The position numbers were made by a program, and so were the translations under genes. The notes beneath the pieces were generated by a model. That model saw only the letters and a program-made list of their open reading frames with translations, made no database searches and was not told the DNA's origin. DNA of 64,000 bases from Nitrospirota bacterium. Its GTDB lineage: Bacteria; Nitrospirota; Nitrospiria; Nitrospirales; Nitrospiraceae. This document shows positions 1-64,000 of this stretch, piece after piece. The stretch is from NCBI GenBank assembly GCA_030645475.1, contig JAUSMA010000021.1, positions 62,001-126,000 on the forward strand, read 5' to 3'. The number at the start of each line of letters is the position of its first letter. Positions within the stretch are counted from its first letter, which is position 1.

Positions 1-497
1 GCGCCACCGCATGGGGCAAAAACATCTTGAATATCTGGTGGGAGTCGAGAGACTAACTCACCCTGATATCGTGGCCATGCAACCCCATCAACGCGATAGC
101 AATCTCCCGCCCCGTCGACGATGCCGGATCCGTCGGCCCGAACCATACATGACGCGAACGTGTCAATTTCAGGGTTTTGCCTTGCACTTTCGTCAAACAC
201 TTGGAGCCAGCAGCGATCGGGAAACGCATCGGGGTTGAGCAAGGCAATCCATTCGCAGTCGGGAACTAGCTCGACTGCTAGGTTATTTGCCCTGGCGAAA
301 CCAAGATTCGCATTGAGCCGGTGAAATTCCATCCATGGGAAATCGACTTGGCAACGATCGAGTGAGCCGTCGTGACTGCCATTGTCCATCACCAACACAC
401 GCGCTGGCCTCACAGATTGCGCTTCAAGCCCTGCCAAGCACTCATGCAGCATATCGCCGGCATTGTAGTTGACGACAATGACTGCTACTCTGCTCAT
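1..497 (-). CDS. Glycosyltransferase family 2, C-terminus cut off by the window edge
   Basis: A reading frame open to the left edge encodes the first about 165 residues of a GT2 (GT-A fold) glycosyltransferase. It starts MSRVAVIVVNYNAGDML, the usual first beta strand and nucleotide-binding loop, followed by VLVMDNGSHDGS and, near residue 90, LLNPDAFP, where the DxD-like metal and nucleotide-sugar site sits. The ATG at 497 is preceded by AGGGGAAAG at good spacing. It probably transfers a sugar from a nucleotide-sugar to a lipid-linked acceptor at the inner membrane. It is the most distal gene of the exopolysaccharide array visible here. Donor and acceptor cannot be told from sequence. Confidence 0.85.
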   Translation of the reverse strand, partial: MSRVAVIVVNYNAGDMLHECLAGLEAQSVRPARVLVMDNGSHDGSLDRCQVDFPWMEFHRLNANLGFARANNLAVELVPDCEWIALLNPDAFPDRCWLQVFDESARQNPEIDTFASCMVRADGSGIVDGAGDCYRVDGVAWPRYQGELVSRLPPDIQDVFAPCGG

Positions 498-671
498 ATA
501 CTTTCCCCTGAGACCAATCTTCCCGCCGCCTGAAACAACTGAACTCACCCGCTTCATCGCAACTAAGACCCAGCAACGGACAATTTCCGAGTCAGCCCTT
601 CAGAGTTGTGGACTCTCACGGGAATCCAACCCGGGCGAGATCAGCCGATCAAGAAATTCGCCCTTACAGCA

Positions 672-1997
672 TCATCGATAATAAACTTCTGCGATTGCCT
701 TCGCTTGTCGGCTTCGAGGAATCGAATCCTTAACTTTATAAGAGAAGTTTGGATTATTGACTTTCTCCACTATATCCGAAGTCCATTTCTCGCCCTTCGA
801 CTCAGCAATGGTCTTGAGTAAACTATTCAGTTTCCTTGTAGCGTTCTTTGACCCAGTATGCTCCAACGCCCACGCTCGCGGCGTGAAACGCCGATACCCT
901 TCCAGCATGTAGTCGATCTTTGCGTGAAGGTCCTGGAACGACGACAAGACTCCTGTCCGCTCATTGATTTTCCCTCTAGCTCCACCAATGAATTTCTCAT
1001 ACAGGATTGCGGGAACATCTGAGAATAAGGCTTCAACGATCGCCCTATTACTCCCCTCCTTTTCAGACAGCAACAAGAAAACTTTTGATTTTTCGAGACA
1101 GTCGGCGACTTCACGGGCTGGTATGTTTTTCTTAATCTCCAGCTTTACATGCGAGAGGTCATACTCACTCATCTCTGAAACGATGTCCTTGTCGGTTCGA
1201 CCGCCCCAATCGACTCCGATCAGCAAAAGAGAAAGCGGACGATGCCTCACGCGGCACAACGCTTTAAATAGCTGCCGGTGATTTTTATGCTTCGCCCAAT
1301 TGGCGACCATAACCAAATCATATTCCTTCAAGGGCTTCTCTTGCCTTGGGGCAAACAGTTCCGAGTCGATCCAGTCGGATGAGCCTAAACCAATCGGAAT
1401 GAGATTACTCTTCAAGCCAGAAATGAAATCTAAATCATTGTTCTCAGGACACTGAACGATCACTTCATTTAGGAAAGAGACGAACATAAGGATACTGGGG
1501 TCACAATATCCCGCCCAGCAGGGCTCCAAAACCACGTAATAGTCTTTCATGATCCGGTTAAGGTCAAAGAGGGCAATGAACAAATCAAACTTCTGGCTAT
1601 ACTCCAGCACTAAAACACCCTTCTCACCCTCAGACGACGGCTTGAGTACAATGAAATCACGAAACATTGAGTCGAGATTAAACGCCTCGCCTAAAAACCG
1701 TTTTTTACACAAGGCAGGGGCCTCGCTATCCAGGAAAGCCTTGACGAGTCGACTTTCACTCCCGCTTCTCCGCGAGATAAAACCGGTCACGATTCGATAT
1801 GCGATGGAGCACAACAGACCTACTCCGGAAACTCTATACACCCAGCATAAATTGGAGATGCCCTTATATTGATCGAAAGCCAAGAGGCACAAGCCACGCA
1901 CAAGGAAAAATGATCCGACCACGGCTCTGACTAGCCATAGCTGGAAAAGCTTTTTCTGCAAGTCGGCTATTGCTGTAAATCCAGGGCTACCCAGCAC
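672..1997 (-). CDS. Glycosyltransferase, GT-B fold (GT4-like)
   Basis: This 441-residue protein has an uncommon N-terminal half with hydrophobic stretches (about residues 20-75) and a recognisable GT4 C-terminal half. VMVANWAKHKNHRQLF near residue 235 is the typical start of the donor-binding domain, and LLSEKEGSNRAIVEALFSDV near 315-335 corresponds to the E-x7-E region that binds the nucleotide-sugar. The GTG start at 1997 is chosen because AGGAG lies about 8 nt upstream. Its DNA is visibly AT-richer than most of the locus, as in the next gene. A polysaccharide chain-extension role is likely; the sugar is unknown. Confidence 0.75.
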   Translation of the reverse strand: MLGSPGFTAIADLQKKLFQLWLVRAVVGSFFLVRGLCLLAFDQYKGISNLCWVYRVSGVGLLCSIAYRIVTGFISRRSGSESRLVKAFLDSEAPALCKKRFLGEAFNLDSMFRDFIVLKPSSEGEKGVLVLEYSQKFDLFIALFDLNRIMKDYYVVLEPCWAGYCDPSILMFVSFLNEVIVQCPENNDLDFISGLKSNLIPIGLGSSDWIDSELFAPRQEKPLKEYDLVMVANWAKHKNHRQLFKALCRVRHRPLSLLLIGVDWGGRTDKDIVSEMSEYDLSHVKLEIKKNIPAREVADCLEKSKVFLLLSEKEGSNRAIVEALFSDVPAILYEKFIGGARGKINERTGVLSSFQDLHAKIDYMLEGYRRFTPRAWALEHTGSKNATRKLNSLLKTIAESKGEKWTSDIVEKVNNPNFSYKVKDSIPRSRQAKAIAEVYYR

Positions 1998-2044
1998 AGT
2001 TCTTTCTCCTCTGGCTATCGTCCATTTACAGGGCGTCGAAGAAC

Positions 2045-3076
2045 CTATGAAACTAACTGCAACCGAGCTGAAACAGCTTTTGCGTAATGATCCGGCAGGT
2101 ACATTTGCCTGACGCGATCTTGAGCCGCACGCCCCAACTTCAGCCGAATATCTTCATTGCTAATGAGCAGCGCGACTGCGTCTCTAATCGCCCCAGGATC
2201 CTTTGGTGGGACTAAAATCCCTGTTTCCATATGTTCGATGTAATCCTCGGTTCCGTTCACCCTTGTGGCGATAACTGCCTTCCCAAGCGTCATGGCCTGA
2301 AGCACAACGCTCTGACCTATCGAAATCATTCGCTCCTCAAGCGGAACGACGACAGCCAGACACTGAGCCATTAACGACATCAGCTCACTGCCAGGCATGT
2401 CATACTGGATCTTCACGTTTGAAGGAAGGCCGTTCGGATCGAGGCTCCATCGAGAAGCCACGATGAGCAATGGCACGTCCAACTGCCTGAACGCGCCGAG
2501 AAGCGTACCATAATCACGAAACGTCCGCCCGGCGGAGAGGACAACACCATCGTTTTTACCACTTCCCTGCTCTAACAGACGAGGATCGGTATGAAGCGGT
2601 ATGTAGTGAAGCTTAGTACTGGGCCACCCGAACACCTTCTGGTAATAATAGCTTTCAGCACGAGAGGAACATACACACAGATACACAGAGGAAAAACACC
2701 ACCGCATGAAGACGTACTTCAACCTTGAGAATACACTCTCATCTTTCTCTCTCATGATGAATTGCAGAATGACGTGCCTAGGCCGACGGGAACAGGTTAA
2801 CGTTTGAATAAATGCAACGAGAAACGACTCAAATCCGCACTCAAATGTGAGAATATTGCGATACCGATGCCTTGAGCCCAGCACGACGGAGAAGACCTGA
2901 GCCACAAATACAACGAACCGAAAGGAAAATACACTGGTTAACCTTCCACCCTTGAGCAATATCTTCTTGTGGTCGAGCTGACACCTGGCTGGATCATGTT
3001 CAATGTGCTCCCACCACCATGGCTTCTTATCGTCGAGACCGCTTGTGAGCACGAGTGTGCGAAAAGGAGAGGTCAT
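2045..3076 (-). CDS. Glycosyltransferase family 4 (group 1)
   Basis: A 343-residue GT-B glycosyltransferase. The C-terminal half carries VVLSAGRTFRDYGTLLGAF (donor-domain start, near residue 175) and then VVPLEERMISIGQSVVLQAM and GKAVIATRVNGTEDYIE, the conserved nucleotide-sugar binding block. The N-terminal half is less typical and includes a hydrophobic stretch near residues 50-70 that could touch the membrane. The ATG at 3076 has a GGGG just upstream. The gene is 47 nt upstream of the previous glycosyltransferase and probably cotranscribed. The roughly 200 bp upstream of it (to 3281) shows no gene and may hold a promoter. Confidence 0.8.
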   Translation of the reverse strand: MTSPFRTLVLTSGLDDKKPWWWEHIEHDPARCQLDHKKILLKGGRLTSVFSFRFVVFVAQVFSVVLGSRHRYRNILTFECGFESFLVAFIQTLTCSRRPRHVILQFIMREKDESVFSRLKYVFMRWCFSSVYLCVCSSRAESYYYQKVFGWPSTKLHYIPLHTDPRLLEQGSGKNDGVVLSAGRTFRDYGTLLGAFRQLDVPLLIVASRWSLDPNGLPSNVKIQYDMPGSELMSLMAQCLAVVVPLEERMISIGQSVVLQAMTLGKAVIATRVNGTEDYIEHMETGILVPPKDPGAIRDAVALLISNEDIRLKLGRAAQDRVRQMYLPDHYAKAVSARLQLVS

Positions 3077-3281
3077 CGTGCCCCTATCATCTGACGGCTC
3101 AATCGTTTATTCCAGATCATTCAGCTTTCTCACCAACTCTTAATTTTATCTCGCACGATGAAGACCTCACCGTAACCAGCATCGCAAACTCTCATCGAGA
3201 CAGAGCGCCTAATCACCTGACGCTCCCATCCCCGAATCCTGAGTTTCTCAAGGCACAACCATGCGGCAGCTTGCTCCTGGA

Positions 3282-4022
3282 TCAAATCCATCCATTCAAG
3301 TAGTACCAAATCAGCGCGGCATATTCAGAAAAGGCCAGATCGGAACACTCTAAATGCACCGGCGACGGAAAATATTGAGTGGCCAGCGAATTGCGCCGAG
3401 TCAGAAAATGCGTCGGCATAGGCAGAGGAGCTGCTCCAACCTTCCGGAATGCCCCTATCGCCCTTGGCATATGCCCCGCCGAGGTGACGAGCAGAAATGG
3501 CTTCTTCCCGAGAACAGGAGCAAGGTGCCGCGCGCTTTCAAAGGTACTGAACGAGTCGGAGTCGACGCGAACCTGCCCAACAGGGATTCCAGATGACACG
3601 AGCACGTCACGCATGATCGTAGCCACTTCCCCTGCCCCGCTAATGATCACCGTTGAACTCGGCGCGGATCGAAACAGTTTCAGCACTTCGAGCAAGCGAA
3701 ATGCGGAGGCACTATTAACTTGGCTGCTCAAGGGATGGTCGGAGTCATACTCGGCATACCCGGTGAGCACCGCAATCGTGTCTGTCTCTTTCTGCTCCAA
3801 TATCGTCGCTGGGGGAATCTGGTATTCAAGAGAACCAAGCAAGAAGAATGAAACTGGGCCTGCCCCAAAAATAGCGTATGTCGCCAGCGCGACAGCCCCA
3901 ACTGAAACACCCCACCGCCGTGCCGGACGAATACAGGCTAGAACGAAGCCAGCAATCAAGCCTATCGTAACGATACTCGAGGGCATGACCACATACTTGA
4001 CAATACCCTCAAGTACAACCAT
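3282..4022 (-). CDS. YdcF/SanA-like DUF218 membrane protein
   Basis: About 246 residues. The first 60 hold two hydrophobic segments (IVTIGLIAGFVLACI and VGAVALATYAIFGAGPVSFFLLG) that would anchor the protein in the inner membrane. The rest is a DUF218 domain: IAVLTGYAEY, VIISGAGEVATIMRDVLV, DSFSTFESARHL and LLVTSAGHMPRAIGAFRK are its typical blocks. E. coli relatives (ElyC, SanA, YdcF) affect envelope and lipid-carrier metabolism, so a role linked to undecaprenyl-phosphate use is plausible but not shown. The ATG at 4022 is preferred over the GTG at 4031 because AGGTGAG lies upstream of it. About 160 bp to rfbC hold no evident gene. Confidence 0.75.
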   Translation of the reverse strand: MVVLEGIVKYVVMPSSIVTIGLIAGFVLACIRPARRWGVSVGAVALATYAIFGAGPVSFFLLGSLEYQIPPATILEQKETDTIAVLTGYAEYDSDHPLSSQVNSASAFRLLEVLKLFRSAPSSTVIISGAGEVATIMRDVLVSSGIPVGQVRVDSDSFSTFESARHLAPVLGKKPFLLVTSAGHMPRAIGAFRKVGAAPLPMPTHFLTRRNSLATQYFPSPVHLECSDLAFSEYAALIWYYLNGWI

Positions 4023-4192
4023 TCCTCTCACCTAAGCAGCAAAGCTTCCCTCATTATCGTCAACCTTTACTAACGTGACTCCACATTTCGCGACGTTATA
4101 AAATGGCGTTGCATGATGGGATGGGCTGAGACCGATCATGCTCTCTGCAACCACAGCGACTATCTCTATGAGCGGAAGGTCCTCTGCGAAGG

Positions 4193-4759
4193 TCAGACAA
4201 AGACGTCCGCGGCCTGAAATGTCGCACCACCTGCGTCCTTGGAGGATACGATAGGTGGCCCATCGATCGGCCACTTGATCCCTAACATTTTGTCGTTCCA
4301 GACAATGCACCGTTCATTTTCCGGCGACCAATAGTCCGTAGTTTTATACAGAACCTCGGCATGGTCCGACATTACGGCGAATCCATGGGCAAAACCCTCA
4401 GGGACCCATATCTGCTTCCTATTCTCGGCACTCAGGATATCTCCAACCCAATGCCCGAACGTTGGAGACCCCTTGCGAAGATCCACCGCCACATCGAAAA
4501 TGACCCCAGATATGGCTCGAACCAACTTTCCCTGTGGCTGTCGTATTTGATAGTGCAGACCTCGTAGCACGTTCTTTGAGGAATAGGAATGGTTATCCTG
4601 AGCAAACGCAACCGGTCTACCAATAGCCTTTTCAAATGCTCTACCGTTAAAACTTTCAAAAAAGAAGCCACGGTCGTCCTCGAAGACACGAGGCTCGACC
4701 ACCAATACTTCCGGTATGGCGAGCGGAGTGATGTGCATAACTAAACCCGCACCTTTCAT
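4193..4759 (-). CDS. rfbC: dTDP-4-dehydrorhamnose 3,5-epimerase
   Basis: This 188-residue cupin-fold enzyme epimerises dTDP-4-keto-6-deoxyglucose at C3 and C5, the third step of dTDP-L-rhamnose synthesis in the cytoplasm. Seen: PRVFEDDRGFFFESF at residues 24-38, the signature NVLRGLHYQ with the catalytic histidine near residue 69, GVIFDVAVDLR, and IWVPEGFAHGF. Length and motif spacing are those of the family (about 180-190 residues). It is the last gene of the rfbB-rfbD-rfbA-rfbC set, 59 nt after rfbA. Confidence 0.96.
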   Translation of the reverse strand: MKGAGLVMHITPLAIPEVLVVEPRVFEDDRGFFFESFNGRAFEKAIGRPVAFAQDNHSYSSKNVLRGLHYQIRQPQGKLVRAISGVIFDVAVDLRKGSPTFGHWVGDILSAENRKQIWVPEGFAHGFAVMSDHAEVLYKTTDYWSPENERCIVWNDKMLGIKWPIDGPPIVSSKDAGGATFQAADVFV

Positions 4760-4818
4760 CTCCCATTCAAGGCAAGATCAGACAAATCCTAATACTAACG
4801 ACAGTCCAAGCCGGCGCG

Positions 4819-5700
4819 TCAGAATAGCGGCTCTTTTAATACCTGCAACAAATAGCGGCCATACTCGTTTTTCACGAGAGCCTGCGCGAGCTTTTCCAAT
4901 TGAGACGCATCTATCCATCTGCTCCGATAGGCGATTTCTTCGGGGCACGCCACCTTGAGCCCCTGCCTCCGTTCAATCGTCGCAATAAACTGACTGGCCT
5001 CAAGCACCGACTCGTGAGTGCCGGTGTCCAACCATGCGTAGCCGCGACCCATGATTTCGACGTGGAGATTACCTTGCTCCAGATACAATTGGTTGAGATG
5101 GGTGATCTCTAGCTCTCCCCTTGCCGAAGGCTTCAGGTGTTTAGCCAATTCGACGACATGGTTATCATAAAAGTAGAGACCTGTAACCGCATAGTTTGAC
5201 TTGGGAACGGCTGGCTTCTCTTCAAGATTGATCGCATGCCCTTTGCTGTCAAATTCAACCACGCCATACCGCTCAGGATCGTGCACATGGTAGGCAAACA
5301 CGGTAGCCCCGCCGCTCCGCTGCATCGCACGACCCAATAGCTGAGGAAAATCATGCCCGTAGAATATGTTGTCTCCAAGCACAAGGACGGACGGCTCGCC
5401 GGCAAGAAACGATTCGCCGATAATGAAGGCTTGCGCCAAACCATCAGGGGAAGGTTGCACGGCATAATTGAGATTCACGCCCCATTGCTCACCGCTTCCC
5501 AGGAGTTGTTGAAACCGAGGCGTATCTTGCGGTGTTGAGATAATGAGGATGTCACGAATCCCCGCAAGCATCAGCGTACTGAGCGGGTAATAGATCATTG
5601 GCTTGTCGAAGATCGGGAGAAGTTGTTTGGACACGGCCAAAGTTGCAGGATGGAGCCTGGATCCCGTACCACCGGCCAATATAATGCCTCTACGTTTCAT
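4819..5700 (-). CDS. rfbA: Glucose-1-phosphate thymidylyltransferase
   Basis: This 293-residue enzyme makes dTDP-glucose from dTTP and glucose-1-phosphate, the entry step of dTDP-rhamnose synthesis. Seen: the N-terminal nucleotidyltransferase signature [16 protein letters not shown], the lysine-bearing [20 protein letters not shown] with the metal-binding aspartate, and [16 protein letters not shown] near the C-terminus. Length matches RmlA (about 290). Its ATG overlaps the rfbD stop in an ATGA, so translation is probably coupled. Confidence 0.97.
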
Positions 5701-6599
5701 AGATCACCTTGTAGGGCCAGCTCTTCGATGAGTCTCCTGACCTGGATATGCCAGTCAGGCAGATGCACATCGAACATACTGGTGAGTTTTGACACGCTAA
5801 GTCGTGAGTTGTGCGGCCGCTTTGCAGGCAAGGGATAGGCCTCCGTTTGGATCGGATAGATCTCTTCGGGGATGGTTTTCAGAATGATCCCCCTCTCTCG
5901 TGCCACGGAGATCACGTATTGCGCATAGCCGTGCCAACTCGTTTCACCTTGCGCCACCAAATTATAGGTGCCCGCCACATCTGTATGGTTCTTGCTGTGC
6001 ACAGCCCGATGAAGTGCAAGAGCCGTGACATCGGCGATCAGCTCTGCACTAGTCGGCGCGCCATGCTGATCGGCAATCACGTTGAGCTTCTCCCGTTCCT
6101 TGGCAAGGCGCAACATCGTCTTCGCAAAGTTTTTCCCACGGGCGGCAAAGACCCAGCTGGTGCGAAAAATCATGTGCTTCGCATGGCAATTCCTGATACG
6201 TTCTTCTCCTGCCAACTTGGTCCGTCCATAGACTGAAAGCGGGTTGGGAAGATCGCCCTCCTCATATGGCCCATTTTTCGTACCGTCAAAGACATAGTCT
6301 GTCGAATAATGCACCATCCAGGCATTGAGCCGGCTAGCCTCTTCAGCAAGCACACCAACGGCTTCAGCATTAATCCGATATGCCTTCTCCGGGTCTGACT
6401 CTGCCTGATCCACGGCCGTATACGCTGCTGCGTTCACGATGACATCCGGCTCGTGACGGCGGACCCACCCACGCACAGCCTCCGAGTCTTCCAAGTCCAG
6501 CTCATGTTGTTCAGATGCGACGATGTCGCCCACAGTCAGCAACGAACGCTGCAACTCCCAACCGACTTGCCCCTCTTTTCCAAATAATAGAATCTTCAT
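5697..6599 (-). CDS. rfbD: dTDP-4-dehydrorhamnose reductase
   Basis: This 300-residue NADPH-dependent SDR enzyme performs the last step to dTDP-L-rhamnose. Seen: a Rossmann start [16 protein letters not shown] (in place of the more usual GxxGQLG), YSTDYVFDG, and [10 protein letters not shown] with the catalytic Tyr-x3-Lys. The frame is open further upstream, but the ATG at 6599 is chosen because it begins exactly at the conserved N-terminus and overlaps the rfbB stop codon in an ATGA. It overlaps rfbA downstream in the same manner. Confidence 0.96.
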
Positions 6600-7657
6600 G
6601 CGCTGTAGTGCTTCTCCACCCATGAGCGATACGTCCCGCTTGTCACATTCTGAACCCACGGCTGGTTATCCAGATACCAGCGCACGGTTCTTCGCATACC
6701 GGTCTCGAACGTTTCAGCAGGCTTCCAGCCCAGTTCCCGATCGATTTTCTTGGCATCGATCGCATAGCGACGGTCATGACCAGGACGATCCTTCACGAAA
6801 GTAATCTGCGCCTGATAGCTTTTCCCATCACTCCTAGGTCTAAGCTCATCCAATGTTCTGCAGAGAGTATGCACCACTTCCAGATTGACCCTTTCGCTTG
6901 CTCCCCCAATATTGTAAGTCTCTCCTAGGCGTCCCTCCTCCAACACCCGTCGAATTGCGCTACAATGATCCTCAACAAAAAGCCAATCCCTAACCTGCTG
7001 ACCATCGCCATACACCGGCAATGGTTTCCCCGCCAGCGCGTTGTGAATGACCAGAGGAATCAGCTTTTCAGGGAATTGAAATGGACCGTAATTATTCGAG
7101 CAGTTCGTCGTTAAAACCGGCACTCCATAGGTATGGTGATAGGCACGGACCAGGTGATCGGATGCTGCCTTGCTTGCCGAATAGGGACTATTGGGTTCGT
7201 ATCGACGATCTTCCGTAAAGGCTGGCTCATCACGATCGAGCGAACCATAGACTTCGTCGGTCGACACATGGAGGAACCGGAACAGCGCCCGATCTTCCAT
7301 CGAGAGGCCACCCCAGTACTGACGCACCGCTTCGAGCAAACGGAACGTGCCCACGATGTTGGTCTGAATGAATTCTTCCGGCCCATGGATGGAGCGGTCC
7401 ACGTGACTCTCCGCCGCAAAGTTGATGATGGCGCGTGGACTGTGCCGGGTAAGTAGCTGGGCCATCAGCGCGCTGTCACCTATATCTCCTCGAACAAACT
7501 GATATCGCGCATCTCCTTGCAGTGGAGCAAGGCTCTCAAGATTGCCGGCATAGGTCAGTTTGTCGAGGTTGATGATCGCTTCATCATGCTGGCGGAACCA
7601 GTCCAACACAAAATTAGCGCCGATGAATCCGGCACCACCGGTCACTAGAATGCTCAC
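6596..7657 (-). CDS. rfbB: dTDP-glucose 4,6-dehydratase
   Basis: This 353-residue extended SDR converts dTDP-glucose to dTDP-4-keto-6-deoxyglucose. Seen: NAD-binding [12 protein letters not shown] at residues 6-17, [10 protein letters not shown], the catalytic [11 protein letters not shown] with Thr-Asp-Glu, and [12 protein letters not shown] with Tyr-x3-Lys. The start is a GTG at 7657 with GGGGAAG upstream. It is the first of the four rhamnose genes; the 174 bp before it may carry a promoter, though none is obvious. With rfbDAC it supplies activated rhamnose for the glycosyltransferases around it. Confidence 0.97.
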
Positions 7658-7831
7658 GCGCTTCCCCTCTCTTTTACGCTATGTCCGTTAACTTTCGTCG
7701 CTGCATTCTCTAAACAATGGAAAGGCGCGCTCGGCGACCTCTCAATTGTTGAACATGGTCAAATTAATATACGGCATGGGCCGATCTTCATTAAAGCGGC
7801 TGGCCATCCATATTCCTCCTGAGTCAATCTC

Positions 7832-8596
7832 CTAGTGGGAGCCCCCCCACGTTCTCAACCGATCTTCGGTATATAGAGTGACCGCTTCATACCCGCGCTC
7901 GGAAATATGGCTCCCGTCTGACTGGGCAAACTCCTTGCGCCGTGTACCCTGTGAATCCGCAAGCACCGCTTCCAGATCAAGCAGCAATATTCCCTGACGA
8001 GTCGCCGTCTCTTTAATCCAACGATTTGTCTCTATTACATGACCGTTGATGTAATCCTGATAACTTGACTTCCCGAGGATCCTTCCAATCATTGACTCCA
8101 ATGCTTCTAGCCACCCATCCTTGGTCCGGATGGTCACCTCTGTCGCGAGGATAGGACTGATCCCCGATTTCTTGGCCAGCTCCACCATGGCCAGCATGCT
8201 TTCCCTAGTCCGCCGCAATGTCTGGTCAATCTGTGCTCGATCAGATCGAAACACGTCATTGATAAACCCCCAAATGATCACCGCATCAGGCTTTAACCCT
8301 GACAGGTCTCCCTCGAAGCGAGCCAACATCTCAAACGACTGTTGCCCACTCACACCCTTGTTCACCATACTGTAACCGGCAACCGGTCGCTTTGGATCCC
8401 AGCCTCCGGCATATGAAGCCCCAAAAACCACAAGAGTTTTTGAACCCACCTCTGCCTTATCCATCCCCGCGCGCCCCCCTAGGCTACCCAACTCAACCCC
8501 GCTCACCGCTATTGGGATCAACGAACTCATCGCAATAACAGCCACAGCCCGTGCATATCGCTGTAGCGGAACCAATAGATGAATTCGGCTCTTCAT
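7832..8596 (-). CDS. SGNH/GDSL-type hydrolase, probably exported
   Basis: About 254 residues. The N-terminus has a signal-peptide-like stretch (YARAVAVIAMSSLIPIAVSG). SGNH blocks are present: VVFGASYAGGW with the nucleophile serine, KGVSGQQ with the block II glycine, IIWGFINDVF with the block III asparagine, and SDGSHISERGY with the catalytic Asp and His. In polysaccharide loci such enzymes remove or transfer acetyl groups in the periplasm, which is the likely role. The ATG at 8596 is preferred to the TTG at 8605. It follows the methyltransferase gene after about 24 bp and is the last gene before rfbB in transcription order from the asnB block. Confidence 0.75.
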   Translation of the reverse strand: MKSRIHLLVPLQRYARAVAVIAMSSLIPIAVSGVELGSLGGRAGMDKAEVGSKTLVVFGASYAGGWDPKRPVAGYSMVNKGVSGQQSFEMLARFEGDLSGLKPDAVIIWGFINDVFRSDRAQIDQTLRRTRESMLAMVELAKKSGISPILATEVTIRTKDGWLEALESMIGRILGKSSYQDYINGHVIETNRWIKETATRQGILLLDLEAVLADSQGTRRKEFAQSDGSHISERGYEAVTLYTEDRLRTWGGSH

Positions 8597-8620
8597 ATCA
8601 ACCAATCTATATTCTGAGAC

Positions 8621-9430
8621 CTATTTTGGTTTTTCAAAGACAAGAATAGTCCCAAACGCTGGTCCGGCGAGCCTAATGTATCGAAACCATACCTTGTTGA
8701 AGCCATGGATAAGCCGCTTCAATGGCCGCCATGGCACAGCCACATACAACTCTGTAAATTGACCACATTCCCGTGCCTTCAGACGTAAACCCAGCCGTTC
8801 ACATTCGGCAATGAGCCATGGAATATCTGTTTGCCGTGTTAAGAGCGTACCCTGGCTCGTCTTTTCAGTATACTCAATTCCTCCCGCAACCCTGTCGACC
8901 GTGGCCCGTTCACGACCGAGGAGCTTCTTGAGCCATCGCATTATCACCGCCTGAATAGAGTACATATTCCCTTCGCTTAAGACCAGCATGCCCCCCGGTG
9001 CTACGACCCGTGCCAGTTCTGCCAATGCTCGTTGCAGATCTGGAATATGCATCAACACGCCCCAGCAGATGACATAGGGAAATGACCTGTCGGGAAACGA
9101 AAGTCCTAATATATCTTCTCGCTGTAACGTAATCCGATTCTGAAATCCCCGTTCGCGAACTGTCTTCGCAGCAAGTTCCAACGCGTTGGCCGCGTAGTCG
9201 CTGGCAGTCACTCGGAACCCTCTGGCCGCCAAGAGCACCGATTTGGCACAGCTTCCACAACCTGCGTCCAGGATCATTGAGTCGGTGGGAGCATTCAAGC
9301 GCTTGGCAATCAAGTCAAATGCCATTTCGTAAAACGCTTGCATCTCTGCTGTACGATAATTCGCGACCCATTTCTGATGGATGGCTGAGTCTGAGTGCGC
9401 ATCATCCGCTTTCTCGGTCAACTCGTTCAT
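8621..9430 (-). CDS. Class I SAM-dependent methyltransferase
   Basis: A 269-residue methyltransferase. Residues about 50-65 (MILDAGCGSCAKSVLLA) form the SAM-binding motif I, VTASDYAANALELA gives the acidic residue for the SAM ribose, and YVICWGVLMHIPDLQRALAE and GGMLVLSEGN are later motifs. The start overlaps the stop of the upstream fusion gene in an ATGA. The substrate is unknown; from position it could methylate a sugar or a sugar-linked group of the polymer. A C-terminal hydrophobic stretch (WFRYIRLAGPAFGTILVF) may contact the membrane. Confidence 0.85.
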   Translation of the reverse strand: MNELTEKADDAHSDSAIHQKWVANYRTAEMQAFYEMAFDLIAKRLNAPTDSMILDAGCGSCAKSVLLAARGFRVTASDYAANALELAAKTVRERGFQNRITLQREDILGLSFPDRSFPYVICWGVLMHIPDLQRALAELARVVAPGGMLVLSEGNMYSIQAVIMRWLKKLLGRERATVDRVAGGIEYTEKTSQGTLLTRQTDIPWLIAECERLGLRLKARECGQFTELYVAVPWRPLKRLIHGFNKVWFRYIRLAGPAFGTILVFEKPK

Positions 9431-11478
9431 GTCAACCTCGACTTAGTTGTCTGTCCGGCTCGTTGAATTACTTGAGCGGCGATTGTTGTGTTATAGCGTT
9501 CCGAGGAAAATGCAGCCGCGATATCGATGGGGGTCTTGCCGCGAAGAATGATCTGTTGAAGAAGAATCAGGAGCGGCGAAAGGAGCGACAGGATGACCGC
9601 CGGCAGCCAGATCGACTTAAGATCCGGACGCTTCTTCAGCAACAGTGCGAGCAATTCCTCTCGTGTGGGGGCAGCTGGCTCCACAAGATTGACGACAGAT
9701 GGTGCGGCATCGATATCCTGCACTGTTGACCGAATCACTTTCGCAGCAGTCCCCACGTCGCACAGACTCAGCCGGCTAGACCGAGGCCCCACCGCGACAT
9801 AGACGGGTCCCAGCTCACGCCCGAGTCGTCCGGGTGGTTCAAAGTCTGAAAAGTCGACCAGCGGGCCAGGCCTTATGACCTTTACCGTCAACCCAAGTAG
9901 AGGCCCCTGCTCCATCACCTCACGTTCCGATTCGGCCTTGCCCCAGACATAGGGCCCCCGAGCCAGATTGCCGGCATCCACCGGCGTCCGCTCATCGAGC
10001 GGCCCACCCATCTCTTTACCGGTCTTCAAGATGCCGAGGCTACTGATATGGATAAACCGCTTGACCGAGGCCTTCGCCGCGCTACGGAGAAGGTTCTTTG
10101 TCGCCAGGACCGAGTTCCGCTCATGAGCCTCTTTGCCCCCTGCGGTCTCAGCCGCACAATGCACAACCGTCTCCACTCCTGATAAGACAGCCCCGTCGAA
10201 ATCTCCGCCAAGATCTGCGCCAACATACTCAACCCCCGCCTGTCGCTCAGACGGAGGAGGCACACGCCGCCCAAGCGCGCGTACCGGCCATCCGCATTGA
10301 CGAAGCTCGGCGACGACTGCACGGCCAAGCAGCCCCGTTCCTCCTGTAACCAAGACGCGGCCCTTCTTCACATCGGTCGGCGAAAGCTGTCGCTCGCGAG
10401 CGGATAGGTCCGCCTCCGCTCGTACCTCATATTCTGCCTTGGCGCTACGCAGCTTTTCCCCGACCTGTTCACACAAACGAACCGTCTCACGGATGGAAGA
10501 GGGAGACAGCGGCGGCGGAGTGCCTTGGCGAACGCTGTCATAAAAAGCTTCGATCAACTCGGCCAGACCGGGATAGCCCTTTCCTTTATGAAGGATACGC
10601 GAGGCAAACCCCCGAGTCGATCCGATCAGAATCTGCAACCCCTCCCGATAGGGGTTGGAAAGAATCGACACGGCTGACGTGCCAGGTCCTGGCAACTTCG
10701 TGAGCGCCCCCCTGACAAAATCCGCACGAAGTGATCCGCTGGTCCCCACCACACGAAGATACGAATCGATCGGACGTCCTCGCAGCGTAACGACCAATAC
10801 CCCCGTGGTCTCGCCGGCCTGCAGAATGGCATGCACTTCCCCTTCAGGCCTGACCAGCATCGACTGCAGCTGCGGTGCCGTCCCGGCGGCTCCCCCTAAG
10901 GCGTCGAGGAGGGTGTAGACAGGATGCGGCAAAATATCGAGCAGTTGATCGATCGGAGACATCAAGGATCGCCCGTCGTTGGACTTCCGTACCGTTTTAA
11001 ACGAAAAATAACTCTCCACATGGACCACACGACCGATGAGTGGAAGGGCCGCCGCCAAGGCCCGCGCCGGCGACTCGTACAACAACTGGTGACCGGCACA
11101 GACCGATCGCCCTGCGCGCCGTGCGGCATCGAGCACCGCCTCCGTATCGGCCAGTCGAAGAGTAAACGGTTTTTCGACGTAGACATGCGCACAGTGTGAG
11201 AGGCACAACATCGCCAACTCGGCATGAGTTGCAGGTGGCGTCGCGATGTGAACGACTGTCGGCTTGACAGACTTGAGCAAGTCGGAAACGGATGTAAAAA
11301 ATGGCACATCCTGGGGCACCAGCCCATCCAATTTTGACCGATCACCGGAGGGATCGGCCAATGCGATGATGCGTCCGGCGCCATGCGCCTTGATAGCTTT
11401 GGCGTGATGCACGCCCATCTTGCCACAACCAATAAGAGCGACATCTACTGGTATCTGTGCGTGACCTTGTTGTCCCAT
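9427..11478 (-). CDS. Two-domain fusion: Gfo/Idh/MocA oxidoreductase plus NAD-dependent SDR epimerase/dehydratase
   Basis: About 683 residues. The N-terminal half is a Gfo/Idh/MocA dehydrogenase: VALIGCGKMGVHHAKAI (NAD-binding) and HVYVEKPFTL with the Glu-Lys-Pro motif. From about residue 365 a second Rossmann domain starts with RVLVTGGTGLLGRAVVAEL, followed by VVHCAAETAG and YVWGKAESE with the SDR Tyr-x3-Lys. Both halves keep their cofactor and catalytic motifs, so this looks like a genuine bifunctional sugar-modifying enzyme. Family knowledge suggests oxidation/reduction of a nucleotide-sugar followed by epimerisation or dehydration. A hydrophobic segment near the C-terminus (WLPAVILSLLSPLLILLQQI) suggests membrane attachment. 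The ATG at 11478 is preferred to the GTG at 11502. Confidence 0.88.
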   Translation of the reverse strand: MGQQGHAQIPVDVALIGCGKMGVHHAKAIKAHGAGRIIALADPSGDRSKLDGLVPQDVPFFTSVSDLLKSVKPTVVHIATPPATHAELAMLCLSHCAHVYVEKPFTLRLADTEAVLDAARRAGRSVCAGHQLLYESPARALAAALPLIGRVVHVESYFSFKTVRKSNDGRSLMSPIDQLLDILPHPVYTLLDALGGAAGTAPQLQSMLVRPEGEVHAILQAGETTGVLVVTLRGRPIDSYLRVVGTSGSLRADFVRGALTKLPGPGTSAVSILSNPYREGLQILIGSTRGFASRILHKGKGYPGLAELIEAFYDSVRQGTPPPLSPSSIRETVRLCEQVGEKLRSAKAEYEVRAEADLSARERQLSPTDVKKGRVLVTGGTGLLGRAVVAELRQCGWPVRALGRRVPPPSERQAGVEYVGADLGGDFDGAVLSGVETVVHCAAETAGGKEAHERNSVLATKNLLRSAAKASVKRFIHISSLGILKTGKEMGGPLDERTPVDAGNLARGPYVWGKAESEREVMEQGPLLGLTVKVIRPGPLVDFSDFEPPGRLGRELGPVYVAVGPRSSRLSLCDVGTAAKVIRSTVQDIDAAPSVVNLVEPAAPTREELLALLLKKRPDLKSIWLPAVILSLLSPLLILLQQIILRGKTPIDIAAAFSSERYNTTIAAQVIQRAGQTTKSRLT

Positions 11479-11523
11479 GTCAGTCGATTCTCGGTTTATC
11501 ACGGACTATTGCGCAATTCTTTC

Positions 11524-11541
11524 TTGAGGAATTGTCCTCAA
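11524..11541. repeat. Short perfect inverted repeat between asnB-like gene and the fusion gene
   Basis: TTGAGGA, a four-base loop ATTG, then TCCTCAA. It lies about 75 nt after the upstream asnB-like gene and about 45 nt before the fusion gene in transcription direction. No T-run follows on the minus strand, so it is not a typical terminator; it may be an RNA-processing or stability hairpin, or chance. Confidence 0.4.
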
Positions 11542-11615
11542 CAGCTCGAAATAAATCCAATCGTCCCTTCTATTGTTAACCGCGGCTTTACTCTAATGCA
11601 TTTCCGCACATGACT

Positions 11616-13460
11616 CTAGCAATGAAACGTTTCACGCCAGACATGAAGATTCAACGCCGTCCACAACAACTCTGAATGGTCATGCGTACTTGACCGATGC
11701 TCCGTCACGATTCGACGCAGCGCCACACGATCGAACAAATCAGGGTCGGCCTGGTCTGGAAATGCCACAATCCTCGCTCCCATCCCCTCGTTCGACCGGA
11801 ACCAACGCTCCAGTGGAACGCCGAAACCAGACTTTCGCCGATCGACGATTTCTGCTGGCAACAACAGGCGCGCCTCATCCTTGACTATAGCCTTGCCGAC
11901 ACCGCCTCTCAGCTTGTACGCAGTCGGCAGCCGATTCGCAAACTCAACAATCCGATAGTCCATAAAGGGAACGCGCGACTCGATACTCGCCGCCATGCTC
12001 ATCTTATCCTGTCGATTGAGAATGGAAACGAGGAAACATTCCTGATCGAGGAGCGACAAACGGGCGACCGCATCCAACCCTAAATTGTCCGTCCCCTTGA
12101 GACAGGCCTGTCGATAATCGAGATTTGCGCCGAGTATCCGCGGACAAGCGGACGCCACGACCTCTGGACGCAGGACACTCGTGTTGTACATCAACGTCTC
12201 CTCGGGAGAGCAGCCGACGTAGCGATCGAGCTTCTCCACTCGATGGTCACGAGTTGCACGGCCCCACATCTTCAACAAGCTTCGTATCGCGCTCGGAATA
12301 CGCCGGTACAAGGATGCGATCCCTGGAATTCGATAACGGGGATACCCGGAGAACAACTCGTCCGATCCCTCTCCGGTCAGGACCACCGTGACGTGCTGCT
12401 TGGCCAGACGGCTTAACGCAAAGATTTGAATCGAATTGGCAAAGTTCAGGGGTTCGTCGTTATGCCATACCATCCGGGGGAAGAGCTCACTAAACTCGAC
12501 ATGGCTCAGAGTCAGGGGGTGATGAATGGTTCCATACTTTTTTGAAACTATTGCCGCATAGGCACTCTCATCATATTCGGGCTCGTCGAATCCGATCGAA
12601 AAGGTGTTGACCGGACCTCCCTTGAGTTTCGAGGCTATCGCGGTCACGAGACTGGAATCGACCCCGCCGCTGCAAAACGTCCCGACCGGCACATCGCTGA
12701 TCAGACGTAGCTTCACGGAATCTTCAAGCAAATCCGCAAAGGCCTGTCGTGCGTCCTCATAGGTCATCTGCTGCCGGTCGCCGGAAGGCCTCGGAGACCA
12801 ATACTGCGCAATCCGCAGATGGCCGTCGCGAAGCGTCAGGGTGCAGCCAGGGGGAAGACTCATGACGTCGCGGAACAGGCTCTCTGGACCGGCGACCTGA
12901 CGGAAGAGCATGTACTCGGCCACGGCCTCTTCCCGGCAACGAGCAGAAATCATCCCGCTCGCAAGGACCGCCTTGATTTCTGAACCGAAAATGAAGCCAC
13001 CCGGCGCAGAGGCATAATACAGAGGCTTCACACCCATGCGATCCCTGGCAAGAAATAGTTGGCGGCGTTTTTTGTCCCAGATCGCAAACGCGAACATACC
13101 GTTCAACGCATGGACGCAGGCCTCTCCACGCTCGGCATAGAGATGGAGAATCACTTCGGTGTCGCTCTCGGTCCGAAAGCGGTACCCCTTCGCGATCAAC
13201 TCTTGTCTCAATACGCGGTAGTTATAGATCTCACCGTTAAATACGATACAGAGCGACCCCTCTTCATTCGACATCGGCTGGTGCCCGCCACCGAGGTCGA
13301 TGATGCTCAGTCGGCGCTGTCCGAGCCCAACAGGGCCATCGAGATACAGCCCCGCGTCATCAGGCCCCCTGTAAGCAAAGATGTCTCGCATCTTCGTGAT
13401 CAGGTCCTGCTCACATCGCCTTGCAGGATCAGCATAGACCAAGCCGACTATGCCACACAT
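11616..13460 (-). CDS. asnB: Asparagine synthase-like glutamine amidotransferase (first copy)
   Basis: This 614-residue protein begins MCGIVG, so Cys2 is the N-terminal nucleophile that releases ammonia from glutamine. The glutaminase domain shows YRGPDDAG, RRLSIIDL and FNGEIYNY. The synthase domain (from about residue 240) has the pyrophosphate loop TFCSGGVDSSLV and later TGEGSDELFSGY. Such proteins in polysaccharide loci often amidate a carboxyl group on a sugar or acyl unit rather than make asparagine. It directly follows an adenylate-forming PaaK-like gene, which supports a modifying role. All catalytic motifs look intact. Confidence 0.92.
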   Translation of the reverse strand: MCGIVGLVYADPARRCEQDLITKMRDIFAYRGPDDAGLYLDGPVGLGQRRLSIIDLGGGHQPMSNEEGSLCIVFNGEIYNYRVLRQELIAKGYRFRTESDTEVILHLYAERGEACVHALNGMFAFAIWDKKRRQLFLARDRMGVKPLYYASAPGGFIFGSEIKAVLASGMISARCREEAVAEYMLFRQVAGPESLFRDVMSLPPGCTLTLRDGHLRIAQYWSPRPSGDRQQMTYEDARQAFADLLEDSVKLRLISDVPVGTFCSGGVDSSLVTAIASKLKGGPVNTFSIGFDEPEYDESAYAAIVSKKYGTIHHPLTLSHVEFSELFPRMVWHNDEPLNFANSIQIFALSRLAKQHVTVVLTGEGSDELFSGYPRYRIPGIASLYRRIPSAIRSLLKMWGRATRDHRVEKLDRYVGCSPEETLMYNTSVLRPEVVASACPRILGANLDYRQACLKGTDNLGLDAVARLSLLDQECFLVSILNRQDKMSMAASIESRVPFMDYRIVEFANRLPTAYKLRGGVGKAIVKDEARLLLPAEIVDRRKSGFGVPLERWFRSNEGMGARIVAFPDQADPDLFDRVALRRIVTEHRSSTHDHSELLWTALNLHVWRETFHC

Positions 13461-13505
13461 ACGTCTTGTTCCCTTCTCTTCAAACCAATGGAAGAACTGG
13501 CCCGG

Positions 13506-14912
13506 TCAGATACCTAGTGGAACGTGGGAAGTCACCCATTTGAACTTTCCGTTTGCCGCTGGTTCCAGCCGGTCCACCATCTGCACCTCAACCCGGACAT
13601 CCTGCCCCAAACGGGCCTTCAACTCAGTGATCAGATGGAGCGTATGTTCCGGTGTATAGGTCGGACCAGGAATGAGTTTCACGATCACGGTCTGACAATC
13701 CGTTTGCACGATCTGCGATCCCTCGATGCAATCAAGCGGTTTAAACGGATGCGTCAGCACAGAGGGAGAGATTAGCCGACCGTCTTTCAAGGTGAGCACA
13801 TCTTCGGCCTTCGTCGTCACGTCATCCATGATGTTCAAGCCACGTCCACAGGAACAGGGCTTCTCTCTCAGGCTCGTCATGTCATTCGTCACGTAACGGA
13901 TCAGCGGCATGGCCATGTTATGCAAGCTCGTCCCGACCAGTTTACCCACGGTACCGAGCGGAACGGGATGCCCTTGCTTGTCAACGATCTCCGAGACCCC
14001 GTATTCCATCGCCAAGTGATGTCCTTCATGCCGCTCGCACTCGCTGGAAAAGACCACCCGCTCGGCCAACGCGTAGTAATCGAACACGCGGCAGGCAAAC
14101 CGTTCCTCTATCACCTGACGCTGAAAATCGTAGAGCGTTTCGGACGACGTAATCACGGCTCGGAGGGGAAAGGTCTCGCCCCGGCTTTGCAGAAACTTGG
14201 CCAGCACATACAGCGTCGAGGGATACCCGTCGAGCAGCGCAGGCTGGAAACGGGTTAACGCATCAAAGTAGGCCGGGAGATTCTGTTTCGAGAAGTGAAA
14301 CGACGATAGCAACATCTGATTGTGGCGCCGATTCATCCGCCAAAATGGCGGCCCCTTCTGTTCCAGCGGCACGATAACATTGCCGCGAGCCACCCCGATT
14401 CGATCTCCATCCCGAGCCAGACGGCACCCTGCCCATCGATAATGCCGATCGAGTGCCGCATAGGCCATCCACACATTATCGGCATCATACCCGACGGTCA
14501 GCGGAGTGCCGGTCGTCCCACTCGTATGACCAGTCCGCATCGACCCACGCGACACACTCCTGGAACGTAAATCATCAAAGTGTGCTCGGACATCGTCGCG
14601 AGTCAGCAGCGGCACCTTGGGCAAATCGCCCTGGCCTCGAATATCGGACGGTTTCAACTTACACTCATCGAACCGGCGACGGTAGAACGGAACCGTCTCA
14701 TAGGCATGCTTCACAATGGCGCGCAGCCGCTCATCCTGATAGGCTTCCAGCTCGCTACGCGAAAACCACTCAGCCTTGGCCAACAGATCTCGGAACTCGC
14801 TAAATCGTCCGGCATACCGTTCACGATCGAGTAAGGTGCTGTACCCCGTCAAGATCAGGTTCTGCCCCCAAACAGGGGCCAAACTATAGAGAGCGGCTAA
14901 ATAGCGATTCAT
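13506..14912 (-). CDS. Phenylacetate-CoA ligase (PaaK/CapK)-like adenylate-forming enzyme
   Basis: This 468-residue protein carries the AMP-binding loop HTSGTTGTPLTVGYD near residue 130, ITSSETLYDFQ, YALAERVVFSSECE in the region binding AMP, and a Cys-containing PCSCGRGLN. This is the layout of PaaK/CapK proteins, which activate a carboxylic acid with ATP. CapK-like members occur in capsule loci without a known substrate. The start overlaps the stop of the upstream glycosyltransferase (ATGA), and the asnB-like gene follows 45 nt later, so acid activation and amide formation may be linked steps. Confidence 0.85.
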   Translation of the reverse strand: MNRYLAALYSLAPVWGQNLILTGYSTLLDRERYAGRFSEFRDLLAKAEWFSRSELEAYQDERLRAIVKHAYETVPFYRRRFDECKLKPSDIRGQGDLPKVPLLTRDDVRAHFDDLRSRSVSRGSMRTGHTSGTTGTPLTVGYDADNVWMAYAALDRHYRWAGCRLARDGDRIGVARGNVIVPLEQKGPPFWRMNRRHNQMLLSSFHFSKQNLPAYFDALTRFQPALLDGYPSTLYVLAKFLQSRGETFPLRAVITSSETLYDFQRQVIEERFACRVFDYYALAERVVFSSECERHEGHHLAMEYGVSEIVDKQGHPVPLGTVGKLVGTSLHNMAMPLIRYVTNDMTSLREKPCSCGRGLNIMDDVTTKAEDVLTLKDGRLISPSVLTHPFKPLDCIEGSQIVQTDCQTVIVKLIPGPTYTPEHTLHLITELKARLGQDVRVEVQMVDRLEPAANGKFKWVTSHVPLGI

Positions 14913-16171
14913 CGCGCCTTCCCTCCGCTCTCCATTGCGCGACGATACGCATCCAGGAGCTGTCCACCGATCGTGCGCCAGGAGTACCGGCGCTCGACCA
15001 ATTCGCGAGCGGCGCGTCCCAACTCAAGTCGGCGATTTCGATCTCCCAGCAACATAACCGTCTTTTCCGCAAACTGTTTAGGGGTATCCCCCACCAACAG
15101 ATGCTCGTCTGGGCGAACGTCGAGGCCTTCGCAACCGATCGAGGTCGATACCATCGCTTTGCCCATGGCCATCGCATCTAATACCTTCAAGCGAGTCCCG
15201 CCGCCTACGCGCAGAGGCACGACATAGACTGATGCATCTCGCACCAGCGGACGAATATCTGACACATATCCCGTCACCACTATTTGAGGATCAATTGCCG
15301 CCAGCGCGACGAGATCCTTCGGCGGATCTTGCCCGACGGCAAAGAACCGCACGTCCGGCACCCGCTGCTTGATCAAGGGCCAAATGTCCTTCAGGAAGAA
15401 CATGACGGCATCGCGATTCGCAAACATATTCATGCCGCCCGTATAGATAAGCGCCGGAAGATCGCTCCCTTGACTCGGCGAGAAGTACTCAACATCGACA
15501 CCATTGGGCACAATTGCCGTGCGAAGGCCCGGAACCTTTTCAAGAAGGGTCTTCTCGTCCGGCTGTGAGACGAAAATATTGACATCAAACGCCCCGACCT
15601 TCTCCGCCTCATACGCGCGTAACTTCCGGGTTTCTCGCTGCAAAAATCGCCTCGCAAGCGGTCCTGTTTCGGCACCGGCCCGGCGCTCCATCAGCTGCGA
15701 CTCAATATTGTGATGAGTGACAACCGTGGCAATCGGCCGCTTCTTGCCTAGAAACCGAGCCAGCGCAATGGTATCGACATGAATGAGATCAAATTTCTGT
15801 GTGTCGATCAATTCAGAGACTCGCCGCTGGAACGCTGCTGATCGGTGTGCCAACACGCTGAAGGGGCTCGAAGAGAATGCGCTCGCAGCCAGCCCTGCGA
15901 ACCGATGAATCGGGGAAGCCTTGGGCCAGAGCGGAAAATACTCCACCGCCTCACAACACTTGAGAAGAGCTGCCCGACTCTCCTGAATCGACGCCTCCGT
16001 AGGAAGCACATCAGGATGTACAAACGCCAGCAAATGTACCTGCGCGTTACGCCCTAGCTCACGCAACAGATTATAGCCACGCTGAAGTACACCACCGTGA
16101 GGAGGATATGGGACAATTTGGGAGAGAAACAACACTCTCAGCGGTGTGAAGCCAGGCGTTCGGTTGATCAC
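14909..16171 (-). CDS. Glycosyltransferase family 4, resembling exosortase-associated TIGR03087-type enzymes
   Basis: A 420-residue GT-B enzyme. The N-terminus RVLFLSQIVPYPPHGGVLQRG is the acceptor-domain start seen in the PEP-CTERM/EpsH-associated sugar transferases I know as TIGR03087. Further blocks are VVTHHNIESQLMERR, VPNGVDVEYF, LIYTGGMNMFANRDAV and the C-terminal RVGGGTRLKVLDAMAMGKAM with the glutamate-equivalent donor site. The start is a GTG overlapping the previous stop (GTGA). The family assignment is from memory and would need an HMM search. Confidence 0.82.
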   Translation of the reverse strand: MINRTPGFTPLRVLFLSQIVPYPPHGGVLQRGYNLLRELGRNAQVHLLAFVHPDVLPTEASIQESRAALLKCCEAVEYFPLWPKASPIHRFAGLAASAFSSSPFSVLAHRSAAFQRRVSELIDTQKFDLIHVDTIALARFLGKKRPIATVVTHHNIESQLMERRAGAETGPLARRFLQRETRKLRAYEAEKVGAFDVNIFVSQPDEKTLLEKVPGLRTAIVPNGVDVEYFSPSQGSDLPALIYTGGMNMFANRDAVMFFLKDIWPLIKQRVPDVRFFAVGQDPPKDLVALAAIDPQIVVTGYVSDIRPLVRDASVYVVPLRVGGGTRLKVLDAMAMGKAMVSTSIGCEGLDVRPDEHLLVGDTPKQFAEKTVMLLGDRNRRLELGRAARELVERRYSWRTIGGQLLDAYRRAMESGGKAR

Positions 16172-17364
16172 CCCAAGACCTCCAAATAGAGCCGTTCATA
16201 ATCCCGTGCCATCCGGTCCGCCGTAAATGACTGATAAAATGTTTTCTTGGCTTCGTTCCCGAGCCGAGCTCCCAACTCTGGCTCATGAATCAACCGCGAT
16301 AGGGCACTTACCATCTGATCAATATTTCTGGGATCGACAAGAAGACCGTCTCGATCATGGCCAATCACCAGTGGGTTCTCCCCGACACGAGTGACGACAA
16401 TCGGCTTCCCTGCGGCCATTGCTTCCAGCACAACCACAGACATGGCCTCCCAAAGAGAGGGCTGAAAGAAAACGTCAAGTTTGGGAATTAACCGCGCTGC
16501 CGCGTCTTTGACCCAGCCGATCAAATAGACGGTATCGGCTAAACCAAGCCGTTCGCACTTTTGCTCAAGCTCTTTTCGAAGGGGCCCTTCACCGGCCACA
16601 ATAAACGCCACCTTCTCCCCCTGACTCTTCAGCCGGGCCGCTACATCCAACAAAAATGTAATGCCTTTTTGTTCATACAGCGTGGCAATCGTTCCAACCA
16701 CCAACCGCTTCTCCGTCCCGATGACGGACTGGAGATCAAACTCTTCTCCCCTATCTGACAGGGTGACACCATTCCATATTTTCCTCATCTTGGTCGAAGA
16801 CACTCCGTAGGCCTGCTCGATCGTTTTCCGCTGATGATCACCGACTGCAACTAAACAATCCGCAACCCTGGAAAAAACCCGCTCCATCAACATCCGTCGC
16901 TTGTCATCATGGGGGTAATTTCCAAAGTGAAACGTATGCACCAATTTGACGCTCGGACAAAATATCTTACAGAGTGCGGAGTCGGTGAGGGAATAGGTCG
17001 TGTGGGAATGGACGATGTCGATCTTCTTACTGCGGATGACCTTCAAAAGCTCCAAGAAAGAAAGATAGTTGGCTCTCTTGAAAACCTTCGATGGAGGAAG
17101 CCCGACAATGTCCACACCGGCACGATGGAGGTCGTCGCCAATGTTCCCGCGCTCTTTGAGGTGACACACACTGACGTTGAATAGACGGCGATCGAGTGTG
17201 TGGCAGAGGTTTTGAATGACGACCTCGGTCCCTCCGATCCAAAGGTTAGAAACTACGATCAAGAGATTATACTTGCGTTTAATATTAGCCTCCCGAGAGC
17301 TCTGGCCTGGACGATTTTCACTAATTTTCACGAGCGAACTTCTTTCGTTAAGATGGGATGTCAC
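16168..17364 (-). CDS. Glycosyltransferase family 4
   Basis: A 398-residue GT4 enzyme. After about 30 polar residues the GT-B fold begins with LLIVVSNLWIGGTEVVIQNL. HSHTTYSLTD, VAVGDHQRKTIEQAYG, VGTIATLYEQKGITFLLD and FFQPSLWEAMSVVVLEAMAAGKP (with the E-x7-E motif) follow in order. The GTG at 17364 is the only good start and has GAAGAAG upstream. The gene lies 9 nt after the polymerase-like gene and overlaps the next glycosyltransferase, so the three are surely cotranscribed. Confidence 0.9.
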   Translation of the reverse strand: MTSHLNERSSLVKISENRPGQSSREANIKRKYNLLIVVSNLWIGGTEVVIQNLCHTLDRRLFNVSVCHLKERGNIGDDLHRAGVDIVGLPPSKVFKRANYLSFLELLKVIRSKKIDIVHSHTTYSLTDSALCKIFCPSVKLVHTFHFGNYPHDDKRRMLMERVFSRVADCLVAVGDHQRKTIEQAYGVSSTKMRKIWNGVTLSDRGEEFDLQSVIGTEKRLVVGTIATLYEQKGITFLLDVAARLKSQGEKVAFIVAGEGPLRKELEQKCERLGLADTVYLIGWVKDAAARLIPKLDVFFQPSLWEAMSVVVLEAMAAGKPIVVTRVGENPLVIGHDRDGLLVDPRNIDQMVSALSRLIHEPELGARLGNEAKKTFYQSFTADRMARDYERLYLEVLG

Positions 17365-17373
17365 GGGTCTTCT

Positions 17374-18645
17374 TCATTGCACAGACGCTCCCCGAAAGAC
17401 CAGAGGACGACCTTCCTGCGGGCTTCGAACGACCGCTTCTGACGCGATCGCCTCCTTACAGAGTTGTCGCCCACACTCCAGAAGCGCCGCCAGCATATAG
17501 ATGTGCGGATAATACGGCGCCGAGAGAAAGGCTCCGCCAATTGCAAAGGCAACCATGCTCGCATTGAGAGCAATTACCAAATTTCGACAGGTGACGTCCC
17601 GCTCGGTCCGGCGCGCTTTCATTTCGCGCGACATCCGTTCGCCCGCAATGAAATTTGATAACATGATCCCAAATAAGAAGATAATGCCGGGAATGCCCAA
17701 CTCCCCAAGGATAAGGAAGTAAGAGGAATGGGCAGTCTGCCAAGGAATGTCGCTACTCCCCACTCCCTCCGGCCTATATTCCACCCCATACTTGACGGGG
17801 AAATGCCCCGCCCCAACGCCTGTAATAGGATGGTCCGCCACCATTCTGAGCGAAGCTCCCCATACTGCGATCCGGCCCGCAGCCGACCCCTCCATCTCAT
17901 CGCCGGTCTTAGTCATCGTTTGCATCCGCTCATAGAATTGCGGCGGTGCAACCGCCACAATGAGAAATAGCACGAGCACCATCCCGATGACCCCGATAAT
18001 CTTACGGTCGTTTTTTGCCCAGTAAAAGAGCGCCACGCAGGCTAACGCAACGATCCCTCCCCTTGACTGGGTTTGCACGACTGCAATGATCAAAACAGCC
18101 AGCATACCTGTATAGAACAGCTTCCTGATAACTCCTTGGGATTCTGAAATCATGAACAGACAAAGGGGAATAGCAATATTCACCGACAGTGCGAAATCGT
18201 TGCCATCGCCCAGGAATGCACCAGTGGCAATATAGTGCCTTTCGCCATCGCCCGAAAACATCTCTGGCGTCAAAGCTCCGACAGCAAGATGGACCAGGAT
18301 CAATGTCGTGAATAATCCCTTAACCCTATCAAGGTCATAGATTTCTTTTTTGAGGACGATAAACATGAAAAAGTATCCGAGCACCATTTCGAATACGGTA
18401 ATTGCATACATTTTCACGTCACAGATAAGACCTGAAATGACCAGCAGAAAGAGAAGGAACATGATCCAATGGGCGCTTGGGCTTCCCAAGACATCGGGCA
18501 TTTTCACTTTCTTAGTAAATACCGACCCGAACAGGACAGCGAGGGGAACGAGCGAGTTTAGGTGAAACGCGTTGAGGGCCGGAAAGTAACTCGATGGCCG
18601 GATATACTCTAATGCGAAAAATAGCAGCAGCCCGTAGTACACCAT
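17374..18645 (-). CDS. O-antigen ligase/polymerase-like membrane protein, exosortase-associated type
   Basis: A 423-residue polytopic membrane protein with about ten hydrophobic segments. The large periplasmic loop and flanking blocks VQTQSRGGIVALA, AAGRIAVWGASLRMVADHPITG and AHSSYFLILGELGIPG are hallmarks of the Wzy/WaaL (O-antigen ligase) superfamily; the loop arginine in SRGG and the histidine in TAHSSY are expected active-site residues. Opening residues YYGLLLFFALEYIRPSSYFP resemble the exosortase-A-associated O-glycosylation ligase family (TIGR03097). Likely role: polymerising or transferring the lipid-linked glycan at the periplasmic face. Confidence 0.85.
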   Translation of the reverse strand: MVYYGLLLFFALEYIRPSSYFPALNAFHLNSLVPLAVLFGSVFTKKVKMPDVLGSPSAHWIMFLLFLLVISGLICDVKMYAITVFEMVLGYFFMFIVLKKEIYDLDRVKGLFTTLILVHLAVGALTPEMFSGDGERHYIATGAFLGDGNDFALSVNIAIPLCLFMISESQGVIRKLFYTGMLAVLIIAVVQTQSRGGIVALACVALFYWAKNDRKIIGVIGMVLVLFLIVAVAPPQFYERMQTMTKTGDEMEGSAAGRIAVWGASLRMVADHPITGVGAGHFPVKYGVEYRPEGVGSSDIPWQTAHSSYFLILGELGIPGIIFLFGIMLSNFIAGERMSREMKARRTERDVTCRNLVIALNASMVAFAIGGAFLSAPYYPHIYMLAALLECGRQLCKEAIASEAVVRSPQEGRPLVFRGASVQ

Positions 18646-18648
18646 TTT

Positions 18649-19782
18649 CTACGCCTGTCCCATCATCATCTCAACGTAGATCGCTTCCAACTTGCGGGTC
18701 CTCACCTGGAAATCAAAGTTCTTCTTCACCATGTCTTGCCCTCGACCAGCCATGCGCTTCCACACCTCTGGTGCGGCAAGGAACTCGAGAATACCCGCTG
18801 CGAGCGCGGCAGGTGAATGTGCCGGAACCAACCGTCCGGTTTCTCCGTCCGTGATGACCTCCGGCGTACCGCCTACCCTGGTCGCCAATACAGGCACTTC
18901 CATGAGCAACGCCTCTAACGCCGCATTGGGGAGTCCCTCAGTATGGGACGGAAGCACCATGAGGTCGATGTCTTCAAGCATTCGCTGCGGGTCTCTGATG
19001 TATCCAGGTAAGTGAACAGAATGTTCGAGGCCGAGGGCTCTGATCTGTTCGCACAACTTGGGCCGCTCTGGTCCATCCCCAATCAGAACCAGAGAAACTT
19101 TATGGCCCCTGCTGCTCACGATACCAATAGCGTCGATGAGGTCCGCATGGCCCTTCTCAGCACTCAACCGTCCGATGCTTGCAATCACCGGACTGGAAAC
19201 CGAACGCCCAACCACCTCGGTGAGAACGCCTCGTCGACCGGTTCGACGATAGCGCTCAATCACGATGGCATTGTGTAACAAGCGGATTTTCTCGGGCGGC
19301 ACCCCCGAGCCTACAAGGTCGCGCTCGATTTGTTTCGAAACTGCGATCACTCGATCGAATCTGCCCACGAGGCGTTTGTCTATCGCGGTAAGCACTCGCT
19401 GCTTAAACCCATTCCCGATCCAACCATGCAGGGTCGTCACGATTGGGACGGAATGGAGCTGCGAAGCCAAATACGTAATGACGTCCGATTTCACCTCATG
19501 TGCATGCACAATATCGACCGGGAGCGTTTTCACGAGGTCGATGACCCGCCCGATCAAACGAGGATCATATTGATTGAACCCCCGAAGAAAATGGACTGGC
19601 ATCTCAAGACGTCTGGCTTCAGCCGTAAAGGGGGATTCACCCGACTCGCCACGGATCAGAAACACCCCGAGATGGAGCCGGAATCGCTCACGCGCTATGG
19701 CTCGATGGGTCTCCAGAATAGTCTTACCAGGCCCACCAATTTCGTGGGTATCTCGCAAATGAAGGACATTAAGAGGCCTCAC
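18649..19782 (-). CDS. Glycosyltransferase family 4
   Basis: About 377 residues. RPLNVLHLRDTHEIGGPGKTI begins the acceptor domain, VDIVHAHEVKSDVITYLAS and RLLHNAIVIERYRR follow, and the donor domain shows SIGRLSAEKGHADLID and VLPSHTEGLPNAALEALLMEVPV with the E-x7-E motif. The GTG at 19782 is chosen because it matches the conserved N-terminus and has AAAGGG upstream; an ATG at 19818 would extend 50 bp into the upstream gene. It overlaps that gene by 14 bp and ends 3 bp before the polymerase-like gene. Confidence 0.88.
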   Translation of the reverse strand: MRPLNVLHLRDTHEIGGPGKTILETHRAIARERFRLHLGVFLIRGESGESPFTAEARRLEMPVHFLRGFNQYDPRLIGRVIDLVKTLPVDIVHAHEVKSDVITYLASQLHSVPIVTTLHGWIGNGFKQRVLTAIDKRLVGRFDRVIAVSKQIERDLVGSGVPPEKIRLLHNAIVIERYRRTGRRGVLTEVVGRSVSSPVIASIGRLSAEKGHADLIDAIGIVSSRGHKVSLVLIGDGPERPKLCEQIRALGLEHSVHLPGYIRDPQRMLEDIDLMVLPSHTEGLPNAALEALLMEVPVLATRVGGTPEVITDGETGRLVPAHSPAALAAGILEFLAAPEVWKRMAGRGQDMVKKNFDFQVRTRKLEAIYVEMMMGQA

Positions 19783-20995
19783 AGAGAACCCTTTGATACA
19801 ATTGTTGAACCGACTCAATATTCCTTGAAACGTGAAAATTCTTTATCAAACGGTCCAATCCATTTCGCCCCATAGACTGGGCCAATGTGGGGTCACCCAA
19901 CAATGTGACGATCGCATCCGCAAGCCGTTCCCAATCGCCAGGAGGAAAAGTAAGACCAGTGCGGCCCTCTTCGATGATCTCCCGGACTGCACCAGCGCTT
20001 GCTCCAATGACCGGTTTACTGCATGCCATCGCCTCAAGGAGGACCATTCCAAACGGCTCAGGCAACACCGAAGCATGAATCACCACATCGAACATCATGA
20101 GGTGATCTGCCACATGTTTTTGAAACCCTGCGAAGATGACATGCTGGTCAAGATCGAGGGAACGGACTAGTTCCCGAAGACCACGTTCGTATTCCAGATG
20201 CTCTGGACCAGTATCTCCAACTAATACACATCGGACTGAAGGGAACGTTCTTCGAACTAAATCGATTGCGCGAATGACTGTGTGTTGTCCCTTCCACTCC
20301 TTGATATTTCCAACCATACCCACGATGGCCGCACCCGATTCGATCCCATAGGCACCGCGCAGCGCATCAGGTGTCGTGTGGCGCTGTTTTGCATCGGGAT
20401 CCATTCCGTCATAAATTGTCAGCAAATTTCCATAGTCGATTCCTCGCTCGCGCATATTTTGGCGAACCGCATTAGAAATGCAGATGACGGCGTCCAATCG
20501 TTTCGCAAAATACTTAGCTGCCCTTGAAAAGCTTGCGTTAATTCCACGTTCATGCACGACACATTTGATCCGAGCAAGCCTCGCAGCCAACATCCAATCA
20601 TGGTTATACTGAATCGTATTATTCAGATGAACGATCTGCACCCCTTCCCGTCTCAGGAACCACGTACGAGTCATCGCAGTAAACACGAATTTTCGAAAAA
20701 AATTGAGCACTCTCTGGATCGCCAATCCCGCTGTCTGAATAAAGCGAGGCACTCCAGGCCGAGCAGAAAGACTATCCCCAAACGTAAACGATGTTGGCTT
20801 AGGCCATATGAACGTCCGTATTCCGGCTTCATGAAACTCCGGAAGAAGCGAATGCGTATTCTGAAACACAACCATAGGCTCAAAGCGACTACGATCTAGC
20901 CCCTTCACAAGATACAGAAGACAAAAATACGACCCGCCGACAGTGCCATCGGCGTTACCCTCACAATATAAGACTTTAGCAGGGACTTCGCTCAT
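19769..20995 (-). CDS. Glycosyltransferase family 4
   Basis: About 408 residues, GT-B fold. VLYCEGNADGTVGGSYFCLL begins the acceptor domain, HLNNTIQYNHDWMLAA and CVVHERGINASFSRAA follow, and the donor domain has VGMVGNIKEWKGQHTVI and HASVLPEPFGMVLLEAMACSKPV. The ATG at 20995 overlaps the Wzx stop as ATGA and matches the conserved start; the longer frame from 21076 runs into the flippase gene and is not used. The sugar is not predictable. Confidence 0.9.
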   Translation of the reverse strand: MSEVPAKVLYCEGNADGTVGGSYFCLLYLVKGLDRSRFEPMVVFQNTHSLLPEFHEAGIRTFIWPKPTSFTFGDSLSARPGVPRFIQTAGLAIQRVLNFFRKFVFTAMTRTWFLRREGVQIVHLNNTIQYNHDWMLAARLARIKCVVHERGINASFSRAAKYFAKRLDAVICISNAVRQNMRERGIDYGNLLTIYDGMDPDAKQRHTTPDALRGAYGIESGAAIVGMVGNIKEWKGQHTVIRAIDLVRRTFPSVRCVLVGDTGPEHLEYERGLRELVRSLDLDQHVIFAGFQKHVADHLMMFDVVIHASVLPEPFGMVLLEAMACSKPVIGASAGAVREIIEEGRTGLTFPPGDWERLADAIVTLLGDPTLAQSMGRNGLDRLIKNFHVSRNIESVQQLYQRVLCEAS

Positions 20996-22485
20996 GGGGC
21001 TTCGCGAACCGGGAAAATTGACAATCTGTGACTCGCCAACTGCGTCTGGATATCTCGCAGATTGAAGAGGAGGCACAGCGAAGCGCCGACTACTGTCACC
21101 AATACCAGGCCTGGCACGGAGTCACTTACAACAAATGATTTGACAGCGATAAGAACTGCGGCCAACACCGCACCCTGCACGATGGCGACTCCCAACGGTT
21201 GAACTGTGGCAATGACGGGAACCCCGATCACTCTACGGGATAAAAAGACGCCAACTACAAACTGAGCCGCCATCGGCAAGGCCACTGCCGCACTCGCACC
21301 GGCAAGGCCGTAGGAAATGGTCAGTGGGTACAGCAAACCCAGCACGAGAACAAGCCGCGAGGTGTTCATATAGAAATCGATGTGAGGTTTACCAATCGCG
21401 TTATAGAGATAGCCATTCAGCATCCACAACGCCTGGAAGCATCCGAAAATTGCCAAAATCTGCAGTGGTACCGCGGCGGCAGCCCATTTGGCTCCATACA
21501 ACGCAGTCACAATGTCGTGGGCAAGCACCACAATTCCAACCGAGATCGGCACAACCACAGCGACAACCAAGCGGACCCCCCGCACATACTCTACCCGCAA
21601 CTGCACCAAATCGGCTTGGAGCTTGCTGAACATAGGGAAAAGCACCTTCGCGATCACCTTCGATAAATTTGTCGAGGGGATATTGGCCAAGGTATAGGCC
21701 ACCGTGTAAAACCCCAGCGCCTCCATGCCCAAGAGCTTCCCGATCATCGCGCTGTCAAGCTGATTGGTCAAGAAAACAACAACTGCTAACCCCGTCATGA
21801 ATTTCCCATATGAAAACAACTCTCTGGCAATCACGGGATCGAAACGGAAACGCGGTCGTCCAGGCACCATCACGTACGACAATACCACCGAAATAACAGA
21901 AGAGATGAGCTGGGAATAGACGAGCGCCCAAACATCCCGCAGCCAATACGCTAATCCTAACCCTATTATTGTACTGAGCACCCCACCAACTTGATCCAGA
22001 TAGGTCAGACGTTTAAAATCCAACTCTTTCTGCAGCGCAATTGTATTAATATTATTGAAGCCCGTTAAGATAAAACTGATCCCAATCACTGCGACAATCG
22101 GTTGCAACACCGCTTCATTATAAAACGCTGCAACCAAGGGCGAGACGAGGAACGCAATCACTGCCAGCCCGACACCACGTAGCACCCAAAGCGTAAACGC
22201 CGTATCCCTGGCGTCTTCGAAACGCTCCTGTCGATGAATCAGCGCGGCACCGAATCCCGTTTCGGTAAAGATCTCGATCCCCCGAATCACCATCGAGCAG
22301 ATCGCCATGAGCCCGAAGATTTCCGGCGTCAGGAGTCGGGCCATAATTATCGAACGGAGGAAGGAGAGTCCCGCACCAAGGACACTCGACAAGGTAACCC
22401 ACACGCCAGACCTGATCGCCTTGTGTTGCAGCGATCCATCTGACCGATCCAGGAATCGGCTGAGTCTCTTAAACAAGTCCACCAC
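20992..22485 (-). CDS. wzx: Polysaccharide flippase, Wzx/MATE-like (lipopolysaccharide biosynthesis protein)
   Basis: A 497-residue inner-membrane protein with about 12-14 hydrophobic segments. RSGVWVTLSSVLGAGLSFLRSIIMARLLTPEIFGLMAI at the N-terminus (here in two blocks) is the typical polysaccharide-synthase/flippase opening, and FYTVAYTLANIPSTNLSKVIAKVLFP in the middle is a characteristic block. It should move undecaprenyl-pyrophosphate-linked repeat units to the periplasm, matching the Wzy-like, Wzc-like and Wza-like proteins of the same locus. The start is a GTG at 22485. It is the first gene after a 200 bp gap containing a hairpin. Confidence 0.9.
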   Translation of the reverse strand: MVDLFKRLSRFLDRSDGSLQHKAIRSGVWVTLSSVLGAGLSFLRSIIMARLLTPEIFGLMAICSMVIRGIEIFTETGFGAALIHRQERFEDARDTAFTLWVLRGVGLAVIAFLVSPLVAAFYNEAVLQPIVAVIGISFILTGFNNINTIALQKELDFKRLTYLDQVGGVLSTIIGLGLAYWLRDVWALVYSQLISSVISVVLSYVMVPGRPRFRFDPVIARELFSYGKFMTGLAVVVFLTNQLDSAMIGKLLGMEALGFYTVAYTLANIPSTNLSKVIAKVLFPMFSKLQADLVQLRVEYVRGVRLVVAVVVPISVGIVVLAHDIVTALYGAKWAAAAVPLQILAIFGCFQALWMLNGYLYNAIGKPHIDFYMNTSRLVLVLGLLYPLTISYGLAGASAAVALPMAAQFVVGVFLSRRVIGVPVIATVQPLGVAIVQGAVLAAVLIAVKSFVVSDSVPGLVLVTVVGASLCLLFNLRDIQTQLASHRLSIFPVREAP

Positions 22486-22594
22486 TACAAATTACCTTTC
22501 CCGCGCCCACAGATGTCCGAGTAAGCCGCTACCAAGAAAAACATCCCTGCCTAAATCATCAAATCAATAATGCGACAAAAACTCACAAGAGCTG

Positions 22595-22618
22595 ACTAGG
22601 GGAGGAGACTCCACTAGT
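22595..22618 (-). terminator. Possible hairpin terminator or unit boundary between the tyrosine phosphatase and wzx
   Basis: An imperfect inverted repeat, ACTAG plus GGAG against CTCC plus CTAGT with one mismatch and a 4-base loop. On the minus strand a T5 run appears about 15 nt after the hairpin, so termination strength would be weak. It lies about 70 nt past the phosphatase stop and about 110 nt before wzx, and may split the array into two transcripts. Confidence 0.35.
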
Positions 22619-22685
22619 TAGATCGTCCATAGTCGGTTCGGCATTGGAGCATGTAACCTATCGCATTTTGAGGACAGGTGTTGGA

Positions 22686-23273
22686 TTAGACAGACTCTGG
22701 TTTTGATCCTACCGTGGCAAACAGACTCTTGAGACACAGGCTCACTCGATCAAAACACTCTTCAAAAACGCTGGGAGGGCCTCCGTAGGGGTCTTGAATA
22801 TTGAAGGCAGCGTAGCCACGGTACTTCGCCGACTCTTTCGGATCCAACAACGGGAGAAGAAACAGCTTCTCGTGATGGTGCTGAAAGGATGATTGGAGCG
22901 CTGCATATTGCCAAGCTTCCATGGCAATGATCATATCGTAGGACTCCACAAGATCCAGTGAAATCGATTGTGAACGATGCTTTTCAAGGTGAATGCCGTA
23001 TAGTTTCGCACCGTGGATCGCATCGTTCGGAGACGATATGGACTTAGGGACATCTAACCCGGCTGACCCGAACTTCATTCCCGAAACTAGACCTTCACCC
23101 TGCATCTTTAAGGCAATATGCTCAGCGAAAGGACTTCGACAGATGTTCCCTTTGCAGACGAACAGCATGGACCGAGGATTGGCAGGGATAGCAGGCACAT
23201 AGATACGTGGGCCACGAAGCGTCCAATAGAGATCAACCAACCCTCGCTTCAGCAATCTTGCGGCTGATCTCAT
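22686..23273 (-). CDS. Low-molecular-weight protein-tyrosine phosphatase
   Basis: This 195-residue protein has the LMW-PTP signature MLFVCKGNICRSPFAEH, with nucleophile Cys40 and Arg46 of the C-x5-R(S) loop, and IQDPYGG with the general-acid aspartate near the C-terminus. About 35 residues precede the fold, longer than in Wzb. In Wzy-dependent systems a Wzb-type phosphatase removes phosphate from the tyrosine kinase Wzc, so its partner is probably the kinase at 45165-47486, although the two genes are 22 kb apart. The start overlaps the hydrolase 1 stop (ATGA). Confidence 0.9.
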   Translation of the reverse strand: MRSAARLLKRGLVDLYWTLRGPRIYVPAIPANPRSMLFVCKGNICRSPFAEHIALKMQGEGLVSGMKFGSAGLDVPKSISSPNDAIHGAKLYGIHLEKHRSQSISLDLVESYDMIIAMEAWQYAALQSSFQHHHEKLFLLPLLDPKESAKYRGYAAFNIQDPYGGPPSVFEECFDRVSLCLKSLFATVGSKPESV

Positions 23274-24265
23274 CGACGCCCCTCCAACTCAGAGCGAACA
23301 GACGCCTCTGCCAGGCCACTAAGGCGACGAAGCCACATGCTGCACTGGTCCAGCATGTCCTCTTCCCACTCACGGAATGAAAAGATATGGTTTGCATCTT
23401 GTGTCACATGGATCTCATACCAGGAGGTGTACGATTCTAATTCGGCACGATTCCGCTCCACGAATTTCTTCTCAAACTCGTAGTAGAGTCGATCCATTCC
23501 GGCAAACACCAGATACACGTACCGCGACGTGGAAACCATCTGGCGAAAAGCAGGAGCAAAATAGGGATTCGTATTGTCCGCCTCTTCGCTTGGGCTGGAC
23601 GAAGGAGAGGCCTGCCTTGCAGGCTTGAGTCGTGCCAGAACCGGCTTGAGCAACAACCGCGCGATCAGCTTGTAGTCACTTTGAAAGGTCACAAAACGGG
23701 CCCACGAGCGCCAGGATCCGAGAGTCCACAACTTTCTGAGGTAATCGTCACGCATACCCTTCGACTGTACGTCGGTCATATATTTTGTGAAATCGATGCG
23801 GGACCCATCAATGATGACCGGGATTGCCAGCCCAAGCAGACAGATGACTCGCGGATCTCGTGCCCCGGCAAAGAGCCCAGTGATCGCACCACCGCACAAT
23901 CCTGAAACGATAAACTGCGATGTTCCATAGGTCTGCTGCATCCAATCCATTGCGGCAATCGTATCATCGATGTAGCGGCCCACCTGGATCGCCCCATAGA
24001 GATCGGCTAAATACTCCTCGTGCACTTCCCCTTCTGAATCGCCCAGGCCGTAGAAGTCGAATCGTAGGACCGGGTACCCGAGCGACACGAACCGCTCCGT
24101 CATCTTCACGTATAGCCGGTGGGGAGCGACCCGCATCTTCACCCCCGGCGATAAGAGAATAATTGCGACGCCGGACTTGCAGGGGTCCGCAGGCTGGTGA
24201 AACATCCCGAACAGGCGGGCACCCGCCTTATTACAGAAGGTCACCGGAGTTACGTCACTGATCAT
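23270..24265 (-). CDS. Alpha/beta hydrolase, exosortase A-associated hydrolase 1 type
   Basis: About 331 residues with an alpha/beta-hydrolase fold: VAIILLSPGVKMRVAPHRLYVKM, LRFDFYGLGDSEGE and the nucleophile elbow FIVSGLCGGAITGL. The elbow carries cysteine, not serine, in the G-x-C-x-G position. A histidine follows in TQDANHIFSFREWE. This fits the family I know as TIGR03100, found with XrtA/PEP-CTERM polysaccharide loci. Substrate unknown; an ester or thioester is plausible given the carrier protein nearby. The ATG at 24265 overlaps the hydrolase 2 stop (ATGA). Confidence 0.85.
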   Translation of the reverse strand: MISDVTPVTFCNKAGARLFGMFHQPADPCKSGVAIILLSPGVKMRVAPHRLYVKMTERFVSLGYPVLRFDFYGLGDSEGEVHEEYLADLYGAIQVGRYIDDTIAAMDWMQQTYGTSQFIVSGLCGGAITGLFAGARDPRVICLLGLAIPVIIDGSRIDFTKYMTDVQSKGMRDDYLRKLWTLGSWRSWARFVTFQSDYKLIARLLLKPVLARLKPARQASPSSSPSEEADNTNPYFAPAFRQMVSTSRYVYLVFAGMDRLYYEFEKKFVERNRAELESYTSWYEIHVTQDANHIFSFREWEEDMLDQCSMWLRRLSGLAEASVRSELEGRR

Positions 24266-25110
24266 CGTCCCTCCACCCACGCTGATGTTGTCTCAAACAG
24301 ATTCGGTGCTGTCCGGTACCACTGTTTAATTTCTTTCCAAAACGGCTCCTCCACCACTTCACGAATATCGGCAGACGGATACGTCTCTTGTAACGCCTTC
24401 ACCTCAGAGCGAATGGGTTGCCCTGCTCTTCCCATCTGGACGATCAAGCAGGGTCCCGCAAACCGCTTCCCCCCTTCGTTGAGCTTCACGGCCGAGGCTT
24501 GCTCGTAGCAGGGATAGGCGATCTCATACCCATCGACGTTCACCGTACGCCCCTCCTCCCGCATCATCCTGACCAAAGCCTCGCGGTTGTGACGAATCTC
24601 CTTATATATCGCCGTTTGGGTCGTCAGATTCACGCGGAGCAACTCCTGCATATACTTCCCGCCATCAACAATCGGCTCCCATAAGACGAGCTTGCCGACA
24701 GTCGGGCACCGCTCAGCCGCAAGCGCGGCGAGGGTCGCACCAAAACGCAGCCCCAGCAATCCCACGCTCAGCGCCGTCCCGCTCGACCGCTCTAGCAGCC
24801 TGATGGCACACCCGATATCGGAGAGCATCGTGTCCACTGATGAGTCTGAAAATTGTCCCTGGCTATCACCATTTCCCATTGCGTCGAAACGAAGCACCCA
24901 TGCGCCGCGAGCAGCCAGCATTCTCGCAAACGACACGTACACCCGTTGCGCCCATAACTTCTCTTCGGCAAACGGATGGCAAAACACCCAACCCCATCCC
25001 GACGGGGCTGCAGCCGGCTCATGCAAGACGCCAAAGAGCCGATACGATCCATTCTCGAAAAACATCGGAGTTTCAATCGCTGAGGTCTTTATCTCTGGGA
25101 GGGTGTCCAC
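24262..25110 (-). CDS. Alpha/beta hydrolase-like protein, exosortase A-associated hydrolase 2 type
   Basis: This 282-residue protein has WGWVFCHPFAEEKLWAQRVY, LRFDAMGNGDSQGQFSD and the elbow VGLLGLRFGATLAALAA. The expected nucleophile position of the G-x-S-x-G motif is arginine, so it may be non-hydrolytic or use another residue. This matches the family I know as TIGR03101. It is paired with hydrolase 1, as is usual for these families, suggesting a heteromeric or sequential function. The GTG at 25110 overlaps the upstream glycosyltransferase by 22 bp. Confidence 0.83.
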   Translation of the reverse strand: MDTLPEIKTSAIETPMFFENGSYRLFGVLHEPAAAPSGWGWVFCHPFAEEKLWAQRVYVSFARMLAARGAWVLRFDAMGNGDSQGQFSDSSVDTMLSDIGCAIRLLERSSGTALSVGLLGLRFGATLAALAAERCPTVGKLVLWEPIVDGGKYMQELLRVNLTTQTAIYKEIRHNREALVRMMREEGRTVNVDGYEIAYPCYEQASAVKLNEGGKRFAGPCLIVQMGRAGQPIRSEVKALQETYPSADIREVVEEPFWKEIKQWYRTAPNLFETTSAWVEGR

Positions 25111-26249
25111 AGTTCCTGCCGCACTCCTTTCCCGTATTTAAACCAGGCCACGAGAATCGCCGCATTGACCATCGAAAAATAGAGTGCGATCTTGCCAAAA
25201 AGCGAGTGCCGGATGTAGCTCCATCCTGAAAACGCTAAGAGGGCCGCTCCATAGAACGCGACCTGGACGATCACCACGAGATTAAACCATGGCGAGCCGA
25301 GTAGCGTGATCGAACTGGCCAGCGCCATAACCAGGAAAAATGGCACCGACCACCGCAAGGCCTTATGTGACAGCACCTCAAAGGCAAACATTCCAAAACG
25401 AATGGGGTTCAGCACTCGAACATAGGCAAACAATGTGGTCATCCCTCGAATCAACGTGCGGACCTTCCGTTCGAACTCCTGTTTGGAGTCCTTTACGCTG
25501 GTCATGGCGCCCACCGCTTCCGGCTCGCTGACTGCGCGAAATCCTTGTTCCACGGTCCTGAGTACAGAAAGAAAATCAGGCGCCAGACCTTCTAGGAACG
25601 GCCCGCAGAGTTCGCGCCGTTGTGCGTAGAACGATCCGCTCGCTCCCACGATGGAATGCACCTTCGACTCGAGACGCCGGACCAGTAATTCGTACCGCCC
25701 ATACCAGGCTTCCCCTCCTGACTCAGCAATCTTGTCTTCTCCGGAAATACACCCGACTTCCGGATCGCAAAATCCCCGAACGATATGGCGCAACGCATCG
25801 GGCTCTAATTCAATCGCCGCATCCGAAAAGACGAGGATGTCATGTTTTGCATGATCGAGACCCGCATTCAACGCAGCCCCCTTACCCTGCCGTACTGGAA
25901 GCTCGATCAGGGTCATCGTCCCAGACGCTCGCATCTTGATGAGCTCCACCGTTCGGTCGGTGGACCCATCCGACACGAACAATACCTGGAGCCGATCAGC
26001 CGGATAACGAAGGGTCGCCGTATTGACGATCTTCCGCTCGATCCTTGCCTCTTCATTACAGACCGGAATAATCATCGATACTGAGGGATAAAAGGGGGCG
26101 TCTCCGTTCTCCCGCCGCCCCTGCCGTCCCAAAAAACGGCCCAGCGCCCACAGCACGACCGGATAGCCGAGATAGGGGTAGACGACACCGAACGCGGAGA
26201 GCCAAAACAGAACTTCTATCACTCGCACTGTCGTACTCCCGTCAATCAT
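25089..26249 (-). CDS. Membrane-bound glycosyltransferase family 2
   Basis: A 386-residue GT2 enzyme. A membrane segment at about residues 9-35 precedes the GT-A domain, which shows SVSMIIPVCNEEARIERKI, VLFVSDGSTDRTVELI, GKGAALNAGL and VFSDAAIELEPDALR. Three more hydrophobic segments fill the C-terminal 120 residues. This layout is that of processive or polyprenyl-linked transferases such as IcaA-like enzymes, though the QxxRW motif is not evident. It overlaps the ATP-grasp gene by 8 bp and hydrolase 2 by 22 bp. Confidence 0.88.
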   Translation of the reverse strand: MIDGSTTVRVIEVLFWLSAFGVVYPYLGYPVVLWALGRFLGRQGRRENGDAPFYPSVSMIIPVCNEEARIERKIVNTATLRYPADRLQVLFVSDGSTDRTVELIKMRASGTMTLIELPVRQGKGAALNAGLDHAKHDILVFSDAAIELEPDALRHIVRGFCDPEVGCISGEDKIAESGGEAWYGRYELLVRRLESKVHSIVGASGSFYAQRRELCGPFLEGLAPDFLSVLRTVEQGFRAVSEPEAVGAMTSVKDSKQEFERKVRTLIRGMTTLFAYVRVLNPIRFGMFAFEVLSHKALRWSVPFFLVMALASSITLLGSPWFNLVVIVQVAFYGAALLAFSGWSYIRHSLFGKIALYFSMVNAAILVAWFKYGKGVRQELWTPSQR

Positions 26250-27429
26250 GATTCGAAAGCCATCGCTTGGCTTCGTGGATTCCCGGTTTCATGTCCGAAA
26301 GCCGAAAGATCTCATTGTACATATCCTTCTGCCACAGTCTCATAAAACGGATGATTGAGCGAAATCTTCCGTCATGTCCAGGAGGAAGATGAAGCACGTC
26401 CCGGCGCTTAAAGAGCCGCATCATCAACGCGTCGAGATCGCCTAAAAACCACCGACTTTTAACCCCGACTCGATAGGTATCGACCGGTTTGACCGGCTCA
26501 TCCGCCATCGTCTGAAGCAAGAGAGCTGGAAAATCAACGCCGGCATCAATCGCCAGTTGCAATGACCCCCAAAAGCGGCCGTTGATTTCCATCAACTTCA
26601 AGGTCTGATCAGCCAGATCCATCTTGAACTCAACCATCGCCACCCCTTGCCATCTCAATTCATCGAGCAGTGCCTGGGCGTAGCGCTTGGCTTGAGGAGA
26701 AACCGGCACACTCTCACGGAGCACGCTCACCCCGCCAGACGGAGGCTTTTCACGGAGTCGCCGATGGCTGAACTGAGCCACCAGCTTGCCACGCTGATAA
26801 CACATGAACACGCCGACACCGGGGCCAACGATCCGCTGCTGAAGAAGAATTGGATATTCACTAGGGTGCTTCGCGGCGAGAATCTCTGTGAGATCGTTCG
26901 CGTTTTCTGCGTAGGTCACAGATGTCGATTGCCACGTGCCATTCACAAGAATGCGTGACCGGTGGGGCTTGACGACGATCGGGAAAGACAGCCCCTCTGG
27001 CCACTGAGGGCGATCACCGGGTCTCGTCAAGACCACGCCGGTCGGAATGGGTATCGACAGCTTCTCCGCAAGCGCCAACACATCAACCTTGTTTGCCGCT
27101 CTATCGAACGTGGCAACGTCCGGAAACGGCACTCGACTGTGCTGCTCGAATGCGGACTTATGCTCGGCCACCAATGCCGTCGTAATCTCAGCGACCGGCA
27201 ACACCACATCGATCTGCAACTCCTTCACCGTCCGTAGAAGCGTCTGGACAAACCCCACACTGTCCAGCACGGGGTCAGGATAGGTCACGCTCTCGACACA
27301 GTACCGCGAGGTCTGAGCCAACGACGGCTGAACCTTTTCTCCGACAACAATCGAGTGCCCCTTGCTCCCCAGGGAACGGGTAATCGCCAAGGCAGCGCGA
27401 TTGTCACCGTCGGTCACGAGAATCTTCAA
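26242..27429 (-). CDS. ATP-grasp ligase
   Basis: This 395-residue protein has an N-terminal domain starting KILVTDGDNRAALAITRSLG and a central ATP-grasp fold: FPIVVKPHRSRIL (ATP-binding lysine), PILLQQRIVGPGVGVFM, MVEFKMDLADQTLKLMEINGRFWGSL (metal-binding Glu and Asn). These enzymes make an amide or ester bond by way of an acyl-phosphate. The substrate is unknown; in this locus it could add an amino acid to a sugar. The start is an unusual TTG overlapping the upstream stop as TTGA, so coupled translation is likely. Confidence 0.85.
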   Translation of the reverse strand: MKILVTDGDNRAALAITRSLGSKGHSIVVGEKVQPSLAQTSRYCVESVTYPDPVLDSVGFVQTLLRTVKELQIDVVLPVAEITTALVAEHKSAFEQHSRVPFPDVATFDRAANKVDVLALAEKLSIPIPTGVVLTRPGDRPQWPEGLSFPIVVKPHRSRILVNGTWQSTSVTYAENANDLTEILAAKHPSEYPILLQQRIVGPGVGVFMCYQRGKLVAQFSHRRLREKPPSGGVSVLRESVPVSPQAKRYAQALLDELRWQGVAMVEFKMDLADQTLKLMEINGRFWGSLQLAIDAGVDFPALLLQTMADEPVKPVDTYRVGVKSRWFLGDLDALMMRLFKRRDVLHLPPGHDGRFRSIIRFMRLWQKDMYNEIFRLSDMKPGIHEAKRWLSNHD

Positions 27430-28484
27430 AATAACCCCACCACACGAGCGAGAAACATCGGCATACTTTCAGTTGCGGCTTGACAAATATTGATCCGCTG
27501 AAGAGCAAAGGGATTGTCGTCACAGCTGACACTTCTCCCTTGGGCGAGAAAGGCCAGACGGAAACCAGATGCCTTGACTAATCCCGCCACCTCGGGATTC
27601 CAATAGCCCCTCGGGTAACTGAAGGTAGGAGTACCACATTTGAGCCTCAGGTCAATAACCTCCTTCGAAAGCTGAATATCTTCACGAGCCTCCGCAATCG
27701 GCATCTGGCTAAGCAGACGATGTTCGGCGCCATGCCCCCCAAACTCGATCCCTTGCCGCGACATCGTATCGACCTGCTCCCAATTCATAAAACTGTCTAT
27801 CCCCGTGCTATCTCCGTTCTCGACACGCAGCTCAATTCTCAGTTTTTTTAATGTTGCCTCTACCACAGAAGGAGTCAACCCTTTTCTATTCTTACTGGTT
27901 GCCTCAATAACGTGAGGCCTTGGATCGTCATGGCACACATCGAATATCTCTCCGAGACCGATGGGATCGATCAGGTCGCGGAGCCTCGTCTCCCTGGCGG
28001 GATCCTTTCTCGCCGTCATCACAGCCAGTACAAGAAGATGCACAAGCGCTTCTTGCCAAAAAAGCCGGTTCCTACCGATGAAGTTGACGGGGAGAAACAC
28101 CACCGCCGGCAGCTCATACTTTCGAAGAATCGGCAGCGCATTGGTAAAGTTATCCGTCCATCCGTCGTCGAACGTGATCAAGCAGGACGAATCATCAAAT
28201 GGAATTTTGCGGCTCATTCGATCCGCAAATTCTTCGAGCGAGAGCACCTTGAACCGGCGCTTCACTACAGCCATCTGCTCGGAAAATGTCTCCCGATCAA
28301 CCATGATGGCAGGATGCGAACCGCTACGGGCACGTTCCTCCAGAGTCAAGACGCGGTGATACATGAGAATCACTGCACGGCGCTTAAGCGTTATCGACTG
28401 CCACAGCTGTAATAGACCCAGGGCATATAAGATGTGGGAGATGACCACTTTAATCGTGAACTTGACTCGCTCGCTCGCCGTCAT
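27426..28484 (-). CDS. Polysaccharide deacetylase family protein (NodB domain), first copy
   Basis: This 352-residue protein has the NodB-fold blocks AVILMYHRVL, CLITFDDGWTDNFTNALPIL (catalytic Asp-Asp), VFLPVNFIGR, EFGGHGAEHRLLSQM (metal-binding histidines), and TFSYPRGYWNPEVAGL. It probably removes N- or O-acetyl groups from the glycan or modifies its lipid carrier. A hydrophobic stretch near residue 12-25 may be a signal anchor. The gene overlaps VanZ-TPR upstream and ATP-grasp downstream by 4 bp each. Confidence 0.87.
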   Translation of the reverse strand: MTASERVKFTIKVVISHILYALGLLQLWQSITLKRRAVILMYHRVLTLEERARSGSHPAIMVDRETFSEQMAVVKRRFKVLSLEEFADRMSRKIPFDDSSCLITFDDGWTDNFTNALPILRKYELPAVVFLPVNFIGRNRLFWQEALVHLLVLAVMTARKDPARETRLRDLIDPIGLGEIFDVCHDDPRPHVIEATSKNRKGLTPSVVEATLKKLRIELRVENGDSTGIDSFMNWEQVDTMSRQGIEFGGHGAEHRLLSQMPIAEAREDIQLSKEVIDLRLKCGTPTFSYPRGYWNPEVAGLVKASGFRLAFLAQGRSVSCDDNPFALQRINICQAATESMPMFLARVVGLF

Positions 28485-29488
28485 CCGGCATTCCCTTCCA
28501 GTTTGTCTAACGCCACACGAGCGGAGCGCCCAAAGCGATCCGTTGGATTCCGTTCAATTTGGCGCTTAAGATACTCCATCGCTCGAACCTCGTCACCCAT
28601 CTCGCGATAGGCCTCGCCCAGGTGGAGATCGATGCAGTAAATATGCGGGTTCAATGTTTTGGCCCGTTCAAGGAACACTAGCCCATCATGAACTCGGCCT
28701 GCCCGGACTAAAACCCACCCGTAGGTGTCGAGAATGTCTGGATTGTCCGGATCCATCCGGATAGCCTGTTCGGCATACCGTTCCGCCTGGACCGGATCCG
28801 CCCCCAGAAACTCAATGTCCAACCATGCGATCGTATTGTACAGCTCCGGGGACTGAAAACCGCTTTCTACTGCCAGCATGTATTCCGCCCTGGCTCGCTG
28901 GTAGTCGTGCTCCCGTTCATACACCATTCCACGATTGAAGTGTTTGAGATCATGGTACGTCTGCGAGGTCACTGCGGCGACCGGCAAAAGAAGGAGCACC
29001 ACAATCGCAATAGTACGGCCCATGCCCAATCGCCCTGCCGTGACCAACGTCAGCCCGACCAATACGCCAGCAGCATCTGCCACCAGATCGCCGTATTCTG
29101 CCGTCCGCCCCATACCAAGCAGAGCCTGTTGCGCCTCATCCGCTACTGAGATGAGAAGGGAAAGACCTACCGCGACACACAACTTCTCCCATTCTTGATC
29201 TGGCCACGCGCGACCGCGCATCACACCATATGCCATCAAGAACACCGCCATGAATGCAAAAAAATGAGTCGGTTTATCCAGGCCAGGAAACTGGAGCCAT
29301 ACCTTCGAGAGCGTTCCCGCCACAACGTTCGGCAATATCAACAACACGGACAGCATCAGGAGACCCATCCACCACGGGATTCCCCTTCTCAGGCGAGCAG
29401 CGATCGCCCCTATACCTAGCCCGGGAGAACCGCCTCCTGACCCGAGGTGGAACTCGATCCACAGTCTGGTTTTCTTACTCAGCGACAT
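28481..29488 (-). CDS. VanZ-like membrane protein with C-terminal TPR repeats
   Basis: This 335-residue protein has four hydrophobic segments between about residues 35 and 180. They contain the VanZ hallmark GLDKPTHFFAFMAV and SVADEAQQALLGMGRTAEYGDLVADAAGVLVG. From about residue 190 several tetratricopeptide repeats follow (NRGMVYEREHDYQRARAEYM, DPVQAERYAEQAIRMDPDNP, LGEAYREMGDEVRAMEYLK). VanZ-domain proteins often occur beside exosortase systems, but the domain's function is not settled. The TPR part, predicted in the periplasm or cytoplasm depending on topology, may bind partner enzymes of the locus. Confidence 0.82.
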   Translation of the reverse strand: MSLSKKTRLWIEFHLGSGGGSPGLGIGAIAARLRRGIPWWMGLLMLSVLLILPNVVAGTLSKVWLQFPGLDKPTHFFAFMAVFLMAYGVMRGRAWPDQEWEKLCVAVGLSLLISVADEAQQALLGMGRTAEYGDLVADAAGVLVGLTLVTAGRLGMGRTIAIVVLLLLPVAAVTSQTYHDLKHFNRGMVYEREHDYQRARAEYMLAVESGFQSPELYNTIAWLDIEFLGADPVQAERYAEQAIRMDPDNPDILDTYGWVLVRAGRVHDGLVFLERAKTLNPHIYCIDLHLGEAYREMGDEVRAMEYLKRQIERNPTDRFGRSARVALDKLEGNAG

Positions 29489-30593
29489 GCCTATCCGTCC
29501 CCTTTACGAAACTCCTGAACATCTGCTGTGCACGCCTCATAGCGAATTGATGAAAATCTCCACTGAGGCTCAGGAACCCATGGAGGGACGTCGGGTACAG
29601 CGCCAATGAGGTCAAGATATGGCGATGGCGTGGCCACATAGCCTGCCATAGCTCCTCGGACCCGAGAAACTCATAGGCCTCAAGTCCTTGCTCGAATGCG
29701 TAACGGATAGTCTCCATCGTCAGCTGAATCCCGGGAGAACATCGAGCCCATTCCTCGTCATACCCAATTTTGAGCACCCAAAACCTTTGTGCGTCTTGAA
29801 TACCGAGGATCGTGGCGATCGCCTCCCCCTGCACCTCCAGGAAACAGACACGAAGCGCCCCGCGATCACAGGCCATCTCACTGTACGCGGCAATGAACGT
29901 TCGCACGCGCTCGTTGGCAAGAAGCGCAGAACCTGATCGTGCTTTCCAACCGGCCCCTTCAATTCTAAAGGCTTCCTCAAGCAAATGCGGAAGGTCAGCT
30001 CGGGAGCTCGGACACTCGACCCTGACAACCACCTGGCCTAGCCGCTCCATTCGCTTGCGCTTTCGCTGATAGTCGTAGCGGCGTTGCCCTGAAATCGATC
30101 GAAAATAGTCCTCCCAGCCTCCCGTGATGCAGACGTACGCAGCATCCGCGGTCTTTCGACTGAGAACCACTCCGCGATAGCGAGTCAGCTCACGAAACGT
30201 GGCTTCAATCGGAGACTCAGCGGGAATCCTGGCAAGTACCGTCGGCATTCGAAGACTGATTATTTTTCGGACTAAATGCTGAAGCGACTCTACCCCGTCA
30301 TAGAGAAATCCGCCAGGTTCGTAGAGCACCGACACCCCGAGCAATTCCAACCACTCAACCCCACCGCGTCTGACGACGACAAGTGGCGCCACAGCACATA
30401 TCGCATCCTTCGAGCGCACCACCACGATTCGAAGATCGGATTCGGCGCACAGAGTCATCGCACAGGCGAGAAACCAGTCCGCGCCCAGGAGAGGACTGCC
30501 AAATCGCTCGGCAAGGACATCCCAGGCAGCCGCCATGCTTCGCATGTCGTCAACCCGAGTGAGCACATCCACTTCGTAACCATACCAATCCAT
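29475..30593 (-). CDS. GNAT/FemAB-like acyltransferase (BcsL/CelD type), first of three adjacent
   Basis: About 372 residues with the Acetyltransf_6 (FemAB-like) fold. The N-terminal part WDVLAERFGSPLLGADWFL, the central SGQRRYDYQRKRKRMERLG, and the C-terminal acceptor block FWVLKIGYDEEWARCSPGIQLTMETI with YAFEQGLEAYEFLG are characteristic. Family members transfer an acyl or aminoacyl group onto polysaccharides or cell-wall precursors. The ATG at 30593 leaves a 20 nt gap after the upstream gene; an alternative start at 30668 would overlap it. It overlaps VanZ-TPR by 14 bp. Confidence 0.75.
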   Translation of the reverse strand: MDWYGYEVDVLTRVDDMRSMAAAWDVLAERFGSPLLGADWFLACAMTLCAESDLRIVVVRSKDAICAVAPLVVVRRGGVEWLELLGVSVLYEPGGFLYDGVESLQHLVRKIISLRMPTVLARIPAESPIEATFRELTRYRGVVLSRKTADAAYVCITGGWEDYFRSISGQRRYDYQRKRKRMERLGQVVVRVECPSSRADLPHLLEEAFRIEGAGWKARSGSALLANERVRTFIAAYSEMACDRGALRVCFLEVQGEAIATILGIQDAQRFWVLKIGYDEEWARCSPGIQLTMETIRYAFEQGLEAYEFLGSEELWQAMWPRHRHILTSLALYPTSLHGFLSLSGDFHQFAMRRAQQMFRSFVKGTDRHVAE

Positions 30594-30613
30594 ACTGACG
30601 GAGCCGCCCAATT

Positions 30614-31750
30614 CTATGAAATCTGAGACTTGGTGTCCCGGGGATTGACGTACTCCACCTGATGACAATCACTCGCTCGAAGAAACGCTCTGGCCCTTCG
30701 ATACACACGGCACGCAAAACCCTTGGCAGAAGGGGCAAATAGGGTAAGCGACCGATGCCAGCGCATCTCGTCGGTCCACTGACTCTCCCATTCATACGGC
30801 TCAGCAGGAAAGTCGAACTGCCTTACTCCCCGCCCGATAAGCTCCTCTACAAGTTTGGCCCGAAGAAACGTAGAAGGACTCAGCGGCCGCTCTGCGTAGT
30901 CATAACTCGTCTTTAAATAAAAGTATGTGTCGTTCACGATGAGCCCAAGATTGTAGGCAATCGGCCGATCGTCGAGAAAGAGAAACCTTAGATGAAGCCA
31001 GTTCCGTTGGAATGTCCGTTCGCAGAGATACCGATAGAAGACCGTTTGGCGAGACACAGCGGCAATGGAAGTGCCATGGGTCTGTTTCCACGATCGCTGC
31101 TCGATGGAAAGGAGCACCTGATAGGCTTCATCGATGCCAGTAAAATCTCCCTGATTCCGAATTTCTAGACGCCCATGACTCATCAGCTTTCGCTCGGTTC
31201 GTTTCAGGGCATTCCGGAAGCTGCTCGATCGCCGCCGGAGGTATCCTTCGAACGTTTGATCCAGCCTTAAAAAAAAAGACGGTTGCTCGTTCGTGAGCTC
31301 GAAGGCTTTCCGACGTTGGCGCAAAATTCTGCACCATAACTCGCCAAGCGGTTCCCCCTCCAAAAGCCGTGTCATATTAAACACGTCCCAACGAAGATCC
31401 AGACAATAGAGCGCATCAACGAAAGCGGTTAAAACTGGTTCTGACACCTCTTCGATCAGCAAATCACTATGCGTATTTGACAGCTCAGAAACGGGAAAAG
31501 CCGTGATAAATGTCTGCCCCAGCTGTTTCATCGGCCGCAACACCAACGGAACAATTCCGATAACGGTGTTGCGACGCCTCAAGACGATAAATACCAGATC
31601 ATCGCTTTCTTGAACGTGAGACTCCATGAGTGCCGCCGTCCATTCGAAGGAGGTCGATGGCTGATTATTTCCATGCTCGACGAGACGATCCCAATCCTCC
31701 TTCAACTGGCGGAGCATGGCTCGGCCGCGATGAATTTCTGCCAGGACCAT
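30614..31750 (-). CDS. GNAT/FemAB-like acyltransferase, second
   Basis: This 378-residue protein has the same architecture as its neighbour: LKEDWDRLVEHGNNQPSTSFEWT, then RRSSSFRNALKRTERKLMSHG, then FLDDRPIAYNLGLIVNDTYFYLKTSYDYAERPLSPSTFL (in blocks) and GVRQFDFPAEPYEWESQWT. This is the FemAB/Acetyltransf_6 fold. The two copies are clearly diverged, so they probably act on different acceptors or donors. The ATG immediately follows the stop codon of the upstream glycosyltransferase with no intervening base. Confidence 0.75.
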   Translation of the reverse strand: MVLAEIHRGRAMLRQLKEDWDRLVEHGNNQPSTSFEWTAALMESHVQESDDLVFIVLRRRNTVIGIVPLVLRPMKQLGQTFITAFPVSELSNTHSDLLIEEVSEPVLTAFVDALYCLDLRWDVFNMTRLLEGEPLGELWCRILRQRRKAFELTNEQPSFFLRLDQTFEGYLRRRSSSFRNALKRTERKLMSHGRLEIRNQGDFTGIDEAYQVLLSIEQRSWKQTHGTSIAAVSRQTVFYRYLCERTFQRNWLHLRFLFLDDRPIAYNLGLIVNDTYFYLKTSYDYAERPLSPSTFLRAKLVEELIGRGVRQFDFPAEPYEWESQWTDEMRWHRSLTLFAPSAKGFACRVYRRARAFLRASDCHQVEYVNPRDTKSQIS

Positions 31751-32839
31751 TCAGGCCCTCTTCCCGATTCGCAAGATGACCTCCTGCAGCTTCATGGCCA
31801 CTCGACGAAAAAAACTCGGCAAAAACGTCAGGAACCAGAACCCCGGCACTGACAGACCATATCGCCGGCCCTCGACGAAAATTTTTCGCGCTTCCGTTTC
31901 ATGTCCGGGATAACACATGAGCGCGACGCCAAGCGCGCGATGAAGCTTTCCCATTGTGGCATCAACCATGATCTTATTCTCTCGATAATAGGCAGCGTCC
32001 TGAACCGCATGCCGCTCCACGATCTGGAGCAATTGCCGCTGTTTGCTGATGAAGACGACAGGCCCATCTGCCCGCTTTGTCGTGGAGATTTGTCCATCAT
32101 GATATCGAAGCTGATAGGTCGGGACATCGACGAATGCGATTCGATTGTGTTTGGCAATTCGAAGCACCAAATCGTACCCGTCAAATAGGGACAGGCCTTC
32201 ATCGTGATATCCGACCGAATCAAGCACGCTTCGACGCACCAGTACCGAATTGGTGAACACGAACAGAACTCTGAGGTATTGATTGAAGATATGTCCGAAA
32301 TGGATCCTCCGGTCCGACCACGAAAGACAGTCGATCCCGGCCTCCTTCAATGACAACGATGTATCGAAGTACCGGTCGTAGGTTTCGCCGTTTCGAAATG
32401 CAGGAGCGTGATACGTTTTCAGATGATACTCCTCCGCGATGCCGTCACCGAATCCCGAGAACTCCGAATACACCAAGCCGACATCGGGGAACTGATCCAG
32501 AACCTGCACCTGCAACGCAAGCTTGTGAGGAAGATACCGATCGTCGGAATCCAGGAACGCCACATATCTCCCCTTGGCGACTTTCATCCCCGCATTTCTT
32601 GCATGCGGCGCCCCACCGTGATTTGTTGTGACAATCGAGATTTTCGGCCGATACGGCTCAAGACGTTCAAGCGTGTCATCACTTGATCCATCATCGACGA
32701 CGATCACTTCGACGCTCTGGCAGGTCTGGGCAAGCACACTTTCAATGGCCTCAATGAGGAGCGGGCCACGGTTGTATGTCGGGATGATCACACTCACATC
32801 CACTTGTGGTGTGGTCTCGGCAGACCGGTTGATACTCAC
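31751..32839 (-). CDS. Glycosyltransferase family 2
   Basis: A 362-residue GT2 enzyme. VSVIIPTYNRGPLLIEAIESV, EVIVVDDGSSDDTLERL, PHARNAGMKVAKGRYVAFLDSDDRYLP (DxD site) and VLVRRSVLDSVGYHDEG are all present, the standard order of the family. The C-terminus has a hydrophobic stretch but no clear transmembrane helices. Its GTG start overlaps the upstream DegT-GNAT fusion stop (GTGA). Confidence 0.92.
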   Translation of the reverse strand: MSINRSAETTPQVDVSVIIPTYNRGPLLIEAIESVLAQTCQSVEVIVVDDGSSDDTLERLEPYRPKISIVTTNHGGAPHARNAGMKVAKGRYVAFLDSDDRYLPHKLALQVQVLDQFPDVGLVYSEFSGFGDGIAEEYHLKTYHAPAFRNGETYDRYFDTSLSLKEAGIDCLSWSDRRIHFGHIFNQYLRVLFVFTNSVLVRRSVLDSVGYHDEGLSLFDGYDLVLRIAKHNRIAFVDVPTYQLRYHDGQISTTKRADGPVVFISKQRQLLQIVERHAVQDAAYYRENKIMVDATMGKLHRALGVALMCYPGHETEARKIFVEGRRYGLSVPGFWFLTFLPSFFRRVAMKLQEVILRIGKRA

Positions 32840-35142
32840 GGCATTCCCCTCACCACGGATAGCAGTTTTTGCTTCAACGATTCCAGGAGGAACCGGCCTG
32901 AACCTCGAAAAATCTTCAGGCTCACCGTCTTTCGCGTGCTGTTGGTAAAGCGGCTCTTGAACGGCTCGTCTCCGATCGTGAAATCAAATTCCCGTCGTTG
33001 CTGCTCGATCGCATATCCGAGCAAATGCCGAAGCAGGACAAGGCCGGGCGAATGTTTCGCATACGTTACATCAAACGAGGGCTTGTACCACAACAACGTG
33101 CCGTTGTAATTAAATCCATAATGGATAGCCATGGGCTTCTCATTAAACTCGACAACTGAAAGCAGAAGCCACTCCTTGTCAGCCATGGCAACGGCGAGAT
33201 CCCGGTAAAATATTCGGTTACGCTCCTTGAGGAATAAACTAGGACTCTTGCTGCCTGCCCATCGAGCGACGTGCTGCTCAAAGAACCCAGCTAGATACGG
33301 AATGACTGCCGTTCCAGTCAGGTCCTTGAACGCAAGGGACCCATTACGCTCAAAATAGTGTTGCCGCCTACGCAACCCCGCCTTGTTGAATATCTTAAGC
33401 GCTTCATCCTCGTGCCCTCTAATCAGCAACCTATGGCATTGAAAATGGTCTTGCACCAAGATGCGCTGGCCCGTGCGCTGACAAATGGCCCGAACCAGCT
33501 CGATGGTTGACGATTCGCTTGGGATGTTATTCAGCTCGATCACATCCCAGCGTTCACGCATCGCAAAGATCCCGTCGAAAATTTTTTCTAAAACCCTTGG
33601 TTTGTCACTCACCGCAAGAAAGTCACAATAGTCCGCCTTGCCATCTCCCATAAACCGAACCAGCCGTTCCCCGATTAGCCCTCGTTGAACCACTAAGGGG
33701 GCTACTCCCACCACTCCTGCGGTATTAGACACCGCCACGAGCATCTGCTCATACTGGTCCCCAAACGCCTTAAGCCAGCTCTTTGTCCATTGATGCGTCT
33801 GAAATATTGTGTTCGTTTCACTCCCAGCAATCAGGGCATTCCACTGTTTTTCATCAAGCCCGGCAGAATCAATCCCTGGCAGGAGACGAGCCTCCAACTC
33901 CGGTGACGGTGCCTTGTGCTTACCCCGGCCAGGCCCCAGCACAGCGGTCACGCTTCGCACCATCCGTTCGTGGTCCTGCAACGTCACATATCCATGTGTC
34001 GGGAGGGTCACGATACGACGGGCAACCTCTCGTCCTCCCACGACTTCCCGTTCACCATCTCGAATATGGTCTCGTAATTCCAGCACATCGCTGATCGCAG
34101 TCGGATACGAAGCCGTCGCGCCGATTCCATTTGCGCAAAGAGCTGCCACCACCGCATCTCGATATCGAGGATGAATCAGCATTGGAAAACGGAGACAGGC
34201 AGGAACGGCCCGTGGGTTGGGCACAATCGGATCGAGGTACGGCCCCCAGGGGAGATCACTCATCAATCGACCGGCATTCTCGATGCGCCGGGCGTTGATC
34301 GCATCCAGGCGAGCGAAGAAACGGCGGCCCATCGGTGCCATCCATCCATCGTACTGCGCTAGAGGATAATCGATGCGACAGGCAGTGGTCCCCAGGCCCA
34401 GAAACGGAAGCATATTGGGCAGCCAATATCGCCGAGGGTGCAGCAACGCCGCATACACTAGGAGCTTCGCAATATGGATTAGCGATTCACCCGGCGCACA
34501 CTTCGGCAAGGTGCGCACTTGATCGTCAATCGCCGCCGCGATTCTCTCCGAGTTCGTCACGAGGATCCCGCCGTCGATCGAGGTAATATTCTTACCTTTA
34601 TCGAGGCTGTAAAGGCCCACGTCGCCCCAAGTCCCAGATGCTTGACCGTCGATCGATCCCCCGAGACACTGAGCCGCATCGTCCACCACAAACACGCCGC
34701 GCCCCTTCGCCCACCGTGTGATCGCCGGGAGATCGCTTGGCAAGCCATAGAGGTTGGTGGCGACGACCGCCAGCACCCGTGATCCGTCGATCGTCTCGAG
34801 TGCACCAGGAGCAAAATCCAGCGTGGCCGGATCGACATCGGCAAGGCGTACCTTCAACCCGGCCTTGACCACGGAAGATGCGACCGAGAAACAGGTGTAC
34901 GACGGGATAACCACTTCATCCCGTCGCCCGCCATCCAGCGTTTTCAGTGCGAGAAGCGCGAGCGTCAACGCGGCTCGTCCGGTTGAAACAAACACGCAGT
35001 ACCGGACCCCGAAGCGCGCGCGAATCTCTTTCTCGAATCGTACGAGTGTATCGTCATCCGTCAGCACATGCCGAGCCCACCACGCGATGTCGGCAATGCC
35101 CATCGGCGTTCCCGCTGGCGGTACGAATCGAAACACCGGCAT
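32836..35142 (-). CDS. Fusion of a DegT/DnrJ/EryC1 aminotransferase with a GNAT/FemAB-like acyltransferase
   Basis: This 768-residue protein has two complete domains. Residues 1 to about 395 are a PLP-dependent sugar aminotransferase: FVSTGRAALTLALLALKTL, VVIPSYTCFSVASSVVKAGL, VFVVDDAAQCLGG and SLDKGKNITSIDGG with the probable Schiff-base Lys184. Residues about 415-768 are an Acetyltransf_6 domain: NALIAGSETNTIFQTHQW, KAGLRRRQHYFERNGSLAFKD, and AIHYGFNYNGTLLWYKPSFD. Such a chain could aminate a keto-sugar and acylate the new amine, but this is inference. No sign of a frameshift or internal restart was seen at the join. Confidence 0.87.
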   Translation of the reverse strand: MPVFRFVPPAGTPMGIADIAWWARHVLTDDDTLVRFEKEIRARFGVRYCVFVSTGRAALTLALLALKTLDGGRRDEVVIPSYTCFSVASSVVKAGLKVRLADVDPATLDFAPGALETIDGSRVLAVVATNLYGLPSDLPAITRWAKGRGVFVVDDAAQCLGGSIDGQASGTWGDVGLYSLDKGKNITSIDGGILVTNSERIAAAIDDQVRTLPKCAPGESLIHIAKLLVYAALLHPRRYWLPNMLPFLGLGTTACRIDYPLAQYDGWMAPMGRRFFARLDAINARRIENAGRLMSDLPWGPYLDPIVPNPRAVPACLRFPMLIHPRYRDAVVAALCANGIGATASYPTAISDVLELRDHIRDGEREVVGGREVARRIVTLPTHGYVTLQDHERMVRSVTAVLGPGRGKHKAPSPELEARLLPGIDSAGLDEKQWNALIAGSETNTIFQTHQWTKSWLKAFGDQYEQMLVAVSNTAGVVGVAPLVVQRGLIGERLVRFMGDGKADYCDFLAVSDKPRVLEKIFDGIFAMRERWDVIELNNIPSESSTIELVRAICQRTGQRILVQDHFQCHRLLIRGHEDEALKIFNKAGLRRRQHYFERNGSLAFKDLTGTAVIPYLAGFFEQHVARWAGSKSPSLFLKERNRIFYRDLAVAMADKEWLLLSVVEFNEKPMAIHYGFNYNGTLLWYKPSFDVTYAKHSPGLVLLRHLLGYAIEQQRREFDFTIGDEPFKSRFTNSTRKTVSLKIFRGSGRFLLESLKQKLLSVVRGMP

Positions 35143-35204
35143 CTTTCAACCCCATTTCCCAGGAAAGAACCGCCGCACACCCCGTCAAATATTCAATGCC
35201 GCAC

Positions 35205-36233
35205 TCACGGAATCTCTCTCGCCACCAACGGTCCGAGCATGCTGGTGATCGGCATGGGGAGCATTCGCCACACGCGCATAGCCAATTGAAACTTTGGATT
35301 ACCCACATTCAGCTGAGGCATCGGACGACCGTCCCGGACAATGTACTGCCAGTACAGCTGCGTGGGATACGTATTCCACTTTTTCTTGAACGTCTCCCCT
35401 CCCGAATCGACCGTCGACCGTCCAAGGTGGAATAGTTGATACCCTCGCTCGCACGAATCCTTAATCATCTCCCAATAGAGGACATAGCTCGATTCGAGCT
35501 GGCGATACTCCGGCCGCGTCCCCAACCACATTCCTTCGACCGTATGGCCAAAATACCCGTTGAAGGCGGCAGACACGGGGACGCCCTCATAGTCCACAAC
35601 GAAAATCCTCGCTCGTTCGGGAAAGATCTTCATCACGCACTCGAAGAAACGCTTCTGATAGAGGGGAGTGCCGAGATTCTTCCAGCTCTCGCTCAGAATA
35701 TCGTAGAACGTATCGAGCAACTCAGGTCCACCGCACCGGACAGTCAGACCTTGCTTGTAGGCCTGCCGGATATGCTTGCGATGGCCGGTCTTGAAGGCAT
35801 CCCAGATTACGTCAGGATTGTTATCAAGCGTCACCGTGATACTGACCTTGTGTTCGGATGTCTGAAGGTCTCCGTCAAGCTTTCTCGTACTACGGATCTC
35901 GAGGTAGTCGACTCGGTGCTGATCGACGATCTTTCTTGCTTCATCGAGGAGCCGCAGTTCGACCCCTGGGTCGTCGGAGCAGGGCCCGCCATAATTCAGA
36001 AACGGAAGCGAACAGAGAATTTTCCCGAATACTCGGCCTTTCAAATAGACGAGGGGAAACACGCCACGAATCCGTCCCGCATCGACCGCTGCCAAATAAA
36101 ATGTCTGATGTCCAAAACAAGACTCATTCACCGCTTTCCAGCCGAATAAATGATAGAACGACGCATGCTCCTGACTGCACACAAACTCGTCCCAAGCCTT
36201 TTCGTAACTCTCATCACACTGAATAATTTGCAT
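35205..36233 (-). CDS. FemAB-like protein, XrtA/PEP-CTERM-associated type
   Basis: A 342-residue FemAB-family protein, starting MQIIQCDESYEKAWDEFV, with HASFYHLFGWKAVNESCFGH, PFLNYGGPCSDDP, TGHRKHIRQAYKQGL and a C-terminal GYQLFHLGRSTVDSGGETFKKKW. These blocks match the family I know as TIGR03019, one of the commonest companions of XrtA. FemAB proteins add amino acids to peptidoglycan precursors; the acceptor here is unknown. The ATG at 36233 and a GTG at 36236 are both possible, with GAGGG upstream. Confidence 0.88.
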   Translation of the reverse strand: MQIIQCDESYEKAWDEFVCSQEHASFYHLFGWKAVNESCFGHQTFYLAAVDAGRIRGVFPLVYLKGRVFGKILCSLPFLNYGGPCSDDPGVELRLLDEARKIVDQHRVDYLEIRSTRKLDGDLQTSEHKVSITVTLDNNPDVIWDAFKTGHRKHIRQAYKQGLTVRCGGPELLDTFYDILSESWKNLGTPLYQKRFFECVMKIFPERARIFVVDYEGVPVSAAFNGYFGHTVEGMWLGTRPEYRQLESSYVLYWEMIKDSCERGYQLFHLGRSTVDSGGETFKKKWNTYPTQLYWQYIVRDGRPMPQLNVGNPKFQLAMRVWRMLPMPITSMLGPLVAREIP

Positions 36234-36268
36234 CACGAATATCCCTCTCGGTCGCTCTAGGCCCTACG

Positions 36269-37012
36269 TTAGGTCGACTGGCAACGCTCTACAGCAGTCA
36301 GACATGACAGCAATCGACGGGCCGTACGTTCAGCAGCTGCGTGGGTCAAGTGGCCCCCATCGTTTGTATACTCCGGCACCAGCATCGGAACGGGATCGCC
36401 GTGATGGAGAAACCATGACGGTGTCCCGTCAGGAAACGTCGCTTCCATTTCGGCAAGATCGAACAGGCGTCCGGAACTCCCGTAGGCACCCCGGAGCATC
36501 TGATTATATGCATGGCGCCTGGCTTGGTCCCCCCGCTGGCGATTGACGCATCCAGCTTTCTCTCGCAACCAGTCCATGATCCCGCCCCCGATACATATGA
36601 GTGGCACCGTGACATGGAAAAAGACAATCTTGGGATATTTATCCCCGAGCAAATCCATCGTACTCTGATAATTCAAAAACAAGGTATCGATATCGGTATT
36701 GGCGGTAATATCCACGTAACAGAGCTTAAACAAGGCGACGTCCACACGCTCCCCCACCCCTGATTCAATCACCTGCGCAAAGGCCTGAAGTTTTGAGAAC
36801 GGGTCGCGGTTCTGCCCTACTCGAAAATGGGCAAACACGGGTCGTCGTAGCGACTCTGCATCGTTGGCTTCAATCACCTCAAGATGGTTGCCAGTCAGCG
36901 TCGAAAGCGCCTTCATGATGTCCGCGCCAACCGATTGATGGCCGAAACAAATTCTCATCCGTGCGAGCCCATCCCAAGAGGGCGCTAGGGATCGGTCGGA
37001 CTTCAGCCCCAT
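36269..37012 (-). CDS. Uncharacterised SGNH/GDSL-like hydrolase
   Basis: About 247 residues with no signal peptide seen. RICFGHQSVGADIM near the N-terminus could be the block I serine, VDVALFKLCYVDI, IVFFHVTVPLI and a C-terminal NDGGHLTHAAAERTA with Asp and His resemble blocks of SGNH hydrolases. The block II glycine and block III asparagine are not clear, so the assignment is tentative. It sits just before FemAB in transcription order, 35 nt away. The ATG at 37012 is chosen over the GTG at 37024 because AGGTGAT lies upstream. Confidence 0.6.
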   Translation of the reverse strand: MGLKSDRSLAPSWDGLARMRICFGHQSVGADIMKALSTLTGNHLEVIEANDAESLRRPVFAHFRVGQNRDPFSKLQAFAQVIESGVGERVDVALFKLCYVDITANTDIDTLFLNYQSTMDLLGDKYPKIVFFHVTVPLICIGGGIMDWLREKAGCVNRQRGDQARRHAYNQMLRGAYGSSGRLFDLAEMEATFPDGTPSWFLHHGDPVPMLVPEYTNDGGHLTHAAAERTARRLLSCLTAVERCQST

Positions 37013-37059
37013 CTCCGGTATCACCTGCTATTCCAAATTGTGCAATTCGGTCGGCCGAA

Positions 37060-37239
37060 TCAGAAAGATATCCTCAAGGGCGCGGGCTTTGGCGCAAACA
37101 CTGTGATCATCGCCAAAGCCAGCCCTTCCCCTAACCGGCCATCGAGGCGAGAGCGAACGCTCGTGACATCTGCCCCCAAGAGTGCGGCTGCGGTGCACTC
37201 TGAAACAGAATTTTCAACGGCCCCAAACCTGAGAAGCAC
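37060..37239 (-). CDS. Possible small ORF of 59 residues (doubtful)
   Basis: A GTG-initiated frame in the 262 bp gap between the NadE-like gene and the SGNH-like gene. A GAGG lies 4 nt upstream. The predicted peptide is unremarkable, with a hydrophobic C-terminal third (GLALAMITVFAPKPAPL), and I recognise no family. It may be a remnant, or noncoding leader sequence that happens to be open. Confidence 0.2.
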   Translation of the reverse strand: MLLRFGAVENSVSECTAAALLGADVTSVRSRLDGRLGEGLALAMITVFAPKPAPLRISF

Positions 37240-37274
37240 CGGCCTCAGTGATCAGGCCATGTCCCACAAAAAAC

Positions 37275-38276
37275 CTAGGAGGGCGTTCCAACGTCGCCGA
37301 CCGCTTCAATCAATAACGGCTCCATGTGTAGATATCGCGCAACGGCACGCTTCGCATCGATGTCGCGATAGACCCGATCAACCTGCGCAGCCGTCAACCC
37401 TGCCGCCACGGCCACGGTCTCTGCCGGAATCTGCCGGTCCTTTGCGTAGAGACAGAGATCCATCTTGTCGTAGGGCAGCGAGAAATAGAATTCCTCTTGG
37501 GACTGTGCCAATGAATAGGTGTCGGTTGTCGGGGGGCGGTTGAGAATTTCTTCTGGGACCCCAAGGAATCGAGCGATCTGATACACCTGCGACTTATATA
37601 AATGCGCGATGGGTTTGATATCTGCGGAGCCATCGCCATTTTTCACGAAAAATCCCTGATCGTATTCAAGCCGATTAGGCGTTCCTCCAACCGCATAGAG
37701 GAACCGGTCGGCGTAGTAGTACTCCATCATCTTTCTTGTCCGCTGCTTGAAATTCGTAGCCGCAACAAGCGCCAAAAATGCATCGGCCGTCAGCCGCACC
37801 TTCGTCTGCTTGCCCTCAGGGTCCTGGACCACCACGTACGAGATCCTGAACTCCGAACTATCGAGAGAGGAGAGCACCAGCTTGGATTTATACCCTGCAT
37901 GGTATTGCGGGACGACAGCCTTGATTGCCTCGTCACGTCGCCGATAACATTCAGCCCCCTGTAGAATGCCGGAGATATCTTCCTTGAACGTTCGAATCCC
38001 AAGCTTTTTGGCCAGTAGCTGCCCTAAGCGCAGGCTATCGTCTGAAGAGTCCGATTCCGGCATGAATATTCCCACAACTCGATCGGCCCCCAAGGCATGA
38101 ACCGAAAGGGCGGCGACAGCGCTGCTGTCGATGCCTCCGGAGAGTCCGACCACCACTCCTTTTCGCTTGAGCTGTTTGAACACGCCCTCCCGCATGAACA
38201 CACCGATTCGGTCCGCCTCTTTGCTGACATCAAGCTTCAACTGATCCGCCGAGAATATCCCTGACTCTTTCTTCAT
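37275..38276 (-). CDS. NAD(+) synthetase-like ammonia-dependent ligase (NadE superfamily)
   Basis: About 333 residues. The pyrophosphate loop GVVVGLSGGIDSSAVAAL and NFKQRTRKMMEYY, FFVKNGDGSADIKPI and PTTDTYSLAQSQEEF place it in the NadE family. The usual GTDHxxE segment is replaced by GGTPNRLEYDQGFF, as in some archaeal-type enzymes. About 60 residues near positions 105-160 (AECYRRRDEAIKAVVPQYH and onward to VVVQDPEGKQTKV) look like an insertion relative to standard NadE (about 275). The ATG at 38276 has GGGAGGG upstream; the longer frame from 38393 lacks support. Being next to the AMP ligase and ACP, it may amidate a pathway acyl group rather than make NAD. Confidence 0.8.
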   Translation of the reverse strand: MKKESGIFSADQLKLDVSKEADRIGVFMREGVFKQLKRKGVVVGLSGGIDSSAVAALSVHALGADRVVGIFMPESDSSDDSLRLGQLLAKKLGIRTFKEDISGILQGAECYRRRDEAIKAVVPQYHAGYKSKLVLSSLDSSEFRISYVVVQDPEGKQTKVRLTADAFLALVAATNFKQRTRKMMEYYYADRFLYAVGGTPNRLEYDQGFFVKNGDGSADIKPIAHLYKSQVYQIARFLGVPEEILNRPPTTDTYSLAQSQEEFYFSLPYDKMDLCLYAKDRQIPAETVAVAAGLTAAQVDRVYRDIDAKRAVARYLHMEPLLIEAVGDVGTPS

Positions 38277-38425
38277 CGTAACCCTCCCCCAACATTCCGT
38301 TGTCATCCAGTGCAGACACTTACCCACTTCAGCAGGTAACCGCGTCATGCCATTTCTAATCCCTCTCAAATCTCTTTCGGCACAGAGTCCCATGAAATGC
38401 TCGCGGCTCGTGCAACGGACACGAG

Positions 38426-39934
38426 CTAGGACGTAACAGGCGCCGATGATTGAACCGCGCGCAAGCTGATTTCGCGAAGATTCTGCCGCAACACCTTACC
38501 GGAAGGAGACTTGGGCAGCGCATCGACCACAATAATCGATTTGGGCCGTTTGTATTGCACTAACCCCTGAGCACAATGCGCGAGAAGCTCTTGGTCGGTC
38601 GCACAGCCTGCGGGTTTCAGTGTCACGACCGCGCAAATTTTCTGCCCTAAAATCGGATCGTCGACGCCGACCACTCCGGCCTCGTGAACTTGAGGATGCT
38701 GCAAGAGCACTTCTTCAATCTCCACAGGACTGATCCGATAGGCACCGGACTTGATCATCTCGCTATTGCGGCCTTCGATCGTCAGATAGCCATCCTCGTC
38801 TAATCGTCCCAGATCACCTGTGCGAAGCCATCCATCTCGGAGCGCATCAGCCGTGGTATGAGGATCTTGCCAATACCCTTGCATGATGTTATCCCCCGAA
38901 GCATACACTTCACCGACTTCTCCGACACGTGCCTCCGCGCCTCCCTCTTTGACGATCTTTAGAGTCACACCGGGAATTGCGCGGCCGGCTGATCCCTTTT
39001 TCACATCCAACAGGTCGGGAGGGAGATAGGTCAACCGTGCAGATGCTTCAGTTTGGCCATACATGATAAACAAACGCGCCCCCGAAAACACCGATCGTAC
39101 GCGAATCAACAGTTCTGACGGCATTGGACCGCCCGCGTGCGTCAAATACCGAAGTGCAGGGAACGAATATGATTTCAGACTCGAGTGGTTGAGCATGATG
39201 GCATAGGTGGTGCCCACACCGGAAAACCCGGTGACTTTCTCCCGCATCATACTTTCCAGAATGACGTGAGGATAGAGAAAGCTGTTTTCGATCACGAGCG
39301 TTCCACCGACAAAGAGGTGCGTGAGCATGACTGAATTGCCATAGGCATACATGAATGGAAGAACGGCCATCGCCGAGTCGTCCGACGTAAGTTGCAGATA
39401 CTCAAGAATCGACTTCGTATTGGCCATCAAATTCCGGTGCGTTAGCATCACGCCCTTCGGCTGGCCTGTCGACCCGGATGTATAAATAATTTGTGCGAGG
39501 TCCGCCGGACTCTTGATGGTCGACTCTCCGTGACGACAGGCAATGACCTGGTCGTCCTTCACAATAAATCGCAGGCCGACCGAATTCACATCGTCAATGG
39601 TCCAATGCTTGACTGCCGAAGAGGCGATCAGCCCTGTTGCACCAACATGGCGAATAATACGAGCGACCTCTGCGACCGGAACCTGGGGATGGATCGCTAC
39701 CACAACACCACCGGCCTGAAGCACAGCAAGATATGCGGCGATATAGTCAGGCGAATTCTCCATCCAGAGGATCGCCCGATCTCCTTCTATAAATCCGCCG
39801 TCGCTCAACCGGCTCTTCACCGTCGCGACAAGATCTCGCAATCCGCCATAGGTCCATTGTCGGCCCTTATAAACAACGGCGACCTTGTGAGGCCAGGAAT
39901 CCATCGTTTGAGCAATAACAGTCTCTACGCGCAT
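38426..39934 (-). CDS. AMP-forming acyl-CoA/acyl-ACP ligase, exosortase A-associated type
   Basis: This 502-residue class I adenylate-forming enzyme has the AMP loop IIYTSGSTGQPKGVMLTHRN, FIMYGQTEASARLTY, GWLRTGDLGRLDEDGYLTIEGR and C-terminal LPKSPSGKVLRQNL with the catalytic lysine, so it should be active. The exosortase-associated family is what I know as TIGR03098, of similar length. It lies after an acyl carrier protein gene, so the product is probably an acyl-ACP. GGGGAGGG directly precedes the ATG at 39934. Confidence 0.9.
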   Translation of the reverse strand: MRVETVIAQTMDSWPHKVAVVYKGRQWTYGGLRDLVATVKSRLSDGGFIEGDRAILWMENSPDYIAAYLAVLQAGGVVVAIHPQVPVAEVARIIRHVGATGLIASSAVKHWTIDDVNSVGLRFIVKDDQVIACRHGESTIKSPADLAQIIYTSGSTGQPKGVMLTHRNLMANTKSILEYLQLTSDDSAMAVLPFMYAYGNSVMLTHLFVGGTLVIENSFLYPHVILESMMREKVTGFSGVGTTYAIMLNHSSLKSYSFPALRYLTHAGGPMPSELLIRVRSVFSGARLFIMYGQTEASARLTYLPPDLLDVKKGSAGRAIPGVTLKIVKEGGAEARVGEVGEVYASGDNIMQGYWQDPHTTADALRDGWLRTGDLGRLDEDGYLTIEGRNSEMIKSGAYRISPVEIEEVLLQHPQVHEAGVVGVDDPILGQKICAVVTLKPAGCATDQELLAHCAQGLVQYKRPKSIIVVDALPKSPSGKVLRQNLREISLRAVQSSAPVTS

Positions 39935-40013
39935 ACCCTCCCCATGCTATTCAACAGACTAAGTTGCAGAGGCCAAAATGAACCAGCGATACCATCTTCC
40001 GCTCTTGCGTGGC

Positions 40014-40172
40014 CTATTGGGAGCGAGCGACGACGCTTCGACGCGCATTTATGCTATAGGCATCAATTGGGGTACGATCCCCACCATCTTCGAGACTCTT
40101 CAAGCCTGCAATCAGCGCTCGATGTGCAGGAAGTCGGCCAGAGCCAATGCGAAGAAAGCCCTCGACTCGCAT
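40014..40172 (-). CDS. Possible small ORF of 52 residues between ACP and AMP ligase (doubtful)
   Basis: An ATG-initiated frame starting 5 nt after the ACP stop codon and ending well before the AMP ligase. It begins MRVEGFLRIGSGRLPAHRAL and is rich in arginine, with no hydrophobic segment. No clear Shine-Dalgarno site and no family recognised. It could be a fragment of a lost gene, because the rest of this 243 bp gap contains no longer frame on this strand. Confidence 0.25.
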   Translation of the reverse strand: MRVEGFLRIGSGRLPAHRALIAGLKSLEDGGDRTPIDAYSINARRSVVARSQ

Positions 40173-40177
40173 GACGA

Positions 40178-40426
40178 TTATTTCCGCTTCTTCTCTACGT
40201 AGCGAGTAATGGCATTGATTGAATCTAGATTCGCCGGAATGAGGTCTTCGTCTTCAACCTTGACTTGAAATTGCTCTTCCAAGAAGGAGACCAACTCCAA
40301 GACCCCCGTCGAATCGATAATACCGGACTCTAGGAATGAGGCATCGCCGCTCAGCGCCACCTCTGTCCGTCCAAACAGCAATTTGTCAAGAATATACTTT
40401 CGCAGCTCTGTCTCAATCGATGACAT
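40178..40426 (-). CDS. Acyl carrier protein
   Basis: About 82 residues, all-helical and acidic, with the phosphopantetheine attachment serine in the motif ESGIIDSTGVLELV (the Ser of DST, in place of the more usual DSL). After 4'-phosphopantetheinylation it would hold an acyl or aminoacyl group activated by the adjacent AMP ligase. The ATG at 40426 lies one base after the asnB-like stop codon, with AAGGAG about 9 nt upstream; the GTG at 40435 has no spacing for a ribosome site. The motif resembles D-alanyl carrier proteins as well as fatty-acid ACP. Confidence 0.88.
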   Translation of the reverse strand: MSSIETELRKYILDKLLFGRTEVALSGDASFLESGIIDSTGVLELVSFLEEQFQVKVEDEDLIPANLDSINAITRYVEKKRK

Positions 40427-40427
40427 G

Positions 40428-42365
40428 TCACACACTCCTTGGAAAGTTCTTAATAAACCGGTCTATGACCACCTGAGTCGAGAGGACTCCAACCAACGCC
40501 ATATTATCCTTCATGCTTACAATCTGACCCTGCCTTGCCTTCTCCAATAGCTTTCCAACCGCCCCTGCATCAAACACACCTCCCTCCTGAATGGCGCGAG
40601 GAGCAAGCAGCTCTTCGACATACTCAAAGAGCTTGCCCTCCTTCCCGTCGGCAAGAAAACTCTGGCTATCAGGCGCACGGTACGGCTGCTTATGTCTGTT
40701 TCTGATCGAACGTGGAATCATGTCTCCGATGGCTGCCTTCAACAGATATTTCTCGTTCAAAACTTTCATCTTGAGCTGCGGAGAAAGTCTCGACGCAAAT
40801 TCCACGACCCGGTAGTCAAGGAAGGGGAACCGGCCTTCAATGGAATGGGCCATCGCCATCCGATCTCCTTGAGAAGAGAGAATATACCCCGGAAGGAGAT
40901 GGGCCGCTTCCAGATATTGCGATTGCGAAAAATGATCCCACTGCCCATATCGGCTTGGCAACAAACCTTCAATCGTATGCATCGCATTACAGCTCTTGAG
41001 GCTGTCCGCTGTTGCCTTGGAATAGAAAACTTTGAGCTTCGAGGTCATGTCCCAACGAGGCAAGTGAGAAAAAAACGGGCTCTCGACGTCTTCTTTTCTC
41101 ACATGGAAGAATGCGCGCAGATAGGCGTCGGACTGGGACTGGATATTTTTCATATAGGGATAGAGGCGCCTCAGAAGCATCGGCCGAAACTTTGAGTCCG
41201 GGTATTTCGCCCAGAATCGCCGGATCTTCGCTTCCTTGAAAATGTCGTACCCTCCCAGGATTTCATCTGAGCCCTCTCCTGTGAGCACAACTTTATACCC
41301 CTGCTCTCGCACCAGCTTAGATAACAGAAATAGAGGGGCGGGAGCCGTCCGCAGGACAGGTTTCTCGGTATGCCAAATCACTTCTGGAAATACTCGACCG
41401 ATATCCTGGGATGAACAGAGAACGCCTTGGTGATCTGTCCCGAGAAACTGGCTCGCCTCGTTTTGAAAACTACTTTCGTCAAACTCTTTATCTTCAAATG
41501 CGATGGAGAATGTTTTTAGATGCGTCGTCCCAAGCTTCTTCACCAGTGCGGCGATCACCGTTGAATCAAGCCCACCGCTCAGATAGGCGCCGACAGGCAC
41601 ATCCGCCCGTAAACGAATCCGAACAGCGTCGAGAAGCAGCTCAAACAGACCCTCTCTCGCTTCTTCTTCCTGCATCAACTCTTTCGAAGGATTGTAGTCG
41701 AGGGTCCAATACGGTTTGATCTGAAGATCGCCATGCTCAAGAATTATTGAATGTCCGGGAGGAAGCTCTGACACCCCTTCGAAAATTGTTCGAGGCGGGA
41801 GGGTTACCCAAAAAGTGAACAATTCATCCAAGGCCTGCCGATCAATTGCTCGAGACACGGAGGGAACGACCAGCAAGGACTTGATTTCAGATCCAAACAC
41901 AAACCCTTCAGGAGTCTGTGCATAGAAGAGCGGACGAACCCCCAACCGATCGCGCGAGAGAAATAACCGCTCGCGTCTGGAGTCCCAAATGGCAAAGGCC
42001 CACTGCCCATTCAGATCATGAACGCACTCTTCGCCCTTCTCTTCATACAGATGCACAATGACTTCTGTATCCGACTGCGTTTGGAACCGATGCCCCTTTT
42101 TGATGAGATCTTCGCGCAATTCGACATAATTGAAAATTTCACCGTTGAAGGTGATCCATACGGTCTTATCCTCGTTATGCATCGGCTGATGCCCACCGCC
42201 GACGTCAATAATGCTGAGCCTCGCGTGAGCGAGCCCCACGGGTCCAGACAGGTGGAATCCTGCCGCATCCGGCCCCCGATGATTCACCAAGCCGATCATC
42301 CGTTGGAGCAACGGCTTCTCAACGGCAGCGTTGGGGTACTTTACAATTCCTGCAATGCCACACAT
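40428..42365 (-). CDS. asnB: Asparagine synthase-like glutamine amidotransferase (second copy)
   Basis: A 645-residue protein starting MCGIAG with Cys2 as glutaminase nucleophile; NHRGPDAAGF, FNGEIFNYVELREDLI and the synthase loop AYLSGGLDSTVIAAL and TGEGSDEILGGYDIF follow. It is clearly different from the copy at 11616-13460. In exosortase-linked loci this family is known as amidotransferase 1 (TIGR03108). It is the first gene of the asnB-ACP-ligase set after an 812 bp gap, with the ACP gene next. It probably amidates an acyl-carrier-bound or sugar carboxyl group. Confidence 0.92.
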   Translation of the reverse strand: MCGIAGIVKYPNAAVEKPLLQRMIGLVNHRGPDAAGFHLSGPVGLAHARLSIIDVGGGHQPMHNEDKTVWITFNGEIFNYVELREDLIKKGHRFQTQSDTEVIVHLYEEKGEECVHDLNGQWAFAIWDSRRERLFLSRDRLGVRPLFYAQTPEGFVFGSEIKSLLVVPSVSRAIDRQALDELFTFWVTLPPRTIFEGVSELPPGHSIILEHGDLQIKPYWTLDYNPSKELMQEEEAREGLFELLLDAVRIRLRADVPVGAYLSGGLDSTVIAALVKKLGTTHLKTFSIAFEDKEFDESSFQNEASQFLGTDHQGVLCSSQDIGRVFPEVIWHTEKPVLRTAPAPLFLLSKLVREQGYKVVLTGEGSDEILGGYDIFKEAKIRRFWAKYPDSKFRPMLLRRLYPYMKNIQSQSDAYLRAFFHVRKEDVESPFFSHLPRWDMTSKLKVFYSKATADSLKSCNAMHTIEGLLPSRYGQWDHFSQSQYLEAAHLLPGYILSSQGDRMAMAHSIEGRFPFLDYRVVEFASRLSPQLKMKVLNEKYLLKAAIGDMIPRSIRNRHKQPYRAPDSQSFLADGKEGKLFEYVEELLAPRAIQEGGVFDAGAVGKLLEKARQGQIVSMKDNMALVGVLSTQVVIDRFIKNFPRSV

Positions 42366-43177
42366 AGAGAGATCTCAGGTTTATCGGAAGGACAAATTCA
42401 CCACGAGAACCCTACAGTCTTGCCTGCATTCTTCTTGGAACCAGCAATACCGCAGGAATGAGAGAAGCTGGATGAGCTGCCACATTCCCGGCACATAGAC
42501 CAGGAACGATTCTTCAAAAACTTATGCCTTTCCCCCTTGGCTCTTGGCCACAAGCCCGTGGGCTTAAAGCCTGAAGATTTAGAAAGGAATGGGCTCTGGA
42601 ACTCCGGTGAATTCCGGTAATACACACTTCCATCCAGGAGAACCAGGTGAACGCCCATCCCGGTTAATCTTACCTGAAAATTACAGATTGATAACTGAAT
42701 TCAGATCTAGAACAATTCACATTTGGCAAGTCAGGATTGTCAATAAAAGCATGGCTCGTTGCTGTCCATTCATCTCCTGTTCGAACACTGCTTCTAGCCC
42801 AGAGAGTGGATCTTCTTGAATACGACACACCTCTCCACAGTGCCGCTGGAAGCCGTGAGATCGGCAACCCCATCCTGCAGTTGTTCACGGATGCCGTCAA
42901 TAATATTGCGCTAAACAGTGGCCGGCGTATGCCAGAATGCAACAAGATTCCGCACACCTGTGGCATACATGACGAGGCGTGACCGCGAGAGACAGAACCT
43001 GACGAAGAGATAACCGGGGAATAACAGCGTTACAACCACCGCATCTTTCGTCTAACATGCTTCTTTTCTCTGATCCGTGGACAAAGAGCCTCTACTTCGG
43101 CCTATGAGAGATTTGAACTCCACTGCATATTCTTGATGCGGTTACATACGCACCATATGCCATGCGCCTGCACAGGC
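42366..43177. other. 812 bp stretch without a convincing gene
   Basis: The largest gap in the locus, between the polysaccharide deacetylase and the asnB-like gene. Open frames of 80-98 codons occur on both strands (for example 42670-42966 minus and 42737-42982 plus) but none has a clear ribosome site or recognisable protein. A minus-strand TTGACA (around 42736) and a TAAGAT (around 42670) are the best promoter-like pieces, and a short inverted repeat AAGCCC/GGGCTT lies near 42552. A long leader or promoter region for the downstream module is the simplest reading. Confidence 0.5.
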
Positions 43178-44110
43178 TCAACCATTGAGGGTCTTCTCCG
43201 CAAGGCAAGGGGCGCTACCAGCTGCCGCGAACCCAAGAACTCGTTCCCTGTCAGCGCAGGCCACACCAACTGTGTCAACGGCTTCTCGTATCGACGCGAA
43301 TCTAAAGTCCTTCACCAATTGTTGCAATCGAGCTTCCGTTTTTCGAAGATTCAAGTAATGCCGAAACTTCGACACCAAAGACCCTTCCATCCTCGGCTGA
43401 TCTGGATCAAGCTCCCACGGGTGGAAATACATGACGAGTGGCTGCCCATCCGTTGCAGCACGCGTGAGCAAATTATGCAAAATCTGATACGGATACAACC
43501 GAAAATACCCTCCGCCTGCGATCGGAAGACGAATTGGTCCCATTCGCAATGTCGAAGGAGGAACTTCCCATAGAGCACCAGCAGGGGTCTCTAAGAGATG
43601 GCACCAGGGGTTGGCTCCAGGCATCCCATAGCGGTCATGTTGGATGGGAAAGATACTTGAGTCATAGACATACCCTTCCTCAACCAGTATAGGCAACGCC
43701 CACTTCGTTTCCGGTGTAATGGTAAAAGACGGGGCCCGGTAGCCGTGGACCGGCCCACCAATAATATTCTCGAGAATGTCTTTGCTGTTTCGGACATCTT
43801 CCCGAAATAGCCCCGGCGTCTGGGAGGTAATCAACTCATGTCCGAAACCATGTGAGGCTATCTCATGGCCATAACTCGCGATGGTCCTCACAAGCTCAGG
43901 ATGTTTTTGGGCAACCCATCCAAGCACAAAAAATGTTGCATGAATCCCCTGAGCCGAGAGGATTGAGAGAATTTTCTCGACATTCCGCTCCACCCGGCTC
44001 TCATAGCTGTCCCACTGACGTCTCCTCATCGTCGACCAAAAGGCAGCGACTTGGAAATGCTCTTCTACATCAAATGAGAGCGCATGTACCCGACTTGCTT
44101 GCGGCTTCAT
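43178..44110 (-). CDS. Polysaccharide deacetylase, XrtA-associated type (DUF3473-like)
   Basis: This 310-residue NodB-fold protein has ALSFDVEEHFQVAAFW with the catalytic Asp near residue 15, TFFVLGWVAQKHPELV, GHEIASHGFGHELI (two histidines), HGYRAPSFTITPETKW and the C-terminal MYFHPWELDPDQPRM. These match the family I know as TIGR03006, paired with XrtA. It should deacetylate the glycan. It is one gene before the long gap and 5 nt after the sugar transferase gene. Confidence 0.92.
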   Translation of the reverse strand: MKPQASRVHALSFDVEEHFQVAAFWSTMRRRQWDSYESRVERNVEKILSILSAQGIHATFFVLGWVAQKHPELVRTIASYGHEIASHGFGHELITSQTPGLFREDVRNSKDILENIIGGPVHGYRAPSFTITPETKWALPILVEEGYVYDSSIFPIQHDRYGMPGANPWCHLLETPAGALWEVPPSTLRMGPIRLPIAGGGYFRLYPYQILHNLLTRAATDGQPLVMYFHPWELDPDQPRMEGSLVSKFRHYLNLRKTEARLQQLVKDFRFASIREAVDTVGVACADRERVLGFAAAGSAPCLAEKTLNG

Positions 44111-44115
44111 TGTTC

Positions 44116-45162
44116 CTAACGGGCCCCTTCCCCAAGCAGAACAACTCTGGCCGTTTCAGTCAGTATTCGAAAATCCAAGGCTAGGGTCATGTTCTTCACA
44201 TAGTACAAATCGTATTGAAGCTTGGTATGTGCATCCTCAGCAGTCGATCCATAGCGAAATTGTGTCTGTGCCCATCCCGTCACCCCAGGTCGAACCGTGT
44301 GCCGAATATCGTAGTAGGGGATTTTCTTCCTGAGTTCATCGACAAACACCGGCCGCTCAGGACGTGGGCCAACCAAGCTCATCTCTCCCCTTAACACGTT
44401 ATAGAGCTGTGGCAGCTCATCGATCCTCAGCTTCCTGAGTATACGTCCAACACGAGATATTCGAGGGTCCTGTTTTTCCGCCCATCGAGGTCCACTCTTT
44501 TCTGCGTCGCTATACATCGAGCGAAATTTCCAAATCATATATGGCTGACCGCGCAGCCCGACACGCATCTGCCTATAAAAAACAGGGCCAGGCGAATCCA
44601 TTTTGATAAGAAGGCCAATCAAAACACACAGTGGCAGCAGTAGCACCATGCCAATGGCCGAGAGCATCACCTCTACAGCCCTCTTCAACCCCATTGTTAA
44701 GACTCGCCGCTGAAATCCTGTTGAGAAGATGAGCGCACTCGGTCGAAGCTGGTCGATTGATAGACGCCCTGACTCCTCCTCATACATTTGATGCCCGTCA
44801 ATCACCTTGATACCGATGGTTTTGCAATCGAGCAGGGCTTGAACAGGAAGAACCGACCGTCGATCTTCTACGCACACCGCAATAGTATGAACCTGAAATT
44901 TCTCAACTACCTCACAGAGGTTCTCATACGTACCAATGATCTGAGGACTCCCTAAGTGAGAACTTGTTTGCGACGGCTCTCGATCAATGAATCCGACCAC
45001 TTCCATAGTCATGCGGCGCTTTGTCACAAGGATATGATACACTTCGGATGCGAGCTGGCCACAACCAAGGATAACCACGCGTCGCTTAAGGCTGTATGGC
45101 CTTCGCTTAGGACCAGGCATCTCCCTCAAACTAGGAATGATCACAGCAGCAACTTTCTCCAT
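44116..45162 (-). CDS. Undecaprenyl-phosphate sugar-phosphotransferase, shortened N-terminus
   Basis: This 348-residue protein has a Rossmann-like domain (RRVVILGCGQLASEVYHIL, residues about 28-130) and the bacterial sugar-transferase domain: KRAVEVMLSAIGMVLLLPLC membrane helix, SPGPVFYRQMRVG, WKFRSMYSDAE, DELPQLYNVLRGEMSLVGPRP and VRPGVTGWAQ. It should start repeat-unit synthesis by moving a sugar-phosphate to undecaprenyl-phosphate. The XrtA-associated relatives I know (TIGR03013, about 460 residues) carry four or five N-terminal membrane helices; these are missing here, leaving a single transmembrane segment. No upstream in-frame extension was seen. Confidence 0.9.
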   Translation of the reverse strand: MEKVAAVIIPSLREMPGPKRRPYSLKRRVVILGCGQLASEVYHILVTKRRMTMEVVGFIDREPSQTSSHLGSPQIIGTYENLCEVVEKFQVHTIAVCVEDRRSVLPVQALLDCKTIGIKVIDGHQMYEEESGRLSIDQLRPSALIFSTGFQRRVLTMGLKRAVEVMLSAIGMVLLLPLCVLIGLLIKMDSPGPVFYRQMRVGLRGQPYMIWKFRSMYSDAEKSGPRWAEKQDPRISRVGRILRKLRIDELPQLYNVLRGEMSLVGPRPERPVFVDELRKKIPYYDIRHTVRPGVTGWAQTQFRYGSTAEDAHTKLQYDLYYVKNMTLALDFRILTETARVVLLGEGAR

Positions 45163-45164
45163 CT

Positions 45165-47486
45165 CTACTTTCCCTCGACATACCGACTGCCAACTTGATC
45201 ATCGTAATGGCATTGGTAGGATGGGATGCTCATCGATTCAATCCCGGCAAGTATAATCCCAACCTGGCATTGAGGACGCAGAGCTTTCAGCGCCTTCTCC
45301 ACCACATCACGACTCGTTTTACCCGCTAGAATCACAAACACCATCACATCAGCCATGCGTGAAAGGAAGTTGAGATCTGCCAATGGGAACACGGGCGGAG
45401 CATCAAGAATAATTTGATCAAACCGAGGGCGTATCTCATCGAGCAATTGCTCGAGCTGACGAACCTTCGATAACTCGATGACTTTTTCACTCCGAGTCCC
45501 TGCGGGCAACACCCAGAGCGGAATGTCTCCCATCTTATGAAGACATTCGTCAATAGTGTGGGTACCAGCCCAATAGTCAGCTAAACCCGGCCCAGAAGGC
45601 ATTGCTAAATACTTGCTCACCGCAGGTCGTTTAAGGTCACAGTCAATGATAAGCGTCCGCTTATCCAAGCCCTGCGCAAAAATATGCCCAAGATTTATGG
45701 CTGTGGAGCTCTTGCCTTCTCCCATTACAGAACTGGTAATTAAGGCGACTGACTGTTTCTGCCCCGTTGACATCAGTGCCAACCGTGTTGCCGCGACCCG
45801 ATATTGTTCCGCGATCATAGAGTTTGGCCACCACTTGGAAATGAGATTCCATGAGGCCTCTTCCTGAGCGGGAACACCTTTTGTTAATGCGGTCGAGGAA
45901 GATCCATTTCGAACTTCCTTCCCATAGGAAAGCAGGGGAGTTTTTTTATTTCTCTCAGATTGGGAGATCGGCCCAGAAAGTGTGGGAGAAACCGGCATGC
46001 TCCACTTGGCACCTGGCAATGTGCTAAAGGATGGAATCCCCGCGAGTATGGGGAGGCCCAATAGACTTTCCGCTTCCTCCGGTCGTCTAAATGATGGTCG
46101 CAGCACCTCAACTCCAAACGCAGATCCAAAACCAACCCCAAACCCAACAACCAACCCGCCGAGAAGGATAAGCAGGGGATTGGGTGATTCAGGAGTGGCA
46201 GGGAGATTGGCGGGATCAAGGATACGAAACTGTTCTCCCTTTTGGCGTTTTTCCAAGTTCTCTGCAAGCCGAGCGTTCAATCTCTTGTCGAGCAACGATT
46301 GATAATTCTTTTGCATATTGTCATAGTCACGAATCAAGATCATGAGCTCTTGCTCTCGAGCAGGCACCCGTTCCACCCGGCCTTCATACTGCTTGACCTG
46401 CTCGACTAAACGGCGGAGCCGTTCCTTCAGAACCTCCAGTTCATTTTTCGCTTCATCTCGCTGCCGCATCTGGTCTCGAAGCATCGGATCTATCAACTTG
46501 GCCGACCCAGCCTTAACTTCGTCCTTCGAGACTCCATACTTAGTGGCCAATTGGTCCTTTACCGCCTCAATTTCTTGACGGGTCTGCACGATATCCGGAT
46601 AGGTCTCACGATACTCGGCCGAAAGCGAAGTGAGAGCACGTTCCAACTCCGCGAGTCGTGCGATGAGCGGATCGCCACCTCGCCCCTGAGTTGAAGATGC
46701 CGCCTCCGTCGCCCCCTGAGTTCTCGCACTACTAGCTGACTCGTTGACTTGCTTTTCGAGAATCGTGATCCGATTGATAGCAGTTTGAATATTTTCACGC
46801 GTCGAGTTCACGTCCATTTGGAGCCGGTCTAAGCTTCTGAGATTCGCCTCCATTTGTTGAGGCAATTCACCCATATACTTGCTCTTAAAATCACTGATCA
46901 GCCGCTCCTGATCTTCAAGTTTAGCTTCCGCTAGATGCAACTCCTGCTCAAGAAAACCCGAAGCCCCCTCAAGCATTTGCTCGCGAATCTTTACGTTTTG
47001 CTCAATGAATTGCGAGGCAAGCCTCTCCGTTACTCTCATCGCAATATTCGGATCTTCGTGAGCAAACGATATAGAAAACGCCTCTATGGTGTTTTTCCCC
47101 TTCAGGTGTCCGGTCTCAGCCGTAATCACTCTTGTACTTTTTCGCATACCGCTTACTACGGACTCCCGTTGCTCGGGAGACGCATCGGGCTGGAACAAGT
47201 TAAACTCTTGCGCAATCTGACTTAATAACGATCGACTCAGAACAACTTGCTGAATGGAATTCATGCGTCCTTCAAGAGTACCCTCGACCCCAGACTTCAC
47301 ATAACTCTCAGGTATTTTCTGGCTCTCAACGAGAACCATCGTCGTCGAGCGGAAACTCTTGGGAAGGACAAAACAGAGGACTACGGCAATGACCATTGAA
47401 ACTGTTGCAATCGAAGCAATCAGCCATTTCCTGCGACGGACTATCCCGAGGTAGTCTTGAAAGCCAAGTTCGGTCGACGAGTTCAT
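45165..47486 (-). CDS. Wzc-type chain-length regulator fused to a BY-tyrosine kinase
   Basis: About 773 residues. Residues 1-40 carry the first membrane helix (WLIASIATVSMVIAVVLCF) after FQDYLGIVRRRK, the Wzz domain follows with long coiled coils (LEDQERLISDFKSKYMGELP onward), and the second helix is PNPLLILLGGLVVGFGVGFG. The cytoplasmic kinase has Walker A SVMGEGKSSTAIN, A' TLIIDCDLKRP and B IILDAPPVFPLAD. The short C-terminus has three tyrosines (SYQCHYDDQVGSRY) rather than a long cluster. It would control chain length and export together with the Wza-like proteins; the LMW phosphatase is the probable partner. The ATG at 47486 is chosen because it matches the family N-terminus. Confidence 0.9.
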   Translation of the reverse strand: MNSSTELGFQDYLGIVRRRKWLIASIATVSMVIAVVLCFVLPKSFRSTTMVLVESQKIPESYVKSGVEGTLEGRMNSIQQVVLSRSLLSQIAQEFNLFQPDASPEQRESVVSGMRKSTRVITAETGHLKGKNTIEAFSISFAHEDPNIAMRVTERLASQFIEQNVKIREQMLEGASGFLEQELHLAEAKLEDQERLISDFKSKYMGELPQQMEANLRSLDRLQMDVNSTRENIQTAINRITILEKQVNESASSARTQGATEAASSTQGRGGDPLIARLAELERALTSLSAEYRETYPDIVQTRQEIEAVKDQLATKYGVSKDEVKAGSAKLIDPMLRDQMRQRDEAKNELEVLKERLRRLVEQVKQYEGRVERVPAREQELMILIRDYDNMQKNYQSLLDKRLNARLAENLEKRQKGEQFRILDPANLPATPESPNPLLILLGGLVVGFGVGFGSAFGVEVLRPSFRRPEEAESLLGLPILAGIPSFSTLPGAKWSMPVSPTLSGPISQSERNKKTPLLSYGKEVRNGSSSTALTKGVPAQEEASWNLISKWWPNSMIAEQYRVAATRLALMSTGQKQSVALITSSVMGEGKSSTAINLGHIFAQGLDKRTLIIDCDLKRPAVSKYLAMPSGPGLADYWAGTHTIDECLHKMGDIPLWVLPAGTRSEKVIELSKVRQLEQLLDEIRPRFDQIILDAPPVFPLADLNFLSRMADVMVFVILAGKTSRDVVEKALKALRPQCQVGIILAGIESMSIPSYQCHYDDQVGSRYVEGK

Positions 47487-47488
47487 CG

Positions 47489-48817
47489 TTAATTCCATTC
47501 TGCTGTAAGAGACAGCACGGCTGTCTGCCGACTCACCACCTGATTGACAGAATTTGCTGCGCCGAAGGTAAAGCGATCCCACGTAAGGGTCCCGCTCGCG
47601 ATCAAACCCGGATAGAAAACGTAATTCACGAAGCTCCTTCCACCATAAGAATCGAACTGGAGGTTCCCACTCTCTGCCCCAAGAGTGCTACTACGCGCAT
47701 AGTTTCCCTGAGCGCCTACGCTCCACTGGCTGGTAAGACTATGAAAAATGGACAGGGCCACACTATCGGATATCATGGCTGATCCAGTCTGAAAGAACGC
47801 AGGGAGAATGGATCTGGCATAGGACGTTACAGTGGTTATCATCGGAGTCCGCCATTCCAAGCTTGCCAGCATCGTCCATTGAGGCGCTCCTGGAACGCTG
47901 GACAAAAGAGAAATGCCGGGAGAAACCGTCGCAGTCCACTCACGAGTTATCCATGATTTCCATGTTGCCATGGCTCCGTCGACAACCACACCGGAAGACG
48001 GGCCACCAGTATTAAGCTGGAATGACATCTGTTGATGCTGATAGGAACCCCCTAGCGTGTTCGAAGGGTTGATCTGATGGTCCAGCCCTGCCAGGAAAGT
48101 GTGAACGTCCGTATTGAACAGCCCGCCGACAGCGCCGGTAACTGCGCCTTGGGTATTGTAAAACCTGAGCATCTGATACGAGTAGGAAGCCTTAATCAGA
48201 TCCGACGGAGTGAGCGCATACGTGCTCAGTAGATTAGTCACATTTGTAAGCGTATTGTTTCGATAAGCCTGAATTCCACTGATAAAGCTACTTTCCGTCA
48301 CCTCCGGCGTAAGCCATGCCTGTGGCTTAGGAGTATAAATCACCGTATCACTTATGCTGAGTCCCAAGCCTCGGACTACTCTCCCTACAGCTTTATCCAA
48401 TACCGCATTGAGAGATGCATTGGTCCCGACATAGTTCAGCCCAGGATTACGCGCATATACTTCGGAGGTAAGACCTCCGCGTAACGTTGTATCGACCATA
48501 TCATTTCGATAGCTCATGCGAGCACCGGCAGCAATATTCGTCACAAAATCTTGCTGCTTATTGGTCGGGGTGAACAAGATATTATCATCGTATCGTTCAG
48601 CGACGGACACGTATGGAACAACCCCCTGCGGAACTCCCCCCGGAGGTGCACTCGAAAGTGCACCTATGGGTGTGGTCGCCGGCCTCAAAGCATCTTGTAA
48701 CGTCCCTGACGCCTGTCCGCTTCCGTCACTTCGTGTTTGTGCCTGTAGGGTATTCGCCAATACCACAACAAAGAGCATGGCCAAGACCACGACCAACCAA
48801 CGCGACAGGGCAACCAT
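47489..48817 (-). CDS. Outer-membrane beta-barrel protein, PEP-CTERM/XrtA-associated type
   Basis: About 442 residues with a signal peptide (ALSRWLVVVLAMLFVVVLANTLQAQ). The rest alternates short aromatic-rich strands (SVAERYDDNILFTP, YAMTPSD-like and LGGSYQHQQMSFQLN segments), and ends with the strand TAVLSLTAEWN, typical of barrel proteins. It resembles the family TIGR03016 from XrtA loci. It may be an accessory to the Wza/Wzc export channel. The ATG at 48817 is favoured since the longer frame overlaps the upstream Wza-like gene and has no signal-peptide benefit. Confidence 0.82.
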   Translation of the reverse strand: MVALSRWLVVVLAMLFVVVLANTLQAQTRSDGSGQASGTLQDALRPATTPIGALSSAPPGGVPQGVVPYVSVAERYDDNILFTPTNKQQDFVTNIAAGARMSYRNDMVDTTLRGGLTSEVYARNPGLNYVGTNASLNAVLDKAVGRVVRGLGLSISDTVIYTPKPQAWLTPEVTESSFISGIQAYRNNTLTNVTNLLSTYALTPSDLIKASYSYQMLRFYNTQGAVTGAVGGLFNTDVHTFLAGLDHQINPSNTLGGSYQHQQMSFQLNTGGPSSGVVVDGAMATWKSWITREWTATVSPGISLLSSVPGAPQWTMLASLEWRTPMITTVTSYARSILPAFFQTGSAMISDSVALSIFHSLTSQWSVGAQGNYARSSTLGAESGNLQFDSYGGRSFVNYVFYPGLIASGTLTWDRFTFGAANSVNQVVSRQTAVLSLTAEWN

Positions 48818-48830
48818 ATGCACAAAAACT

Positions 48831-49466
48831 CTAGGGCACGACAATGGTATCCCCTGACAACAGCCTGAAATTGCCCACTTCACCTTTCCCCATTACCAGG
48901 TCGTCATAACGAACGGGAATACGCACTTGGCGCTCGTCCGCCGCCCCATGGCGGATGGTCCTCATCACTGCCATCCTATTTTTCGAGGCATATTGATTAA
49001 ACCCTCCGGCCAGTGATACGGCCTGGAGGACGGTGGTATAGGACTTCAGCGAATACTTTCCTGGACGGACAAACTCTCCAACAACAAAAATAGAATAGCT
49101 GTTAATTTCCTTCACGCTGACGGACACGGACGGATTTTCTTTGTACTCAGAGAGTCGCTTGGATATTTTCTCGCTTACTCCTGATGCTGTCAGACCACTT
49201 GCCTGCACATCTCCAATCAGCGGGAGAGAAATCATTCCATCTGGCCGTACCACTACCGTCCGAGACAAATCCTGATTTCTCCAGACCGTCACCTCCACGA
49301 CATCCTCAGGCCCAAGAAGAAAATCCTTTGGAAGAGGTCGACCAATTTCCTCCAACGCTTCCCGCGGGACCTCCGCGCATGCAGCCACAAGCATAAGCGC
49401 AATCCCCGCCATCACATACATGCAGAAAGTCTTTCTCGCAAAATCAAAGCACCCAACAGACAACAT
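48831..49466 (-). CDS. Polysaccharide export protein, Wza-like lipoprotein (second of two)
   Basis: This 211-residue protein has a lipoprotein signal peptide (GIALMLVAAC with Cys near residue 30). It then follows the OPX pattern: LGPEDVVEVTVWRNQDLS, VRPDGMISLPLIGDVQASGLT, SVSVKEINSYSIFVVGEFVRPGKY and LLSGDTIVVP. Half of a full Wza (about 380 residues) is missing, as in other short OPX proteins. It resembles the tandem gene upstream at roughly half its positions. GGGGAG lies 7 nt before the ATG at 49466. Likely role: outer-membrane export pore component. Confidence 0.9.
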   Translation of the reverse strand: MLSVGCFDFARKTFCMYVMAGIALMLVAACAEVPREALEEIGRPLPKDFLLGPEDVVEVTVWRNQDLSRTVVVRPDGMISLPLIGDVQASGLTASGVSEKISKRLSEYKENPSVSVSVKEINSYSIFVVGEFVRPGKYSLKSYTTVLQAVSLAGGFNQYASKNRMAVMRTIRHGAADERQVRIPVRYDDLVMGKGEVGNFRLLSGDTIVVP

Positions 49467-49486
49467 TCCGTTTCTCCCCTACGCAT

Positions 49487-50140
49487 TCATGGTACGAGCA
49501 CCATCGTTTCCGAGGGCACGACGATTTGGTCACCCGGTTTCAGCTCAATGTTTTGATTAGAACCTTCTCGTAAGACAATGTCATCATAACTTGCCTTTAT
49601 CTTAATTTGGCCCGCACCATCCTTTGCAAAGCGAAATACGACGATCTTATTTCTCGCTGCTGTAGACGTAAAACCTCCGGCAACTGTGACTGCCTGCAGC
49701 AAGGTGGTCTTGCTCTTCAGAGGAAACTTACCCGGGTGTGCCACTTCTCCGAGAACATAAATCGCATAGCTATTTACTTCTTTCACAAGGATGGTTACTT
49801 GCGGGTTCTCCTTGTATTCCTTCAACTTCCCAGAAATTTCATCAGCTAATTGGACTGTCGTTTTCCCAACTGCGGATACATCGCCGATAAGCGGAAGAGA
49901 AATTCTTCCGTCAGGACGTACAGTCACGGTTTTTGAAAGATCGACATTTCGCCATACCGTAATTTCCAATACGTCTTCCGGTCCAAGAATATAGTCTGTC
50001 GTCACGATAAGAGACGATTTCTCCTGTGCCGACTCGTGGAGCGGGCTCACTGTGGACGGTTTCGATTGTGCCCATGCCATTGGCGCAGTCATCGCTACTA
50101 TAATGCCCGTGATCGCAAAAATACGTATCATCATGCTCAT
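49487..50140 (-). CDS. Polysaccharide export protein, Wza-like without lipobox (first of two)
   Basis: About 217 residues. The signal peptide (IFAITGIIVAMTAPMAWAQ) has an AxA cleavage site and no lipobox, unlike its tandem neighbour. LGPEDVLEITVWRNVDLS, VRPDGRISLPLIGDVSAVG, VNSYAIYVLGEVAHPGKFPL and LKPGDQIVVPS are the conserved OPX blocks. The ATG at 50140 has GAGGG 5 nt upstream and is preferred over earlier starts. Two diverged copies in a row suggest a duplication followed by division of roles. Confidence 0.88.
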   Translation of the reverse strand: MSMMIRIFAITGIIVAMTAPMAWAQSKPSTVSPLHESAQEKSSLIVTTDYILGPEDVLEITVWRNVDLSKTVTVRPDGRISLPLIGDVSAVGKTTVQLADEISGKLKEYKENPQVTILVKEVNSYAIYVLGEVAHPGKFPLKSKTTLLQAVTVAGGFTSTAARNKIVVFRFAKDGAGQIKIKASYDDIVLREGSNQNIELKPGDQIVVPSETMVLVP

Positions 50141-50168
50141 GGCAACCCTCATGTGATGAACCGACTCA

Positions 50169-50196
50169 ATCATACCTTTTCGCGCATAAGGTGCAA
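50169..50196 (-). promoter_or_regulatory. Candidate sigma-70-type promoter before the Wza-like genes
   Basis: On the minus strand TTGCAC, a 16 bp spacer, and TATGAT (5 of 6 matches to the -10 consensus). Its start would give a leader of roughly 20 nt to the ATG at 50140. It sits between the PilZ gene and the first export gene; if real, it separates PilZ from the rest of the array. The -35 match is weak. Confidence 0.35.
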
Positions 50197-50233
50197 GAAA
50201 CTCCCCTAACAAACACACATCGGAAACTCGGAC

Positions 50234-50581
50234 TTAGAACATGAACTTGAGACCGACGAAATAGGGACCCACGCCACTATTTTGGCCAAACGGTAATTTC
50301 CTCGTCCACCGCACCTCCGCGAGGGTCGGAGTCTCTGCCGCAGTGATCGGTGTCGGCACATAGACCTTCATCACCTGTTCGATCGCTGGGGCTTGATCCA
50401 TCAAAATCAGCATGCCTCCGCTGCTAATATTGACCGACAGCGCTTTCCCCCTGTGAGCAACCGCCAATGGATCGTTCACCGGAGCAGTCATCTCGTAGGG
50501 GATGGGACGCAAGAGCGCCGCTCGTTCGTGATGTTTCTGAAAATCTGTCGCGATTGGCCATTCCCACTCGTTCTGTCCCAC
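50234..50581 (-). CDS. PilZ-domain protein (c-di-GMP binding)
   Basis: This 115-residue protein carries the PilZ RxxxR-like RAALLRPIPYEM near residue 20-30 and SVNISSGGML for the (D/N)xSxxG motif, followed by VRWTRKLP and YFVGLKFMF near the end. Both c-di-GMP binding motifs look usable. It has no other domain. As the first gene of the polysaccharide array, it could link c-di-GMP to synthesis or export. The start is a GTG at 50581 preceded by GGGGGG. The direct partner is unknown. Confidence 0.85.
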   Translation of the reverse strand: MGQNEWEWPIATDFQKHHERAALLRPIPYEMTAPVNDPLAVAHRGKALSVNISSGGMLILMDQAPAIEQVMKVYVPTPITAAETPTLAEVRWTRKLPFGQNSGVGPYFVGLKFMF

Positions 50582-50934
50582 AGTATCCCCCCTACGAGAT
50601 TAATTGATTCAAAAAATCTCACACCAACACTCAATCAGATTCCTCGAAAAAAGAGCCTTGCTCATCTTGCTCTTTCTACTGAACAACGCCAGATACCCTC
50701 ACGGTTTATCCGAACGCCTTAACTCTGTAGGGAGAGTATAGGAAGGCATCGAGTGAGGGACAATACCGACGATGTAGGACTCGCCTCTCAAAAGGTGGGT
50801 GTTGACTCCCCCTAAAGGGTTAGGTACTATTTCCATTCTAAACTTACGTTCTTGATGTCTGTGTGCTACCTTAACAGAAAGCATTGGATTGTCTAGCATT
50901 GTTCTTGAAATAACCGCGAAAGCATCCCTCCTCC
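50582..50934. other. Divergent intergenic region between PilZ and LuxR genes
   Basis: About 350 bp in which transcription must start in both directions. A minus-strand frame (50699-50950) of 83 codons exists, but it overlaps the luxR start and has no ribosome site, so it is not called. A hairpin CCCTAAAGGG lies near 50811. No obvious sigma-54 (GG-N10-GC) element was found. Just before the LuxR ATG the plus strand reads CCCTCCTCC, the complement of a Shine-Dalgarno sequence. Confidence 0.5.
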
Positions 50935-51543
50935 ATGAGTGATTCCTCACTGCCCGTAGACCCGACAGACACTCTTGCCGATCAACGGGCAGGCGCAGGG
51001 ATTGTTGTCCTCTCTGCGTCTATGCAACTCCTCCATATGAATCGGCAAGCCTCGGAATTGTCAAAACAGATCAATGCAGCTGAACATGGTGGAGGGAGCC
51101 TGAAGTCTGCCCATGGAGTCTTGCCTACGGCACTGACAGAACTCTGCGGGGAAATTATCAAGGCCCTCCATGTTCGTACCGAGGCAAAGGACTGGGAACA
51201 ATTCGAGATCAAACGTGTTGCAGGTAATCCTGAGCAACCAATTCTGTTGCGGGGATTTGGCCTCCCGGATCGAGGTGGGGTCCAATATGCGAGACTCGTG
51301 GTCACCTTAGAGGAGCTAGCAAGGCGGCAACAGCTCAATACCGATCAGGCCAAGGAAAAGTTTCAATTGACCAATCGCGAGCAATCTGTCATTGAGCACC
51401 TGGCAAAGGGCTGGACCAATAAAGAAATCGCGAACGCGCTTCAGATTACTGAGCAGACAGTGAAAGAACACATCAAACACATCATGAGAAAAACGAACTC
51501 CACGACTAGGACAGGCATCCTCGTTCATATCTTCAATTCGTAA
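50935..51543 (+). CDS. LuxR-family transcriptional regulator
   Basis: This 202-residue protein has a C-terminal GerE-type helix-turn-helix: LTNREQSVIEHLAKGWTNKEIANALQITEQTVKEHIKHIMRK (in blocks, residues about 140-185). The N-terminal 130 residues (GAGIVVLSASMQLLHMNRQASEL, then RGFGLPDRGGVQYARLVVTLEEL) look like a PAS-type sensing domain; there is no receiver aspartate pattern. Transcribed away from the PilZ gene, it may control the polysaccharide array; this is inferred from position. The ATG at 50935 lacks a Shine-Dalgarno site. Confidence 0.85.
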   Translation: MSDSSLPVDPTDTLADQRAGAGIVVLSASMQLLHMNRQASELSKQINAAEHGGGSLKSAHGVLPTALTELCGEIIKALHVRTEAKDWEQFEIKRVAGNPEQPILLRGFGLPDRGGVQYARLVVTLEELARRQQLNTDQAKEKFQLTNREQSVIEHLAKGWTNKEIANALQITEQTVKEHIKHIMRKTNSTTRTGILVHIFNS

Positions 51544-51599
51544 TCTGCCACAGTGACCTGCAACTAAAATCACACAGTGCGCTATCTTCAACACATACT

Positions 51600-51695
51600 A
51601 ACGTTTCACGAATCACATTTTTATAAATAAAATCAATAACTTGCAGTGAACGTCCTTGGCCTATCGATTGCATTGTTCCTATAGCGTGAAACGTT
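51600..51695. repeat. 11 bp inverted repeat arms around the lipoprotein promoter region
   Basis: AACGTTTCACG at 51600-51610 and its exact reverse complement at 51685-51695, about 75 bp apart, in the 190 bp before the lipoprotein gene. They could be two operator half-sites allowing DNA looping, or a paired binding site for a regulator. They flank an AT-rich tract. No function is shown. Confidence 0.35.
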
Positions 51696-51735
51696 GAAAG
51701 CAGCGGAATAGATTAGGACAACCACCAGGGGTAGC

Positions 51736-52224
51736 ATGAAAACGATTCAGCTAATACTCGCAAGCCTCTTAATCGTAATAGCCGGCTGTCAGACTGGCCA
51801 ACCGGTAAAAGCTTCCGTCATCGATAACGGAAGCTTCATGAGCCTCTGGGGCACCTACTCCCGCTGCCAAAACAGTACCGGCATCGACCAATTGAGGGAG
51901 GATGCGCTCGCGTTAACAAGCGCGGCGAACCACTCGCTGGCTCAAGAGTCTTTCGTTCTTCCCCTGCCGGGGAAGCTTGAGAAGTTCGTCTCTGCTCCTG
52001 CGGCCAGATTTGCGGTAGATGTAAAAGCAATGGCTGCAGCCTGTTCTTTACGGGCTGGCTCTGCCGCCGTGGAAGCAGGAAAACTTGATGTCGCCAAAGA
52101 CCTTCTCAGGAACGTCCTGAACTACCAGCCACAAGCCGAGTACGCCTACTACACCCTACAGGCGAAGATCCTGCTTTCTGAGCTTGAGACGAACCTCGTT
52201 GAGGTTACACTCAACCTTCCCTAA
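51736..52224 (+). CDS. Small lipoprotein of unknown function
   Basis: A 162-residue protein with a lipoprotein signal (LASLLIVIAGC, Cys at residue 18). The mature part is mostly helical, with FAVDVKAMAAACSLRAGSAAVEAGKLD and NVLNYQPQAEYAYYTLQAKI near the C-terminus, compatible with a short TPR-like scaffold, but no family is recognised. An AGGGG lies before the ATG. It is the last plus-strand gene before the convergent glgA; the 52 bp between them hold no clear terminator. Confidence 0.75.
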   Translation: MKTIQLILASLLIVIAGCQTGQPVKASVIDNGSFMSLWGTYSRCQNSTGIDQLREDALALTSAANHSLAQESFVLPLPGKLEKFVSAPAARFAVDVKAMAAACSLRAGSAAVEAGKLDVAKDLLRNVLNYQPQAEYAYYTLQAKILLSELETNLVEVTLNLP

Positions 52225-52276
52225 TCGGCTCATTCGCTGCCCCAACTATTTCCCCCTACGCCCCCGTGCGTCAGCC

Positions 52277-53791
52277 CTATCTGACCAACGACACAAACAG
52301 GCGATCGTAGGCATTCGCCGAGCGAGCCCAGGACACATCCGTACTCATCCCTACCTCAACTAATTGCTCCCACATCGATCGGTCCTGATATATCGCCACA
52401 GCTCGACTCAATACTGACAGAAGAGCGCTTGCCGTATCCTCTTCAACGTGGAACCCTGTTGCATGCCCAGCCTGCTGAGCCCGGAGAGTCAATGGCACAA
52501 CCGTATCTGCCAACCCACCCGTCTTTCTCACAACGGGAACAGTTCCGTAACGAAGGCTATAGAGCTGACTCAATCCGCAAGGCTCATAGCGTGAAGGCAT
52601 CACAAATACATCTGCCCCACCTTCGATGCGATGCGCAAGACCTTCGTCAAAGCCAAGACGAAGTCCCATGCGATGTGGATAGCGCGCCTGAAGCGCCTGA
52701 AATGTAGCTTCGAGCTCTGGCTCACCGGTTCCCAAGATCACCAATTGCAAATCCATAGCCATTAATTGTGGAATTATGGCCGCCACAAGATCTAGCCCCT
52801 TCTGCGACGTCAGCCGTGCAATCACGCCAAGCAGCGGAATCGATGTTTTAGGAAAATGGAACTCTTGTTGGAGCGCCTTCTTACAGAGCAGTTTCCCCGA
52901 GCGATCGGTCACTGCGTAATTTGCTGGAAGATAGGGATCAGTTTCCGGGTTCCATCGATCGATGTCGATCCCGTTCAAAATGCCCAGAAGTTGGTCCGCA
53001 CGGTTGCGCAATACACCCTCTAGCCCAAAGCCACATTCGGGCGTGAGAATTTCTCGCGCATAGGTCGGGCTGACCGTCGTCACATAATCGGCAAAGACGA
53101 TTCCCCCCTTGAGCAAATTCATAGAACCGTAGTACTCAAGCCCCGCAGGCGTAAACAGCGACTGCGGTAGCCCGGTTTTCTCGAATTTCACTCCAGGGAA
53201 CACCCCTTGATACCCTACATTGTGGAGCGTCAGTACAGTGCGCACACCCTGAACCTCCGGCCGGTCTTGGTCGATGGTCTTGAGGTAGACCGCACACAAC
53301 GCCGATTGCCAATCATGCAGATGGAGGAGATGGGTCTTCCATTGGTTCACAATGTGTTGATATGCGATCACCTCAATCGTTGCGCGGCAGAAAAATGCAA
53401 ACCGGTCGAGATTATCCTGATAATCGGCGCCTCGATCTCCGTATAACCCGGGCCGATCAAAGAAGGCCTCGTTCCGGACTGTCCATACGCGGACGTGGCG
53501 GCCATCGCCGCCGACAGAAATGACATCTTCCTCGATCAGCGTGTCGACAGGCCCTTGAGGAGTCGGCACTTGGAGACGACAGACAGGACGGAAGGATCGC
53601 CCTGACTCACTCAGGCAACGATAGCGGGGAAGCAGAAGGATGACATCATGGCCAAGCTTTGCCAGTTCAAGAGGCAACGCGCCAGCGACATCAGCAAGCC
53701 CGCCGGTCTTGGCATAGGGAATCGCTTCGGAAGAAACCATGAGGAGATTCAAAGGATACTTGGTCACGGAAGGCCTACAAGACACAGACAT
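52277..53791 (-). CDS. glgA: Glycogen synthase (ADP-glucose type)
   Basis: This 504-residue GT5 enzyme transfers glucose from ADP-glucose to glycogen. Seen: LLMVSSEAIPYAKTGGLADVAGALP near the N-terminus (with the KTGGL substrate site), LHLHDWQSALCAVYLK, LTLHNVGYQG, GILNGIDIDRWNPE, and the C-terminal FVMPSRYEPCGLSQLYSLRYGTVPV with the STGGL-equivalent RKTGGLADTV. Length fits the family (about 480-500). Its ATG shares one base with the upstream lipoprotein stop. Confidence 0.96.
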   Translation of the reverse strand: MSVSCRPSVTKYPLNLLMVSSEAIPYAKTGGLADVAGALPLELAKLGHDVILLLPRYRCLSESGRSFRPVCRLQVPTPQGPVDTLIEEDVISVGGDGRHVRVWTVRNEAFFDRPGLYGDRGADYQDNLDRFAFFCRATIEVIAYQHIVNQWKTHLLHLHDWQSALCAVYLKTIDQDRPEVQGVRTVLTLHNVGYQGVFPGVKFEKTGLPQSLFTPAGLEYYGSMNLLKGGIVFADYVTTVSPTYAREILTPECGFGLEGVLRNRADQLLGILNGIDIDRWNPETDPYLPANYAVTDRSGKLLCKKALQQEFHFPKTSIPLLGVIARLTSQKGLDLVAAIIPQLMAMDLQLVILGTGEPELEATFQALQARYPHRMGLRLGFDEGLAHRIEGGADVFVMPSRYEPCGLSQLYSLRYGTVPVVRKTGGLADTVVPLTLRAQQAGHATGFHVEEDTASALLSVLSRAVAIYQDRSMWEQLVEVGMSTDVSWARSANAYDRLFVSLVR

Positions 53792-54312
53792 TATGGAGCA
53801 GTTGGCACTTCAATCCTGGAGCGAAACTTGTCTTCATGCTGCCAGCTATGACCCAAGGCATGGAGCTGCGCCGCGGTCAGCGCTTCGCGATAGACAAGCC
53901 GTTCTTCAAAAAACACCACCAGCCACCCGCGATCGGGATAGGCTAGAAACAACGCATCGCCGGCTTCGATATGAACCTCCCACCCTCGTGGCGGTTCTCC
54001 GCTCGCCAATCTCGACCGTGGCATCAGCGAATCATCTTTCATACCGAAGAACTGCATGAACTCAGCATGCTGATACGGCGGCGCGCCCCATGCCACGACA
54101 AACGCGCGCGGGGTCAACTGATGGAGCACTAACTCATTATCTCTGACATGCCGCTCTTGCTCTTCCATCGACGGCATCCCGCTGCAACCAAGTACAGATC
54201 CAAGAGCGACCACCAGCAGCACCACAACCCATTTCGAGAGTCTCAAACCATTTAGGTCCAGGAACCGAGAAGCGCCACAAGAAGTGGCATTGATGCCAGT
54301 ACAATCTCTCAC
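53791..54312 (-). CDS. Putative lipoprotein, unknown function
   Basis: A 173-residue protein starting with a GTG that overlaps the DUF971 stop (GTGA). About 30 polar residues precede a hydrophobic helix (WVVVLLVVALGSVLGC) ending in a lipobox with Cys43; a later start within this segment is possible but none has a good site. The rest (LTPRAFVVAWGAPPYQHAEFMQFFG, DALFLAYPDRGWLVVFFEERLVY) is uncharacterised. Function not assigned. Confidence 0.7.
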   Translation of the reverse strand: MRDCTGINATSCGASRFLDLNGLRLSKWVVVLLVVALGSVLGCSGMPSMEEQERHVRDNELVLHQLTPRAFVVAWGAPPYQHAEFMQFFGMKDDSLMPRSRLASGEPPRGWEVHIEAGDALFLAYPDRGWLVVFFEERLVYREALTAAQLHALGHSWQHEDKFRSRIEVPTAP

Positions 54313-54665
54313 AACAGACGCCGGCTCCTTGGTTCACTAGGCTTCACAGGCTGACAGATATCGCATTGGCAAAGCCGCCGAAGGAGGGCATAGGAGTAAA
54401 TCCCTGTATCGTGGCCGTCGCTCCATGTAAATTGCAGCGCATACCGTCCGACCGGCTGCACATCCTGCAACATGATCACGATGGGAACATCGTCCGGCTG
54501 CAAACGTCGAACACCTGACCACTCATCGACACAGGCAGCACAGGGACATTGCTGGCGGAGATACCGAACTGGGTAGACGGCCTTGTGCCCGTCGCTCCAT
54601 TCGATACCCAACACACCCTTCTCGACCCAGGCCATGTCTTTTGGTTCACAGAGGGTCTCTGTCAT
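54309..54665 (-). CDS. DUF971-domain protein (gamma-butyrobetaine hydroxylase N-terminal-like)
   Basis: This 118-residue protein has KGVLGIEWSDGHKAVYPVRYLRQQCPCAACVDEWSG, then YALQFTWSDGHDTGIYSYALLRRLCQCDIC. The cysteines are typical of the DUF971/GBBH-N fold, which binds a metal. Such small proteins are linked in bacteria to Fe-S or iron handling, but that is not settled. It is cotranscribed with the following lipoprotein. Confidence 0.85.
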   Translation of the reverse strand: MTETLCEPKDMAWVEKGVLGIEWSDGHKAVYPVRYLRQQCPCAACVDEWSGVRRLQPDDVPIVIMLQDVQPVGRYALQFTWSDGHDTGIYSYALLRRLCQCDICQPVKPSEPRSRRLL

Positions 54666-54705
54666 GCCAGCAAACTCCCTTTCACAACGAACCGGCGATT
54701 CATGT

Positions 54706-55458
54706 TCATGACGGATATGCCAAGAAATTCACGGGAGGCAGTTGCCTCCCTGCCACGACTGTAACATACCCTTCGACTGCTCGCTCCACCTCGTACCTGA
54801 CTTGCCCTGCGGCCCTCAAGCGATCGACCACCGCGGGCGCGAGCCGCAATGCTTGATGCAGAAAGGCCAGGCTCCCTCGCGAAAGCGGTAAACAGCGGAA
54901 GGTCTGACGCGCAGCACAGGCCACACAAACCAGGCCTCCTGAGAGAGGCGAGAACTGAGGCTCTCCTATCAACCGGCCCTTGCCACAAGCCGCACAGTGA
55001 TCGGTCTCAGGACGAAACCCGATAAGGCCTAGCAGACGAATCTGAAACAACAGCGCGGTCAACGCAGGATCCTGGCTCGTGACTAAGGCACGCAGCCCCT
55101 GCTCGAGCGTCTCGAAGAGCGGCAGATCAGGATCCCCGTCCGGTGTCACGGCACTGACCACATTGACCATCCTCGCGGCAGCGGTCATGAGCGTCAGGTC
55201 TTCTCGAAATCTCATGAACGGTTCCACGAGATCGACTTGAGAAATTCGAAAGAGAGAATCACCGGACTTTTCGAACAGGTTCAGATGGCAGATAGTGAGC
55301 GGCTCAAGCGATGCGCCGAGCCGACTCTTCATCCGGCGAGCCCCTCGCGCCACCCCACGAACCTTTCCCATCTCCTTGGTATAGAACGTCACGATACGAT
55401 CCGCGTCGCCCCACTTCCGACTATTCAGCGTGATGGCCGCCGTCTTGATCAGCGGCAT
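54706..55458 (-). CDS. recO: DNA repair protein RecO
   Basis: About 250 residues. It starts MPLIKTAAITLNSRKWGDADRIVTFYT, the OB-fold N-terminus, then GVARGARRMKSRLGASLEPLT, and a zinc site CAACGK...CVAC. RecO anneals single strands and helps RecR load RecA in recombinational repair. The ATG at 55458 is chosen because it gives the conserved N-terminus, whereas the open frame to 55584 runs into the mgtE end. Confidence 0.93.
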   Translation of the reverse strand: MPLIKTAAITLNSRKWGDADRIVTFYTKEMGKVRGVARGARRMKSRLGASLEPLTICHLNLFEKSGDSLFRISQVDLVEPFMRFREDLTLMTAAARMVNVVSAVTPDGDPDLPLFETLEQGLRALVTSQDPALTALLFQIRLLGLIGFRPETDHCAACGKGRLIGEPQFSPLSGGLVCVACAARQTFRCLPLSRGSLAFLHQALRLAPAVVDRLRAAGQVRYEVERAVEGYVTVVAGRQLPPVNFLAYPS

Positions 55459-55519
55459 AGGGATGACGTCCGTTGAGGTAAAAAACCCGCCTGACGGCAA
55501 GACCGCATGGCCAGTCCCA

Positions 55520-56980
55520 TTAGCGGAGGTGCTCCATAAACATCGTGGCCAGAGAGAGATAGATGGTAATGCCCGTGATGTCATTCGCTGTCGTCACAAA
55601 GGGTCCGGCCGCCACGGCAGGATCCACTCCCATGCGCTTCAGCAGAATGGGCATGAACGTCGCCATACTGGTCGAGACCATGAACGCGATAATCAATGAT
55701 ACGCCGACGACCATACCCAGAAATGCCTGATGCCAAATCCAGCCCACGATCGTCAGAATCACGCCGCACGCGAGTCCCATCAAGAGCCCGACCTTGATTT
55801 CTCTGATAAATACGGTGCGCACATCCGTCAGCGCGATCAGGCCTGTTGCCAATCCACGAATGATGAGGGTCGAAGACTGGAGTCCGACGTTTCCACCCAT
55901 GGCGGCGATGACTGGAATAAAACTGACGATGGCCACCACTTCCTGAATCGTATACCGGAACTCCCACAGAATCGCCCCCGAGAACAGACTGCCGACCAGA
56001 TTCGTAAAGAGCCACGGGAGCCGGTGTTTCGCCGACGCAATACTGGAAGACTTTGAGACCGAGTCCTCCTCGATCGCGCCGGCCATCTTCAGCATGTCTT
56101 CGGTCGCTTCTTCCCGGATCACGTCCACAACGTCGTCGACCGTGATAATACCGACCAATGTATTGTCTTTGTCGATAACCGGAATCGCGAGCAAGTTGTA
56201 ACTCGCCACCTGGCGGGCGACTTCCTCCTGGTCCATGTCGACCGTCACACTGATCACGTCACGCGTGGCAATATTTTTCAGCGGCGTCGTGGGCGGAACC
56301 GTCAACAGCTGCCGCAGCGAGAGCACGCCGACCAAGCGCTCATCTTTGTCGGTCACGTAAATATAAAACACCATCTCCGCATCCGTCGCCAGCTGGAGAC
56401 GTCGGATGGCATCTTGCGCCGTGGCCTCTTCCGGGAGTGCGAAGAACTCCGTCGTCATGATGCCGCCGGCCGTATCCTTCGGATACTTCAGCAGGTCGGC
56501 AACTTCGGTGGAGTCCTCCGTCCGCATGAGAGAAAGGATCTCGGTGGCTCGCTCTTCCGGCAACACACCGAGGATGTAGGCCACGTCGTCTGGACCGAGA
56601 TCTTTGATCAGCCAGGCGATATCCGAGTGCAGGAGGTCCGCCAACACTTGATTGATGCTGTCGCTATCGAGTTCGCTCAGGACTTGGCCGCGCTTCGACT
56701 CGCCCCGCACCAGTTCAAAGACTTCCCGCTTTTCTTTGGGCGACGACAGATGCAGAATGACCTTGGCCACATCGGCTTGGTGCATCCGGCCCAGCATCTT
56801 CGCGAGATTAGTGATTGCACCACGCCGCAACAGCCGTTGCACCGACAGCAGCACGATGTCGGACTTGGTCCGACCCCGATCGGCCTGGTCACGCAACGCG
56901 TCGCGGAGGAGATCTTTATCCCCCGGACGAGAGCGCGGATCCACTGGGCTCGATTCTGGCACACGTTCCGTCGGCAACAT
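55520..56980 (-). CDS. mgtE: Magnesium transporter MgtE
   Basis: This 486-residue protein has the MgtE N domain (helical; MLGRMHQADVAKVILHLSSP), two CBS domains (VADLLKYPKDTAGGIMTTEF and TRDVISVTVDMDQEEVARQV region) and a C-terminal membrane part with five helices, including VAIVSFIPVIAAMGGNVGLQSST. Magnesium enters through the membrane part under control of the cytosolic domains. Length is normal (about 450-480). Confidence 0.95.
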   Translation of the reverse strand: MLPTERVPESSPVDPRSRPGDKDLLRDALRDQADRGRTKSDIVLLSVQRLLRRGAITNLAKMLGRMHQADVAKVILHLSSPKEKREVFELVRGESKRGQVLSELDSDSINQVLADLLHSDIAWLIKDLGPDDVAYILGVLPEERATEILSLMRTEDSTEVADLLKYPKDTAGGIMTTEFFALPEEATAQDAIRRLQLATDAEMVFYIYVTDKDERLVGVLSLRQLLTVPPTTPLKNIATRDVISVTVDMDQEEVARQVASYNLLAIPVIDKDNTLVGIITVDDVVDVIREEATEDMLKMAGAIEEDSVSKSSSIASAKHRLPWLFTNLVGSLFSGAILWEFRYTIQEVVAIVSFIPVIAAMGGNVGLQSSTLIIRGLATGLIALTDVRTVFIREIKVGLLMGLACGVILTIVGWIWHQAFLGMVVGVSLIIAFMVSTSMATFMPILLKRMGVDPAVAAGPFVTTANDITGITIYLSLATMFMEHLR

Positions 56981-56990
56981 CTCTACCCTG

Positions 56991-57875
56991 CTAGTAGCCT
57001 AATTCGGTGAGGGCATGCTCATCTTCTCGCCATGCCTCCCGCACTTTCACCCACACCTGCAGAAACACTTTCATCCCGAAGATTTGCTCCATCTCGCGTC
57101 GCGCATCCGTCCCAACCGACTTGAGCCGCTCTCCATGTTTCCCGATCAAGATCGCCTTATGAGACTCTCGCTCGACCAGCACCGTGACACTGATACGAGC
57201 CAGCTTCCCCTCCTCGACAAATTCGTCGACCTCTACGGCAACGGAATAGGGCACTTCTTCGTAAGTCTGATGCAGAATTTTCTCGCGAACGATTTCTGAC
57301 GCCAGAGTCCTCATGGACTGATCGGTGACAGTCTCTACATCATAGGCCGCATCTCCTTCTGAAAGATGGGCCACGGTCACGGAGAGCAAACGATCGACAT
57401 TGTCACCGGTTTCAGCCGATACCGGCACAACGTCCGTCCATGCATATAATCTAGCGTAGTTCTCCATCACCGGCAGCAGCTTGAGCTTATTGACCAGATC
57501 CACCTTGTTCAGCACCAAGATGACCGGGCGAGGACGCTTCCTGATCGCCCCCTTCACATGATCGATCACCAAGAGATCGCCGGGACCAGGCGAACTTGTC
57601 GTGTCCATCAACACATACAAGATATCGGCCTCCTCCAGCGTATCGACCGTGGTACGAACCATGCGACGATTGAGCAGATGTTGCGGCTTGTGCAAGCCCG
57701 GCGTATCGAGTAGCGCTATCTGCGCACCCGGCGCATGCACGACCCCAAGAATTCTGGTTCTCGTCGTTTGCGGCTTATCCGAGACAATCGCCACCTTCTG
57801 CTGAAGCAATTGATTCAGCAAGGTCGACTTGCCGACGTTCGGGCGTCCAATGATCGCGACTGTGCCAAACTTCAT
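56991..57875 (-). CDS. era: GTPase Era
   Basis: About 294 residues. G1 IGRPNVGKSTLLNQ, G2 with TTRTRILG, G3 DTPGLHKP, G4 LNKVDLV and G5 VSAETG are seen, followed by a KH domain (KAILIGKHGERLKSVGTDAR). Era binds 16S rRNA and helps 30S assembly. The ATG at 57875 is chosen at the conserved N-terminus; the upstream open frame to 58160 overlaps ftsB in another frame. It ends 10 nt before mgtE. Confidence 0.96.
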   Translation of the reverse strand: MKFGTVAIIGRPNVGKSTLLNQLLQQKVAIVSDKPQTTRTRILGVVHAPGAQIALLDTPGLHKPQHLLNRRMVRTTVDTLEEADILYVLMDTTSSPGPGDLLVIDHVKGAIRKRPRPVILVLNKVDLVNKLKLLPVMENYARLYAWTDVVPVSAETGDNVDRLLSVTVAHLSEGDAAYDVETVTDQSMRTLASEIVREKILHQTYEEVPYSVAVEVDEFVEEGKLARISVTVLVERESHKAILIGKHGERLKSVGTDARREMEQIFGMKVFLQVWVKVREAWREDEHALTELGY

Positions 57876-57879
57876 GGTG

Positions 57880-58230
57880 TTACGGGCGTGGCCGCTCCTG
57901 TGATGGTGATGGAACCAATTGATACACGGTTTCACCTTTACGAACGTAGCCGAGCTGCTCTCGCGCCAACTGTTCGATCTTCGAGGGATCGTGCTCCAGA
58001 CGATCGATCTCTCCACGAAGCGTGCGGACCGTCCGCTGCAACTCCTGAAGGTCCGAGTCCAACTGCTGGGCATGCTCACGCATGGACAAATAGCGCGGCA
58101 GCCCCATGTCGCCAAATACCAGGGCAACCAGCAACAGCAAACAGGCGGCGCCTCCGACATAATGCGCGCCCGTCATCATACGACGTTGCCAATCGAGCCA
58201 CTGTCGTCCCCGGTTCTGCTTAATAATCAT
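57880..58230 (-). CDS. ftsB: Cell division protein FtsB/DivIC-like (septum formation initiator)
   Basis: About 116 residues: one N-terminal membrane helix (YVGGAACLLLLVALVFGDMG), then a coiled coil (REHAQQLDSDLQELQRTVRTL) and a conserved end EQLAREQLGYVRKGETVYQL, which is the usual pattern. It belongs to the FtsQLB complex at the septum. The gene follows eno closely and precedes era, as in many bacteria. A GTG start at 58251 is possible, but ATG 58230 looks better. Confidence 0.85.
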   Translation of the reverse strand: MIIKQNRGRQWLDWQRRMMTGAHYVGGAACLLLLVALVFGDMGLPRYLSMREHAQQLDSDLQELQRTVRTLRGEIDRLEHDPSKIEQLAREQLGYVRKGETVYQLVPSPSQERPRP

Positions 58231-58250
58231 CGTCGTATACTCAAACAGCA

Positions 58251-59669
<1,419 letters not shown>

Positions 59670-59696
59670 GCCGACCACAGTCACACCCTTGTCCCC

Positions 59697-61127
59697 TCAC
59701 CCCACCAACTTCTTTTTGAGCAGCTCGTTCACCTTCCCAGGATTCGCCTTGCCACCACTCGCCTTCATGACCTGACCGACGAGGAATCCCAGCACTTGCT
59801 GCTTCCCTTCTTTGAACTGCGTCACTTGCGCCGGATTCTTCGCGAGAACGTCGCCGATGATCTGGTCGAGCGCCCCTTCGTCGGATACTTGGATGAGCCC
59901 CTTCTCCTGAACGATCTGTTCCGGCGTCTTTCCACTGCTATAGACTTCGGGGAAAATCTCGCGTGCGACTTTCAAACTAATCGTCCCTTGCTCGACCAGC
60001 TGAAGCAAACTGACCAGCCGCTCAGGTGATACCGGCGAAGCGCTTGCATCGATGCCGGAGTTATTCAGTTCTCTGGTCAGCTCACCCATCACCCAATTGC
60101 TCACCGTCTTGGGCTGATTGAACAACTTCACCGAGGCATCAAAGTAGTCCGCCACCGCCTTCGTCGCGGTCAACAGGCCGGCGTCGTACTCGGACAGCGC
60201 AAACTCGCTGACAAATCGTTGCAGTCTCGCTGCAGGCAATTCGGTGACCTGCTTGCGACAACTCTCGATCCATTCTTTCTCGAGCTTGAGTGGCACCAGA
60301 TCAGGATCGGGGAAGTAGCGATAGTCGTGCGCCTCTTCTTTCGAGCGCATGACTGCCGTCTCGCCGCGATCGAGATTCCAGAGCCTGGTCTCCTGATTGA
60401 TTTTCCCGCCCTCATTCAGCACCTTCGTCTGGCGCTTGATCTCGTATTCAACGGCGTCTTTCACGAACTTGAAAGAATTGATATTCTTCAGTTCGACCTT
60501 CGTCCCGAATTCCTTCTGGCCCAATGGACGGAGCGAGAGGTTCGGCTCGCAGCGAAAGCTCCCTTCATCCATATTGCCGTCGCAGACTTCAAGATACATC
60601 AGCACATCGCGGAGGCCCCTTAAGTACGACACCACTTCATCGGCCGACCGCAAGTCCGGTTCCGTCACGATTTCCAGCAGCGGTGTCCCCGCGCGATTCA
60701 AATCGACGCGGCTCCCGTTCGAGCCGGCTACGTGGACACTTTTCCCCGCATCTTCTTCCAAATGGGCACGACGGATGCGGACCCGCCTTGAACCTTCACT
60801 CCCCGCAACCTCAATCCAGCCATGCTCGCAGATCGGCGCCTCGTATTGCGAAATCTGATAGCCCTTAGGCAAATCCGGATAGAAGTAGTTCTTGCGCGCG
60901 AAGAGATTGCTTGCCGCGATGGTACAATTCAATGCTAAGCCAGCACGGACCGCCATCTCGACCGCCGCCCGGTTAATCACTGGCAAGGTGCCGGGGAGCC
61001 CCAAACAGAGGGGACAGGTCTGGCTATTAGCCGTACGCCCGAACGTCGTCCCGCAGCCGCAAAACAGCTTAGACTTCGTCCGTAGCTGCGCATGCACTTC
61101 CACACCAATGACGACTTCGTATATCAT
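59697..61127 (-). CDS. gatB: Aspartyl/glutamyl-tRNA(Asn/Gln) amidotransferase subunit B
   Basis: This 476-residue kinase-like subunit phosphorylates Glu- or Asp-loaded tRNA before amidation. Seen: [56 protein letters not shown] and the C-terminal YqeY-like tail [17 protein letters not shown]. The cysteines of the CGC and CPLC motifs suggest a zinc site. With GatA and GatC it forms the GatCAB complex. Confidence 0.97.
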
Positions 61128-61130
61128 CGT

Positions 61131-61451
61131 TTAGCTACGATCCTCTCCACGCAACCGGTCACGCTCCCGTCGCATCGCCTCACGTCCGACATCGAAGGCC
61201 TCGCGCAGAACCGCTTTCTTCGAGTCCACAAATTCCTTCCCCTCTTCTACGACTTCTTCCAACGCTTCGCCGGCGCGGCCTGCCAGATCCCGCAGATCGC
61301 CTTCCGCGCGACGGGCATACCCACGCAACTGCTCACGCGACTCGCGTCCGGTCTGTGGTGCCAGCAAGAGTGCCGCCACTGCGCCGAGCGCTGCGCCGCC
61401 CAGGAATGCCAATACGATTGCTGACGATGAGGAACCTCGATCATCCGCCAT
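61131..61451 (-). CDS. YtxH-domain protein
   Basis: About 106 residues. AIVLAFLGGAALGAVAALLLAPQTGRESREQL is the YtxH/glycine-zipper segment followed by a charged helix (LEEVVEEGKEFVDSKKAVL). It is probably a membrane-associated stress protein. The ATG at 61451 has GGAGGG 7 nt upstream and overlaps the DUF948 stop by 11 bp; the GTG upstream is unlikely. Confidence 0.82.
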   Translation of the reverse strand: MADDRGSSSSAIVLAFLGGAALGAVAALLLAPQTGRESREQLRGYARRAEGDLRDLAGRAGEALEEVVEEGKEFVDSKKAVLREAFDVGREAMRRERDRLRGEDRS

Positions 61452-61848
61452 TGTGATGCCCTCCTTCACCTCGAAACCGTTCTTTCATGACTTGCGTTGC
61501 CGCTTTAAAGCCGGCGACCACGCTCGCTACATTGGTCAACATCGATCCGCTCGAGCCCCTCACGACATCGTGCACATGCTGAACCGATTCCCCGACTTCT
61601 CCGACCGCATGCAAGAGCATGGCGGCATGTTCGACTCCCCCGCGGGCCTGTTCGGTCAGATCGTTCAAGTTTTGACTCATCGCGCGAAGTTCGCCGATCA
61701 GCGGCGGCAGGTCATGATTCAGTTTGGCCAGAAGCTGCTCGGACTCTGCCACCGTCTTGCGCACCTGAATCAATAGCGGCACGAGATAACCCACCAATAC
61801 CGCAAATGCGACCGCGACAAGCATCGCCGCGATTTCAACGATTGTCAT
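61441..61848 (-). CDS. DUF948-like membrane protein
   Basis: About 135 residues: a membrane helix (IAAMLVAVAFAVLVGYLVPLL) then a long helical coiled coil (RKTVAESEQLLAKLNHDLPPL, MSQNLNDLTEQARGGVEHA), as in DUF948. It is usually found next to YtxH and may work with it at the membrane. GGAGG lies just before the ATG at 61848. Confidence 0.8.
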   Translation of the reverse strand: MTIVEIAAMLVAVAFAVLVGYLVPLLIQVRKTVAESEQLLAKLNHDLPPLIGELRAMSQNLNDLTEQARGGVEHAAMLLHAVGEVGESVQHVHDVVRGSSGSMLTNVASVVAGFKAATQVMKERFRGEGGHHNGG

Positions 61849-61868
61849 ATGCACCTCCAGCTAACCCC

Positions 61869-63335
61869 TCACCGTATCACCGGCTTCTTCGTTTTCCATT
61901 GCGTACTCTGTTCGTATGCGTAGGCCGCTCGCAACAGCGTCTCTTCTTCGAAAGGCCGACCGATCAGCTGCAAGCCGATGGGCAACCCGGCCCGGCTGAA
62001 TCCGCAGGGCAAAGAAATGGCCGGCACACCGGCGAGGTTCACCGAAATGGTAAAAATGTCCGACAGATACATCTGGAGCGGATCATCCGCCTTCGCGCCG
62101 AACTTGAATGCCGGCGTGGGAGTCACGGGCGTGACGATGAGGTCGACATCCTGAAACGCCGCCTCAAAATCTTGGCGAATTAGCGTGCGCACCGCCTGCG
62201 CCTTGCCATAATAGGCATCGTAATAGCCTGCACTGAGGACATAGGTCCCCAGCATGATCCGTCGTTTCACCTCGGGTCCAAAACCTTCCTGCCTCGTCTT
62301 CATATACAATTCAAGCAGGTCCTTAGTCTCTTTGGCGCGAAGCCCGAACTTCACCCCGTCATAGCGGGCTAAATTTGAGCTGGCTTCGGCCGTGGCAAGC
62401 ACGTAGTACGTCGCCACCGCCGCGTCCGTCCTCGGCAACTGAATTTCCTTAATCTCCCCTCCCAGTGCTTTCAGCTCCTGGATCGCCGCCCGCACGGTCA
62501 GCTCGACGTCAGGGTCCAACCCCTCCGCGAAAAACTCGACCGGCACACCGACCTTCAGCCGCTTGAGATCTTTCTTTTTGAGCGCCTTGAGATAGTCCGG
62601 TACCGGAACATCAGCCGATGTCGAATCCAACGGATCGTGACCGGCGATCGCGCCGAGGAGAAAGGCTGAATCCGTCACATCTTTCGTAATCGGTCCGATT
62701 TGATCGAGCGAAGAGGCGAACGCAATCAACCCGTACCGGGAGACCCGCCCATAGGTCGGCTTGAGACCCACGACCCCGCAAAATGCCGCCGGCTGACGGA
62801 TCGACCCGCCGGTATCAGACCCTAATGCTGCGGCACATTCGTCGGCCGCAACAGCCGCAGCGGATCCTCCGCTGGACCCACCGGGGACACATTGCAGGTT
62901 CCAAGGGTTGCGGCTGGGGCCAAAGGCCGAATTCTCCGTTGATGAGCCCATCGCGAACTCATCGAGATTGGTCTTTCCGAGGAGTAGGTATCCCTGAGTG
63001 CGCAGCTTCGCAATGACGGTCGCATCGTATGGCGGAACGAAACTCCCGAGCATCTGGGACGCACACGTCGTACGGACACCCTCGGTACAGATATTATCTT
63101 TGATCGCCAGCGGCATCCCCATCATCGGCGACGTCCTGCGCCACCCTTTCAACGACGCATCGAGCGCGCTCGCTTGCGCCACCACCGAGTCTTTGGCCTG
63201 CGTGATATAGGCCTTCACCTTGGACTCCACCTGGCCAATCCGCAATCCATAGGCACGAACGATCTCCGTCGCGGTGACTTCACCGGCGGTAAACTTCTTA
63301 TGGAGCTCGTAGAGTGAGAGTTTATGAATCCCCAT
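61869..63335 (-). CDS. gatA: Aspartyl/glutamyl-tRNA(Asn/Gln) amidotransferase subunit A
   Basis: This 488-residue amidase hydrolyses glutamine to supply ammonia for tRNA amidation. Seen: [13 protein letters not shown] with the catalytic Lys, [34 protein letters not shown] (here in two blocks) with the Ser-cisSer, and [13 protein letters not shown]. The ATG overlaps the panD stop by one base (TGATG). Confidence 0.97.
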
Positions 63336-63700
63336 CAGTGTTTCGTCTTCCCTGGAATCATCTGGTTCTTCTCGTTGACGCGAATAATCTTGGGCGCATG
63401 CCGCTTCAGCTCTTCTTCTGAGTAATACTCGTAACAGAAGATGATGATCTGATCGCGCACCGCGCCTTTTCGCGCCGTCGGCCCATTGAGGATAATCTCA
63501 CCCGCGCCACGCTTGCCGGCCATGGCATAGGTCATGAAGCGCTCGCCGTTATTCAAATTCGAGCAGACGATCGCCTCATAGGGCAAAATCCCCGCTGCCT
63601 CCATCAGATCCTCGTCGATCGTGAGGCTGCCTTCATAGTCGAGGCAGGACTCCGTCACCGTGGCCCGATGAATCTTTGACCGCAACATTTGCCTGAACAT
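63335..63700 (-). CDS. panD: Aspartate 1-decarboxylase precursor
   Basis: This 121-residue enzyme makes beta-alanine for pantothenate. It is a self-cleaving pyruvoyl protein: the cleavage site YEGS (Gly24-Ser25) matches, as do Lys9 and Thr57-Tyr58 (FMTYAM). The start is chosen so that these numbers match the family. It lies between gatC and gatA, an unusual place; pantothenate is the precursor of the ACP prosthetic group. Confidence 0.93.
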
Positions 63701-63716
63701 TCAAACCTCGCTTACC

Positions 63717-64000
63717 TTAAAGGGGTTGTCGATCTTCAATAATTTTTGGCACCACAAAGAACCCATCGGCCGACTCCGGCGCATTGGCCACCGCCCGCTC
63801 GACGGATAGGGAGGGCCGTACGTCATCGGGACGAAACACGTTCACCTGCCCCAATACTGTCGCCGTCGGCTCGACACCCGCCGTGTCGTACTGCTTCAAC
63901 GTCTCTACATGAGTGAGGATCTGGCTCAGCTGTTTCGTGAACGCCGCCTTCTCGATATCCGTCAACTCCAGCCGCGCCAACTTCGCGACCTTCTCAACTT
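63717..64000 (-). CDS. gatC: Aspartyl/glutamyl-tRNA(Asn/Gln) amidotransferase subunit C, N-terminus cut off
   Basis: About 94 residues reach the window edge with the frame still open (VEKVAKLARLELTDIEKAAF...), so the real start lies just beyond 64000; a TTG inside is not a start. DAGVEPTATVLGQVNVFRPDDV-like spacing and PESADGFFVVPKIIE at the C-terminus are GatC hallmarks (about 95 residues in full). Confidence 0.93.
   Translation of the reverse strand, partial: VEKVAKLARLELTDIEKAAFTKQLSQILTHVETLKQYDTAGVEPTATVLGQVNVFRPDDVRPSLSVERAVANAPESADGFFVVPKIIEDRQPL

Follow-up and report, generated by a model that had tools for sequence, protein, structure and literature searches.

Apparently young fusion of a DegT aminotransferase with a FemX-like tandem GNAT in an exopolysaccharide cluster of two Nitrospira-type bacteria

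A gene in a Nitrospirota exopolysaccharide cluster raises the question of whether a sugar aminotransferase and an acyltransferase have truly been joined in one chain and, if so, what such a chain would do. The gene occupies positions 32836-35142 on the minus strand of the window, the 64,000-nucleotide stretch of contig JAUSMA010000021.1 (assembly GCA_030645475.1) analysed here, and forms a single open frame of 768 codons with no internal stop. Pfam recognizes two domains within it, DegT_DnrJ_EryC1 (PF01041; E 3.1e-46, 158.7 bits against a cut-off of 19.8) and Acetyltransf_6 (PF13480; aa 588-730, E 2e-30, 106.3 bits against a cut-off of 22). The original prediction was of a complete PLP aminotransferase and a complete Acetyltransf_6 domain in one 768-residue chain. 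Both Pfam matches, the open frame and a copy of the same fusion in a second genome bear out the single chain; the description of its second domain needs amending, as the Pfam match spans only the second of two GNAT domains and the C-terminal half is modelled as a tandem GNAT. A frameshift at the join, the weak point that the prediction itself named, does not occur in the window, where the 768-residue frame stays open throughout.

Along the minus strand, the chain divides into a DegT half (aa 1-398, 33949..35142; domain aa 3-398), a linker (aa 399-432, 33847..33948) and a FemX-like tandem-GNAT half (aa ~415-768, 32839..33900), the first 18 residues of which overlap the stretch labelled linker. 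Another genome of the genus, G085, carries the same fusion in a single open frame, with 89% identity over aa 2-768 to the copy in the window's own genome (G000, 3.7 Mb). Identity between the two copies is 93% in the DegT half, 89% in the GNAT half and 31% in the linker. Counted at first, second and third codon positions, the two copies differ 25/8/68 times over aa 1-398 and 26/13/80 times over aa 433-768, mostly at third positions in both halves; the linker shows 18/12/17 differences, spread over all three positions. Nonsynonymous codons amount to 28 of 398 in the DegT half and 37 of 336 in the GNAT half, against 22 of 32 in the linker, which also contains one two-codon, frame-keeping difference. 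Both domains thus look selected, whereas the linker does not and seems to drift freely. Since some 32 free codons could stay open by chance, an open linker says little on its own; the case for fusion is better made by the two genomes sharing one frame end to end.

Modelling of the whole chain with AlphaFold returns a pTM of 0.56 and a disordered stretch at residues 405-413 (pLDDT <50). The former speaks against any defined packing of the DegT and GNAT halves, and together the two leave a tunnel between their sites unsupported. An in-frame ATG at codon 394 is conserved and has AGGA upstream, so that a separately translated GNAT product is possible as well.

The DegT half matches solved PLP sugar enzymes with Z scores of 37-41 (best 40.6) over approximately 345 residues, among them GDP-perosamine synthase (3bn1, Z 39.9) and Pcryo_0638 (7l7x, Z 38.9); the structure matches listed for the whole chain cover this half only and are uninformative on the GNAT half. 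Three residues, D155, Q158 and K184, are invariant in all 16 aligned DegT rows. K184 aligns with the lysine of the KNI stretch in 8gyh, which we take to be the PLP-holding cofactor lysine. In Pcryo_0638, Asp156 and Gln159 contact the pyridoxal, according to the available text of PMC8040287. Judged by sequence, the PLP residues of the DegT half are intact. No NCBIfam equivalog of the DegT/DnrJ/EryC1/StrS family reached its cut-off with this half, and we infer a PLP-dependent enzyme that aminates a keto-sugar, probably a nucleotide-linked one.

Folded alone, the GNAT half is predicted with a pLDDT of 94.1 and a pTM of 0.89 as two GNAT domains in tandem. Its model is closest to FemX (Z 21.2-22.6; for 6snr, Z 22.6 and rmsd 4.0 over 304 residues), followed by FemA (20.7), Sbb17/Sba18 (20.2-20.8) and MprF-type enzymes (16.8-18.3); other types of tandem GNAT start at Z 16.9, inside the MprF-type range. 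The best 20 rows by Z (17.1-22.6) comprise FemX, FemA, Sbb17/Sba18, MprF and related lipid aminoacyl-tRNA enzymes, and 2hqy, a protein of unknown function. Sequence identity to the FemX structures is 10-13%. The Pfam FemAB family (PF02388) gives no match to the fused GNAT half at E values up to 1, Acetyltransf_6 being the only match; phmmer returned no match of this half to solved sequences, and a profile of 19 GNAT rows gave only five chance-like matches.

Two features of the second GNAT domain bear on the acyl donor. CoA-dependent GNATs carry a Q/R-x-x-G-x-G/A loop between beta4 and alpha3. This canonical loop is absent from the domain-2 loop, located by the strand order of the model, in all 19 GNAT rows; the window's protein has an SPG loop at 698-700. 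In domain 1, the RFMGDG stretch at aa 496-501 fits the pattern in 4 of the 19 rows. The second feature is the pair F728-K729, which aligns with a Phe-Lys pair in the FemAB protein encoded elsewhere in the window; that pair in turn aligns with a Phe-Lys pair of Staphylococcus aureus FemX, although this part of the match (E 2.1e-4 overall) has no significance alone (4.6 bits). The 11 rows formed by this GNAT and its two stand-alone relatives all keep a Phe/Tyr-Lys pair. Among eight paralogue rows, two have Lys at position 729 (one Tyr-Lys, one Trp-Lys) and six have Glu, Gln or Leu. Because the second domain lacks the canonical CoA loop, several donors are possible: acyl-CoA, an acyl-ACP supplied by the ligase and carrier protein of the cluster itself, or an aminoacyl-tRNA.

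The surrounding genes, on the minus strand, set this chain in an exopolysaccharide context. Directly upstream, 62 bases before the fused gene, lies the FemAB gene (35205..36236; TIGR03019, 324.1 bits against a cut-off of 260.35), and a family 2 glycosyltransferase gene (31751..32839) overlaps the fused gene by 4 bases downstream. Two separate tandem-GNAT (Acetyltransf_6) paralogues without the Phe-Lys pair are encoded at 30614..31750 and 29475..30668. Further upstream are an acyl-CoA-ligase-type enzyme (38426..39934), related to TIGR03098 of the exosortase A system but below its cut-off, an 85-residue acyl-carrier-type protein (40178..40435; above the PF00550 cut-off with 28.1 bits against 20.8 but reaching none in NCBIfam) and the core XrtA exopolysaccharide genes (43178..50218), in which TIGR03006, TIGR03013 and TIGR03007 score above cut-off and matches to TIGR03018 (a kinase) and TIGR03027 (two export proteins) fall below it. 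With TIGR03019 as the fourth marker above cut-off, the region is, on its marker genes, an XrtA/PEP-CTERM exopolysaccharide cluster. Genes for RmlC, RmlA, RmlD and RmlB (4193..7657) all pass their cut-offs (TIGR01221, TIGR01207, TIGR01214 and TIGR01181), and dTDP-4-keto-6-deoxyglucose should therefore be made. RmlABCD would also constitute a complete dTDP-rhamnose pathway by itself, and rhamnose alone would explain these genes.

To place the DegT half more broadly, we compared the neighbourhoods of 64 distinct DegT proteins scoring at least 350 bits, the window's included; these loci are best matches and an uneven sample. A FemAB-like gene, matched by our own GNAT/FemAB profile, lies directly upstream in 55 of the 62 proteins with more than 1 kb of upstream sequence and is lacking in seven. 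Each of ten upstream proteins picked by hand, nine from these 55 and one from a further locus (L116) not in the count, scores above the TIGR03019 cut-off; their hosts include Steroidobacter, Thiodiazotropha, Zixibacteria and Geotalea. Downstream, among the 59 with more than 1 kb, the GNAT is separate in 8, fused in 2 and absent in 49. On these neighbourhoods the DegT belongs to XrtA/PEP-CTERM clusters with the upstream FemAB as its steady neighbour, and it does not need this GNAT, since 49/59 have none directly after it.

In close relatives the two halves are encoded separately. All eight with readable flanks (G314, G378, G363, G370, G369, G368, G367 and G216, from the family search and its follow-up) have DegT and GNAT as separate, adjacent genes; G366 is excluded from this count, its contig ending 170 bases past the DegT stop. 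The paired genes overlap by 4 bases in three cases, and in five the first possible GNAT start lies 20-27 bases on; the overlap in G378 is 4 or 1 bases, depending on the start chosen. DegT and GNAT lie in different frames in five of the eight, and in G363, G370 and G369 they lie in one frame, parted by a single stop at the DegT end.

The fusion itself is rare in what was searched, as the original prediction had supposed. Among 175 genomes of the family, of which 62 gave a match at E 1e-45 (at most 6 candidates scored in each), two carry it; at the level of the genus, two of 32 do, 10 having matched at 1e-40. In a draw of 295 genomes of the phylum, with up to 3 candidates scored per genome, full-length frames occur among the matches listed only in G000 and G085. 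A wider scan found both domains in one frame in none of 80 loci (the best 80 of 505 relatives); 24 of these score at least 350 bits against the DegT profile, some repeat genomes of the searches above, and records very near the window's genome may be omitted. None of 72,556 plasmid records has a single locus spanning 80% of the query. These counts cover relatives of the window's fusion, among which the family, genus and wider-locus figures lead us to reject a widespread fusion. Trees of the separate halves both group G000 with G085 (support 100/100 for DegT, 87/86 for GNAT), and both recover a group of G370, G369, G368, G367 and G216. To this group the GNAT tree adds G363 (99/98), which the DegT tree leaves unplaced; a pairing of G314 and G378 has support in the DegT tree (88/83) but not in the GNAT tree. 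Read most simply, these data point to a single fusion in the common ancestor of G000 and G085. This is, then, a real fusion of operon neighbours, apparently young and local, in two closely related Nitrospira-type bacteria.

The explanation that we favour, with moderate confidence, is a recent fusion of an XrtA-cluster DegT with its neighbouring FemX-like GNAT, serving amination and acylation for the exopolysaccharide. The DegT gene would have lost its stop and run into the next gene, that of the FemX-like tandem-GNAT transferase, with a frame change also needed if the ancestor resembled G314. The PLP-bound DegT half would move an amino group from an amino acid onto a keto-sugar, probably nucleotide-linked, for which the dTDP-4-keto-6-deoxyglucose made by the window's genes is a candidate. 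The GNAT half would then acylate an amine, most simply the new one, for the exopolysaccharide. Amination followed by acylation in one chain is plausible on these grounds; the fusion may do no more than hold the two enzymes near each other at a 1:1 ratio, the expected chemistry being that of the separate pair. Weighed against this explanation are the free linker, the ATG at codon 394, the 49/59 loci without the GNAT, the sufficiency of rhamnose to account for RmlABCD, and the whole-chain pTM of 0.56.

One alternative specifies the donor: the GNAT half would be an aminoacyl-tRNA-dependent transferase, and the chain would install an amine and then attach an amino acid to it. DhpH, from which this logic is borrowed, has a PLP enzyme as its N-terminal domain, and its C-terminal domain uses Leu-tRNA. 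In the portion of PMC12945691 available, the C-terminal domain of DhpH, an enzyme of dehydrophos biosynthesis, is described as a FemX-like, tRNA-dependent tandem GNAT in which Lys329 is essential and Phe328 contributes, Lys329 being called analogous to FemX Lys305. The path by alignment leads from F728-K729 through the window's FemAB to a Phe-Lys pair of FemX; the best 20 structure rows are mostly aminoacyl-tRNA enzymes, with FemX, FemA and Sbb17/Sba18 (20.2-22.6) clear of other tandem GNATs (from 16.9 down), and domain 2 has no canonical CoA loop. Yet the middle link of that path is the stretch that is insignificant alone, identity to the FemX structures is low, and the MprF-type rows fall within 1-2 Z of other tandem GNATs. 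Since two of the eight paralogue rows also have Lys at 729, this residue could simply characterize the family; the genes for an acyl ligase and a carrier protein are close by, and a common fold shows no donor. We consider this alternative unlikely.

A different alternative detaches the GNAT from the DegT reaction, having it act on amines bared elsewhere, for instance by the cluster's polysaccharide deacetylases, with the fusion near-neutral. The window carries two genes of deacetylase type (27426-28484 and 43178-44110), and the linker drifts freely. For HfsK, a tandem GNAT also closest to FemX that takes part in exopolysaccharide biogenesis of the Caulobacter holdfast, the role proposed by its authors is transfer to amines that the deacetylase HfsH lays bare (PMC5362036, in the text available). 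However, the DegT adjoins this GNAT in 8/8 split relatives with readable flanks, an adjacency that suggests a shared pathway step, and we judge this account improbable.

That a sequencing or assembly error removed a stop between two genes is suggested by the separate genes of the nearest relatives, in different frames in five of eight, but is very improbable because G085 carries the same fusion at 89% identity, the frame being open in both genomes despite different linkers and the two-codon difference, and Glu and Pro codons standing in the fused genomes where the alignment, poor in the linker, puts the GNAT start codon of G314. The codon after this aligned site is TTG in G000.

To our knowledge, the sugar chemistry of XrtA exopolysaccharide clusters is poorly worked out. 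The fusion acts as a 'Rosetta stone' link, indicating that the two proteins probably work in one pathway within such clusters, and it would allow both reactions, amination and acylation, to be assayed on one construct. A bolder proposal, which we hold to be distinctly unlikely, is that this single chain installs an amine on a sugar and then adds an amino acid from charged tRNA to yield an aminoacylated exopolysaccharide. If true, DhpH-like logic would be applied to biofilm sugars, and the same FemX-type chemistry would perhaps extend to the FemAB protein found beside the DegT in different phyla. The wider lead is this FemAB-DegT pair, present in several phyla.

Among known systems, amination and acylation by two enzymes and a FemX-like C-terminal domain have precedents; for DegT and Acetyltransf_6 in one chain, no description was met in the literature searched, much of it as partial text. 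The DegT half has its fold and PLP residues in common with the DegT/DnrJ/EryC1/StrS sugar aminotransferases (3bn1, 7l7x). Amination followed by N-acylation is established for Pcryo_0638 and Pcryo_0637 (PMC8040287, as far as its available text goes), which are two proteins, the latter a left-handed beta-helix, whereas the window encodes one chain with a tandem GNAT. FemX and the FemABX enzymes appear to have the modelled tandem-GNAT fold and the Phe-Lys pair in common with the window's GNAT half, in contrast to their 10-13% identity and the missing Pfam FemAB match. HfsK is likened to it by fold and setting, not by sequence; in the text available, HfsK is a stand-alone c-di-GMP effector, whereas the window's GNAT is fused. 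DhpH, in the portion of its description at hand, is likewise a larger enzyme that ends in a FemX-like domain, but it belongs to a natural-product peptide pathway instead of an exopolysaccharide cluster, and tRNA use by the window's protein is hypothetical. Finally, the XrtA cluster on pDVUL01 of Nitratidesulfovibrio vulgaris arranges deacetylase, FemAB, DegT and glycosyltransferase 2 in the same order as the window; unlike in the window, the DegT there is encoded separately and is not followed by a GNAT.

Three loci from related genomes (L064, L065 and L066, from genomes G363, G370 and G369, respectively) carry the orthologous DegT aminotransferase and the GNAT protein in the same frame, separated by one stop codon. 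A locus from Pelotalea chapellei (L098:3998-6022) contains a single open frame of 675 codons, in which the orthologous DegT is followed by an exosortase (PF09721, residues 412-666). This is apparently a second case of DegT fused with its downstream gene, found in one genome only.

Upstream, a FemAB-like gene lies immediately 5' of DegT in the window (35205-36236) and in 55 of 62 DegT neighbourhoods from several phyla, counted over distinct DegT proteins with more than 1 kb of upstream sequence at loci fetched as best matches rather than as an even sample. All ten upstream FemAB-like proteins picked for comparison, nine of them from these 55 neighbourhoods and one from L116, pass TIGR03019. The FemAB-like gene and DegT are a conserved pair. 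In Candidatus Manganitrophus (L116:3860-7288) the gene order is GNAT, FemAB, DegT, and two overlapping frames share the DegT match, perhaps reflecting a frameshift.

The fused gene's row also includes a 251-residue ORF (36269-37024) that matches nothing in Pfam or NCBIfam at an E-value of 0.001. Elsewhere in the window, a 691-residue ORF (9427-11502) joins a GFO_IDH_MocA oxidoreductase domain to an Epimerase-type NAD-binding domain in a single frame, and an 805-residue ORF (45165-47582) combines chain-length determinant and tyrosine autokinase matches, with TIGR03007 above and TIGR03018 below the cut-off. An 85-residue acyl-carrier-type protein (40178-40435) is flanked by asparagine-synthase-like and acyl-CoA-ligase-like genes.

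Finally, two more tandem-GNAT genes (29475-31750) in the fused gene's row lack its Phe-Lys pair (F728-K729), having Trp-Glu and Trp-Gln at that position; judged from these residues, they may therefore use a different donor or be specialised.
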